Shown here in pieces: positions 1-44,673 of a DNA stretch of 44,673 nucleotides (position 1 is the first letter of the stretch; every line of letters starts with the position of its first letter). Source of the DNA: Pseudodesulfovibrio sp. (lineage in GTDB: Bacteria > Desulfobacterota > Desulfovibrionia > Desulfovibrionales > Desulfovibrionaceae). The notes beneath the pieces were generated by a model. The model searched no databases, was not told the DNA's origin, and saw only the letters and a list, made by a program, of their open reading frames with translations. A program made the translations under genes and the position numbers. The stretch lies in contig NZ_JAQUWN010000008.1 in the NCBI RefSeq assembly GCF_028692895.1, forward strand, positions 1 through 44,673, in the 5' to 3' direction.

Positions 1-362
1 TGCTTGGTGAAGATTTGAAAAGTCTGTCGTTACGGCGTCTGGGACATTGGCAGGGCCGGGGTTCTTGATTTGAGAACTGTCCGGTTTCTTTCCCCCTAAA
101 AACACCCCAGCCGTTAACCGGCAGGGCGTGGGCGAGCGGGCAGTCCGTCCCCGCGGGCGTGAGTCGTCTGGTCAGGCTATGCCCCTGCGAAAGCGGCGAA
201 TGGATTCCAAAGGCGTTGCCTTTGGCGGGGCCGCGTCGGGTCTTAGGCCGAGCTTGCTCGGTCTTAGAGCCGTCGACAGCAGCGATAGGGCAGCGCCCTG
301 GTCTCCACGAAGTGGCCCCCGGAGGGCCGCCGGAGGCATTCCTCCTCCGCCGATCCTTCGCG
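1..362. other. Non-coding left flank with hairpin string
   Basis: I see no credible gene here; the open frames present are antisense or high-GC shadows. Positions 61-77 carry a small inverted repeat (GTTCT, 7-base gap, AGAAC). From 207 to 345 there is a run of very short-loop hairpins, listed as a separate entry. The stretch lies downstream of speB, so on the minus strand it would be the 3' untranslated region of the polyamine operon. No T-tract follows the hairpins, so a simple intrinsic terminator is not obvious. Confidence 0.6.
207..345. repeat. String of mini-hairpins downstream of speB
   Basis: Six short perfect inverted repeats lie nearly end to end. 207-214/218-225 has an 8-bp stem with a 3-base loop. 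248-252/257-261 has a 5-bp stem with a CTTG loop. 287-291/295-299 has 5 bp and a 3-base loop. 305-308/312-315 has 4 bp and a GAA loop. 314-318/324-328 has 5 bp. 332-336/341-345 has 5 bp and a CATT loop. As RNA on either strand this would fold into a chain of small stem-loops. A role in 3' end protection or transcription termination of the polyamine mRNA is inference. Confidence 0.55.
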
Positions 363-1217
363 CTATTCCTTGGGCGCGAGTCCCATCAGCGTGTAGGCGA
401 GTTGGGCGGCGGCGAAGTCGGAGGCGTGGTCACCGGGAGCGGGGGCGAGTTCGACGACGTCCGCGCCGACGAGGGTACGGCCTTGGAGGACGGTATTGAG
501 GAGGGTGAGGGCTTCTTGCCAGCCGATGCCGCCGGGCACGGGGGTGCCGGTGGCGCGGATGACGGAGGGGTCGAGGCCGTCGACGTCGAAGGTGATGTAG
601 ATGCGGTTGGGGAAGTCGGGCGGCAGGAGTCGGCCGGGGATGCCCTTTTGGAAGAGTTCGCGGGCGTCGAGGTGGGGGATGTCGTTGGTTTTGCGGAAGG
701 TTTCCTCTTCGTCGCAGAGGGCGCGCACGCCGATCTGGAAGAGGGGGAGGCCGAGGTCGTCCACGGCGCGGCGCATGACGCAGGCGTGGCTGTAGGGCGA
801 GCCTTCGTAGGTATTGCGCAGGTCGGCGTGGGCGTCGAACTGGACGACGCCGAGTTTGCCGTATCGTTGTTTCATGGCGCGCAGGGCCCCGAGGGTGACG
901 GTATGTTCGCCGCCGACGACGAGGGGCAGTGCTTCGCATTCGAGGGCGTAGGACACGGCGTCTTCGATGCGGTCCAAGGTCTTGACGATGGGTCCGGAGC
1001 AGTCCACGGGGGCGGCGGTATGGACGCCGAGCAGGCCGGGTTTGTCCTTGCCGTCCCAGAGTTCGAGCTGGATGGAGGCGTCGATGAGCGCGGCCGGGCC
1101 GTTTGCGGTGCCGCCGCCGTAGGAGACGGTGGATTCGAGCGGGACCGGGATGATGTGGAACGCGGCGTCCTCGGGTTTGGCGTTGGGGATTTCGCCTTCG
1201 AGAAAATGCGCAGCCAT
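363..1217 (-). CDS. speB: Agmatinase
   Basis: Agmatine ureohydrolase of the arginase/ureohydrolase family: a cytoplasmic Mn enzyme that splits agmatine into putrescine and urea. The 284-residue product has the family's metal-binding signatures in order: GGEHTVT, FDAHADLR, a SHACVMRR segment and DVDGLDP. Length fits bacterial SpeB. The ATG at 1217 is chosen over the in-frame ATG at 1256 because a strong Shine-Dalgarno GGGAGGAA lies 6 bases before it and because the longer form would overlap nspC by 26 bases. It is the last gene of the polyamine operon and consumes the agmatine made by SpeA encoded upstream. Other ureohydrolases (guanidinobutyrase, arginase) are possible, but the speA neighbour favours agmatinase. 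Confidence 0.93.
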   Translation of the reverse strand: MAAHFLEGEIPNAKPEDAAFHIIPVPLESTVSYGGGTANGPAALIDASIQLELWDGKDKPGLLGVHTAAPVDCSGPIVKTLDRIEDAVSYALECEALPLVVGGEHTVTLGALRAMKQRYGKLGVVQFDAHADLRNTYEGSPYSHACVMRRAVDDLGLPLFQIGVRALCDEEETFRKTNDIPHLDARELFQKGIPGRLLPPDFPNRIYITFDVDGLDPSVIRATGTPVPGGIGWQEALTLLNTVLQGRTLVGADVVELAPAPGDHASDFAAAQLAYTLMGLAPKE

Positions 1218-1223
1218 GGGGTC

Positions 1224-1231
1224 TTCCTCCC
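1224..1231 (-). promoter_or_regulatory. Shine-Dalgarno deciding the speB start
   Basis: GGGAGGAA on the minus strand overlaps the last base of the nspC TAG stop (1231-1233) and sits 6 bases before the ATG at 1217. It argues for translational coupling of nspC and speB and against the longer speB start at 1256. Confidence 0.75.
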
Positions 1232-2399
1232 TAGGAGAGACGGTTTCGGAAGTCATCGTAGCCGAACGAACGGACCGGCGTCATCAGTTTTTCGCCGGGT
1301 TCGTAGCGGTAGATCGAGGGCAGCCGGATTCCGTTGAACGTGTTGGTTTTGACCATGGTGTAGATGGCCATGTCCGTGAACACGAGTTTGTCTCCCGAGG
1401 CGAGGGGCTTGTCAAAGGAATATTCGCCCGCCACGTCTCCGGCCAGGCAGGAGGGGCCGCCGATGCGGCAGGTCCAGGCCTTTTCGCCGGGTTCGGCCGA
1501 GCCGACGATGAGGGGGCGGTAAGGCATTTCGATGACGTCGGGCATGTGGCAGGGCACGGCCGAGTCCATGATGGCGATGGGCATGTCGGCCTGGACCACG
1601 TCGAGCACGGTGGCGACCAGGTAGCCCGCGTTGAGGGCCACGGCCTCGCCGGGTTCCAGGTAGACCTGGACGTTCCATTTCTGCTGGAAGTCGTTGATGA
1701 GGCGGACGAGGAGGTCCACGTCGTAGCCGGGCCGGGTGATGTGGTGTCCGCCGCCGAAGTTGACGTAGCGCATCCGCGGCAGCACGTCGGCGAACTGGGT
1801 TTCCACGGCTTTGATGGTCCGTTCCAGGCAGTCGGCGTCCTGTTCGCAGAGGTTGTGCCAGTGCAGGCCGGAGATGTCGTCCAGGTCGTCGGGATTGAAC
1901 TGGGCGCGGCGGATGCCGAGGCGCGAGCCGGGGGAGCAGGGGTCGTAGATGGGGGTCGCGCCCTCGGAGTGCTCGGGGTTGATGCGCAGGCCGAGTTCGA
2001 TGTCGCGGCCGCTTGCGGCGGCGAGCCGGCGCACCAGGGGACGGAAGCGGTTGAGCTGGGCGAAGGAGTTGAAGACCAGGTGGTCGCTGGTTTCGCAGAG
2101 CTCGCGGACGTCGGGTTCGGAGAAGGCTGCGGCGAAGGTGTGGACCTCGCGGCCGAACTCCTCGCGGCCGAGGCGCGCCTCATGGGGCGAGCTGGCGCAG
2201 ACGCCGTCCAGGGTTTCCCGGATCAGGGGGAAGAGGCTGAACATGGAGAAGCACTTGAGGGCGAGCAGGATCTTGCAGCCCGTGCTCCGCTTGACCGAGG
2301 CGAGGACCTCCAGGTTGTCGGCCAGGAGGCCCTCGTCGGTGACGTAGGCGGGGGTTTCGACCGTGTTCGGGTCGAATCGGCAGGCGAGCCGGCCGTTCA

Positions 2400-2400
<1 letters not shown>
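1231..2400 (-). CDS. nspC: Carboxy(nor)spermidine decarboxylase
   Basis: PLP-dependent, alanine-racemase-fold decarboxylase that converts carboxyspermidine (or carboxynorspermidine) to spermidine (norspermidine). The 389-residue product starts with a TPAYV segment, has the PLP lysine region ILLALKCFSMF, a glycine-rich YVNFGGGHHIT phosphate-binding region and EPGEAVALNAGY, all typical of NspC. The start is a GTG at 2400 that overlaps the TAG stop of the preceding dehydrogenase gene by one base (TAGTG), a reinitiation arrangement. Together with that dehydrogenase it forms the aspartate-semialdehyde route to spermidine and replaces the S-adenosylmethionine-based SpeD/SpeE route, neither of which is seen here. 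Confidence 0.92.
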
Positions 2401-3590
<1,190 letters not shown>

Positions 3591-3632
3591 TGACGTCTCC
3601 TTACTGCGCGCCCCCGGGGAGGGGGCGGCGGT

Positions 3633-5546
3633 TTAGCGTTCGAAGTAGGTGTATCCCTGGAGGCCGCTCCGGTAGGCCGAGAGGGTCTCGCGCCGTTCGG
3701 ACGGGGTGATCCGGCCGTGGCGGACGGCGTTTTCCGCCGTCTCGCGGAACCGGGCCAGGAGCGCCTTGGGGTCGTATTCCACGTAGGTGAGGACGTCCTC
3801 CACCGAGTCGCCCTCCAGCTCGCCGACGAAGTCGTACTGGCCTCCCTGGCGGATGCGGATGGTGACCACGTTGGTGTCGCCCAGCAGGTTGTGCAGGTCG
3901 CCCAGGGTCTCCTGGTACGCGCCCACGAGGAAGGCTCCGAGGTAGTATTCCTCGTTTTCCTTCAGCTCGTGCAGCGGCATGGAGCGCTTGACGCCCTGGC
4001 TGTCGATGAACCGGTCGATCTTGCCGTCGCAGTCGCAGGTGATGTCGGCCAGCAGTCCTTCGCGGGTGGGCTCCTCGCCCAGCCGGTGGACGGGCATGAC
4101 CGGGAAGAGCTGGCCGATGGCCCAGGCGTCCGGCAGGGACTGGAACACGCTGAAGTTGCAGTAGTAGATGTCCGAGAGGGCCTGGCCCACGTTTTCCAGG
4201 TCGTGGGGCAGGGCGGGCAGGTCCTTGGAGAGCACGGCGATGCGCCGGATGATCTCCCAGAACACGTTGTCGGCCAGGGCGCGCTGGCGGAACGACATCT
4301 TGCCGTTGCTGAAGGCCTGGCGGACTTCGTCGCGGTAGTAGAGGGAGTCGTTGAAGCACTCCTGGATGGTGCGCAGGTTGAGGGCCTGGAGCGCTTCGAA
4401 GAGGTGCTGGACCTGGATGTGGGTGTCCGGCGGGAGCTTCTCGGGCAGGGGCTCGGGCTCGAACCGGGCGAAGTCCAGCACGTTGAACAGGAGCATGGAG
4501 TAGTAGGCCACCAGGGCGCGGCCGGACTCGGTGATGATGGTCGGGTGGGGGACCTTCTGCTCGTCGAGCACGGTCATGACGCCTTCGACCACGTCCACGC
4601 AGTACTCGTTGACGGAGTAGTTGCGGCTGGACATGAAGTTGGTCTGGGTGCCGTCGTAGTCCACGGCCAGGCCGCCGCCAAGGTCCAGGTAGCGCATTCC
4701 CGCGCCCTCGGCCACGAGGCCCGCGTAGACGCGGCTCGCCTCGGCCACGGCGCTGCGGATCTCCCGGATGTTCGGGATCTGCGAGCCGAGGTGGTAGTGG
4801 AGGAGCTGGAGCCGGTCCAGCATGTCCGCTTCCTTGAGGGCGTCGATGACGTCGATGATCTGGGCCGCGTTGAGGCCGAAGATGGAGCGGTCGCCGCCGG
4901 ACTCGGTCCAGAGACCGCCCGCCTGGGTCGAGAGCTTGACGCGGACGCCCAGGATGGGCTCCACGCCGAGGACCTTGGAGCGCTCGATGATCAGCGGCAG
5001 CTCGCCCGGCATCTCGACGACCATGATGCAGGTGAATCCGAGACGCGTGGCGTGCAGGCCCAGGTCGATGAACTCCTGGTCCTTGTAGCCGTTGCACACG
5101 AGCACGGCCTCGGTGTCGCGCAACATGCCCATGGCCGCGATGAGTTCGGCCTTGCTGCCCGCTTCCAGGCCGTGGTGGTACTTCTTGCCGTGACGGGTCA
5201 CGGCCTCCACCACCTGCTGTTGCTGGTTGACCTTGATGGGATAGGCCCCGAGATACGTTCCCTTGTAGTCCAGGCTGCGGATGGCGTCCTGGAAGCTTTC
5301 GTTGAGCAGGGAGATCTGGGTGTCGAGGATGTTCTCGATGCGCAGGAGCACCGGCATGTCCAGGCCTCTGGCCTGGATGCCCTCGATGATTTCGGGGATG
5401 GAAACCGCGTTTTCGAATTTGCCGGGCTCGGCAGTTACCTGCAGCTCGCCCGAAGGGGAAATACCGAAGAATCCGGCGCCCCATTCACGGACGCCGTAGA
5501 GTTCCGTGGACCGTTCAACGGTCCATCTTTCCAGAGAAGGGGTCAC
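3633..5546 (-). CDS. speA: Biosynthetic arginine decarboxylase
   Basis: PLP enzyme that converts arginine to agmatine and CO2, the first step of this operon. The 637-residue length is right for SpeA. The PLP lysine lies in GAYPIKVNQQQ near residue 100; HHGLEAGSKAEL, the glycine-rich YLDLGGGLAVDYDG and the EFNDSLYYRDEV-like segment QECFNDSLYYRDEV follow as in the family. The GTG at 5546 is chosen because GGAGG stands 8 bases upstream. An ATG in another frame begins 4 bases earlier (5550) and opens an 11-codon frame across the start, noted separately. It is the first gene of the four-gene operon. Confidence 0.95.
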   Translation of the reverse strand: MTPSLERWTVERSTELYGVREWGAGFFGISPSGELQVTAEPGKFENAVSIPEIIEGIQARGLDMPVLLRIENILDTQISLLNESFQDAIRSLDYKGTYLGAYPIKVNQQQQVVEAVTRHGKKYHHGLEAGSKAELIAAMGMLRDTEAVLVCNGYKDQEFIDLGLHATRLGFTCIMVVEMPGELPLIIERSKVLGVEPILGVRVKLSTQAGGLWTESGGDRSIFGLNAAQIIDVIDALKEADMLDRLQLLHYHLGSQIPNIREIRSAVAEASRVYAGLVAEGAGMRYLDLGGGLAVDYDGTQTNFMSSRNYSVNEYCVDVVEGVMTVLDEQKVPHPTIITESGRALVAYYSMLLFNVLDFARFEPEPLPEKLPPDTHIQVQHLFEALQALNLRTIQECFNDSLYYRDEVRQAFSNGKMSFRQRALADNVFWEIIRRIAVLSKDLPALPHDLENVGQALSDIYYCNFSVFQSLPDAWAIGQLFPVMPVHRLGEEPTREGLLADITCDCDGKIDRFIDSQGVKRSMPLHELKENEEYYLGAFLVGAYQETLGDLHNLLGDTNVVTIRIRQGGQYDFVGELEGDSVEDVLTYVEYDPKALLARFRETAENAVRHGRITPSERRETLSAYRSGLQGYTYFER

Positions 5547-5550
5547 TCAT
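5515..5550 (-). other. Short overlapping frame across the speA start
   Basis: An ATG at 5550, only 4 bases after the GGAGG that serves speA, opens an 11-residue frame (MSDPFSGKMDR) that overlaps the first 32 bases of speA in another frame. The spacing to the Shine-Dalgarno is short, so the GTG of speA should be preferred, but ATG is the stronger start codon. It may be chance, or it may compete with speA initiation. Confidence 0.3.
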
Positions 5551-5638
5551 AAATCCTCCATATCCAAAAGCGGATTCGGGGAATACCCGGGTGACTGGCG
5601 GACGGAAATCCAGAGCCCGTCCACCAAGTGGAAACGGC

Positions 5639-5682
5639 GATTTATGGTTTAGTGTGGTAAAAGTCAACCGCCGTTCGGTCAA
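5639..5682 (-). promoter_or_regulatory. Possible speA promoter
   Basis: On the minus strand two near-consensus -35 boxes lie close together: TTGACC (5682-5677) and TTGACT (5667-5662). The matching -10 hexamers at 17-base spacing are weak: TACCAC (5659-5654) and TAAATC (5644-5639). The region is AT-richer than its surroundings and would leave a leader of about 90 bases before speA. Confidence 0.35.
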
Positions 5683-5741
5683 GAAGGATATTCTTTTTTT
5701 CGCAGCGGCGGAAGCCCCCGTCCGGCGCGGGATCAAGCCGG

Positions 5742-7109
5742 TCAGCCCAGGGGGAGTTCGACCCGGATGCGGACCCGGCCGTCGGCCCAGGAGGACTCGA
5801 TGGTCCCGCCGTGCATCTCGGCCATGCGCCGGGCCGTGGTCAACCCCAGGCCGGTGCCCGCCTCCTTGCCCCGGTAGAGGCGGTGGAAGGGGGTGAACAT
5901 GTCGGCGAGGTCCTTGTCCGACAGGGGCGGGTGGGCGTTGGCCACCTCAACGACGAGGCCTTCGGTCCCGGCCAGGGCGCGGACCTCGATGGCCCCGCCC
6001 TCGTCGGTGTACTTCATGGCGTTGGCCAGAATGTTGTTCAGCAGCACGTCCAGGGCGTGGGCGTTGCAGCGCAGGGCCGGGGTGGCGCCGAGCTCGGCCG
6101 TCAGGGCGAAACCGTGTCGCTCGACCATGGGGCCGTAGGTCTCCAGCAGCTCGGCCAGGCGGGCGGAGACGTCCACCCGGTCCGTGCGCGGCGGGGCCTC
6201 CTGCATGTCCAGCTTGGAGAGGTCCAGGATGGAGCCGATGATCCGGTCCATGTTCTCGATCTCGTCGCCGATCTTGTCCAGGTATCGGCGGTCCGCGCCG
6301 CCCTCGGCCCCGCGCTCCATGGCCATCTGGAGCGAGATGCGCATACGGGCGAGCGGGGTGCGCAGCTCGTGGGAGAGCTGGGCGGTCAGCTCCCGGCCCG
6401 AGAGGACGAGCTTCTGGAGCCGCCCGGCCATGTTGTTGAACTTGTTGGCCAGGTCGGCTACCTCGTCCCGGCCGGTGACGGGCACGCGCTGGGAGAAGTC
6501 GCCGTGGCCCAGGCGGTCGGCGGCCTCGGCCAGCTTGCGGACGGGCCGGATGATGCGCAGGGCCACGGGCAGGATGAACAGCGCGCCGAGCACGGTGAGC
6601 AGGAGCAGCCCCTTGAGGAACCAGGTCTCCTCGTTGTGGTGCGGCCGGTCGATGAGGACGTGGAGCAGGAGGGGCGCGCCGCCGGGCGCAATGATGTCCG
6701 ACTCCAGGTAGATGGCCTTGAAGTGGCGGCCTTCGGCCTTGAACATGCGCACCGGCTCGCCTTCGGCCAGCTCCACCGGGTCCAGGGCCATGTCCATGAC
6801 CGGGGGCCGGCCGTCGAAGCTGGCGGCCAGGGTCGCGCCATTGGCGTCGCTGACCCAGAGGCGGCGGTGCTCCCTGTCCAGGATGCGCATGACCGGGCCG
6901 AGGCGGGCGGCCGCGTTGGCCCCGGCCGGGGCCTCGGCCAGCTCCTTGCGGATGAGCCGGTCCGCCATGACCGTCTCGCCGACCACGGTGCGGATGAAGG
7001 GGGAGGGCGGCCTGCCCGAGAGGACGAAGATGAAGACCGCGCTCTCGGCCGCGATGAGCACGGCCAGGAAGGCGAGGAAAATCTTGAGGTAGAGCTTGCT
7101 TACGCGCAT
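5742..7109 (-). CDS. Sensor histidine kinase, CpxA-like
   Basis: Inner-membrane two-component sensor of about 455 residues. Membrane segments lie at about 7-31 and 165-185 with a periplasmic sensing domain between them, followed by a HAMP region (about 186-238) and a HisKA domain with SHELRTPLARMRISL (phospho-accepting His about 247). The HATPase domain has the N box NNILANAMKYT and the G box GTGLGLTTARRM. The start is the ATG at 7109, which overlaps the TGA of the regulator gene by one base (TGATG); a GTG at 7112 is possible. Its likely partner is the regulator just upstream. Divergence from an RND operon suggests it senses envelope or drug stress; the signal cannot be read from sequence. 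Confidence 0.9.
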   Translation of the reverse strand: MRVSKLYLKIFLAFLAVLIAAESAVFIFVLSGRPPSPFIRTVVGETVMADRLIRKELAEAPAGANAAARLGPVMRILDREHRRLWVSDANGATLAASFDGRPPVMDMALDPVELAEGEPVRMFKAEGRHFKAIYLESDIIAPGGAPLLLHVLIDRPHHNEETWFLKGLLLLTVLGALFILPVALRIIRPVRKLAEAADRLGHGDFSQRVPVTGRDEVADLANKFNNMAGRLQKLVLSGRELTAQLSHELRTPLARMRISLQMAMERGAEGGADRRYLDKIGDEIENMDRIIGSILDLSKLDMQEAPPRTDRVDVSARLAELLETYGPMVERHGFALTAELGATPALRCNAHALDVLLNNILANAMKYTDEGGAIEVRALAGTEGLVVEVANAHPPLSDKDLADMFTPFHRLYRGKEAGTGLGLTTARRMAEMHGGTIESSWADGRVRIRVELPLG

Positions 7110-7813
7110 CACGCCCCCAGGAAGAGGTAGCCGGTGCCCCAGACGGTCTTGATCCGCTCCCGGTGGGCGTCGTAGGGCTTGAGCAGGGAGCGCAGCTTGT
7201 GGACGTGGACGTCGATGGACCGGTCGTAGGCGTTGAAGTCCTTGTCCCAGACCAGGGTCATCAGCTCGTCACGGGTCATGGCCGTGTCCGGGTTTTCCAT
7301 GAAGACCTTGAGCAGGCGGTATTCGGTGGCCGAGAGTTCGATCTCGTCGCCCTCCGCCACCAGAACCTGCCGCCCGGTGTCCAGGGCCAGGCCGCCGCAG
7401 CGGACGAACCGGTCCGGCCGTTCGCCGGGCCTGCCCGAGCCCATCTCGTGGCGGCGGAGCACGGCCTTGATCCGGGCCAGCAGTTCGCGCGGGTTGAAGG
7501 GCTTGGGCATGTAGTCGTCCGCGCCCAGCTCCAGGCCGACGATGCGGTCCGTGTCCTCGCCCTTGGCCGTGAGCATGATGACCGGCACCGTGGACCGGGT
7601 GCGCAGGTCGGCCAGGACCTCCAGCCCGTTCCTGCCGGGCATCATCACGTCCAGGATGACCAGGGCGGGCGAGCGCTCGGCCACGGTCTCGGCCACCTTC
7701 TCGCCCGAGGGCAGGGTCAGCACCAAGAAGCCGTATCCCTCCAGGTATTCCCGGATCAGGGCGCAGAGTTCCTCGTCGTCGTCCACGAGCAGCAGGAGAT
7801 GGGCGTTGTCCAT
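7109..7813 (-). CDS. OmpR/CpxR-family response regulator
   Basis: DNA-binding response regulator of 234 residues. The receiver domain has the acidic DDDEE cluster at 11-15, the phospho-acceptor Asp55 in LVILDVMMPG, the conserved Thr/Lys regions MLTAKGED and KPFNPREL, then a winged-helix effector with ELSATEYRLLKVF and the DRSIDVHVHKLRSLL recognition region. The ATG at 7813 is chosen because a strong AGGAAGGAG precedes it and because the homology starts there; the upstream in-frame codons look non-coding. It is translationally coupled to the kinase. It very probably binds the three decamers at 7861-7890 in the divergent gap, which would autoregulate the pair and control the RND operon. Confidence 0.93.
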   Translation of the reverse strand: MDNAHLLLLVDDDEELCALIREYLEGYGFLVLTLPSGEKVAETVAERSPALVILDVMMPGRNGLEVLADLRTRSTVPVIMLTAKGEDTDRIVGLELGADDYMPKPFNPRELLARIKAVLRRHEMGSGRPGERPDRFVRCGGLALDTGRQVLVAEGDEIELSATEYRLLKVFMENPDTAMTRDELMTLVWDKDFNAYDRSIDVHVHKLRSLLKPYDAHRERIKTVWGTGYLFLGA

Positions 7814-7860
7814 GGCTCCTTCCTTACGCATTGCGGCGCGGCCTGAAAAGCCGCCTCCGT

Positions 7861-7890
7861 CTTCTTTAACAGCTTTTAACATCTTTTATC
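7861..7890. promoter_or_regulatory. Three tandem decamers, OmpR/CpxR-type operator
   Basis: Three copies of a 10-bp unit are exactly in phase: CTTCTTTAAC, AGCTTTTAAC and ATCTTTTATC. Read on the minus strand they become GATAAAAGAT, GTTAAAAGCT, GTTAAAGAAG, close in form to the GTAAA-N5-GTAAA box of CpxR-like regulators. One-helical-turn spacing is the hallmark of tandem OmpR-family sites. They lie 48 bases upstream of the regulator start and 53 bases upstream of the efflux operon start. Confidence 0.7.
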
Positions 7891-7900
7891 ACGCGCGAAA

Positions 7901-7906
7901 AACAAT
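7901..7906 (+). promoter_or_regulatory. Possible -10 of the RND operon
   Basis: AACAAT matches TATAAT at four of six positions and lies about 10 bases after the decamer array. The -35 position at 17-base spacing falls inside the array and has no TTGACA-like hexamer, which would fit a promoter that needs the bound regulator. A Shine-Dalgarno (GGGGAG) stands before the ATG at 7943. Confidence 0.35.
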
Positions 7907-7942
7907 CCGGCCCCCCCGGCGGATAGAAGGGGAGCACAGATC

Positions 7943-9427
7943 ATGCGCAAGAACAACACACCCATATCCCCCAAAAGACCGGCGTCGCTCCCCGCGGCGA
8001 CGGTCCTGGCCCTCGTCCTGCTGCTGGCGGCCGGGGGGTGCTCGCCCTTCAGGCCCGCGCCCCGCGACTTCAACGCCGACATGCTGCCCCCCTGCTTTTC
8101 CCTCTATTCCGACAACGCCACGGCCACCGGCAAGTGGTGGGAAGGGTTCGGCAGCGCCGAGCTGAACCGGCTGGTGGAGACCGCCCTGGCCGAAAACCTG
8201 GACATCCGCCAGGCCTGGGCCAGGCTGCGCCAGGCCAGGGCCGGCGCCGTGCAGTCCGGGGCGGACCGCTATCCCTCCCTGGACGGCGACGCGGGTTATT
8301 CGCACACCCGCCAGCGCGCGGACGCCGGGAGCGGCGGCAAGAAGACCACCGACGCCGACAGCCATTCCCTGGGCCTGAGCGCCGCCTACGAGGTGGACCT
8401 CTGGGGCCGGGTGGGGGCCGAGGCGGCCTCGGGCGCGCTGGACGCGCAGGCCGGGCTGGAGGACCTGCGCGCCTCGGCCATGACCGTGGCCGCCGAGGTG
8501 GTCGACCGCTGGATCGAGATCCAGGCCCGGCGGCGGGAGAGGCAGATATTGCAGGAGCAGGTCAAGGCCAACGAGACCTACCTGGAGCTGATCGAGCTGC
8601 GGTTCCGCAACTCCCTGGCCACGGCGCTGGACGTCTACCAGCAGCGCGAGTCCTTGGCCAAGGTCAAGGCGCAGATTCCGCCCGTGGAGTCCGAGGAGCG
8701 GGTGCTTCTGCACGAGCTGGCCGCGCTGCTGGGCCGCCCGGCCGGGGCCGTGGCTTTGTCCGGGGAAGAGCCGCCCGCCCTGCCGCCCCTGCCCGGCGTG
8801 GGGCTGCCCGCAGACCTGCTGGCCAACCGGCCCGACGTGCGTTCGGCCGGGCTCTCCCTGCGATCGTCCGACTGGGCCGTGGCCGCGGCCAGGGCCGACC
8901 GGCTGCCGAGCCTGACTCTGTCGGGCTCCGGGGCCTTCAGCGGGGCGCAACTGGCCACGGTGTTCGACAACTGGATACTGACCCTGGCGGCCTCGGTGGC
9001 CGGGCCCATCTTCGACGGCGGCTACCGCAAGGCCGAGGTGGAGAAGGCCAGGGGCGTGGTGGACGAGCGGCTGGCCGCCTACAAGTCCGCGGTCCTGACC
9101 GCCTTCAAGGAGGTGGAGGACGCCCTGACCAGGGAAAAGTGGCAGCAGCGCTACATCGAGGCCCGCCACGGCCAGCTCGCGGCCGCCCGCGTCAACCTGC
9201 GCGAGGCCCTGTCTCGCTACGTCCAGGGGCTGGACGACTACCTGCCCGTGCTCACGGCCCTGCTTTCGGTCCAGAACCTGGAGCTTTCGGACGTGACCGA
9301 CCAGGAGGACCTGCTCCTCTATCGCGTCTCCCTGCACCGCGCCCTGGGCGGGGCCTGGGCCGACGCACTGCAACCCCCGGCCGGGTCCGAAACGGACGCC
9401 GCCGGGCAAACACCGAACAAGGGATAG
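7943..9427 (+). CDS. NodT-family outer membrane efflux lipoprotein
   Basis: TolC-like outer membrane channel of the NodT/OprM type, 494 residues. The N-terminus has a basic start, a hydrophobic core LALVLLLAA and a lipobox ending in Cys33 (LLAAGGC), so it is a predicted lipoprotein. The body has the two outer-membrane-efflux repeats rich in coiled-coil helices, including LVETALAENLDIRQAWARL and the LANRPDVRSA segment that is characteristic of this family. First gene of the efflux operon; the adaptor gene follows after 4 bases. Together with the adaptor and RND pump it would form a tripartite exporter across both membranes. Confidence 0.93.
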   Translation: MRKNNTPISPKRPASLPAATVLALVLLLAAGGCSPFRPAPRDFNADMLPPCFSLYSDNATATGKWWEGFGSAELNRLVETALAENLDIRQAWARLRQARAGAVQSGADRYPSLDGDAGYSHTRQRADAGSGGKKTTDADSHSLGLSAAYEVDLWGRVGAEAASGALDAQAGLEDLRASAMTVAAEVVDRWIEIQARRRERQILQEQVKANETYLELIELRFRNSLATALDVYQQRESLAKVKAQIPPVESEERVLLHELAALLGRPAGAVALSGEEPPALPPLPGVGLPADLLANRPDVRSAGLSLRSSDWAVAAARADRLPSLTLSGSGAFSGAQLATVFDNWILTLAASVAGPIFDGGYRKAEVEKARGVVDERLAAYKSAVLTAFKEVEDALTREKWQQRYIEARHGQLAAARVNLREALSRYVQGLDDYLPVLTALLSVQNLELSDVTDQEDLLLYRVSLHRALGGAWADALQPPAGSETDAAGQTPNKG

Positions 9428-9431
9428 TCCC

Positions 9432-10697
9432 ATGACGCTTTTTTCGCGATTTTCGGCCGGAACAGGCCTCAAGATAGCCGTCCCCCTCGTCATCCTCATC
9501 CTGGCGGGCGCCGGGGGCTACGCCCTGATCGCCACCGCGCCCAAGGCCCGGCGGATGCCGCCGGTGACGGCCGCGCCCACGGTGGAGACCGCCGCCTTCA
9601 CGCGCGGGAGCCATCCGGTGACCCTCTCGGTCATGGGCACGGTGGTGGCCGCCCACGAGATTTCGCTCACGCCCCAGGTGGAGGGCAAGATCGTCGAGAC
9701 GGCCAAGGCCTTCGTGCCCGGCGGGTTCTTCGCCAAGGGCGAGGAGATGCTGCGCATCGACCCCAGCGACTACGAGCTGGCCCTGCGCGAGGTGAAGGCC
9801 GACGTGGCCGACGCCGAATACGACCTCAAGGTGGAGCTCGGCTACCAGAACGTGGCCGCCCGCGAGTGGAAGCTGCTCCGGCAGTCGGCCAAGGGGACCA
9901 TGCAGGACGCCGACCTGGCCCTGCGCAAGCCCCACCTGGAAAAGGCCAAGGCGGACCTGGAGGCGGCGCGGGCCAGGCTGGCCCAGGCCGAGCTCGACCT
10001 CTCGCGCACCACCATTGTCGCGCCCTTCCCGGCCGTGGTCGAGTCCGTGGCCGCCAACCTCGGGGCCACGGTCTCCAAGCAGGAGACCCTGGCCACCCTG
10101 GTGGGCACCGAGGAATTCTGGGTCCAGGCCACCGTGCCCGTGGACCGGCTGGACCGCATCCGCCTGCCCGGCGCGGACAACGCGGCCGGGGCCGACGCCG
10201 TGGTCGTCAGCGGGACCAACGGCCTGACCTCCCGGCGCGCGGGCGCGGTCATCCGGCTGCTTCCCTCTCTGGAGAGCGAGGGGCGCATGGCCCGCGTGCT
10301 CGTCTCGGTGCGCGACCCCCTGAACATCAAGGGCGACCCGTCCGTGCGGCCGCTGCTGCTCGGCAGCTACGTCAAGGTGCTCATCGACGGCGGCGAGGTG
10401 ACGGACTCCTTCGCCATCCCGCGCAAGGCGTTCCGCGACAACGGCAAAATCTGGGTCCTGGGGAGCGACGGCAAGATGGAAATCCGCAGCGTCGCCCCGG
10501 TCTGGCGCGACGCCGAGACCGTGCTGCTCACCGAAGGGCTGGCCGAGGGCGAGCAGGTGGTCCTCTCCTCCATCAACGCGCCGCTCGACGGCATGCGCCT
10601 GGAGTCCGCGTCCGTGAAGGCGGCCGCGAGCCCGGAACCCGGCGGCGGGTCGGACGTGGCCAACGCGACCCCGGAGGGCGGCAGCCATGACAACTAG
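9432..10697 (+). CDS. RND efflux periplasmic adaptor (HlyD/AcrA family)
   Basis: Membrane fusion protein of 421 residues that links the RND pump to the outer membrane channel. An N-terminal membrane anchor or signal segment (about 12-35) precedes a lipoyl/barrel-sandwich half with LTPQVEGKIVE and PGGFFAKGEEMLRIDP, a helical hairpin around residues 110-195, the second lipoyl half SRTTIVAPFPAVVES, and beta-barrel and membrane-proximal domains. A Shine-Dalgarno AAGGG precedes the ATG. The last codons overlap the start of the pump gene by 11 bases. The substrate cannot be told from sequence. Confidence 0.92.
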   Translation: MTLFSRFSAGTGLKIAVPLVILILAGAGGYALIATAPKARRMPPVTAAPTVETAAFTRGSHPVTLSVMGTVVAAHEISLTPQVEGKIVETAKAFVPGGFFAKGEEMLRIDPSDYELALREVKADVADAEYDLKVELGYQNVAAREWKLLRQSAKGTMQDADLALRKPHLEKAKADLEAARARLAQAELDLSRTTIVAPFPAVVESVAANLGATVSKQETLATLVGTEEFWVQATVPVDRLDRIRLPGADNAAGADAVVVSGTNGLTSRRAGAVIRLLPSLESEGRMARVLVSVRDPLNIKGDPSVRPLLLGSYVKVLIDGGEVTDSFAIPRKAFRDNGKIWVLGSDGKMEIRSVAPVWRDAETVLLTEGLAEGEQVVLSSINAPLDGMRLESASVKAAASPEPGGGSDVANATPEGGSHDN

Positions 10698-13600
10698 GCC
10701 CGGACGCGCCGAGCGCGGCGCCATCGCCTGGATGGCGGGCAACTCCATCGCCGCCAACCTGATGATGGTCCTCTTCCTGGTGGGCGGGCTGATCTTCGCC
10801 TTCCAGGTCAAGCAGGAGGTCTTTCCCGAGTTCGAGACCGACACCGTCTCCATCTCCATCGCCTACCCGGGCGCGAGCCCGGAGGAGGTGGAGCAGGGCG
10901 TCACCCTGGCCGTGGAGCAGGCGGTCCAGGGCATCGAGGGCGTCAAGGAGGTCACCTCCACCTCCAGCGAGGGCCAGGCCAGCATCGTGGTCGAGGCCCT
11001 GGAGGGCGCGAACGTCCAGCGGCTGCTCCAGGACGTGAAGAGCGAGGTGGACGGCATCACCTCCCTGCCCGAGGAGGCGGAGGAGCCGGTCATTTCCGAG
11101 GGAACCCACCGCCGCGACGTCCTCTCCCTGATGATCTACGGCAAGCAGGACGAACTGGCCCTGCGCGAACTGGCCGAGCAGTTGCGCGAGGAGTTGCTGG
11201 CCTCCTCCGGCATCACCCAGGCCGAGCTCAAGGAGGTCAGCGGGCTTCAGATCAGCGTGGAGGTCCCCGAGGCCAAGCTGCGCGCCCACAACCTGACCCT
11301 CTCCACCGTGGCCGAGACCCTGGGCGACGCCGCCCTGGACATGCCCGGCGGGTCCATCAAGACCTCCGCGGGCGAGGTGCTGGTGCGCATGCGCGAGCGC
11401 CGGGACTGGGCGCACGAGTTCGCGAACATCCCGGTGGTCACGGGCCCGGACGGCGCCCAGGTCCTGCTCGGCGACATCGGCTCCGTGGCCGACGGGTTCC
11501 AGGACGACGACATCATCACCCGATACAACGGCCAGCCCGCCGTGCGCCTGGACGTCTTCCGCATCGGCGACCAGACTCCCGGCTCGGTGGCCGCGGCCGC
11601 CCGCAAGGTCCTGGCCGAGTTCGAGCTGCGGCTCCCTTCCTCGGTGCACGTCGTGGTCCTCAACGACTCCTCCGAAATCTTCAACCAGCGCATGGACCTG
11701 CTCATCGGCAACGGCTGCATGGGCCTGGTCCTGGTCTTCATCCTCCTGGCCGTCTTCCTGGACGCCCGGCTCGCCTTCTGGGTGGCCATGGGCATCCCGG
11801 TCTCCTTCCTCGGCTCGTTCATCGCGCTCAAGGCCGCCGGGGTGAGCGTGAACATGATCTCAATGTTCGCCTTCCTCATCGCGCTGGGCATCGTGGTGGA
11901 CGACGCCATCGTGGTGGGCGAGAACGTCTTCACCATGCGCCAGCAGGGCATGTCGCCGCTGAGGGCCGCCATCAGGGGCGCGCGCGAGATAGCCCTGCCC
12001 GTTGTCTTCAGCGTGCTGACCAACATCGTGACCTTCCTGCCGCTCATGTTCATTCCGGGCATGATGGGCAAGATGATGTACTGCATCCCGGTGGTGGTCA
12101 TCAGCGTGTTCGCGGTCTCGCTCATCGAGAGCCTGTTCATCCTGCCCGCCCACCTGGCCCACGTGAGCGAGCGCGGGCCTGGCCGGTTTCTGAGCTGGGC
12201 CGCCGCCCGCCAGAAGCGGATCGGCGACGGGCTCCTGTCCTTCATCCGCAACGTCTACCGGCCGTTCCTGGACCGCTGCCTGACCTGGCGCTACGTCACC
12301 CTGGCCGCCGGGGTGGCCCTGCTCCTGCTCAGCGCGGCCTACGCCCTGAGCGGGCGGCTGGGCATGACCCTGATGCCCCGCATCGAGTCCGACTACGCCT
12401 ACGCCATGGCCGAGCTGCCCTACGGCTCGCCCGTGGCCCGGACCGAGGCCGTGCGCGACAAGCTCCTGGACGCGGCCGAGCGCGTGGTGGCGGTGAACGG
12501 CGGCGACAGGCTGCGCCTGGGCACCTACGCCAAGATCGGCGGGGCCGGGCGCGACATCTCGGGCAGCCATGTGGTCAGCGTCCAGATCTACCTGACCGGC
12601 GCGGACACGCGGCCCATCTCCACCGAGGAGTTCGTGCAGGCGTGGCGGCGGGAGGCCGGGGTCATCCCCGGCCTGGAGAACCTGACCTTCCAGTCGGACC
12701 AGGGCGGGCCCGGAGCGGGCAACGAGCTGGAAATCCAGCTCACCCACAGCGACGAGGAGACGCTGAAGCAGGCGGCCGCCGAACTTGCCGAGGCCCTGTC
12801 CTACTTCCCCAAGGTCAAGGACATCGACGACGGCTTTTCGCCCGGCAAGCAGCAGCTCGACTTCAAGATCCGGCCCGAGGGCGAGAGCCTGGGCCTCACC
12901 GCCCAGGACATCGCCAGCCAGGTCCGCGCCGCCTACTACGGCAAGGAGGTCCTGCGCCAGCAGCGCGGCCGCAACGAGGTCAAGGTCCTGGTGCGCCGCC
13001 CCGAGTCCGAGCGCGAGTCCGAGTTCGACCTGGAGGAGTTCATGGTCCGCACCCCGGACGGCAAGGACGTGCCCCTGCGCGAGGTGGTGGACGTGACCCG
13101 CGGCCGGGCCTACACCTCCATCAAGCACGTGGACGGCCGCCGCTCCCTGGTGGTCGGCTGCGACGTCACGCCGCGCAACGAGGCCGGGCAGGTCCTGACC
13201 GAGGTCCTGCGCGACGCCATGCCGAAGCTCCAGGCCAGGCACCCCGGCCTGGGCTACTCCATCGAGGGCCACCAGGGCGACATGAGCGAGGGCATGGACA
13301 GCCTGTACACCGGCCTGTTCCTGGCGTTGCTCGGCATCTACGCGCTCCTGGCCATTCCCTTCAAGAGCTACGTCCAGCCGATCATCATCATGGTCAGCAT
13401 CCCCTTCGGCACCGTGGGAGCCGTGCTGGGCCACCTGCTCATGGGCTATCCGCTGAGCCTGAACAGCATGCTCGGCATCGTGGCCCTGGCGGGCGTGGTG
13501 GTCAACGACTCCCTGGTGTTCATCGAATACGCCAACCGCCAGCGCACCCTGGGGCACTGCGCCCACGACGCCGTGCTGGAGGCGGGGACCGCGCGCTTCC

Positions 13601-13848
13601 GGCCGATCATGCTGACCACCCTGACCACCTTCGGCGGCCTGGCCCCCATGATCCTGGAGACCTCGCGCCAGGCCCAGTTCCTCATCCCCATGGCCATCTC
13701 GCTCGGCTTCGGCATCCTCTTCGCCACCGGCATCACCCTGATCCTGGTGCCCGCCCTGTACATGGCCCTGGAGGACGTCCGGGAGGGCGTGGGCCGCCTC
13801 GGAGCCCGGCGGGCCGGGAGCCGGGCGAACCGGGAGGCCGACGCATGA
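10687..13848 (+). CDS. RND family efflux pump, AcrB-like
   Basis: Proton-driven inner membrane transporter of 1053 residues, the normal RND length, with two repeats each having a large periplasmic loop. The first membrane helix follows GNSIAANLMM, and the porter segment VFPEFETDTVSISIAYPGASPEEVE is typical. The proton-relay helix carries the paired acidic residues in LGIVVDDAIVVGEN; the second half has GIVALAGVVVNDSLVF. The ATG at 10687 overlaps the end of the adaptor gene. The TGA overlaps the start of the next small gene (ATGA). It looks like the HAE1/multidrug branch and not the metal-exporting CusA branch, but the substrate is not determined. Confidence 0.94.
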   Translation: MTTRPGRAERGAIAWMAGNSIAANLMMVLFLVGGLIFAFQVKQEVFPEFETDTVSISIAYPGASPEEVEQGVTLAVEQAVQGIEGVKEVTSTSSEGQASIVVEALEGANVQRLLQDVKSEVDGITSLPEEAEEPVISEGTHRRDVLSLMIYGKQDELALRELAEQLREELLASSGITQAELKEVSGLQISVEVPEAKLRAHNLTLSTVAETLGDAALDMPGGSIKTSAGEVLVRMRERRDWAHEFANIPVVTGPDGAQVLLGDIGSVADGFQDDDIITRYNGQPAVRLDVFRIGDQTPGSVAAAARKVLAEFELRLPSSVHVVVLNDSSEIFNQRMDLLIGNGCMGLVLVFILLAVFLDARLAFWVAMGIPVSFLGSFIALKAAGVSVNMISMFAFLIALGIVVDDAIVVGENVFTMRQQGMSPLRAAIRGAREIALPVVFSVLTNIVTFLPLMFIPGMMGKMMYCIPVVVISVFAVSLIESLFILPAHLAHVSERGPGRFLSWAAARQKRIGDGLLSFIRNVYRPFLDRCLTWRYVTLAAGVALLLLSAAYALSGRLGMTLMPRIESDYAYAMAELPYGSPVARTEAVRDKLLDAAERVVAVNGGDRLRLGTYAKIGGAGRDISGSHVVSVQIYLTGADTRPISTEEFVQAWRREAGVIPGLENLTFQSDQGGPGAGNELEIQLTHSDEETLKQAAAELAEALSYFPKVKDIDDGFSPGKQQLDFKIRPEGESLGLTAQDIASQVRAAYYGKEVLRQQRGRNEVKVLVRRPESERESEFDLEEFMVRTPDGKDVPLREVVDVTRGRAYTSIKHVDGRRSLVVGCDVTPRNEAGQVLTEVLRDAMPKLQARHPGLGYSIEGHQGDMSEGMDSLYTGLFLALLGIYALLAIPFKSYVQPIIIMVSIPFGTVGAVLGHLLMGYPLSLNSMLGIVALAGVVVNDSLVFIEYANRQRTLGHCAHDAVLEAGTARFRPIMLTTLTTFGGLAPMILETSRQAQFLIPMAISLGFGILFATGITLILVPALYMALEDVREGVGRLGARRAGSRANREADA

Positions 13849-14057
13849 CCCGCCTCGACGCGACGCCCGGAGAAGGACGCGCGGCCGAGGAGCCGGGCAA
13901 GGACCGCCGGGGAGCGGGCTGCCCCCTGCGCGGCCATTCGGTCTGCTCCCTGATCCTGCTCCTGGAGGAACGGGGACTGGAGCTGCCGCCCGGGACCTTG
14001 ACCCCGAACGAGATGGATGCCTGCGCCCTCTGCCTGCTGGGGCGGCTGGCCGGATAG
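13845..14057 (+). CDS. Small cysteine-containing protein coupled to the RND pump
   Basis: Unrecognised 70-residue frame that begins in the ATGA overlap with the RND pump stop, which is the main evidence that it is a gene. The N-terminal third is charged and probably flexible. The rest has four cysteines in two pairs, GCPLRGHSVC and CALC, separated by a hydrophobic helix-like part (SLILLLEERGLEL). The CxxC and second pair could bind a metal or Fe-S cluster; that is inference. No signal peptide is seen. A chance open frame in GC-rich DNA cannot be excluded. Confidence 0.5.
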   Translation: MTRLDATPGEGRAAEEPGKDRRGAGCPLRGHSVCSLILLLEERGLELPPGTLTPNEMDACALCLLGRLAG

Positions 14058-14099
14058 GTCGCGGGTCGGGATGCAGGCGAAGAGGCCCGGAAAAGGGGG

Positions 14100-14417
14100 C
14101 TAGCCGCCGCTTTCGGGCACGATCTTGACCCCGCCGCCGGCGCCGCCCGAGACGCCGCCCCGCCCCGGCCCGCCCCGTTGCCGGGCCTTGGCCTCCTCGT
14201 CCGGGAGGTTGCAGTATTCGTTGAGCTGCTTCCGGTCCAGGTGGCGGGAGAGCTGCTTGATGACGGTCCAATCCAGGTCTTCCAGCTCCTGGCGGCGGTC
14301 CAGGCTGGAGTCGCTCTCGATTCCCTTTGTCGGCTTGGTTTTCTTCCCGTGCTCATCTTCAAGGATGGGCCGGACGGCCAGGGCCACCAGCAGGAGAATC
14401 ATCGGGAATCGTTGCAT
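14100..14417 (-). CDS. Hypothetical small secreted protein
   Basis: Unrecognised protein of 105 residues. It starts with a short hydrophobic segment (MQRFPMILLLVALAV) that could be a signal peptide or membrane anchor. A charged middle part follows (DRRQELEDLDWTVIKQLSRH) with one cysteine in LNEYCNLPDEEA, then a glycine-rich low-complexity tail. The ATG at 14417 is preferred since the hydrophobic segment then lies at the N-terminus; no strong Shine-Dalgarno is seen. It converges on the RND operon end and no function can be assigned. Confidence 0.5.
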   Translation of the reverse strand: MQRFPMILLLVALAVRPILEDEHGKKTKPTKGIESDSSLDRRQELEDLDWTVIKQLSRHLDRKQLNEYCNLPDEEAKARQRGGPGRGGVSGGAGGGVKIVPESGG

Positions 14418-14556
14418 GGATGTCTCGCGGTTGGGGGTGGGGCGAGGGCGCTCGCCCACGGTGTTTCGGCCTGAGGCCGATCCTGGCCGCGAATTGTTGG
14501 ACGGTGTTTTGCGCCGTCTTGATAAATGTAAGGGACCCGGTTGATCGGGGAGCGGG

Positions 14557-15327
14557 TCAGGGCAGGGCCCAGGGTGCGCGCAGCCGGGCGTGGGCCGCCT
14601 CGGGGAGCTGGACCAGCACGGGCCGGGCAGCCGGGTCGAGCCAGAGGATGAGCTTTTGCAGGGCCTCGCCGTTCAGGGCCGTGCACCCGGAGGTGGGCGC
14701 GTCGTCGGGCTTGAGCAGGTGCATGAAGATGCAGGACCCCCGGCCGGGAGCCGGGCGGCTCAGGTTGTGGGCCACCAGCAGGCCGATGCGGTAGACGCCG
14801 TCGGGCCGGAGCATGGTCTCCGCGCTCTTCCACGGCTTGGGCCCCGGGCCGGGCAGCCGGACCAGGGAGTTGTAGTGGTTCGACGCCACGTCGTCCACGC
14901 AGTAGAGGTCCGGCCCCACGCCCATGACCGGCAGGCCGGTTCCCGCCAGGTCGGCGGGGTCGTAGGCGAAGGCCAGGGGCAGGCCGAAGGCCCCGGACGG
15001 GGCCTTGCCGTCCCCCTCCTTCTTGATCGGTTCGCCGGACAGGGCGGCGTCCGGCCCGTGCAGCCCGACGCCCCAGCCCAGGCCGTGCACGCCGAGGTCC
15101 GCGCGCACCGGGCCTCCGGCCGCGCGCCAGGGCCCGCCGTCGCGCCGTTCGTACCAACTCAGGGAGCCGGCTTGGCTGTCCCAGTCCGGCGCGGTGACCA
15201 CCACCAACTGGCGGCAGGACGCCATCCAGGCGGGGACGCCCTCCGCGCCCGCCGGGGCGGGGACGGCGGCCAGGGTGGCGAGCAGGGCGGCGAGGACAAG
15301 GGCGGGCAGGATGTGACGGCTCGGCAT
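14557..15327 (-). CDS. L,D-transpeptidase-like (YkuD) exported protein
   Basis: Predicted periplasmic protein of 256 residues with a cleavable signal peptide (LPALVLAALLATLAAVPAPAG). The C-terminal half has a YkuD-like pattern: a conserved His in CIFMHLL (about 203) and the nucleophile motif TSGCTAL with Cys about 215. YkuD enzymes form 3-3 peptidoglycan crosslinks or attach proteins to peptidoglycan. The motif is a variant of the usual HG-S-GC-R form, lacking the final Arg, so the branch is the less-studied L,D-transpeptidase catalytic-domain-like group. ATG at 15327 is chosen for its AAGGAG site; the 14 in-frame codons upstream look untranslated. Confidence 0.75.
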   Translation of the reverse strand: MPSRHILPALVLAALLATLAAVPAPAGAEGVPAWMASCRQLVVVTAPDWDSQAGSLSWYERRDGGPWRAAGGPVRADLGVHGLGWGVGLHGPDAALSGEPIKKEGDGKAPSGAFGLPLAFAYDPADLAGTGLPVMGVGPDLYCVDDVASNHYNSLVRLPGPGPKPWKSAETMLRPDGVYRIGLLVAHNLSRPAPGRGSCIFMHLLKPDDAPTSGCTALNGEALQKLILWLDPAARPVLVQLPEAAHARLRAPWALP

Positions 15328-15412
15328 GGAGGGCTCCTTTGGCGAGGGTTGCTCAATCGTGCCTATCACACCCGGCCCGGCGGCGGAAAGGGGCGGAGCG
15401 GACGCGGGCGCG

Positions 15413-15443
15413 AAAAAAAGGGAGCCCGGCGAGGCCGGACTCC
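15413..15443 (-). terminator. Intrinsic terminator of proVWX
   Basis: On the minus strand a GC-rich stem (CTCC/GGAG plus CCGGC/GCCGG with one mismatch, GAG loop; 15421-15443) is followed by a run of seven T (15419-15413). It lies 25 bases after the proX stop. Confidence 0.85.
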
Positions 15444-15467
15444 CCCTGGAGGGCTTGAGGGAAGGGA

Positions 15468-16502
15468 TTACTTCGCGGCGGCCTCACGGGCGGCCGTGAG
15501 CCACTTGTTCCACAAGTCCTGGTGCCTGGCGATCCATTCGTCGGCGTGGCGGGCGATGTCCTTTTCGGACTTCTCGCCCTCGTTCATCCGGGTGTTCTGC
15601 TCGCTGATGTCCGAGAGCGACAGGGTGAACTCCTCCAGGAATTTCGCGGCGGCCGGGTTGGCGGCCAGGAACTTCCTGTTGGCCACGCAGCGGATGTCCG
15701 AGACCACGAAGCCCGCCTTGAGCGGGTTGGAGACCGCGCCCTCCACGCCGGACACGGTCATCCGGTCAACGGCCATGGCCTGGGCCTCGGTGGGCTTGAT
15801 CCCGGGCACGTTGATCCACATGACGTCCTGGCCGGGCTTGAACTTGAACACGGTCCAGTTGGGCGTCCAGGTGTAGAAGAAGACGGGCTTGCCCGACTTG
15901 TAGGCCCCGAGGGCGGCGGCCATGCCCGCCTCGTAGGAGGCCTTGACCGGGTCGATGTACTTGTCCAGGCCGTAGACCTTCATGTGGTGGGCGATGACCT
16001 TCTCGCAGCCCCAGCCGGGGGGGCAGGCGGTCAGGTCGGCCTTGCCGTCGCCGTTCTGGTCAAAGGCCTTGACGACCTCGGGCCGCTTGAAGTCGTCCAG
16101 GGACTTGATGTTGAACTTCTCCACCTCGCGTTTGGAGACCAGGTAGCCCTGCATGCCGCCCGCCTTGGCCACGTATCCGATCTTCTCGGCCTTGGCGTCG
16201 AAGTTTTTGGGCAGTTGGGCGTCGTGCATGGGGAACCAGCCGTTGGCCCAGTAGTCCACGTCGCCCAGGGTGACGGACTTGTAGAAGATGGGGTTGGTCA
16301 GGTCCTTGGGCTTTTCGACGTCGTAGCCCAGCTCGGTCAGCGCCTTGCGGATCAGCGCCTCCTGGAAGAAGCCGGTGTTCCAGGTGGCCCGCGCGGGCCG
16401 GACGGTCACGCCCTCGCCGGGGGTCGTGTTCAGGGCCAGGGCGTTGGCGGCCAGCGCGGCCGTGAGCAGCGCGGCCAGGGTCAGTTGCAGCAGTCGTTTC
16501 AT
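15468..16502 (-). CDS. proX: Glycine betaine/proline ABC transporter, binding protein
   Basis: Periplasmic substrate-binding protein of 344 residues for betaine-type osmoprotectants. It has a signal peptide (LTLAALLTAALAANALA) and the OpuAC/ProX domain, with conserved aromatic-box segments such as VDYWANGWFPMHD and FFYTWTPNWTVFKF, which in ProX bind the quaternary amine by cation-pi contacts. Third gene of proV-proW-proX, 21 bases after proW, followed by a strong terminator. It would take up glycine betaine or proline betaine under osmotic stress; the exact ligand is inferred. Confidence 0.92.
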   Translation of the reverse strand: MKRLLQLTLAALLTAALAANALALNTTPGEGVTVRPARATWNTGFFQEALIRKALTELGYDVEKPKDLTNPIFYKSVTLGDVDYWANGWFPMHDAQLPKNFDAKAEKIGYVAKAGGMQGYLVSKREVEKFNIKSLDDFKRPEVVKAFDQNGDGKADLTACPPGWGCEKVIAHHMKVYGLDKYIDPVKASYEAGMAAALGAYKSGKPVFFYTWTPNWTVFKFKPGQDVMWINVPGIKPTEAQAMAVDRMTVSGVEGAVSNPLKAGFVVSDIRCVANRKFLAANPAAAKFLEEFTLSLSDISEQNTRMNEGEKSEKDIARHADEWIARHQDLWNKWLTAAREAAAK

Positions 16503-16523
16503 GGAACCTCCTGGGATTCTTGG

Positions 16524-17354
16524 TTACTTTTTTTGCGCCATGGACTGGGTAATGCGGTCGAGGACGATGGCCATGAGCACGATGCCCAGGCCGCCGACCA
16601 CGGCGCGGCCGATGTCCAGGGTGTTCAGGCCGAGGATGACCGGGGAGCCCAGGCCGCCCGCGCCGATAAGGGCGGCGATGACGACCATGGACAGGGCCAT
16701 CATGATGGTCTGGTTGAGCCCGGCCAGGATGGTGGGCATGGCCAGAGGGATCTGGACCTTGAAGAGGACCTGGCGGCGGGTGGCCCCGAAGGCCAGGGCG
16801 GCCTCCACCAGCTCCGGGTGCACGCCCCGGATGCCCAGGCCGGTCAGCCGGATGATGGGCGGCAGGGCGAAGATGATGGTGGCCAGCACGCCCGCCACGT
16901 TGCCCACGGAAAAGAGCATGACGATGGGCACCAGGTAGACGAAGGCGGGGGTGGTCTGCATGGCGTCCAGCACCGGGCGCAGCCCCGCCTCGAACCGGTC
17001 GCTGCGGCCGGACATGATGCCCAGCGGCACGCCGGCCACGGCGCAGACGACCACCGAGGAAAGGACCATGGCGAGGGTGGTCATGGTCTCGCCCCACAGC
17101 CCGAGGTAGCCCACCAGGAGCATGGCCGTAAGCGAGAACAGGGCCAGCCGCTTGCCCGAGAACCGCCAGGCCGCCAGGCAGACCACGGCGATGATCACCG
17201 CCGGGTGCGCGGCGTTCAGGCCGTGGTCGAAGCCGTTCAGGAGCCGCTCCACCGGCCATTTGAGCATCTGAAAGAATTCCCGGTAGTTGTCCACCAGCCA
17301 CTCCACGGCGTCCGAGACCCACCGGTCCAGGGGGATGACGTAGTTGTCGAACAT
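16524..17354 (-). CDS. proW: Glycine betaine/proline ABC transporter, permease
   Basis: Inner membrane permease of 276 residues in the ProW/OpuAB family. It has several hydrophobic helices and the ATPase-coupling EAA-like region EAALAFGATRRQVLFKVQIP, followed by PTILAGLNQTIMMALSMVVI. Its ATG at 17354 overlaps the TGA of proV (TGATG). It forms the channel half of the betaine importer with ProV and ProX. Confidence 0.92.
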   Translation of the reverse strand: MFDNYVIPLDRWVSDAVEWLVDNYREFFQMLKWPVERLLNGFDHGLNAAHPAVIIAVVCLAAWRFSGKRLALFSLTAMLLVGYLGLWGETMTTLAMVLSSVVVCAVAGVPLGIMSGRSDRFEAGLRPVLDAMQTTPAFVYLVPIVMLFSVGNVAGVLATIIFALPPIIRLTGLGIRGVHPELVEAALAFGATRRQVLFKVQIPLAMPTILAGLNQTIMMALSMVVIAALIGAGGLGSPVILGLNTLDIGRAVVGGLGIVLMAIVLDRITQSMAQKK

Positions 17355-18574
17355 CAGTTGATCCCTCCTTCTTCGAGGTTGGCTTCGGTGCGGTGCAGGA
17401 TGCGCAGGAATCGGGTCTTGGAGACCACGCCCCGGTACACGCCGTTTTCATCCGCCACGGGCACGGGCCAGGGGCTGGAGGCGACCATGGGCAGGATGTC
17501 CTGCATGGAGTCGGCGGCGGCGGCGGCCCGCGCGCCGGGCAGGAAGGCGCGGCTGAGCGGGTTGGCTGGCTCGCCCGTCTCCAGGGCGTCGCGGATGGAG
17601 TCCGTGGAGACCACGCCCAGGAAGCGGTGGCGGGCGTCCAGGGCGTAGCCGAAATCCCGCTCGCTGCCGCTCAGGATCTCATGGGCGGCGCGCAGGCTGC
17701 CCGCGCGGGTGACCACCAGGGTGGGGTGGCTGTCGCGCGCGATGTCGCCCGCGCTGATGACGCCGGTGGGGTCCACGCCTCGGAAGAAGGCGCGCACGTA
17801 GTCGTTGGCCGGGTTCTGGAGAATTTCGTCGGGCGTGCCCACCTGGACCACGTTGCCGCCCTCCATGATGGCGATGCGGTCGCCGATGCGCAGGGCCTCG
17901 TCCAGGTCGTGGGAGATGAAGACGATGGTCCGCTGGTCCTCCTCCTGGAGCTTGAGCAGTTCGTCCTGCATCTCGGTGCGGATGAGCGGGTCCAGGGCCG
18001 AGAAGGCCTCGTCCATGAGCAGGATTTCCGGGTCCACGGCCAGGCCTCGCGCCAGGCCGACGCGCTGCTGCATCCCGCCCGAGAGCTGGGACGGGTACTG
18101 GTCCTCCCATCCCGCCAGGCCGACCTGCTCCAGGGCCTCGCGGGCCCTGGCGCGGCGTCTGGCCTTGTCCACCCCGGCCAGTTCGAGGCCGAATGCGGCG
18201 TTGTCCAGCACGGTCTGGTGCGGCATCAGGGCGAAGGACTGGAAGACCATGCTCATGTTGTGCAGCCGGAACCTGACCAGCTCCTCCGCGTTCATGGCGG
18301 TGATGTCCTCGCCGTCCACCAGGACCCGGCCGGCAGTGGGCTCGATGAGCCGGTTGAGCATACGCACGATGGTGGACTTGCCCGAGCCGGAGAGGCCCAT
18401 GATGACGAAAATCTCGCCCGAGCGGATTTCGAAGGAGGCGTTGTTGACGCCGACGGTCATGCCGGTCCGCTCCAGGACCGACGCCTTGTCGTACCCTTCC
18501 CCGAGCAGCTTCAGGGCCAGGCGCGGCTTGTTGCCGAAAATTTTGTAGAGGTTCTCTACGCGGATTTTTTCCAT
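17354..18574 (-). CDS. proV: Glycine betaine/proline ABC transporter, ATPase
   Basis: Cytoplasmic ATPase of 406 residues. ABC domain with Walker A GLSGSGKST, signature LSGGMQQRVGLARG and Walker B ILLMDEAFSALDP; after about residue 280 a pair of CBS-like modules (one around THPTLVVTRAGSLRAAHEIL), which in OpuA-type transporters sense ionic strength or nucleotides. Start at 18574 with a GGAGA site. First gene of the operon; the long gap upstream (18575-19165) should hold its promoter. Confidence 0.93.
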   Translation of the reverse strand: MEKIRVENLYKIFGNKPRLALKLLGEGYDKASVLERTGMTVGVNNASFEIRSGEIFVIMGLSGSGKSTIVRMLNRLIEPTAGRVLVDGEDITAMNAEELVRFRLHNMSMVFQSFALMPHQTVLDNAAFGLELAGVDKARRRARAREALEQVGLAGWEDQYPSQLSGGMQQRVGLARGLAVDPEILLMDEAFSALDPLIRTEMQDELLKLQEEDQRTIVFISHDLDEALRIGDRIAIMEGGNVVQVGTPDEILQNPANDYVRAFFRGVDPTGVISAGDIARDSHPTLVVTRAGSLRAAHEILSGSERDFGYALDARHRFLGVVSTDSIRDALETGEPANPLSRAFLPGARAAAAADSMQDILPMVASSPWPVPVADENGVYRGVVSKTRFLRILHRTEANLEEGGIN

Positions 18575-19165
18575 GTTTTCTCCAAAATGAATGAAACGGC
18601 GAATCCCGGCGCGCGTCGGCGCGGGGACCGGGAACGGGGGGGCGGCGCAGGGGCCTAGGACAGGGGGATGCGGTCGCGCAGTCCGCAGGGCAGGGTGGCC
18701 CCGGGCCGCCCGGGGACGGGCGAACTTTCGGTGCGGACATGGCGCCGGGACGGAAGCGGCAAGCAGCGCTCCGTCACTTGGGAATACGGATGTTTTTGCA
18801 TTAATGCATTTAGAGTTTTTACAGTGTTTTTTCCGTATATCAGTTGAATCTCAATGCAGTAATGAAATTCAACAGTCATTTTACTGAAATCGTCAGTGTT
18901 GCAGTGTAAAACAACGGGAAAATGCACTGTTTTTCATATTTAGCGTTTTAAGCTATGAAAAAATATTTATGTTGTCAAACAGTATATCATTTTCATATTT
19001 TGCTATGACAATTGGCAAACAATTTTAAAAATATTTCGATGGAAGATGGCTGGGAATGACGCGGCATTCCCGCCGCGCGAACGGGGGGCCGTGCGGGCGC
19101 GGCGATACGGCGTACGGCGGCTCGGCTGCGGGCTTCGGAGGGGAATGGGGAGAGGCGGGGAGGCG
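18575..19165. other. Gap upstream of proV, no convincing gene
   Basis: Open frames here (for example 18655-18927 minus) have no recognisable composition or start signals. The right half is AT-rich and repeat-rich and is described separately. The left part, 18590-18770, is GC-rich and shows nothing I can name. The region separates the proV start from the 3' end of the alkyltransferase-like gene, so it most likely contains the osmoregulated promoter of proVWX. Confidence 0.5.
18780..19045. promoter_or_regulatory. AT-rich island with inverted repeats upstream of proV
   Basis: About 265 bases far richer in A/T than anything else in the window. It has a 7-bp inverted repeat GTTGAAT/ATTCAAC (18843-18849, 18867-18873), a 9-bp repeat TTTTTCATA/TATGAAAAA (18930-18938, 18954-18962), and a related smaller palindrome TCATA/TATGA (18993-18997, 19004-19008). 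CAGT or its complement ACTG recurs at least eight times between 18815 and 18985. Such DNA could bind nucleoid proteins or a dimeric regulator; no specific regulator can be named. Confidence 0.5.
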
Positions 19166-19504
19166 TCAGCCGAGGAGCGGGCCGCCCGGTTCCGGGCCGG
19201 GGAGCCACTGGTGGACGGAGAGGTCGATGCGGCCCGAGGGGCCGAAGGCGACGCCCTCCTTTTCCAGAAGGCGGCGCTGGCGGTCGCCGCCCGCGCCGGG
19301 CAGGGAAATGCGCCCCCCGGCGCCGACCACGCGCTGCCAGGGGAGCAGGCGGGCGTGGGAGGAGGAGTGGAGCAGCCGGGCCACCTGCCGGGCCGCGCGC
19401 CGGTTGCCCGCCAGGGCGGCCACCTGGCCATAGGTGGCCACGCGCCCTTCGGGGATGGCGCGGATGACGGCGATGGCCCGTTCGGAAAAGGGGGTGAGCG
19501 GCAT
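19166..19504 (-). CDS. atl: Alkyltransferase-like protein (ATL)
   Basis: 112-residue relative of the DNA-binding domain of O6-methylguanine-DNA methyltransferase. The helix-turn-helix part reads GRVATYGQVAALAG, followed by the arginine-containing RAARQVARLL. The alkyl-acceptor PCHRV motif is replaced by PWQRVV (residues 55-60), so the reactive cysteine is Trp56. Family members with Trp there bind O6-alkylguanine and pass it to nucleotide excision repair without removing the alkyl group. Start chosen by a good GGAGGG site. The His-to-Gln change beside Trp is also noted. Confidence 0.88.
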   Translation of the reverse strand: MPLTPFSERAIAVIRAIPEGRVATYGQVAALAGNRRAARQVARLLHSSSHARLLPWQRVVGAGGRISLPGAGGDRQRRLLEKEGVAFGPSGRIDLSVHQWLPGPEPGGPLLG

Positions 19505-19613
19505 GTTCCCTCCGGTCCCGGTCCGGCGGGACGGTCCGGCACCATCCCACGGATGGGGGCGGCTTGTCGAGCGGGGCCGGAGGAAGAGAGGGGGGATTAT
19601 GCTTCTTTAGACA

Positions 19614-19641
19614 TTCACATGTTGCAATTGTAGCGCATAAT
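19614..19641 (+). promoter_or_regulatory. Sigma-70-like promoter of the NHLM adaptor operon
   Basis: TTCACA (19614-19619, five of six matches to TTGACA) and CATAAT (19636-19641, five of six to TATAAT) are separated by 16 bases, in a locally AT-rich stretch 64 bases upstream of the adaptor ATG. Confidence 0.65.
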
Positions 19642-19704
19642 TCATACGTTACCGGCAGAATCGGTATCGGGCAGGGCGTCGGCAACCTTTTGGCGGGACA
19701 TCCC

Positions 19705-20955
19705 ATGAACGAGCAGGAACGGAAACGGCGGGGCAACCCCCTGGCTTCCCCGGAGGAGCTTTCGCGACGCATTGCCATCGTGGACGCCAAGGGCAAGTTC
19801 GCGGTGGCGGCGGGCATTCTCCTGGCCGTGGTCCTGGTGGGCTGGAGCGTCTTCGGGTCCGTGCCGGAGATGGTGCTGGGCTCGGGCATCCTGGTCCCGC
19901 CCGACGGGCTCATGGACGTGGTCGCCCTGGGCCGGGGCCAACTGACCGAGGTGGACGCGGCCCCCGGCGACACCGTGTCGAGCGGCGACATCCTGGCCCG
20001 CGTCTCCATGCCCGAGCTGGAGTCCGAGCGCCAGTCCATACTGGCCGGGCTCCGGAACGCCAAGCTCCGGACCGCCGAGCGCGAGCGACATTACGCCCTG
20101 GCCCTGGACATGCAGGGCCGCAACGGCGACGAGCGCATCCGCCAGCTTCGTTCCCGCATGGCGTACCTCCAGCAATATTTCGATTCCCTTCAAAAAAAGA
20201 CTCCCGAGGCAGGGGGGCAAGACCGTTCCTCCGCCGGGGAGGTCGAGGCCGGACGCAAGGACATGCAGTCCGTGCTGGCCGACATCAACGACTGCAAGCT
20301 GAGGATCGCCGAGGTCCGGGCCGCCGGGCTCGACCTGGAGGGCAGGGCCGAGCGTGACGCCCTGGAGGGCCGTCGCCAGGAGAGCGAGCTGGAGCTCGCC
20401 CTGGAAGGCGTGGAGCGGCGGTTGCAGCTTTTCACCAAGGTGCGCAGCCCCTACGACGGGGTGGTGGTGGACATGGACGTGGAGCGGGGCGACTATGTCT
20501 CGCCGGGCATGTCCCTGCTCACGCTGCGGCCCGTGGAGTCGCCCCTGGAAGCCTCGCTGCTCTTTCCGGCCGAGGTTGGCAAGCGGATCAGGCCCGGCAT
20601 GGTGGCCTACGTCTATCCCTCCACCGCGTCCAAGGAGGAGTACGGTTGCATTTACGGCCTGGTCTCCTCGGTGGGCGAGTACCCGGCCTCGGCCGAGTCG
20701 CTGATGAAGTCCATCGGTTCCCGGCAACTGGTCAGCTCGCTGCTCGGGCAGGGGGTGACGATCATGGCCCGCGTCTCCCTTTTGCGCGACCCGGAGACGG
20801 CCACGGGCTTCAAGTGGTCCTCGTCCGACGGGCCGCAGGACGTCGCCATCGACGCGGGCACGGTCTGCACGGGCAACGTGGTGCTCCGGCGCAGCCGCCC
20901 CGTGGATTTGGTCTTCCCGAAATTTTCCGGGATGCTGGGGCTGGCCGAACCATGA
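19705..20955 (+). CDS. NHLM-type peptide export adaptor (HlyD-like)
   Basis: 416-residue membrane fusion protein resembling the secretion protein of NHLM (nitrile-hydratase-leader microcin) export systems. It has a basic cytoplasmic N-terminus (NEQERKRRGNPLASPEEL), one membrane segment at about 33-52, a lipoyl half with GRGQLTEVDAAPGDTVSSGD, a coiled-coil region (about 110-235) and the second lipoyl half TKVRSPYDGVVVDMDVERGD. The PLASPEEL-type start and the lack of a signal peptide fit that family. Its stop overlaps the sigma factor start (ATGA). The partner exporter genes lie at 22098 and 24279. It would bridge the exporter towards the outer membrane; no dedicated outer membrane protein is in this block. 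Confidence 0.85.
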   Translation: MNEQERKRRGNPLASPEELSRRIAIVDAKGKFAVAAGILLAVVLVGWSVFGSVPEMVLGSGILVPPDGLMDVVALGRGQLTEVDAAPGDTVSSGDILARVSMPELESERQSILAGLRNAKLRTAERERHYALALDMQGRNGDERIRQLRSRMAYLQQYFDSLQKKTPEAGGQDRSSAGEVEAGRKDMQSVLADINDCKLRIAEVRAAGLDLEGRAERDALEGRRQESELELALEGVERRLQLFTKVRSPYDGVVVDMDVERGDYVSPGMSLLTLRPVESPLEASLLFPAEVGKRIRPGMVAYVYPSTASKEEYGCIYGLVSSVGEYPASAESLMKSIGSRQLVSSLLGQGVTIMARVSLLRDPETATGFKWSSSDGPQDVAIDAGTVCTGNVVLRRSRPVDLVFPKFSGMLGLAEP

Positions 20956-21476
20956 GGATGCCGCCCGCCGCCCGCACCCCCCTGAGCCAGGCCGTGTTCC
21001 ATCGGCTCTACCGCGAGCATGCCGGGCCGCTGTGCGCCTACCTGACGCGCTGCCTGCGCGGCGACGCGGCAGAGGCCGAGGGCGTCGTCCAGGACGCCTT
21101 CCTCAAGGCCTGGGAGAAGCGCGCGGACCTGCGCGAGGAGGCTGCCTTCAAGCCTTGGGTCTATACCATCGCCCTGAACGTGCTGCGCCAGCGCAAGCGG
21201 CGGCTCCGGCCCCTGGCCGTGGAGTCGGTGGAGGCCGAGTCCGGCCGTCCCTCGCCCGAGCGTCAGGCGCAGGACCGCCAGGAGCTGGCCCGGGCGCTGG
21301 ACGCGCTGGACGCCCTGCCCGACGAGCAGCGCGAGGCCGTGCTCCTGGTGCGCATGGAGAACCTGAAGTTCCGCGAGGCCGCCGACGTCCTCGGCGTGCC
21401 CGAGAATACGGTCAAGACCCGTGTCCGCCGGGGCCTTCTGGCCATGGCGGCGGAACTCGGCCTCGATTCCCTGTAG
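20952..21476 (+). CDS. ECF-type RNA polymerase sigma factor
   Basis: 174-residue sigma-70 family protein with regions 2 and 4 only, hence ECF. Region 2: FHRLYREHAGPLCAYLTR, VVQDAFLKAWEKR, WVYTIALNVLRQRKRR. Region 4: LPDEQREAVLLVRMENLKFREAADVLGVPENTVKTRVRRG. It begins in the ATGA overlap with the adaptor gene and is therefore translated with it. No recognisable anti-sigma gene follows. Probable targets are the neighbouring NHLM genes or its own operon, by position only. Confidence 0.9.
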   Translation: MRMPPAARTPLSQAVFHRLYREHAGPLCAYLTRCLRGDAAEAEGVVQDAFLKAWEKRADLREEAAFKPWVYTIALNVLRQRKRRLRPLAVESVEAESGRPSPERQAQDRQELARALDALDALPDEQREAVLLVRMENLKFREAADVLGVPENTVKTRVRRGLLAMAAELGLDSL

Positions 21477-21496
21477 ATTTTCCCGAAAACCCGGAA

Positions 21497-21525
21497 GGCC
21501 GGAACCCCACGACAGGATTCCGGCC
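21497..21525. terminator. Hairpin between convergent genes
   Basis: Perfect 8-bp stem GGCCGGAA/TTCCGGCC (21497-21504, 21518-21525) with a 13-base loop, 20 bases after the sigma factor stop and in the gap towards the convergent small acidic gene. There is no strong T-run on either side, so termination is likely but weak or factor-dependent. Confidence 0.45.
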
Positions 21526-21648
21526 CTCTCTGAGAGGTAGGTTGCGGACGGCTGGTCGTGCCGCCCTTGTACTCCGGAGATGCGGCGGGCGGCCCGATAG
21601 TTTCAGGCCGCGCCCGGCTCGGCGGCCTTGCGGCAGGCCGGAACGCCG

Positions 21649-21918
21649 TCAGAAGAGGTCCGTGTCGTCGTGGCCGGGAGGGTACGTCCCGGCTGCCGCC
21701 AGCATGTCCAGGTCGTCGTCGGAAAGGGCTTCGTCCACCCGCTTGAGGGCGGCCTCCAGCTCCCGCGACAGCGGCGGGGCGGGCGGGGACTCGTCACGGA
21801 GGCGGGCCGTGGCTTCCCATGCCCGGCGCAGGGCCTCGGCCTCCTTGGGGTCGTCCACGTCGCGCAGCAGTTCCGCGAGGAGCGATCGGTCTTCGTCTTG
21901 ATTGAAATCGTTAGCCAT
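21649..21918 (-). CDS. Candidate NHLM-exported peptide precursor
   Basis: 89-residue acidic protein without a recognised homologue, placed between the sigma factor and the C39 exporter and facing away from the exporter. Near its C-terminus it has LSDDDLDMLAAA, which fits the leader pattern LSDEELEAVAGG of NHLM/double-glycine precursors position by position: Leu at -12, Leu at -7 and Leu at -4, with Ala-Ala in place of Gly-Gly. Cleavage there would leave a 13-residue core, GTYPPGHDDTDLF, with no Cys or Ser. The preceding 64 residues are helix-prone and charged. ATG at 21918 is preferred over the 130-residue form from 22041. Alternatives: an anti-sigma or other small regulator. Confidence 0.6.
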   Translation of the reverse strand: MANDFNQDEDRSLLAELLRDVDDPKEAEALRRAWEATARLRDESPPAPPLSRELEAALKRVDEALSDDDLDMLAAAGTYPPGHDDTDLF

Positions 21919-22097
21919 GTTGATTCGGCCTTGCCTTGCCAGGGCGTTCCCGGACGGTGAGAATCCTCGGTGTCGATCCAGGTGATGCGCCGGTTGCGGA
22001 AAAAGTTTCACGTTGCCCCAAAAAAGAATGGGGTTTGACAAAACGTACGCTCTGATTCAATTTGGGCCAATCGTCAACCTTTTCCCTGCGATATGGC
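21919..22097. promoter_or_regulatory. Divergent control region of peptide and exporter genes
   Basis: On the plus strand a perfect TTGACA (22035-22040) can pair with weak -10 sequences 16-17 bases on (about 22057-22063), about 35 bases before the exporter ATG. Just before it is a 5-bp inverted repeat CCCCA/TGGGG (22016-22020, 22029-22033) with an A-rich 8-base loop, enclosed by ACGTT/AACGT (22010-22014, 22042-22046). The nested repeats overlap the -35 and could be an operator. No clear sigma-70 promoter is seen for the small acidic gene on the minus strand; it may use the ECF sigma. Confidence 0.5.
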
Positions 22098-24278
22098 ATG
22101 CGCAAGACCGGACAACCGAAACGGGCGAGGACCCCGACCGTGCTCCAGATGGAGGCGGTGGAATGCGGGGCCGCCGCCCTCGGCTCCGTGCTCGGCTACC
22201 ATGGCGCATACGTCCCGCTCTCCACCCTGCGCGAGGAATGCGGCGTCAACCGCGACGGCTCCCGCGCGGCCAACGTGCTGCGCGCGGCCAGGCTCCACGG
22301 CCTGGAGGCCCAGGGGTTCCGGCGCGACGCCGAGACCATGCTCGAAAAGACCGCCCTCCCGGCCATCCTCTTCTGGCGGCACTCCCACTTCGTGGTCCTG
22401 GAGGGCGCGGACGAGCGGCACGTCCACCTGAACGACCCGGCCAGCGGCCACCGCCGCATCACCCGCGAGGAGCTGGTCCGCGACTATTCCGGGGTGGTCC
22501 TGGAGCTCGCGCCCGGCCCGGATTTCCGCAAGGGCGGCGCGCCCTACCGCCTCTGGGCGGGGCTGCGGGAGCGGCTGGCCGGAGAGCACGAGGCCCTGTG
22601 GCTCATCGTCGCCCTCTCCCTGCTCCTGGTCCTGCCCGCCCTGACCATCCCGGTATTCTCCCGGGTTTTCGTGGACAAGGTGCTGGTGGGCCGCCACCTG
22701 GACTGGGCGGCCCCCCTGGTCTTCGCCATGGTCCTGACCCTGCTCGTCCAGGGCTCCCTGTCCTGGATACAGCAGCACTACATCCTCAAGATGCAGACCA
22801 AGCTGACGCTGACGTCGTCCAGCCGGTTCCTGTGGCACGTCCTGCGGCTCCCGGCCCGGTTCTTCGCCCAGCGCTACGCCCCGGAGATCACCCAGCGCTG
22901 CCGCCTCAACGAGACCGTGGCCGGGCTGCTCTCGGCCCGGTTCACCACCGGCGTGCTCAACCTCTTCCTGGCGGGCTTCTATGTGGCGGCCATGTTCTTC
23001 TACGACTGGCTGCTCACCCTGTTCGCCCTGGCCGCCGTGGCGCTCGACGCGGCGGTGCTCCGGGCGGCCGCCCCCCGGCGGCACGACGAGTTCATGCGCC
23101 TGGCCCAGGAGCAGGGCAAGGTGGACGCCATGGCCATGGCCGCGCTCCAGACCGTGGACACCATCAAGGCCCAGGGCATGGAGGAGGACGTCTTCGCCTT
23201 CTGGGCCGGGCACCACGCGGGCGCGGTCCGCTCGGCCCAGCGGCTGGGCGCGCTCTCCAACCTCATGGGCCTGGTCCCGGTCGTCCTGACCACCCTGGCC
23301 GCCGTGGCCATCCTCGGGGCCGGGGCCGTGCGGGTCATGCAGGGGCACCTGACCCTGGGCGAGCTGGTGGCCTTCCAGGCCTTTGCGGCCATGCTCTTCG
23401 CCCCGGTGGGCGAGCTGACCGCCCTGGCCGGGGCCCTGCAGGACGCGGGCGCGTCCATGCGGCGGCTGGACGACGTCCTCAAACACCCGGCCGAGGCCGA
23501 CCCCGCGTCGCTCCTGGCCGACGGCGAGACCGTCCTGTTCGCGGCGGGCGCGGTGAACGGCGGCCTGGAGTTCGACGACGTCACCTTCGGCTACAGCCCC
23601 CTCGGGCCACCGCTCATCGAGCGCTTTTCCCTCTCGCTCGCGCCTGGCGCGCGGGTGGCCCTGGTGGGCGGCTCGGGCTCGGGCAAGTCCACCCTGGCCC
23701 GGCTGGCGGCCGGGCTCTACAAGCCGTGGTCCGGCGCGGTGCGCATCGACGGCGTTCCGCGCGAGGACCTGCCGTCCTTCGTGGTCCGCGACGCCGTGCA
23801 GATGGTGGACCAGCAAATTTTTCTCTTTTCCGGCACCGTGCGCGAGAACCTGACCCTGTGGGACCCCACCGTGGCAGACGACGCCCTGGTGCGCGCCTGC
23901 CAGGACGCGGGCGTCTACGACGTTGTGGCCGGGCTGCCCGGCGGCATGGACGGCGCGCTCCTGGAGAACGGGGCCAACCTTTCGGGCGGGCAGCGCCAGT
24001 GCCTGGAGATCGCCCGCGCCCTGGTCAGCGCCCCGGCCATCCTCATCCTGGACGAGGCCACCAACTCCCTGGACACGGTCAAGGAGGCCGAGGTGGACTA
24101 CAATATCCGCCAGCGCGGCTGCACCTGCCTCATGGTGGCCCACCGGCTTTCCACCATCCGCGACGCGGACGAGATCCTCGTCCTGGACCGCGGCCGGGTG
24201 GCGGAGCGGGGCACCCACGAGTCCCTCATGGCCCTGGGCGGCCGCTACGCCGAACTCGTCCGCTCGGAGGGCCGGTAG
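22098..24278 (+). CDS. NHLM-type exporter with C39 peptidase, permease and ATPase
   Basis: 726-residue bacteriocin-type exporter that cleaves the leader and exports the peptide. The N-terminal C39 cysteine peptidase has Gln17 and Cys23 in LQMEAVECGAAAL, His97 in RHSHFVVLEG and Asp113 in LNDPASG, so the triad is complete. Six-helix ABC permease domain (about 155-440), then ATPase with Walker A GGSGSGKSTLARL, signature LSGGQRQCLEIARA and Walker B ILILDEATNSLD. ATG at 22098 is chosen since homology starts there; a TTG at 22062 falls within the promoter. The stop directly abuts the next gene's ATG. First of the exporter trio. Confidence 0.92.
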   Translation: MRKTGQPKRARTPTVLQMEAVECGAAALGSVLGYHGAYVPLSTLREECGVNRDGSRAANVLRAARLHGLEAQGFRRDAETMLEKTALPAILFWRHSHFVVLEGADERHVHLNDPASGHRRITREELVRDYSGVVLELAPGPDFRKGGAPYRLWAGLRERLAGEHEALWLIVALSLLLVLPALTIPVFSRVFVDKVLVGRHLDWAAPLVFAMVLTLLVQGSLSWIQQHYILKMQTKLTLTSSSRFLWHVLRLPARFFAQRYAPEITQRCRLNETVAGLLSARFTTGVLNLFLAGFYVAAMFFYDWLLTLFALAAVALDAAVLRAAAPRRHDEFMRLAQEQGKVDAMAMAALQTVDTIKAQGMEEDVFAFWAGHHAGAVRSAQRLGALSNLMGLVPVVLTTLAAVAILGAGAVRVMQGHLTLGELVAFQAFAAMLFAPVGELTALAGALQDAGASMRRLDDVLKHPAEADPASLLADGETVLFAAGAVNGGLEFDDVTFGYSPLGPPLIERFSLSLAPGARVALVGGSGSGKSTLARLAAGLYKPWSGAVRIDGVPREDLPSFVVRDAVQMVDQQIFLFSGTVRENLTLWDPTVADDALVRACQDAGVYDVVAGLPGGMDGALLENGANLSGGQRQCLEIARALVSAPAILILDEATNSLDTVKEAEVDYNIRQRGCTCLMVAHRLSTIRDADEILVLDRGRVAERGTHESLMALGGRYAELVRSEGR

Positions 24279-27137
24279 ATGGTCCGCGCGGCGCCGAGGC
24301 GGCGCATCGAGCTGGACGACACCGGCATGGTCTGGCGTGTCGAGGCCGGGGCGGCCAGCGTCATGGTCGAGCCCGCGCCCGAGGCGGACCTGCCGCGCGC
24401 CTCCGCGACCCTGCGCCAGGCGCGGGAGGGGGACTGCATCTTCGGTTTTTCCTCTGGCGTCCTTTCGGGCCGCGTCCGCGTGTTTCTCGAATCCTCGCCC
24501 GGCACCCGGCTGGTCCCCATGATGGCCGAGGACTTCGTCCGCCGCTGCCGGGACAATCCGGAGGAGGCGGCCGCCATGCTCTCCGGCGCGGTGCGCCAGG
24601 TGGCCGCCCACGTCAGCCCGGACATTCCGCCGCCGTCCGTGGCCAAGATCCTCGCGCCCGGCGGAGAGTTCCGCCTGCCCTCCGGCGCGCGGGCCGCGGC
24701 CCTGTCCGAGCTGTGGTTCCGGGTGGAGGAGGGGAGCGCGGCCTACGGCGGGAGCGAGGCCCTGGGGCGGCTCGGCCGAGACGGCTTCCACCCCCTGGCG
24801 GGCAACCTCTGGGTGGAGATGGCCGGGGACGGGCGGCTGGCCTGCGTCTCCACCGGGGACGTGATCCGGGACGGGACCTTCCTCGACGCCTTTTCCGGCT
24901 TCGCGGCCATGGCCGTGGCCATGACCTTCGAGCGGTTTTCCGGCATGGCGCTGGCGAAGCTCCGCCACCTGGTGGAGAGCTCGCGCCATCGCGGCGAGGC
25001 GTTCTCCCGCGCCCTGGGCCGGGCCGCCGCCGTGGTGGACCCGGCGGCCGGGGCCGGAGCGGGCGCGCCGGGGGCCATCGAGGCCGTGCGCCTGGTGGCC
25101 GGGCGGCTGGGGGCAAGAGTGGAAGCGCCGCCCCGGCTGCGGCCGGACCTGGACGGTCAGGTCGAGGACATCCTGTCCCGCAACGGATTCTTCTCCCGCG
25201 AGGTGGACCTGTCGGGCGAGTGGTTCGCGGACGACAGCGGGCCGCTGCTCGGCTTCATGGCGTCGGGCAGGGGCCGGGAGGCCGTGGCCCTGCTGCCCGG
25301 GCGCAAGGGGTACGTCCTGGCCGATCCGTCGGGCGGCCGCCGGAAGGTCACCCCCGAGCTCGCCGCCGCCCTGGAGGGCCGGGCGCTCCAGTTCTATCCT
25401 CCGTTGCCCGACGGGGCGGACTCGCCCCTGGCCCTGGCCCGGTTCGCCTGCCGGGGCTGCGGCCGCGAGCTCGCGCTGGTGGCGGCCATGGGGTTCTTCG
25501 GCGGGCTGGCCGGGTTCGGCCTGCCCCTGGCCATGTCCGCCACCGTGGACCGGGTCATCGCCAACGGCGAATACGGCATGCTCGGCCAGATCGTCTTCGG
25601 CCTGCTCATGCTCGCCCTGGGCGCGGGCGTGTTCCGGATGGTCAAGAGCGCGGCCCTGCTGCGCGGCCAGACCCTGGCCCAGGTGGCCCTCCAGTCGGCC
25701 ATGTTCGGGCGGCTGCTCCGGCTGCCCATGGCGTTCCACCGGCGGTTCGCGGCGGGCGACCTTTCCAACCGGGCCATGGCCGTGGACGACATCCGCCACT
25801 CCCTGTCCGGGACCATGCTCGCCGGACTGCTCTCCTCGGCCTTCGCCCTGACCAGCCTGGCGCTTCTGGCCGTCTTTTCCTGGAAGCTGTCGCTGGTCGT
25901 GCTCGGCATCGTCGCCGCCTCCCTGGCCCTGACCGGGCTGTCCCTGAAGCGCCAAGCTCGCGCCCAGGGCCGGGCCCAGGACGCCATCGGCCACCTGGCC
26001 GGGCTGGAGCTCCAGCTCGTCACCGGCGTCAACAAGCTGCGCGCCGCCGGGGCCGAGGCCGGGGCCTTCGCCCGCTGGATGGAGAACTTCGCGGAGCTGC
26101 GCCGGATCGCCTACGCCATCGGCCGGGGCCGCAACGCGGTCACGGTCCACGCCACGGGGCTGCCGCTCTTCTGCTCCATCGCGGTCTTCGGCCTGTTCAT
26201 CCTCTCCGGACTGTACCGGGAGCTCTCGCTCGGCAGCTTCCTCTGCTTCAACGCCGCCCTGGGCCAGCTCACCGGAGCCGTGGCTTCCCTGGCCCAGGCC
26301 GGGACGTCGCTCCTTTTCCTCCAGCCCCTGTACCGCCGGGCCAAACCCATTCTGGAGGCCCGGCCCGAGAGCCACGCCGCCCTGGAGGACCCCGGCCCGC
26401 TCCTGGGCGCGGTGGAGGCCGTGGGCGTGGACTTCGCCTACCCCGGCGCGGCCGGGCCCACCCTGCGCCAGGTCGGCTTCCGGGCCGCGCCCGGCGAGTT
26501 CGTGGCCATCGTCGGGCCCAGCGGGTCCGGCAAGTCCACGCTGCTCAAGCTCCTGCTCGGGTTCCACCAGCCCTCGGCCGGGGCCGTGCTCTACGACGGC
26601 AAGCCCCTGCGCCGCCTGGACCCGGTCAAGGTCCGTCGCCAGATCGGCTCGGTCATCCAGAACGGCGAGCTCATCCAGGGCAACATCTATTTCAACATCA
26701 TGGGCGCGGCCAGGGACGCGGACGAGGAGGACGCCTGGGAGGCGGCCCGGCTCGCGGCCGTGGACGACGACATCCGGGCCATGCCCATGGGGATGCACAC
26801 CTTCGTGCCCCACGGCGGCTCGACCTTCTCCGGCGGGCAGAGGCAGCGGATCATGCTCGCCCGCGCCCTGTCGCGGAAGCCGCGCGTCTTCCTGCTGGAC
26901 GAGGCCACCTCCAGCCTGGACAACGCCAGCCAGGCCACGGTCATGCGCAACCTGCGCGGCCTCAACGCCACGCGAATCGTGGTCGCCCACCGCCTCTCCA
27001 CCGTGCGCGACGCGGACCGCATCTACGTCATGGACCGGGGCGCGGTGGTGGAGTCCGGCACCTTCGGCCAGCTCATGGAGCGGGACGGGCTGTTCGCCCG
27101 GCTGGCCTCGCGCCAGATGGACGGGAGCGGGCGATGA
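24279..27137 (+). CDS. Second NHLM-type ABC permease/ATPase
   Basis: 952-residue protein resembling the second ABC subunit of NHLM systems. A long N-terminal part of about 380 residues without a catalytic C39 triad contains a stretch reminiscent of a cyclic-nucleotide-like or degenerate peptidase-like domain; then a membrane domain starting near CRGCGRELALVAAMGFFGG and an ATPase with Walker A GPSGSGKSTLLKL, signature FSGGQRQRIMLARA and Walker B VFLLDEATSSLD. Both ATPases of the pair are intact. It starts one base after the previous stop and ends in an ATGA overlap with the next gene. Probably it forms a heterodimer with the C39 exporter; this follows from the family, not from sequence. Confidence 0.88.
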   Translation: MVRAAPRRRIELDDTGMVWRVEAGAASVMVEPAPEADLPRASATLRQAREGDCIFGFSSGVLSGRVRVFLESSPGTRLVPMMAEDFVRRCRDNPEEAAAMLSGAVRQVAAHVSPDIPPPSVAKILAPGGEFRLPSGARAAALSELWFRVEEGSAAYGGSEALGRLGRDGFHPLAGNLWVEMAGDGRLACVSTGDVIRDGTFLDAFSGFAAMAVAMTFERFSGMALAKLRHLVESSRHRGEAFSRALGRAAAVVDPAAGAGAGAPGAIEAVRLVAGRLGARVEAPPRLRPDLDGQVEDILSRNGFFSREVDLSGEWFADDSGPLLGFMASGRGREAVALLPGRKGYVLADPSGGRRKVTPELAAALEGRALQFYPPLPDGADSPLALARFACRGCGRELALVAAMGFFGGLAGFGLPLAMSATVDRVIANGEYGMLGQIVFGLLMLALGAGVFRMVKSAALLRGQTLAQVALQSAMFGRLLRLPMAFHRRFAAGDLSNRAMAVDDIRHSLSGTMLAGLLSSAFALTSLALLAVFSWKLSLVVLGIVAASLALTGLSLKRQARAQGRAQDAIGHLAGLELQLVTGVNKLRAAGAEAGAFARWMENFAELRRIAYAIGRGRNAVTVHATGLPLFCSIAVFGLFILSGLYRELSLGSFLCFNAALGQLTGAVASLAQAGTSLLFLQPLYRRAKPILEARPESHAALEDPGPLLGAVEAVGVDFAYPGAAGPTLRQVGFRAAPGEFVAIVGPSGSGKSTLLKLLLGFHQPSAGAVLYDGKPLRRLDPVKVRRQIGSVIQNGELIQGNIYFNIMGAARDADEEDAWEAARLAAVDDDIRAMPMGMHTFVPHGGSTFSGGQRQRIMLARALSRKPRVFLLDEATSSLDNASQATVMRNLRGLNATRIVVAHRLSTVRDADRIYVMDRGAVVESGTFGQLMERDGLFARLASRQMDGSGR

Positions 27138-28267
27138 GGGGGCTGGCCGCCTGGATCGTCTTCGGCCTCTCGGCCCTGGCCTGCCTGGTCTGGATCGGGG
27201 GCGGCGTGCGCGACGAGCTGCGCGAGGACCACGTCTTCCACCACGTCCTGGAGGACCGTCTGGCCCTGGCCGCCGCGTCGGGCGGGGAGCTGCGCATCGG
27301 CGTGGCGGGCGACTTCTCGGCCCATCCCGACATCCTGCGCGGGGCCGAGCTGGCCGCCGCCCGGCTCAACGCCGAGGGCGGCGTGCTGGGCCGCAAGGTC
27401 GTCCTGGCCTTGCGCGACGACCACGGCGCCGGCGAGGGCGCGCTGGAGGCGGCCCAGGCCTTCGCCCTGGACCCGGCCATTCCCTTCGTGGTCGGCCACA
27501 CCAGCCTCCGGCTCCTGGCCGGGGTGGCCCAGAACTACGCCTTTTACGGCGTGCTCGCGCTCTCGCCCAACACGGCGGGCACGGGCTACTCCACCGGCGC
27601 GTTTCCCCTGGTCTTCGGCAACGCCATGGACCCGGCCGATGTCGGCCGGGCCGCCTTGGACCTGGCCCTGCGCAAGGGCTGGAAGCGGGTGGGGCTGATT
27701 TACGGCGCGGGCGACCAGGGCGCGCGCCGGGCCCGCGAGTTCGAGTCGCTGGCGGACAAGCGCGGCCTGCGGGTGGCCCTCTCCTTCGGTTTCGAGGGCA
27801 GGGGCTCGGGCGTGGCCCGGCACATGGCGCGCTGGCGGCGCGAGCTGGACCTGGACGCCGTGTTCCTGGGCGTGGGCCGCGCGGACGAGCTGCCCCTCGT
27901 GGCCGCCTGCCGGGCCGTGGGCATGGGCTGCCCCTTCGTCTTTCTCGGCGAGCGGCCCGAGATCGCCCCGGCCAGCCGCCCGCTTTACGGCGTCCTCTAC
28001 TGCCCGGAGCAGGACCCGTCCGAGGGGTACGCGGCCTTTGCCGGGGAGTATGAGGCGCGCTTCCGCCGCCCGCCGGGGCGCGACGCCCTGCTCGGGTGCG
28101 ACGCCGTGCTCCTGCTGGGCCGGGCGGCCTCCCGCGCCGGGACCTGCGTGCCGGCGAAGGTGGCCGATGCCCTGCGCAAGGGCGTTCCCGGCTCCCTGTC
28201 CGGGACCCTGCGCTTCGACGCGCGCGGCTGCGCGGTCAAGCGCCCGCCCCGGTTCGTCGAGTTCTGA
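27134..28267 (+). CDS. LivK-like periplasmic binding protein coupled to NHLM exporter
   Basis: 377-residue protein of the type 1 periplasmic binding fold (branched-chain amino acid/amide receptor family). It has an N-terminal membrane segment (about 4-24, possibly a signal anchor; an imperfect lipobox-like LSALAC is present), then LRIGVAGDFSAHPDILRGAELAAARLNAEGG, the substrate-lobe motifs DDHGAGEG and VVGHTS, and the second lobe RKGWKRVGLIYGAGDQGARRAREF. The ATG lies in the stop of the second ABC gene. Import permeases of the Liv type are not nearby. It could sense a small ligand or serve as a receptor for the exporter; that is inference. Confidence 0.85.
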   Translation: MRGLAAWIVFGLSALACLVWIGGGVRDELREDHVFHHVLEDRLALAAASGGELRIGVAGDFSAHPDILRGAELAAARLNAEGGVLGRKVVLALRDDHGAGEGALEAAQAFALDPAIPFVVGHTSLRLLAGVAQNYAFYGVLALSPNTAGTGYSTGAFPLVFGNAMDPADVGRAALDLALRKGWKRVGLIYGAGDQGARRAREFESLADKRGLRVALSFGFEGRGSGVARHMARWRRELDLDAVFLGVGRADELPLVAACRAVGMGCPFVFLGERPEIAPASRPLYGVLYCPEQDPSEGYAAFAGEYEARFRRPPGRDALLGCDAVLLLGRAASRAGTCVPAKVADALRKGVPGSLSGTLRFDARGCAVKRPPRFVEF

Positions 28268-28292
28268 CCACCGTCCGCTTTCCGGAGCGCAA

Positions 28293-28321
28293 TTTACAAA
28301 AAGCGCGGCGCGGGCTATCGT
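28293..28321 (+). promoter_or_regulatory. Possible promoter of the oxidoreductase gene
   Basis: TTTACA (28293-28298, five of six to TTGACA) and TATCGT (28316-28321, four of six to TATAAT) at 17-base spacing, 27 bases before the ATG at 28349. Confidence 0.45.
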
Positions 28322-28348
28322 GGCGCGCGATACCGGGAGGTACAAGCC

Positions 28349-29344
28349 ATGAAAGCGATGATGCTGGAGCGGTTCGGCGAAGCCCCTTCCTTCGCCCTCC
28401 GCGACATCGAGCGGCCGGAACCCCGGCCCGGCGAGGTTCTTATCAAGGTCGCCGGGTCCAGCTTCAATCCCATCGACAACAAGATCGCCGCCCTGGGCGG
28501 CAAGCTCGGGTTCGCGCCCGCGCTGCCCGCCGTGCCGGGGCTGGACGTCTCCGGCGTGGTCGAGGACATCCCGCACTCCATGTCCCGGTTCCAGCCGGGC
28601 GACCGGGTCTTCGGCTGCGCGGGCGGGGTGGCCGACATGCCCGGCGCGCTGGCCGAATACATGGTGGCCGACGAGCGGCTCCTGGCCCCCGCGCCCAAGT
28701 GCATGGACCTGGCCGAGGCGGCCGCGCTCCCGCTGGTCTCCATCACCGCCTGGCTCGCCCTGTTCGAGCGGGCGAACCTCAAGCCCTGCCGGACCCTGCT
28801 GGTCCACGGCGGCGCTGGCGGGGTGGGCCACCTGGCCGTGCAGCTCGCCCAGCACGCCGGGGCCAAGGTCTTCGCCACGGTCTCGAACGAGGACAAGGCC
28901 GCCGTGGTCGAGAGCATGGGGGCCACGCCCATTCCCTATCGCGAGGTCTCCGTGGCCGACTACGTGGCCGAGCACACGGGCGGCGAGGGGTTCGACGTGG
29001 TCTTCGACACCGTGGGCGGCAAGTGCCTGGACCAGTCCTTCGAGGCGGCGGCATTGGGCGGCCAGGTGGTCTCCACCTCGACCCGCTCCAGCCATGACCT
29101 CTCGGCCATGCACGCCAAGGGGCTGACCCTGCACGTGGTCTTCATGCTCCTGCCGCTCGTCACCGGCGACGGGCGGCCCCTCTATGGCCGGATTCTCCAC
29201 GAGATCGCGGGGATGGTGGATGACGACGACCTGGCAGTGCTCCTGGACGGCGCGCGCTTCGACTACACCGAGGTGGCCGAGGCCCACCGCTACTGGGCCT
29301 CGGGCCAGGCCATGGGCAAGATCCTCCTCACCGTGGGCGGCTAG
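28349..29344 (+). CDS. Quinone-oxidoreductase-like MDR family protein
   Basis: 331-residue medium-chain dehydrogenase/reductase of the zeta-crystallin/quinone oxidoreductase branch. N-terminal GroES-like domain (SFNPIDNKIAALGG, PGLDVSGVVE, FQPGDRVFG) and an NADPH-binding Rossmann domain with VHGGAGGVGHLAVQLAQ. No structural zinc cysteine cluster is seen, which fits the zinc-free quinone reductase branch. It has its own Shine-Dalgarno (GGGAGG) and probably its own promoter; it stands between the peptide exporter and the adhesin locus with no visible link to either. Substrate unknown. Confidence 0.88.
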   Translation: MKAMMLERFGEAPSFALRDIERPEPRPGEVLIKVAGSSFNPIDNKIAALGGKLGFAPALPAVPGLDVSGVVEDIPHSMSRFQPGDRVFGCAGGVADMPGALAEYMVADERLLAPAPKCMDLAEAAALPLVSITAWLALFERANLKPCRTLLVHGGAGGVGHLAVQLAQHAGAKVFATVSNEDKAAVVESMGATPIPYREVSVADYVAEHTGGEGFDVVFDTVGGKCLDQSFEAAALGGQVVSTSTRSSHDLSAMHAKGLTLHVVFMLLPLVTGDGRPLYGRILHEIAGMVDDDDLAVLLDGARFDYTEVAEAHRYWASGQAMGKILLTVGG

Positions 29345-29345
29345 G

Positions 29346-29379
29346 GCCGGTGAGGGCATCCCGTGGAATCCCCACCGGC
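29346..29379. terminator. Hairpin after the oxidoreductase gene
   Basis: Stem of GCCGGTG/CACCGGC (29346-29352, 29373-29379) continued by GGG/CCC (29354-29356, 29370-29372) with one bulged base and a 13-base loop, directly after the stop codon. No T-run follows, so a factor-assisted terminator or mRNA-end structure is possible. Confidence 0.45.
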
Positions 29380-29437
29380 AACGTTGTGGAAAACTCCCGG
29401 AACCGGCGGTATTGCTTGCATAAATCCCAAATGGAAC

Positions 29438-29464
29438 TTGACAAAAAACATGCCTGGGTAAACA
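29438..29464 (+). promoter_or_regulatory. Possible promoter of the adhesin export operon
   Basis: A perfect TTGACA at 29438-29443 in an AT-rich stretch; the -10 is poor (TAAACA at 29459-29464, 15-base spacing). Weak -10 suggests activator dependence, or the true site is elsewhere in 29400-29480. Confidence 0.35.
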
Positions 29465-29549
29465 GTTGGGATTGCTACTCTAAGGAGTGATGGACGACGC
29501 GCCCCGTTGCGGGCCGCAAGGTCGCCCCGCCGGGGCCGAAGTGAGACGT

Positions 29550-32111
29550 ATGGCAGCAGACGACAAGAAGAGCATCCAGAACATCCAGGACGAACTTTTC
29601 CCGGACGCCGGCAAGCCGTCGCCGGGGGCGAAACCCGCCGCAGGGGAGGCCGCGCAGGCCCGGCCCGGCGACAGGCCGGCTCCGGTTGCGCCCGGCGGCG
29701 CGAAGGCTCCGGCAGGCGGTCAGGCGCAGACCAGGCCCGCTGCCGACGGCAAGCCCGGCCCGCAGGCCCAGGCGTCCGCCTCCCCGGCGGCGAAGCCCGC
29801 CCCGGCCTCCGGGCCGCAGGCGGCGGAGGTGGCCAAGGGGCCGGCCCCCAAGGCCGCTCCGGCGGCCGCGCCGAACCCGGCTCCCGGCGGACCCGCCGGA
29901 GGGCAGGCCGCCGGCCAGGGCGGTCCGGGACAGGGCGCGGGCCAGCGTCCGGCCGCGCCGGACATGGACAACGACGAGCGCCTCTCGCCCAAGGACATCG
30001 ACTATCAGCCGCCCCTGGTCATCTGCCTGTCCATCATCAGCCGGTTGATGGGCAAGCCCGTCTCCTCGGCCACCCTCAAGGCGGGCATCCCGCAGCAGGG
30101 CGGGGTCATCACGGCCGCCGCCATCGTCCGGGCGGCCGAGCGCATCGGCATCACGGCCAAGACCGTGCACCGCGAGAGCCTGCGCAAGATCACCAAGCTG
30201 GTCATGCCCTGCATCCTGCTCCTGCGCGGCGGCAACGCCTGCGTGCTCCTGGATACCGACGAGAAGACTGCCCGCGTGGTCATTCCCGGCCACGGCATGG
30301 ACGAGACCGAGACCCCGCTGGAAAAGCTGGAGGAGGAATACACCGGCTACGCCATCTTCTGCCACCGCATGTCCAAGCTGGACAAGCGCGCCAGCGAGCT
30401 CAAGCTGGTCAAGACCAAGCGCTGGTTCTGGGGCGTCATCCTCCGCTTCTGGCCCATCTACCGCCACGTCTTCGCGGCCTCGATCATGACCAACCTGATC
30501 ATCATCGCCGCGCCGCTGTTCACCATGAACGTGTACGACCGGGTCATCCCGAACAACGCCACGGACACCCTCTGGGTCCTGGCGCTGGGCATCGGCATCG
30601 CCTACGTCTTCGACTTCCTGCTCAAGAACCTGCGCTCCTATTTCGTGGACGTGGCGGGCCGCAACGCGGACGTGCTCATCGGCAGCCGGATCATGCAGCA
30701 CCTCATGTCCGCCCGGCTCGACTACATGCCGGAATCCGCGGGAGCGGTGGCCAACAACGTGCGCGAGTTCGAGTCGCTGCGAGAGTTCTTCAGCTCCTCC
30801 TCCCTGGTGGCGCTCATCGACCTGCCGTTCCTGTTCATGTTCATCGGGCTGATCCACTACATCGGCGGACCCGTGGCCTGGCCGGTCTTCATCGCCGTGC
30901 CCGTGGTGGTCCTCTTCGGGCTCTTCCTCCAGGTGCCGTTCCAGCACATCATCGAGAGCCACTACAAGGAATCCACCCAGAAATACGCGCTGCTCTACGA
31001 GATCGTCCAGGGACTGGAGACCATCAAGACGTCCATGGCCGAGGGCCGAATGCAGGCGCGCTGGGAGAACGTGGTCGGCCTGACCGCCCTGTCCAACAGC
31101 CGGACCAAGGTCATGGCCAACCTCTCCATCACCTTCTCGGTCTTCGTCACCCAGGTGGTCTCCGTGGCCATCGTCATCACCGGCGTCTACCTCATCGGCA
31201 AGGGCGAACTGACCGTGGGCGGGCTCATCGCCTGCAACATCCTGGCGGGACGGTCCATGGCCCCGCTTTCGGCCGTGGCCGGTCTGCTGGCCCGGTTCCA
31301 GCAGTCGCGCATGGCCCTCAAGGCCCTGGACCTGCTGATGGAGATGCCCTCCGAACGGCCCGAGGACAAGGAGACCTTCCACTACGGCGACATGGAGCCC
31401 TCCATCCAGGTGGAGAACGTCTCCTTCAGCTATCCCGGCACGGACAAGGCGGTCCTGAACGAGGTCAACCTGCTCATCCGGCCGGGAGAGAAGGTCGGCG
31501 TGGTGGGGCGCACCGGCGCGGGCAAGTCCTCGCTGGGCAAGCTCATCGTCGGCCTCTACCAGCCCGTGCAGGGCGCGGTGAAGGTGGGCAACATCGACCT
31601 GCGCCAGCTCGACACCGCGGTGCTGCGGCGCAAGGTGGGCTACATCTCCCAGGATTCGCTGCTCTTCTACGGCACGCTGAGGGACAACATCGCCTTCGGC
31701 CTGCCCGAGGCGGACGACCAGTCCATCAAGCACGCGGCCGAGATCGCGGGCGTCACGGATTTCGTCAAGGACCACCCGGCCGGGTACGGCATGATGGTGG
31801 GCGAGCGCGGCTCCTCGCTGTCCGGCGGGCAGCGACAGGCCGTGTCCATCGCCCGGGCCATCCTGCCCGATCCGGAGATCCTGATAATGGACGAGCCCTC
31901 CAGCAACATGGACAACCAGTCGGAGTACCGGTTCAAGGCCAAGCTGGAGCCGTTCATCAAGGACAAGACCGTCCTGGTCATCACCCACCGCCACTCCATG
32001 CTCGACATGGTGGATCGGCTGGTGATCATGGACAAGGGGCGCGTCGTGGTGGACGGCCCGAAGCAGCAGGTCCTGGACGGGCTGAGGTCCGGCAGGATCC
32101 GGGTCATGTGA
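29550..32111 (+). CDS. lapB: Type I secretion ABC transporter, LapB-like
   Basis: 853-residue inner membrane exporter for the large adhesin. Residues about 20-135 are a low-complexity Ala/Pro/Gly-rich extension, unusual for the family. Then a C39-like domain (PPLVICLSIISRLMGKPV) that has lost the catalytic His region (ACVLLD where the His would stand), as in LapB/HlyB types that do not cleave. Membrane domain from about RFWPIYRHVFAASI, then ATPase: Walker A GRTGAGKSSLGKL, signature LSGGQRQAVSIARA, Walker B ILIMDEPSSNMD. ATG at 29550 is chosen; an earlier GTG/ATG at 29487-29490 is in frame but has poorly spaced AAGGAG. The next gene follows after 7 bases. Confidence 0.9.
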   Translation: MAADDKKSIQNIQDELFPDAGKPSPGAKPAAGEAAQARPGDRPAPVAPGGAKAPAGGQAQTRPAADGKPGPQAQASASPAAKPAPASGPQAAEVAKGPAPKAAPAAAPNPAPGGPAGGQAAGQGGPGQGAGQRPAAPDMDNDERLSPKDIDYQPPLVICLSIISRLMGKPVSSATLKAGIPQQGGVITAAAIVRAAERIGITAKTVHRESLRKITKLVMPCILLLRGGNACVLLDTDEKTARVVIPGHGMDETETPLEKLEEEYTGYAIFCHRMSKLDKRASELKLVKTKRWFWGVILRFWPIYRHVFAASIMTNLIIIAAPLFTMNVYDRVIPNNATDTLWVLALGIGIAYVFDFLLKNLRSYFVDVAGRNADVLIGSRIMQHLMSARLDYMPESAGAVANNVREFESLREFFSSSSLVALIDLPFLFMFIGLIHYIGGPVAWPVFIAVPVVVLFGLFLQVPFQHIIESHYKESTQKYALLYEIVQGLETIKTSMAEGRMQARWENVVGLTALSNSRTKVMANLSITFSVFVTQVVSVAIVITGVYLIGKGELTVGGLIACNILAGRSMAPLSAVAGLLARFQQSRMALKALDLLMEMPSERPEDKETFHYGDMEPSIQVENVSFSYPGTDKAVLNEVNLLIRPGEKVGVVGRTGAGKSSLGKLIVGLYQPVQGAVKVGNIDLRQLDTAVLRRKVGYISQDSLLFYGTLRDNIAFGLPEADDQSIKHAAEIAGVTDFVKDHPAGYGMMVGERGSSLSGGQRQAVSIARAILPDPEILIMDEPSSNMDNQSEYRFKAKLEPFIKDKTVLVITHRHSMLDMVDRLVIMDKGRVVVDGPKQQVLDGLRSGRIRVM

Positions 32112-32118
32112 GGTGGGC

Positions 32119-33447
32119 ATGCGCAAGGAAAAATTCGCTAGGGAAACGCTGCTGTTCATGTCCGAGGTGGACCAGGCCATGTACGGCCGGGGCCGCCGCA
32201 TGGCCTACATGCTGTCCACCGCCATCCTGTTCATGCTGGCGGGCTTCCTGGTCTGGGCCAAGCTGGCCGTGCTCGACGAGGTCACGCGCGGCTTCGGCAA
32301 GGTCATCCCGTCCCAGCGGGTGCAGGAGATTCAGAACCTGGAGGGCGGCATCCTGAGCGAGATCTACGTCCAGGAAGGCCAAATCGTGCAGAAGGACGAC
32401 CTGCTCTGCCGGCTGCGCAACGAGCAGGCCGCGAGCTTCCTGCGCGACGCCCAGACCAAGGCGCTGGAGCACCGGGCCGCCATCGTCCGGCTCACCGCCG
32501 TGGTAGAGGACCACGCCCCGGTCTTCGATCCGGAGCTCAAGGAAAAGGCCCCGCAGCTCCTCCAGGACCAGTTGCGCATCTTTCATGCCCAGAAGGACCA
32601 GCTCGCCATCGAGCTCGGCGTCCTGAGGGACCAGTACGAACAGAAGGAATCGGAAGTCACCGAGATGGAAGGGCGGCGCAAGCAGCTCAAGAAATCCCTG
32701 GAGGTGGCCCAGAAGCAGCGCGACATCGCAAAGCCCCTGGTGGAGAAGCACATCCACTCCGAGCTGGACTACCTGGCCCTGGAGCAGAAGGTGCTGGAGC
32801 TCAAGGGCGACGTGGACGCCCTGACCCTGGGGCTGCCCCGGACCCGGCGGGCGGCCAAGGAGGCCCTGGGCCGCATCGAGCAGCGCAAGGCCGAGTTCCG
32901 GAGCCAGGCCCTGGAGGAGATCAACGAGCGGCGGCGCGAACTGCTCTCCATCAACGAGACCCTGGCCGCCGGGGGCGACCGGGTGACCCGCACCGACGTG
33001 CGCTCGCCGGTCAAGGGCGTGGTCAAGCACATCCTCATCAACACCCTGGGCGGCGTGGTCAAGCCGGGCGAGTCCATCATGGAGGTGGTGCCGCTCGACG
33101 ACTCCCTCCTGGTCGAGGCCAACATCAAGCCCTCGGACATCGCCTTCCTCCACCCGCAGCAGAAGGCCAAGGTCAAGATCACGGCCTACGACTTCTCCAT
33201 CTACGGCGGGCTGGACGGCACGGTGGAGAACATCAGCGCGGACACCATCCAGAACGAAAAGGGCGAGAGCTTTTACCTGGTCAAGGTGCGCACCAAGAAC
33301 AACGCCATCCTCTATCGGGGCGAGCGGCTGCCCATCATGCCGGGCATGACCGCCCAGGTGGACATCCTGACCGGAAAGAAGTCCGTGCTCGACTACCTGC
33401 TCAAACCCATCCTCAAGGCCAAGCAGAACGCGCTGCGGGAACGCTAG
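32119..33447 (+). CDS. lapC: Type I secretion periplasmic adaptor, LapC/HlyD-like
   Basis: 442-residue membrane fusion protein for adhesin export. Short cytoplasmic N-terminus, one membrane helix (about 28-50), AprE/HlyD hallmark VIPSQRVQEIQNLEGGILSE, a long coiled-coil region (about 100-280) and the second lipoyl half RTDVRSPVKGVVKHI, closing with the beta-barrel LPIMPGMTAQVDILTGKKSV. ATG at 32119 has a GAGG site; a GTG at 32113 is a weaker choice. It works between LapB-like ABC and the TolC-like protein encoded at 38042. Confidence 0.92.
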   Translation: MRKEKFARETLLFMSEVDQAMYGRGRRMAYMLSTAILFMLAGFLVWAKLAVLDEVTRGFGKVIPSQRVQEIQNLEGGILSEIYVQEGQIVQKDDLLCRLRNEQAASFLRDAQTKALEHRAAIVRLTAVVEDHAPVFDPELKEKAPQLLQDQLRIFHAQKDQLAIELGVLRDQYEQKESEVTEMEGRRKQLKKSLEVAQKQRDIAKPLVEKHIHSELDYLALEQKVLELKGDVDALTLGLPRTRRAAKEALGRIEQRKAEFRSQALEEINERRRELLSINETLAAGGDRVTRTDVRSPVKGVVKHILINTLGGVVKPGESIMEVVPLDDSLLVEANIKPSDIAFLHPQQKAKVKITAYDFSIYGGLDGTVENISADTIQNEKGESFYLVKVRTKNNAILYRGERLPIMPGMTAQVDILTGKKSVLDYLLKPILKAKQNALRER

Positions 33448-33460
33448 CGAGGGGACGTCC

Positions 33461-34177
33461 ATGGCCCGCGCCGCATCCATACACCAGGCGGTCACCGGGG
33501 CGTTCTGCGCGCTGCTGCTGGCCCTTTGCCTGGCTCGGGGGGCGTCGGCCGGGGCCCCGGCCCCGCCCGCGGACGGCAAGTCCGCCGGGCCCCGCCTCTT
33601 CGGGACCGTGGAGTTCAAGGGCAACCTGGAAAAACTGCCCAAGTGGACCGGCGTGCTCAAGAAGATGGCGATCTGGAAGGGATACTTCAACTCCCCGGAC
33701 ATGGCCAAGCTGCCGTCCAGGAACGCCTGGGTGAAGCTCAAGGCCGAGCTTGCGGACAAGCCGGAAATGGACAAGCTCAAGGGCGTGAACAAGTTCTTCA
33801 ACCAGTGGCCCTACCGGCTGGACGCGGCCAACTACGGTGAGAGCGACTACTGGGCCTCGCCACAGGAATTCATCAAGAAATCAGGTGATTGCGAAGACTA
33901 CGCCATCGCCAAGTACTATGCGCTGAAGGAGCTGGGCTTCTCCGAGGAAAGGATGCGCATCGTGGCGGTCCGCGACATGATCCGGAACATCGGACATGCG
34001 ATCCTGGCCGTCTATCTGCCCGACAACATTTACATCCTCGACAACCAGACGGTCATGGTGCTGCCGGACGTCCGGTACAAGCACTACATGCCGCAGTATT
34101 CCGTGAACGAGAAGTTCCGCTGGATGCACGTGCCCGTGAGCAAGAACACGGCCTTCCAGCGCGCCAAGAAGCAATGA
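33461..34177 (+). CDS. lapG: LapG-like periplasmic cysteine protease
   Basis: 238-residue bacterial transglutaminase-like cysteine proteinase (BTLCP), the family of LapG. Signal peptide (CALLLALCLARGASA), then catalytic Cys144 in SGDCEDYAIAKYYAL, His179 in GHAILAVY and Asp194 in ILDNQT. LapG cuts the N-terminal retention module of the adhesin and so releases it from the surface; calcium and c-di-GMP-bound partner protein control it. Here the adhesin's N-terminus is outside the window, so the target site cannot be checked. Start has a GAGGGGAC site; it lies in the export operon, before the HD-GYP-like gene. Confidence 0.92.
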   Translation: MARAASIHQAVTGAFCALLLALCLARGASAGAPAPPADGKSAGPRLFGTVEFKGNLEKLPKWTGVLKKMAIWKGYFNSPDMAKLPSRNAWVKLKAELADKPEMDKLKGVNKFFNQWPYRLDAANYGESDYWASPQEFIKKSGDCEDYAIAKYYALKELGFSEERMRIVAVRDMIRNIGHAILAVYLPDNIYILDNQTVMVLPDVRYKHYMPQYSVNEKFRWMHVPVSKNTAFQRAKKQ

Positions 34178-34226
34178 CGGGCCGAGGTCTTCGCGCCGGT
34201 CCGAAAACAACCAGATGGAGTGAACC

Positions 34227-36311
34227 ATGGCACAGCAGAACAAGGCGAACGAGGTGCCGAAGAACCTCGGAGGGGCCAAGGCGGGCGTCAAGATCGGCGT
34301 GGTGCTGGCCTTTGTCCTGGTCATTTCGGCGGGCATCCTGATCCTGGCCAGCCGGGCGGTGGGCAACAAGGAGACCGAGAGCCTGGAGAACCAGGAAAAG
34401 CGGCTCGGGCTCCTCTCCCATAGCCGGGCGGAGATGGTCTCGGCCTGGCTGACCAATCTCTCCCGGCAGGGCGACCGGCTCATCAAGTCCGAGCTGTTCC
34501 GGCTCTATGCCGCCGAGGTGAACGATCTCAAGGGGGACCTGACCGCCATCTTCGGCGCGGTCTCGCCCGAGGACGTGGACTCGGGCAACGAGGGAGCCGC
34601 CCTGGCCGCCCAACTGCCCATGATGCAGAACATGCTCCGGGAGTTCTCCACCTACTCCGGCTTCACCACCGCCCGCATCCTCAACGCCAAGGGCGAGGTC
34701 TACATCGCCACCGACGGTCACCTGCCTCCCATGGAGGATGACCAACTGGCCCTGGCCATGGAGGCGATCAAGGCCCGGAAGGCCGCGTTCTCGCCGCTGC
34801 GCAAAACCGCGCAGGGGCTGGAGATGGACGTCTTCGTGCCCGTGTTCCCGCCCGACGCGCGCGAGGACCGCGATCCGGCCATCGGCGCGCTGATGATGAC
34901 CCGGCAGATCACCGGCACCATCACCGAGCTGATGTCCAACTCCTCGCTTTCGGCCAAGGGGGAGCGGACCCGGCTGATGCAGAAGGAGGGCGACCGCTTC
35001 CGCGAGGTCACGCCCTGGACCTCCCGGGGGTTCACGGACGTCACGGCCAAGCTTGATTTCGGCGACAACGGCAACCTGGCCTTCGCCGCCCGGACTTCAC
35101 TCTCCGAGAACGACCGCGAGGTCTACTCCCTGGGCGTCAAGGTGCCGGGGCAGGTCTGGTGGGTGGTGCAGGAGTCCGACTACGCCACGGCCATGAAGCC
35201 GGTGGAGAGCTTCACCCGCACTGTCTGGATCGTGGCCGGGCTGGGCATCCTGACCGCCTTCCTGGTGGCCGGGCTGGCCTGGTGGGTCCTCACCGGCGTG
35301 CAGAGCCAGCGCATCGCCGAGGAGTTCCGCAACCTCGCCTCCCAGATCGACATCCAGAAGCGGTTCATCGACTCCATCAACGCCAACATCGACGAGTTCA
35401 TCACCCTCAAGGACATGGAGGGCAGGTACACCTACGTCAACGACGCCTTCGCCAAGGCCGTGGGCCGCGACAAGGAGGAGCTCATCGGCATGGACGCGGC
35501 CGCCGTGTTCGGCTTCGACACGGCCAAGCGCCTGTCGGCCAAGGACGCCGCGGTGTGCGACCAGAACCGCAAGATCACCATCAACGAGCCCATCTTCCTG
35601 CACTCGCAGCGCTACGAGTTCCAGATATCAAAGGCCCCGTACCACACGGCCGAGGGGGGCTGCGAGGGCATTGTCGAGGTCTACCGCGACATCACCGAGT
35701 TCGTGGCCGTGCAGGAGAAGAACCGGCGGCTGATCCAGCGCGCCATGGAGGCCCTGGGCTCCACCATCGAGGCCGCCGACCCGTACCTGGGCGGCCACAC
35801 CAAGCTCCTGGCCCGCCTCTCCGTGGCCGTGGGCAAGGCCATGGGCCTGGGCGACGGCGACATCGCCGAGCTGGAGACCGCCGCCAATCTCTCGCAGATC
35901 GGCAAGATGTTCGTGCCCAACGCGATCCTGACCAAGCCCGGCCGCCTCACCGACGAGGAGATGGGCGTCATGGAGCAGCACGTTGAGCACGCCTATCGCA
36001 TCCTCAAGGACATCGACATCGCCGAGGGCGTGCTCAACGCCATCTACCAGATGAACGAGCGCCTCGACGGCTCGGGCTATCCCAAGCACCTCAAGTACGA
36101 CGAGATCAGCCTGGCCGCCCGCATCCTTTCTGCGCTCAATGTGTTCTGCGCCATGATCCGCCCCCGCTCCTACCGGGGGGCCAAGGCGCCGCAGGCGGCC
36201 CTGGAAATCCTGGCGGGCGAGGCCGTCCGATACGACGCCGCAGTGGTGAGCGCCCTGTCCGGGGTGCTCAAGACCCCGGCGGGCGAGAAGCTCGTGGAGA
36301 CAAGGGAATAG
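34227..36311 (+). CDS. Membrane PAS and degenerate HD-GYP protein (DvhD-like)
   Basis: 694-residue inner membrane protein. Membrane helices at about 20-43 and 330-355 enclose a large periplasmic domain; a cytoplasmic PAS domain (about 374-495) and an HD-GYP-like domain (about 505-690) follow. The HD dyad is Ser556-Gln557 (LSQIGKM, usual HDIGK), HHE is Met609-Asn610-Glu (usual HHE), while the GSGYP stays; the VADxxDA motif is SALNVFCAM. All metal ligands but the first His look lost, so phosphodiesterase activity is unlikely and c-di-GMP binding is the plausible role. It replaces LapD beside lapG, as reported for DvhD of D. vulgaris. Last gene of the operon, strong terminator after it. Confidence 0.88.
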   Translation: MAQQNKANEVPKNLGGAKAGVKIGVVLAFVLVISAGILILASRAVGNKETESLENQEKRLGLLSHSRAEMVSAWLTNLSRQGDRLIKSELFRLYAAEVNDLKGDLTAIFGAVSPEDVDSGNEGAALAAQLPMMQNMLREFSTYSGFTTARILNAKGEVYIATDGHLPPMEDDQLALAMEAIKARKAAFSPLRKTAQGLEMDVFVPVFPPDAREDRDPAIGALMMTRQITGTITELMSNSSLSAKGERTRLMQKEGDRFREVTPWTSRGFTDVTAKLDFGDNGNLAFAARTSLSENDREVYSLGVKVPGQVWWVVQESDYATAMKPVESFTRTVWIVAGLGILTAFLVAGLAWWVLTGVQSQRIAEEFRNLASQIDIQKRFIDSINANIDEFITLKDMEGRYTYVNDAFAKAVGRDKEELIGMDAAAVFGFDTAKRLSAKDAAVCDQNRKITINEPIFLHSQRYEFQISKAPYHTAEGGCEGIVEVYRDITEFVAVQEKNRRLIQRAMEALGSTIEAADPYLGGHTKLLARLSVAVGKAMGLGDGDIAELETAANLSQIGKMFVPNAILTKPGRLTDEEMGVMEQHVEHAYRILKDIDIAEGVLNAIYQMNERLDGSGYPKHLKYDEISLAARILSALNVFCAMIRPRSYRGAKAPQAALEILAGEAVRYDAAVVSALSGVLKTPAGEKLVETRE

Positions 36312-36336
36312 CGGCCGCGCTCCATCCGGTTGCACA

Positions 36337-36367
36337 GGGCCCCGGCGCATCGCCGGGGCCCTTTTTT
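36337..36367 (+). terminator. Intrinsic terminator of the adhesin export operon
   Basis: Perfect 11-bp stem GGGCCCCGGCG/CGCCGGGGCCC (36337-36347, 36351-36361) with a 3-base loop followed by six T (36362-36367), about 25 bases after the stop of the HD-GYP-like gene. Confidence 0.95.
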
Positions 36368-36561
36368 CGCCTGCCGCAAGGGCCGGGCCCAGGCGGGGGG
36401 GCGTGGCCGGACGGCTTGAGGATTGCGCCTTTCGGGGCTATGTCTGGATCCTGTGGACGGCGGTCCCGTCATTTCCCCCAGGTCCGGCAGGGCAGGTTGC
36501 CACCACCGGGCTTGTGGCGTATAGCCCCCTTCCCCCGAACAACGCCGACACGGAAACGAAA

Positions 36562-37938
36562 ATGAAGATTCAGCGCTGGGCAGCGAAAAACGGCTACCGG
36601 GAGTCCCTGGTCATCGGGTTCCCCCTGGTGGTCAGCATGCTCTCCTCCACGGTGATGACCTTCACCGACCGCATCTTCCTGGGACACTATTCCCTGGAGT
36701 CTCTGGCCGCGTCGTTTCCGGCCAACGTCAGCGCCTTCCTGTTCCTGTCCTTCTTTTTCGGGGTGGTGGAGTACGTGGGGGTGTTCGTCTCCCAGTACAC
36801 CGGGGCCGCCCGCCACGAGCGGGTGGGCGCGGCCATGTGGCAGGGGCTGTGGTTCTGCCTGCCCGCCGGGCTGTTCCTGGCCGCCCTCTGGTTCCTGGCC
36901 GGGCCGCTTTTCGACCTGGCCGGGCATCCGCCAGCCGTGCGCGAGCAGGAGGTGGCCTATTTCCGCATCCTCACCGTGGGCGGCGGGCCGTTCCTGGTGG
37001 GGGCCTGCCTGTCCAGCTTCTTCTCCGGGCGAGGGCTGACCAAGCCGGTCATGGTGGTCCAGTTGGCCGCCACCGCCCTGAACATCCCGCTCGACTACTG
37101 CATGATCAACGGCTACGGGCCGTTCCCCGAGATGGGCATCGTCGGGGCGGGCATCGCCACCCTCATCGGCTACGTGCTGCCGGGCGTCTGCTACTCCCTG
37201 CTCATTTTCACCCGCGAGAACGAGGCGGTCTTCCGCGTGCGCTCGGCCTGGCGGTTCGACCCGGAGCTGTTCCGCCGCTTCCTGCGCTTCGGCCTGCCGG
37301 GCGGCATCCAGTTTTTCGTGGACATGTTCGCGGTGACCTTCTTCGTCTTCATGGTGGGGCGCATCGGCGCGGCCGAGCTGGCCGCCACCAACGCGGCCAT
37401 CTCCATCGAGACCCTGGCCTTCCTGCCGATGATCGGGATGCACATCGCCGTGAGCATCATGGTGGGCCAGGCCATGGGCGCGGGCCAGCCGGACCGGGCG
37501 GCCTACGCCACCGGCAGCGTGCTGCGCATAGCCCTCCTCTACATGGGAAGCATGGCCATTCTCTTCATATGCTTTCCGGAGTGGCTCATGGAGCTCTTCC
37601 GGGCGCGGGGGGACGCGGGCGCGGAGTTCGGCCGGGTCCTTTCCCTGGGCGTGGTGCTGATGCGCTACATCGCCGCCTTCACTCTGCTCGACGCCGTGGC
37701 CATCACCTACATGGGCGGGCTCAAGGGGGCCGGGGACACGCGCTTCATCATGCTGACCATGGCCGTCGGCTCCATGGGCTGCGTGGTCATTCCCCTGACC
37801 CTGCTCACTCGCCTGGGGGTGACCTCCCTGCACGCGCCGTGGGCCTGTCTGCTCTCCTACGTCATATTCCTGGCCGTGAGCTTCATGGTCCGGTTCCGCC
37901 GTGGGCCGTGGCGGTCCATCCGGCTGATCGAGGAATGA
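36562..37938 (+). CDS. MATE family efflux transporter
   Basis: 458-residue inner membrane multidrug/toxin extruder with about twelve hydrophobic helices and two MatE repeats, for example VVSMLSSTVMTFTDRIFLG in the first and GLPGGIQFFVDMFAVTFFVF in the second. Substrates of the family are cationic drugs or metabolites exchanged for H+ or Na+. The ATG at 36562 is preferred because homology starts there; the 53 in-frame codons upstream look non-coding. It stands alone between the lap-like export genes and the TolC-like gene, with terminators on both sides. Confidence 0.92.
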   Translation: MKIQRWAAKNGYRESLVIGFPLVVSMLSSTVMTFTDRIFLGHYSLESLAASFPANVSAFLFLSFFFGVVEYVGVFVSQYTGAARHERVGAAMWQGLWFCLPAGLFLAALWFLAGPLFDLAGHPPAVREQEVAYFRILTVGGGPFLVGACLSSFFSGRGLTKPVMVVQLAATALNIPLDYCMINGYGPFPEMGIVGAGIATLIGYVLPGVCYSLLIFTRENEAVFRVRSAWRFDPELFRRFLRFGLPGGIQFFVDMFAVTFFVFMVGRIGAAELAATNAAISIETLAFLPMIGMHIAVSIMVGQAMGAGQPDRAAYATGSVLRIALLYMGSMAILFICFPEWLMELFRARGDAGAEFGRVLSLGVVLMRYIAAFTLLDAVAITYMGGLKGAGDTRFIMLTMAVGSMGCVVIPLTLLTRLGVTSLHAPWACLLSYVIFLAVSFMVRFRRGPWRSIRLIEE

Positions 37939-37989
37939 GCCGGGAGCCGGCTGCGGAGAGCGGCCGGATGGACGCCGGGACGAAAAGAA

Positions 37990-38031
37990 GAGGCCGGAAG
38001 CGGGTTGCGCTTCCGGCCTCATTTGTTTTTT
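37990..38031. terminator. Bidirectional terminator between MATE and tolC-like genes
   Basis: 13-bp perfect stem GAGGCCGGAAGCG/CGCTTCCGGCCTC (37990-38002, 38008-38020) with a 5-base loop, followed by a T-rich run (38022-38031) for the plus strand; an A-rich stretch before it serves the minus strand. Confidence 0.85.
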
Positions 38032-38041
38032 GGGGGGGAGG

Positions 38042-39415
38042 CTATTTTTCGGATGCCTGGCCTTCGGTGGCGGCCTCGGCGATGTCGAGGGTCTTCACCA
38101 GGTTGCCCTCCAGGGCCAGGAACTTGTAGATGGTGAAGTCGCGGTTGGAAAGGGCGGTTTCGAGCTGCACGCTGTTGCTGAACACCTCGTTGATGGCGTC
38201 GAGCACGTCAAGCAGGGAGCGCTGGCCCACGTTGAACTGCATGAGGTACATGTCCCGGGATTCCATGCTGTACTGCAGGGCCTCCTGGTGCTTGCCCACC
38301 TGGCCCAGGGCGGTCTGGTAGTCGGTCCAGGTGGTGCTGGCCTCGCGGCCGAGCTCGTCCATGGTGTCCTGGAGGTCGGCCTTGGCCTGGTCGACCCTGG
38401 CCTGGGCGGCCTTGATGTCCTGAAAGTCCGAGGTGCCGTTGAACAGGTTCCAGGAGAGGGCGAGCATGGCGCGGTCGTCGCGCAGGTAGGTGCTGGCGCC
38501 GTCCAGGTGGTCGGTGTAGCGGCTGCTGACCTGGACGTCCACGTTGGGCATCATGGATGCGCCGGTCATGCCCTTGTCCTCGCGTTTGGCCTCGACCTCG
38601 GCCTGGTAGACCTTGACCTTGGGGTTTTCCCTGAGGACGACGTCCATGTAGGGCGTCCGTTCCTTGGGGACCATTTCCTCATGGAATCCGATGGCCTCCA
38701 AGGGGCCGGGCTCGTTGCCGACCACCCGGAAGTACTGGGCCTCGGCGGAGCTCAGGTCGCCCTTGTAGGTAATGAGGGTAGTCTCGGCCCGGGCCACGCG
38801 GCCCCTGGCCTGCATCTCGTCGGCCATGCTGCCCGCGCCGCCCGCCACGCGTTCGGCTATGGATTCCAGGACCTCCTGGTGGGAGGTGACGTTCTCCTCG
38901 GCCAGGGTGACCAGCTTGCGCAGCCGGACCACGTCCACATGGGCGCGGATGGCGTCCAGGGCGACGGTCTCCACGTTGTCGAGCAGGCGGTATTCGGCCG
39001 AGGTCAGCCGGGCCTTGGACCCATAGTAGTCGCTGATCCGGTACATGCCGTCAAAGAGGTTCTGGGTCAGGGTGGCCTTGGAGTCCGAGGCGGTGCGGGT
39101 CCGGTCCTCGTTGCCGAGGGCCCGGGCGCTGCTGGTGTTGTATTTCTGGAAGCCGTAGTCGCTGGTAAGGTCGAGCGAGGGGAAGAACCGGCCCAGCGCC
39201 GAGGCCAGGTCGCGGCTGACCGCTTCCCGATTGAAGGTCATGGCCTTGATCTGGGAGTGGTGCCCCACGGCTTTCTTGACCGACTCGATGAGGGTCGTGT
39301 TCCCGTCCGTGCCCGCAAGGGCCTGCCCGGAAAGCAAAAGGACGAAGAGCGCCAGGAGCGCCGGAAGGGTGGAGAGGTGTCGTTTAGCTGCCATGGGGTA
39401 AATCGTCATTGTCAA
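38042..39415 (-). CDS. TolC-like outer membrane protein, LapE-like
   Basis: 457-residue TolC family channel, the outer membrane part of the adhesin exporter. Signal peptide (LLALFVLLLSGQALAG) after a basic AAKRHLS start. Outer membrane efflux repeats with long helices: SDSKATLTQNLFDGMYRIS and WNLFNGTSDFQDIKAAQARV. Two starts are in frame: ATG at 39415 and ATG at 39394 (seven codons later), neither with a strong Shine-Dalgarno; the later one gives the more normal signal peptide. It lies just after the adhesin gene on the same strand, but a terminator stands between them. Confidence 0.9.
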   Translation of the reverse strand: MTMTIYPMAAKRHLSTLPALLALFVLLLSGQALAGTDGNTTLIESVKKAVGHHSQIKAMTFNREAVSRDLASALGRFFPSLDLTSDYGFQKYNTSSARALGNEDRTRTASDSKATLTQNLFDGMYRISDYYGSKARLTSAEYRLLDNVETVALDAIRAHVDVVRLRKLVTLAEENVTSHQEVLESIAERVAGGAGSMADEMQARGRVARAETTLITYKGDLSSAEAQYFRVVGNEPGPLEAIGFHEEMVPKERTPYMDVVLRENPKVKVYQAEVEAKREDKGMTGASMMPNVDVQVSSRYTDHLDGASTYLRDDRAMLALSWNLFNGTSDFQDIKAAQARVDQAKADLQDTMDELGREASTTWTDYQTALGQVGKHQEALQYSMESRDMYLMQFNVGQRSLLDVLDAINEVFSNSVQLETALSNRDFTIYKFLALEGNLVKTLDIAEAATEGQASEK

Positions 39416-39454
39416 TCATTCTTATCTGCATCCGTTCGGGAATGCAATAGGCCT

Positions 39455-39500
39455 TCGCGGAAAGGCCCGGCTTGCCGTCAAGCCGGGCCGTTTCCCGCGA
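39455..39500 (-). terminator. Long-stem terminator of the adhesin gene
   Basis: Perfect 11-bp core GGCCCGGCTTG/CAAGCCGGGCC (39464-39474, 39479-39489) with a 4-base loop, extended by AAA/TTT and TCGCGG/CCGCGA with small bulges to about 20 bp. It begins a few bases after the adhesin stop on the minus strand; the T-run is only three long. Confidence 0.75.
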
Positions 39501-39503
39501 GGT

Positions 39504-42500
39504 CTAGTAATCGCTGTTGTTGTTGGCGTTGATAATCATCTGGATCACCTGGTCGGTGCTGTTGTCGGTGTAGTCCACATGCTGGTTCACGTCAAAGGAG
39601 GAGATGTTCGCTCCTTCGAGGATGACGGTCAAGTGGTGGGAGCCGTCGGTCACGTCGAGGTGCACCTGGCCGTCGGTGTTGTCGAGGATGGTGGCCACCA
39701 TGCCGGGGTCCAGGTTGAGCCGGTCGTGGGCGGTGTCGAAGTCGGCGACGAACAGCTCGTTGCCGCCTTCGGTGTTGGTGGCGAGGACGGACTGGTCGAT
39801 GAAGATGTGGTCGTCGCCGGAGCCGGTGTACATGGTGTCGTGCCCGGTGGAGGCCACAAGGGTGTCGTGGCCGTCGCCGCCGACCAGCAGGTCGTTGCCG
39901 TCGCCGCCGTACATCCGGTTGCCGTCCGCGCCGCCGTGGTGGCCGTCGCCGCCGTACAGGGTGTCGTCGCCGCTGCCGCCGGTCAAGAGGTCGACGTGGT
40001 CGCCGCCCACCAGCAGGTCGTCGCCGTGGCCGCCGTGCAGGGTGTTGGCGCCGTCGGCGCCGTTCATGAAGTCGCCGCCGCCGAGCAGGGTGTCGTCGCC
40101 GCTGCCGCCGACCAGCAGGTCGTTGTCCGCGTTGCCCTGCATGTAGTCGTCGCCGTGGCCGCCGTACATGCTGTCGTCGCCCTGGCCGCCGTACATGGTG
40201 TCGTGTCCGGCGTCGCCGTACATGTGGTCCGCGCCGCCGGCGTTGTCGTTGTTCAGGTCGCCGTACATGAGGTCGTTGCCGCCGCCGCCGTGAAGGGAGT
40301 CATCCCCGCTCCCGCCGTACATGGTGTCGTGTCCGGCGTCGCCGTACAGGGTGTCGGCGTCGCTCCCGCCGTACAGGGTGTCGTTGCCCGCGCCGCCGTA
40401 TAGCACGTCCGCGTGGTTGTCTCCGGCCAGGAAGTCGTTGCCGTCGTATCCGTAGAGGGTGTCGCTGCCGACGCCGCCGTTGGCCTCGTCGTTGTTGTTC
40501 CCGCCGTGGAAGACGCCGTTGTTGGAGTAGTGTACGTCGATCTTCAGGTCGTTGAAGTCGTCGTCATCGTCCTGGCCCTTGTTGTCCTTGTAGGGGTCGG
40601 GGTCATGCCCGTTCGGGCCGCTCGGCGAGCCGAGCTGGTCGTCCACGCCGATGTGGATGTCGTTGGGTTCGCCCCGGCCGCCCACGGTGACCCCGGCGTC
40701 CTCGCCCCTCGGGAATTCGAAGGAGGCTTCCTCGCCGTTCGGGTTGTAGGTGGCGTCGTCGAAGCGCACGTCGACGAGGTTTGTGACCCCGCCTGCTCCG
40801 GCCAGGGCCAGGGCCCACTGGCCGTTATCCCTGACGAAGTGCATGTCGGCGTTGAGGTCGAGCCCCTTGTTGCCGCCGTCGGCGATGAGGAAGAAGCGGA
40901 TCTGCTCGTCCTCGGCGAAGACCTTGAGGACCTCGTTCAGCTTCACGCTGTCCGCGTTGGCCAGGATGATCTCCGGGTTGCTCGGGTCGCCCTGGTCGTC
41001 CACGGTGTAGACGCCGAGCATGTTGGCGTAGCTCGCGTTGCGCCCCTCGATGCTGACCTCCTGGCCGTGGACGTCCATGTCGATCACGGGATCGTCGGTG
41101 GGGTGGGCCACGGCGATGACGGTGGTCGCGGTGTTGCTGGCGTCGGACTGCGTGCCCTCGGCGTCGGTCACCTGCACGGTGACGACACGGTTCACGCCCG
41201 CGTCGCCGGTGGTGGAGAAGGTGATCGCCTTGATGGCGCTCTCGTATTCCGAGGCCGTGGCGTCGCCGCTCAGGGTGATGATCGTGTCGTCGCCGTTGTG
41301 GTCCACCTGCACGAACAGGCCGCCGGAGATGCCGTCGGTGTTCAGGACGTCGCCTTCCTGGGTGTTGGCCAGGGTGATGACGGCCTTGCCGAGCATGTCG
41401 GAGTCGATGTCGGTGATGTGGATGTCGCCCGCGATGGAGACCTCGGAGCCGCCCACCGTGTAGGCGGTGTCGTAGGTGGTTTCGGAGCCGTCGATGCCCA
41501 GGACCGGCGCATCGTTGTCCGCAGTGACCGCGATGGTGCCGGAACCCGTGACCGAGGTTGTGCCGTCGGTCACGGTGTAGCTCAGGTTCAGGTCGCCGTT
41601 CCAGTCGGCGTCCGGGGTGAAGGTCCATGTGCCGTTGCCGTTGTCCTCCAGGGCGCCGCCGCTGACGGTCAGGTCGGTGACGGTCAGCGCGTCGCCGTCG
41701 ACCTCCGTCACGTGGGAAGTGATGTCGCTTTGGGAGATGGTCAGGGTGCCGTCCTCAACCACGGTCAGGTCGACATTGCCCGCGACGGGCGCATCGTCGA
41801 CGGCGGTGATGTTCAGGGTGACGGTGGCCGTGGCCGTGCCGCCCTGGCCGTCGCTCACCGTGTAGGCGAAGCTGGCCTGGCCGTTGTATTCGGCATCGGG
41901 CACGAAGTGGATGCCGGACGCGTCCATGGTGACCGTGCCGTGCTGGGCGTCGCTCACCGCGGTGATGGTCAAGGCGCCGCCGTCGCTGTCGCTGTCGTTG
42001 GACAGCAGAACCGTCGGGTTGATGTCGATGGCCTGGTCCTCGAAGTAGACGCCGTCGACCTGCGCCGAGGTCTCGCCGGTGACGCTGTTGACCAGGAAGT
42101 CGCTGTTGTTGCCCGAGTTGTGCGCGCCGTCGTCGAGCGGCATGACGACCACCTCGGCGATGGGCGTGCTGGAGTGCAGCGAATCGGCGTCGAGGGTGAC
42201 CGTGACCAGGCCGTTGGGGGTGCCCGACACGTCCACGTAGCCGATCAGTTCGCCGTTGGCGCTGTAGGCCGCCAGCCGCGCCGTCTCGATGTAGCCGATA
42301 TCATAGGGACCGGCGTCGTCCTCGAGGGTGGTCAGGTCCTGCACGCCGTCAAACAGGGCGGAGAGGGTGACGGTCACGGAGCTCATGGGCCGATCAAACG
42401 TCAGGTTCACGAATTCCGTGTAGTTCTCGTTGCCGTTGATGGTGTCGATCTCACCGCCGTCGATGCCGTTGGCGGCGTGGACGCCGAACCCGGAGTACGC

Positions 42501-44673
42501 GTATTGCGTGCCCGCCTCGGTGAAGGAGACGTTCTTGCTGCTCAGCACCGAATCCTGCCAGGTGCTGGAGTTCAGCCCGTTGCCGACCATGGCGCGGACC
42601 GTGATGCCCTCGGCCGCCCAGTCGGCGGCCACCTGGTTGACGTTGGTTATGGTCGCGTCGGTGGTGGCGGCGATGGTTTCGCTCGGGGTGTAGGCCGTCG
42701 ATCCGAGCACATCGTCGCCGGCCGTGGGGGCGTTGTTGACCGCGTTGACGGTCATGGCGGCGGACTGGCTGACCGAGGCGGAGCCGTCGCTCACGGAGTA
42801 GGAGAACTCGGCGGTGCCGTTGAAGTTCTCGGCCGGGGTGAAGGTCCAGGTGCCGTCGCCGTTGTCCTCCAGGGAGCCCTGGTCGGCGCTGACGGTCAGG
42901 TTGGTCACGGACAGGGCGTCGCCGTCCACGTCCGAGGCTCCGGCCAGGAGCTGGCCGGCGGTGATGACGATGGCGGTGTCCTCGTCGGTGGCCTCCAAGG
43001 TCACTGCGCCGTCGATGGTGGGGGCGTCGTTGACGGATTCCACGGTCAGGCTGACGGTGGCGCTGCTGTAACCGCCATCGGTGTCCTGCACGCCGTAGAC
43101 GAAGGCGGCGGGGCCCGAGTAGTCAGCGTCGGGGGTGAAGGTCACAGTCCGCGCGGCTTCGTCGACGACCACGGTGCCGTGGGTGTTCTCGTCAGTGGCC
43201 GCGGTGATGATCTTCAGGTCGCCGATGGAGTCCTCGGGGTCGCTGTCGTTGCCCAGCAGTTCGGCGAAGGTGAAGACCCTGGCGGTGTCCTCGGTGACGG
43301 CGAACTGGTCGTTAACGGCCACCGGGCTGTCGTTGACCGACACGACGGTGATGGAGGTCTGGGCGCTGGCGCTCAGGCCGCCGTCGTCCGTGACGGTCAC
43401 GGCGATGTCGCGCGGCGTGGTGTCCGGGTCATCCGAGGTGTTGGCGAAGGTCACGGCCTGGATGGCGGTCTCGAAGTCCGCCGGGGAGGCGGAGCCGCCG
43501 GTCGCCGTCAGGGTGACGGTGATCGCGCCGGTGACGGGGTTGGTCGCCGAGCTGGCGGTGATGCCGTCGGGCAGGTTGCCGACGTTCAGGATGTCGCCGT
43601 CCTGCGCGTTGGTCAGGGTGACGGTCGCTTCGGAGATGGGGCCTTCGGCGTCGGTGATGGTGACGCCGGCGGACGCGACGTGCGCGCCGCTCGTCCCTTC
43701 GACGAAGGTGGCCGCGTAGCCGGTGCCTTCGGAGCCGTCAACGGGCTGGATGTTCAGGACCACGTCGGCGAAGTCCTTGTCCCCGCCGTTCCAGAGGTCC
43801 TCGACGCTGACGGTCGTGGAGCCGTCCGCGTTCTCGGTGATGATGAAGTGGCCGCCCTCGAGGTTGTCCGGATCATTCTCCGACTGCGAGAAGTAGACAT
43901 GGGCCGTGGACGGGGAGCCGTCGACGTTCAGGATCAGGGTGCCGTCTCCCGCATGGGAGAACGAGAGCTGGCTGTCGGTGAGAGCGTCGTAGGTGTTCGC
44001 GCCGTTCGCAATGATGAAGTACTCGTAGTGCTCGCCTTCCGCCAGCGTGGTCAGGACGGTGCCTTCCGCGATGCCCGCGTTCTGGTTGTAGACGATTATC
44101 TGCGGGTCGGAGGCGTTGTTGCCGTCCGCGTCCACGACGTAGACGCCCATGATGTTGTTGTAGGCGGCGCTTTCCCCGGCGAAGGTGACCTGCAGGTGGC
44201 TGCCGCCGTCCAGGTCGAGGGCGGGCGCGTCGTTGACCGCGGCCACGGCCAGGGTGGCGCTCTGCGGCGTGGCGTGCTCGCCGTCGCTTACGGAGTAGGT
44301 GAACGTGGCGTCGCCGTTGAAGTCGGCGGCCGGGGTGAAGGTCCAGGACCCGTCGCCGTTGTCGTGCAGGGCGCCCTGCTCGGCGCTGACGGCCAGGTTG
44401 GTCACGGACAGCCCGTCATGATCCGCGTCAGAGGCTCCCTCCAGGAGGTCGGCGGCGTGGATGGTGATGGGGGTGTCCTCGTTCGTTCCGGTGAGGACGA
44501 GGGCGTCGCCGACCGTGGGCGCGTTGTCGTTGAGGTTGTCCACGTCCACGTCGAATTCGACGGTGTTGCTGTCGTGGACGCCGTCCGAGGCGGTGACGCT
44601 GATGTGGTACTGGCCGGCGGTCTCGTAGTCGAGCCCGGCGGCGGCCACCACCTTGTCGCCGTCCATGGAGAAC
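39504..44673 (-). CDS. Giant RTX adhesin, C-terminal part (5' end outside window)
   Basis: At least 1722 residues, incomplete: the frame is open at the right edge. It has tandem cadherin/VCBS-like repeats, each ending in a DNGDGTWTFTPAxxFNG and YSVSDG type sequence; two DUF4114-like domains (about 43740-44216 and 40540-41085); a non-repeat insert at about 42030-42700; an RTX block of GGxGxD nonapeptides (about 39800-40500) that should bind Ca2+; and an acidic, non-polar C-terminus (DQVIQMIINANNNSDY) typical of type I secretion signals. The N-terminal retention module with the LapG site lies beyond the edge. Likely the biofilm adhesin of the locus. Confidence 0.93.
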   Translation of the reverse strand, partial: FSMDGDKVVAAAGLDYETAGQYHISVTASDGVHDSNTVEFDVDVDNLNDNAPTVGDALVLTGTNEDTPITIHAADLLEGASDADHDGLSVTNLAVSAEQGALHDNGDGSWTFTPAADFNGDATFTYSVSDGEHATPQSATLAVAAVNDAPALDLDGGSHLQVTFAGESAAYNNIMGVYVVDADGNNASDPQIIVYNQNAGIAEGTVLTTLAEGEHYEYFIIANGANTYDALTDSQLSFSHAGDGTLILNVDGSPSTAHVYFSQSENDPDNLEGGHFIITENADGSTTVSVEDLWNGGDKDFADVVLNIQPVDGSEGTGYAATFVEGTSGAHVASAGVTITDAEGPISEATVTLTNAQDGDILNVGNLPDGITASSATNPVTGAITVTLTATGGSASPADFETAIQAVTFANTSDDPDTTPRDIAVTVTDDGGLSASAQTSITVVSVNDSPVAVNDQFAVTEDTARVFTFAELLGNDSDPEDSIGDLKIITAATDENTHGTVVVDEAARTVTFTPDADYSGPAAFVYGVQDTDGGYSSATVSLTVESVNDAPTIDGAVTLEATDEDTAIVITAGQLLAGASDVDGDALSVTNLTVSADQGSLEDNGDGTWTFTPAENFNGTAEFSYSVSDGSASVSQSAAMTVNAVNNAPTAGDDVLGSTAYTPSETIAATTDATITNVNQVAADWAAEGITVRAMVGNGLNSSTWQDSVLSSKNVSFTEAGTQYAYSGFGVHAANGIDGGEIDTINGNENYTEFVNLTFDRPMSSVTVTLSALFDGVQDLTTLEDDAGPYDIGYIETARLAAYSANGELIGYVDVSGTPNGLVTVTLDADSLHSSTPIAEVVVMPLDDGAHNSGNNSDFLVNSVTGETSAQVDGVYFEDQAIDINPTVLLSNDSDSDGGALTITAVSDAQHGTVTMDASGIHFVPDAEYNGQASFAYTVSDGQGGTATATVTLNITAVDDAPVAGNVDLTVVEDGTLTISQSDITSHVTEVDGDALTVTDLTVSGGALEDNGNGTWTFTPDADWNGDLNLSYTVTDGTTSVTGSGTIAVTADNDAPVLGIDGSETTYDTAYTVGGSEVSIAGDIHITDIDSDMLGKAVITLANTQEGDVLNTDGISGGLFVQVDHNGDDTIITLSGDATASEYESAIKAITFSTTGDAGVNRVVTVQVTDAEGTQSDASNTATTVIAVAHPTDDPVIDMDVHGQEVSIEGRNASYANMLGVYTVDDQGDPSNPEIILANADSVKLNEVLKVFAEDEQIRFFLIADGGNKGLDLNADMHFVRDNGQWALALAGAGGVTNLVDVRFDDATYNPNGEEASFEFPRGEDAGVTVGGRGEPNDIHIGVDDQLGSPSGPNGHDPDPYKDNKGQDDDDDFNDLKIDVHYSNNGVFHGGNNNDEANGGVGSDTLYGYDGNDFLAGDNHADVLYGGAGNDTLYGGSDADTLYGDAGHDTMYGGSGDDSLHGGGGNDLMYGDLNNDNAGGADHMYGDAGHDTMYGGQGDDSMYGGHGDDYMQGNADNDLLVGGSGDDTLLGGGDFMNGADGANTLHGGHGDDLLVGGDHVDLLTGGSGDDTLYGGDGHHGGADGNRMYGGDGNDLLVGGDGHDTLVASTGHDTMYTGSGDDHIFIDQSVLATNTEGGNELFVADFDTAHDRLNLDPGMVATILDNTDGQVHLDVTDGSHHLTVILEGANISSFDVNQHVDYTDNSTDQVIQMIINANNNSDY
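39800..40500 (-). repeat. RTX nonapeptide repeat array
   Basis: Within the adhesin gene, 27-base units encode GGxGxDxLY/M-type nonapeptides (GGSDADTLYGDAGHDTMY and similar). They form parallel beta rolls that bind calcium and fold outside the cell. The DNA is a low-complexity direct repeat and prone to slippage. Confidence 0.9.

What the first reader, a model, noticed from the sequence alone, without database searches (positions are those of the whole stretch)
21649..21918. Candidate precursor peptide with double-Ala leader and Cys-free 13-residue core
LSDDDLDMLAAA matches the NHLM/double-Gly leader register with Leu at -12, -7 and -4, while Gly-Gly is Ala-Ala. The tail GTYPPGHDDTDLF has no Cys or Ser and so cannot form lanthionines. 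The rest is acidic and helix-prone and does not look like nitrile hydratase, so this could be a new precursor family. The gene is divergent from its exporter.
Basis: partly seen in the sequence, partly recalled or inferred. Interest (0 to 1): 0.75.

Follow-up and report, generated by a model that had tools for sequence, protein, structure and literature searches.

The report
Export leader left by lost protein
The small gene looks like the export tag of a calcium-binding (RTX) secreted protein whose body is missing in this strain; its relatives point to a secretion network in which one regulator switches on such tagged proteins around the genome, so the 13-residue tail is more likely a scar than a new antibiotic-like peptide.

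Summary
The ORF is real: 89 aa, ATG at 21918, divergent from a C39/NHLM exporter. Its leader is genuine but matches no known RiPP family. Three same-genus homologues share the ~85-aa leader (site AAAG) but continue into 245-264-aa RTX repeat proteins. Genes with such leaders carry an ECF-type promoter (TGAAACTWT-N12-14-GCRTC): 28 sites in six genomes against 2 for the reversed pattern; 20 of the 26 outside this genome precede RTX reading frames, all 20 with a leader. This genome has two sites: one 65 bp before the ORF, one orphan 43 bp after its stop with no cargo gene behind it. A double-GNAT gene present in all five cargo genomes searched is absent here. Exporter trees place the window among RTX-carrying loci. 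Best reading: a leader stub left when RTX body and GNAT were lost. Ala-Ala is a normal site here. Most novel open reading: short ECF-linked leader proteins, beside the sigma gene in 11 of 11 other sigma-bearing NHLM loci detected, are export-coupled anti-sigma factors.

The parts
21649..21918 (-). 89-aa leader protein (the finding): leader, residues 1-76, plus 13-residue tail
21691..21726 (-). C39 recognition motif LSDDDLDMLAAA (Leu-12, Leu-7, Leu-4; Ala-Ala at -2/-1)
   Evidence: consensus positions as in PMC6363468 (passages seen)
21652..21690 (-). tail GTYPPGHDDTDLF; in homologues the RTX body starts here
21984..22010 (-). P1, ECF-type promoter TGAAACTTTTT..GCATC, 65 bp upstream of the ATG
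21579..21605 (-). P2, orphan match to the same promoter, 43 bp after the stop, without a cargo gene behind it
21494..21528 (.). 15-bp hairpin without T-tract between P2 and the end of the sigma gene
20952..21476 (+). ECF sigma factor, convergent with the leader gene
19705..20955 (+). NHLM HlyD-type secretion protein (TIGR03794)
22098..24278 (+). ABC1: C39 peptidase/permease/ATPase (TIGR03796), Cys/His/Asp contexts present; a TTG at 22062 would extend it
24279..27137 (+). ABC2: NHLM permease/ATPase (TIGR03797)
27134..28267 (+). periplasmic-binding-protein-like (Peripla_BP_6) component, also in L007, L008 and L009

Best explanation
The ORF is the N-terminal export leader of an RTX-type secreted protein belonging to an ECF-sigma-controlled, NHLM/C39-exported secretome. 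In relatives the neighbouring sigma presumably recognises TGAAACTWT-N12-14-GCRTC and turns on RTX genes, some next to the exporter and some elsewhere in the genome; each product has an N-terminal double-Gly or double-Ala leader that ABC1 would bind and cut before HlyD/ABC1/ABC2 export. In this strain the RTX body of the gene next to the exporter, the linked GNAT gene and, to judge from P2, at least one further cargo gene have been lost. What remains is promoter P1, the intact leader and a 13-residue tail, then orphan P2. The C39 domain most likely still recognises the leader; the short tail is a scar and not a modified bioactive core. Shown by computation: homology, promoter matches, absence of RTX body and GNAT, placing in exporter trees. 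Inferred: sigma-promoter pairing, C39 cleavage, direction of loss, lack of function of the 13-mer.
For: Homologues in G005, G020 and G029 share the leader (25 invariant columns) and continue as RTX proteins. In G020 four RTX genes with C39-type leaders lie between sigma and ABC1. Pattern search of six genomes: 28 sites against 2 control; 20 of 26 sites outside G000 precede an RTX frame, all 20 with a recognisable leader. G000 has only P1 and P2, also when one mismatch is allowed at spacer 13 (control then 1); estimated chance of a site like P2 in that gap is about 1e-6. GNAT: in 5 of 5 cargo genomes, 0 of 2 others, G000 and G009. ABC2 tree: window sister to L007+L008 (96/96), with RTX-bearing L090/L091 and then L009 outside. 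G005 has a comparable case: the promoter, a leader that looks Nif11-like by eye, about 20 residues and a stop (L116).
Against: No recognisable RTX repeat remains in the ORF or the gap, so the deletion is inferred from relatives; no intermediate state was found. Leader identities do not show decay (window to others 43, 48, 54%; among others 44, 47, 58%), which would suit continued function, although the window has the longest leader branch (1.61 against 1.23, 0.45, 0.23). Short leader proteins with similar tails exist beside ECF sigma genes elsewhere. P2 implies at least two losses. The ABC1 tree leaves the same-genus clade (94/94) unresolved, and both trees flag the window's letter make-up and long branches elsewhere. 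Six of 26 sites outside G000 precede no intact RTX gene.
Confidence: 0.75

Rival explanations
1. Genuine short-peptide precursor: the C39 domain cuts after AA and exports GTYPPGHDDTDLF as an unmodified signal or antimicrobial peptide.
For: Leader intact, its identities to relatives no lower than theirs to each other; P1 intact. Short tails after xAA|G or GG occur in other NHLM loci, some resembling it (L053 GIILPPLDETTR, L050 GIYLPPLSETTS, L009 GIFLPPEDRQ). The same genome has a second NHLM system with a 20-residue tail after LSGG (L084).
Against: The three orthologues found in the genus carry RTX bodies, not short cores; orphan P2 and absent GNAT indicate loss; no modifying enzyme recognised among the neighbours scanned.
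Confidence: 0.12
2. The leader protein is an export-coupled regulator, an anti-sigma factor removed by the exporter it controls (FlgM-like logic), kept when the RTX cargo was lost. Not exclusive of the best explanation.
For: In 11 of 11 other NHLM loci with a detected ECF sigma gene a small leader-like protein lies beside it, five with a 4-nt stop/start overlap. L015/L018 proteins align with the window leader over 60 columns (hhalign probability 78%). No anti-sigma match among the neighbours scanned. The extended N-domain gave one match per genome, in the gene divergent from ABC1. The model shows four helices.
Against: The 11 loci are not all independent (L036, L043 and L044 are near-identical, L050/L053 close kin). 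No homology to anti-sigma factors; Foldseek finds nothing (low-confidence model, pTM 0.39). In the window the gene is convergent with sigma, not co-operonic; in sister species the domain is part of an RTX cargo. An A3 profile search of 395 genomes of the phylum gave nothing (uninformative, no known positive in the set).
Confidence: 0.2
3. Assembly artefact: repetitive RTX sequence collapsed in a draft assembly, leaving a false stub.
For: The genome is a 132-contig draft and RTX repeats are repetitive.
Against: No RTX unit remains, the junction carries unique sequence including P2, and GNAT, which is not repetitive, gives no match in the whole genome.
Confidence: 0.05

Closest known systems
NHLP/Nif11-type precursors with NHLM export (Haft et al. 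2010, PMC2887384; listing and a term search only)
   Same: NHLM HlyD/ABC1/ABC2 exporter; acidic leader ending in a C39 site; some relatives (two proteins of L009) have a Nif11 leader above the Pfam cut-off
   Different: window leader has no Nif11/NHLP hit, AA instead of GG, no modifying enzyme recognised, and the homologues' cargo is RTX repeats
RTX proteins of type 1 secretion systems (HlyA/serralysin type; general features recalled)
   Same: Ca-binding nonapeptide repeats in homologues (PF00353); HlyD and ABC exporter
   Different: cargo carries an N-terminal C39-type leader and the exporter has an apparently active C39 domain, instead of an uncleaved C-terminal signal with a degenerate C39-like domain (latter recalled)
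C39 substrates of LahT/ComA type (PMC6363468, passages seen)
   Same: hydrophobic -12, -7, -4 spacing
   Different: Ala-Ala at -2/-1 followed by Gly; GG, GA or GS is the motif named in the passage
FlgM, the anti-sigma factor exported by the flagellar secretion system (recalled; search listing only)
   Same: proposed logic only: regulator removed by the machine it controls
   Different: no homology sought or seen; other exporter and other sigma family

Membership tests
Lineage-specific NHLM-exported RTX cargo (Desulfovibrionaceae) | homologous leader with C39 site | tested here: met
Lineage-specific NHLM-exported RTX cargo (Desulfovibrionaceae) | ECF-type promoter upstream | tested here: met
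Lineage-specific NHLM-exported RTX cargo (Desulfovibrionaceae) | RTX repeats after the leader | tested here: not met
   none in the ORF or gap; PF00353 matches in the genome lie in large frames of C39, C64 and C128:39831-40508, plus one weak match on C23
Lineage-specific NHLM-exported RTX cargo (Desulfovibrionaceae) | GNAT partner in the genome | tested here: not met
NHLP/Nif11 RiPP precursor | match to an NHLP or Nif11 leader model | tested here: not met
NHLP/Nif11 RiPP precursor | GG/GA/GS cleavage site | tested here: not met
   AAA|G
NHLP/Nif11 RiPP precursor | NHLM exporter next door | tested here: met
NHLP/Nif11 RiPP precursor | post-translationally modified core | not testable with these tools
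   no modifying enzyme recognised among the neighbours scanned at 19.7-44.7 kb; genes left of 19.7 kb not scanned
ECF-linked short leader proteins (defined here) | short protein ending in a C39-like motif with a short tail, beside an ECF sigma gene and NHLM exporter | tested here: met
   in the window the two genes are convergent
ECF-linked short leader proteins (defined here) | sequence homology over the whole domain | tested here: inconclusive
   hhalign probability 78% with A3 over 60 columns, 72% with A4 over 25 columns at the site
Anti-sigma factor | sequence match to an anti-sigma domain | tested here: not met
Anti-sigma factor | fold like a class I anti-sigma domain | tested here: inconclusive
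   four helices, pLDDT 72, pTM 0.39; no Foldseek match with E below 4
Anti-sigma factor | binds and inhibits the cognate sigma | not testable with these tools
   needs a binding or reporter assay

The most novel reading that the evidence does not exclude
NHLM exporters of several phyla carry a dedicated ECF sigma whose inhibitor is a small protein with a C39-type leader. The exporter draws off and cuts this inhibitor, so cargo genes are transcribed only when the export machine is assembled and free. The window protein is this regulator, stripped of the RTX cargo to which it is fused in sister species.
Probability: 0.18. Interest if true: 0.87.

Novelty: new variant of a known kind. Interest (0 to 1): 0.6.

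Why it matters
NHLM exporters are annotated as bacteriocin exporters (model names). The relatives of this gene indicate that at least one branch, in Desulfovibrionaceae and a Lentisphaerota genome, carries RTX repeat proteins with peptide-type leaders and a linked acetyltransferase; in Desulfovibrionaceae the cargo is further united by a clear ECF-type promoter, so it can be found genome-wide from DNA alone. That makes cargo, leader code (AA as well as GG) and sigma specificity directly testable, and warns that short 'precursor peptides' beside such exporters can be stubs of lost proteins. If the short sigma-linked leader proteins prove to be exported inhibitors, this would be a secretion-coupled sigma switch in type 1 export.

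Tried and rejected
Chance ORF: rejected. Known RiPP family: no hit. Anti-sigma by sequence or fold: no hit; the fold search rests on a low-confidence model. Acb2/Tad1 hairpin (E 0.11): below cut-off, discarded. Surviving RTX cargo elsewhere in this genome: the pattern searches give no third site; of the other RTX hits, C39 and C64 lie in large frames and C23 in a 114-aa ORF near a contig end, and I saw no C39 leader, though the start of the C64 frame lies at a contig end and was not resolved; the N-terminus of the window's own large RTX protein lies beyond the window and was not examined. Decay test by branch lengths: gyrB window 0.11 against G005 0.13, G029 dropped as too short and G020 a fragment; ABC1 window 0.30 against 0.04-0.09; leader window 1.61 against 1.23, 0.45 and 0.23; too few rows to decide. 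A first gyrB tree used a wrong frame for the window and was discarded. Phylum-wide search with A3: nothing, uninformative. Sigma-70/terminator scan: one weak promoter-like match on the + strand, no terminator. Two A1 hits in a sister genus (E about 1e-4) proved to be RTX proteins whose first ~60 residues resemble the leader without its site.

Literature: search listings, several of them capped, and term passages only; no paper was read whole. Nif11 + calcium-binding + leader: 0 papers; NHLP + sigma factor: 0; Nif11 + RTX: 3, none describing RTX cargo of NHLM exporters in the passages seen; of the third, PMC6363468, only Ala/Leu passages were seen. In PMC2887384 the words RTX, calcium, sigma, Desulfo, NHLM and hemolysin do not occur. 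The library is open-access only.

Full report
What is there. The ORF at 21649-21918 (-) is 89 aa, with LSDDDLDMLAAA at residues 65-76 and the tail GTYPPGHDDTDLF. Its neighbours are an NHLM HlyD protein, an ECF sigma factor on the opposite strand whose end lies 172 bp from the ORF's stop, and, divergently, ABC1 (C39), ABC2 and a periplasmic-binding-type protein. No Pfam or NCBIfam family matches the ORF.

Homologues have a body. A search of 60 genomes (G000, 35 others of its genus, 24 of its order) found the protein in G000 and three others of the genus: G005, G020 and G029. There a similar ~85-aa leader (43, 54 and 48% identical to the window's in pairwise alignment; 43-48% in the multiple alignment) continues for another 159-174 residues with RTX repeats, giving 245-264-aa proteins. 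The leaders share 25 invariant columns, among them W34, L70 and A74-G77. G020 has four such RTX genes and a double-GNAT gene between sigma and ABC1. In a sister genus (G109, G137) the gene divergent from ABC1 encodes an RTX protein whose first ~60 residues resemble the leader; a second leader ending VVGG or VIGG follows. A Lentisphaerota genome has four RTX genes beside its NHLM exporter; two were scanned and both have a Nif11 leader above the Pfam cut-off.

A promoter ties them together. Upstream regions share TGAAACTWT-N12-14-GCRTC. In G000, G005, G020, G029, G109 and G137 the pattern has 28 sites, its reversed control 2. Of the 26 sites outside G000, 20 have an RTX reading frame opening within 110 bp: G005 7 of 11, G020 6 of 6, G029 3 of 5, G109 3 of 3, G137 1 of 1. 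All 20 show a C39-type leader, 17 by the script's pattern and 3 by eye. The other six are a leader protein resembling a type III secretion rod protein (L105), a Nif11-like leader stub (L116), a broken leader/RTX gene (L117), a contig end (L110) and two genes without leader or RTX (L101, L124). Of the 16 same-genus RTX leaders 10 end in xAA|G, 1 in AAG|G and 5 in GG, so Ala-Ala is normal here. That the neighbouring sigma reads this promoter is inference from co-occurrence.

What this genome lacks. G000 has two sites and no third, also with one mismatch at spacer 13 (control then 1). P1 lies 65 bp before the ORF's ATG. P2 lies 43 bp behind its stop, with no cargo gene after it, only a 15-bp hairpin before the end of the sigma gene. 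The estimated chance of P2 arising in that gap is about 1e-6. A GNAT homologue is in all five cargo genomes searched and in neither G000 nor G009. Among 54 stretches checked by tblastn it occurred in four, all with leader-RTX cargo (L008 and L091 end before it, their genomes have it). In the ABC2 tree the window is sister to L007+L008 (96/96), with RTX-bearing L090/L091 and then L009 outside; one loss in the window lineage is simpler than three gains. The ABC1 tree agrees on the outer order but leaves the same-genus rows unresolved (94/94), and the program warns of letter make-up and long branches.

Does the stub still work? Leader identities are 43, 48 and 54% from the window to the others and 44, 47 and 58% among the others, so there is no clear sign of decay, though the window has the longest leader branch (1.61 against 1.23, 0.45 and 0.23). 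The exporter too has changed more in the window lineage (ABC1 74-77% to relatives, 87-88% among them). gyrB, usable for only one same-genus relative, shows no asymmetry. With four rows this is suggestive only: the stub may be a recent relic or may be retained for recognition or regulation.

A wider pattern. Among the 54 stretches, 11 NHLM loci outside the window's family have a detectable ECF sigma gene, and in 11 of 11 a leader-like protein of 64-107 aa (some starts chosen by me) lies beside it. Nine end in [LIV]xAAG motifs and two (L015, L018) in VGA; five overlap the sigma gene by 4 nt. They are not all independent: L036, L043 and L044 are near-identical and L050/L053 are close kin. Four distinct Clostridia members keep tails of similar pattern. 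The L015/L018 proteins align with the window leader (hhalign probability 78%); L050/L053 align only at the site (72%). In L009 an ECF gene lies two genes upstream of such a protein. This arrangement suits an anti-sigma factor with a leader, drawn off by the exporter. It rests on gene order and weak profile similarity: no anti-sigma homology, no fold match.

Verdict. The 13-residue 'core' is best seen as a scar of a lost RTX protein. The relatives matter more than the stub: an ECF-promoter-defined set of RTX proteins with C39-type leaders beside NHLM exporters. I found no description of it in ten searches of an open-access library, seen as listings and passages only; most subscription journals are not in it.

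Noticed in passing
L084 (G000:C22), 3846-10668: Second NHLM system in the same genome, with HlyD, ABC1, ABC2 and a precursor-like ORF ending KLSDDDLDNLSGG|RIVLHAIDGSRPGGPRRPIF.
   Followed up: partly
window 29487-44673: Adjacent large-adhesin type 1 secretion locus: ABC with weak C39 match, HlyD, BTLCP (LapG-like) protease, PAS-HD protein, MatE transporter, outer-membrane efflux protein, and a 1720-aa Cadherin/Big/RTX protein near the window end.
   Followed up: partly
L009 67-12092 and L097: Lentisphaerota locus with four RTX proteins (two scanned, both with Nif11 leaders), a GNAT, a short ISAA|GIFLPPEDRQ protein, NHLM exporter and an ECF sigma two genes upstream.
   Followed up: partly
L105 (G005): ECF-type promoter before a 92-aa protein with a leader-like LSNEELESISAA|G and a C-terminal half resembling the type III secretion rod protein YscI (E 4.5e-6, below Pfam cut-off).
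   Followed up: no
L116 (G005) and L117 (G029): A leader stub with about 20 residues after the site in G005, and a broken leader/RTX gene with a similar leader in G029: cargo loss may be recurrent.
   Followed up: partly
window 27134-28267; L007, L008, L009, L013, L014, L017, L030, L045, L051: A Peripla_BP_6-type protein related to the window's lies in 10 of the 54 stretches checked, the window included; its role is unexplained.
   Followed up: no
L007 3455-4339, L054 11490-12383, L009 4780-5685, L090 1295-2233: GNAT protein (two GNAT matches in the L054 copy) that goes with RTX cargo across two phyla; it might acylate the cargo, in the manner of toxin-activating acyltransferases (speculation).
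   Followed up: partly
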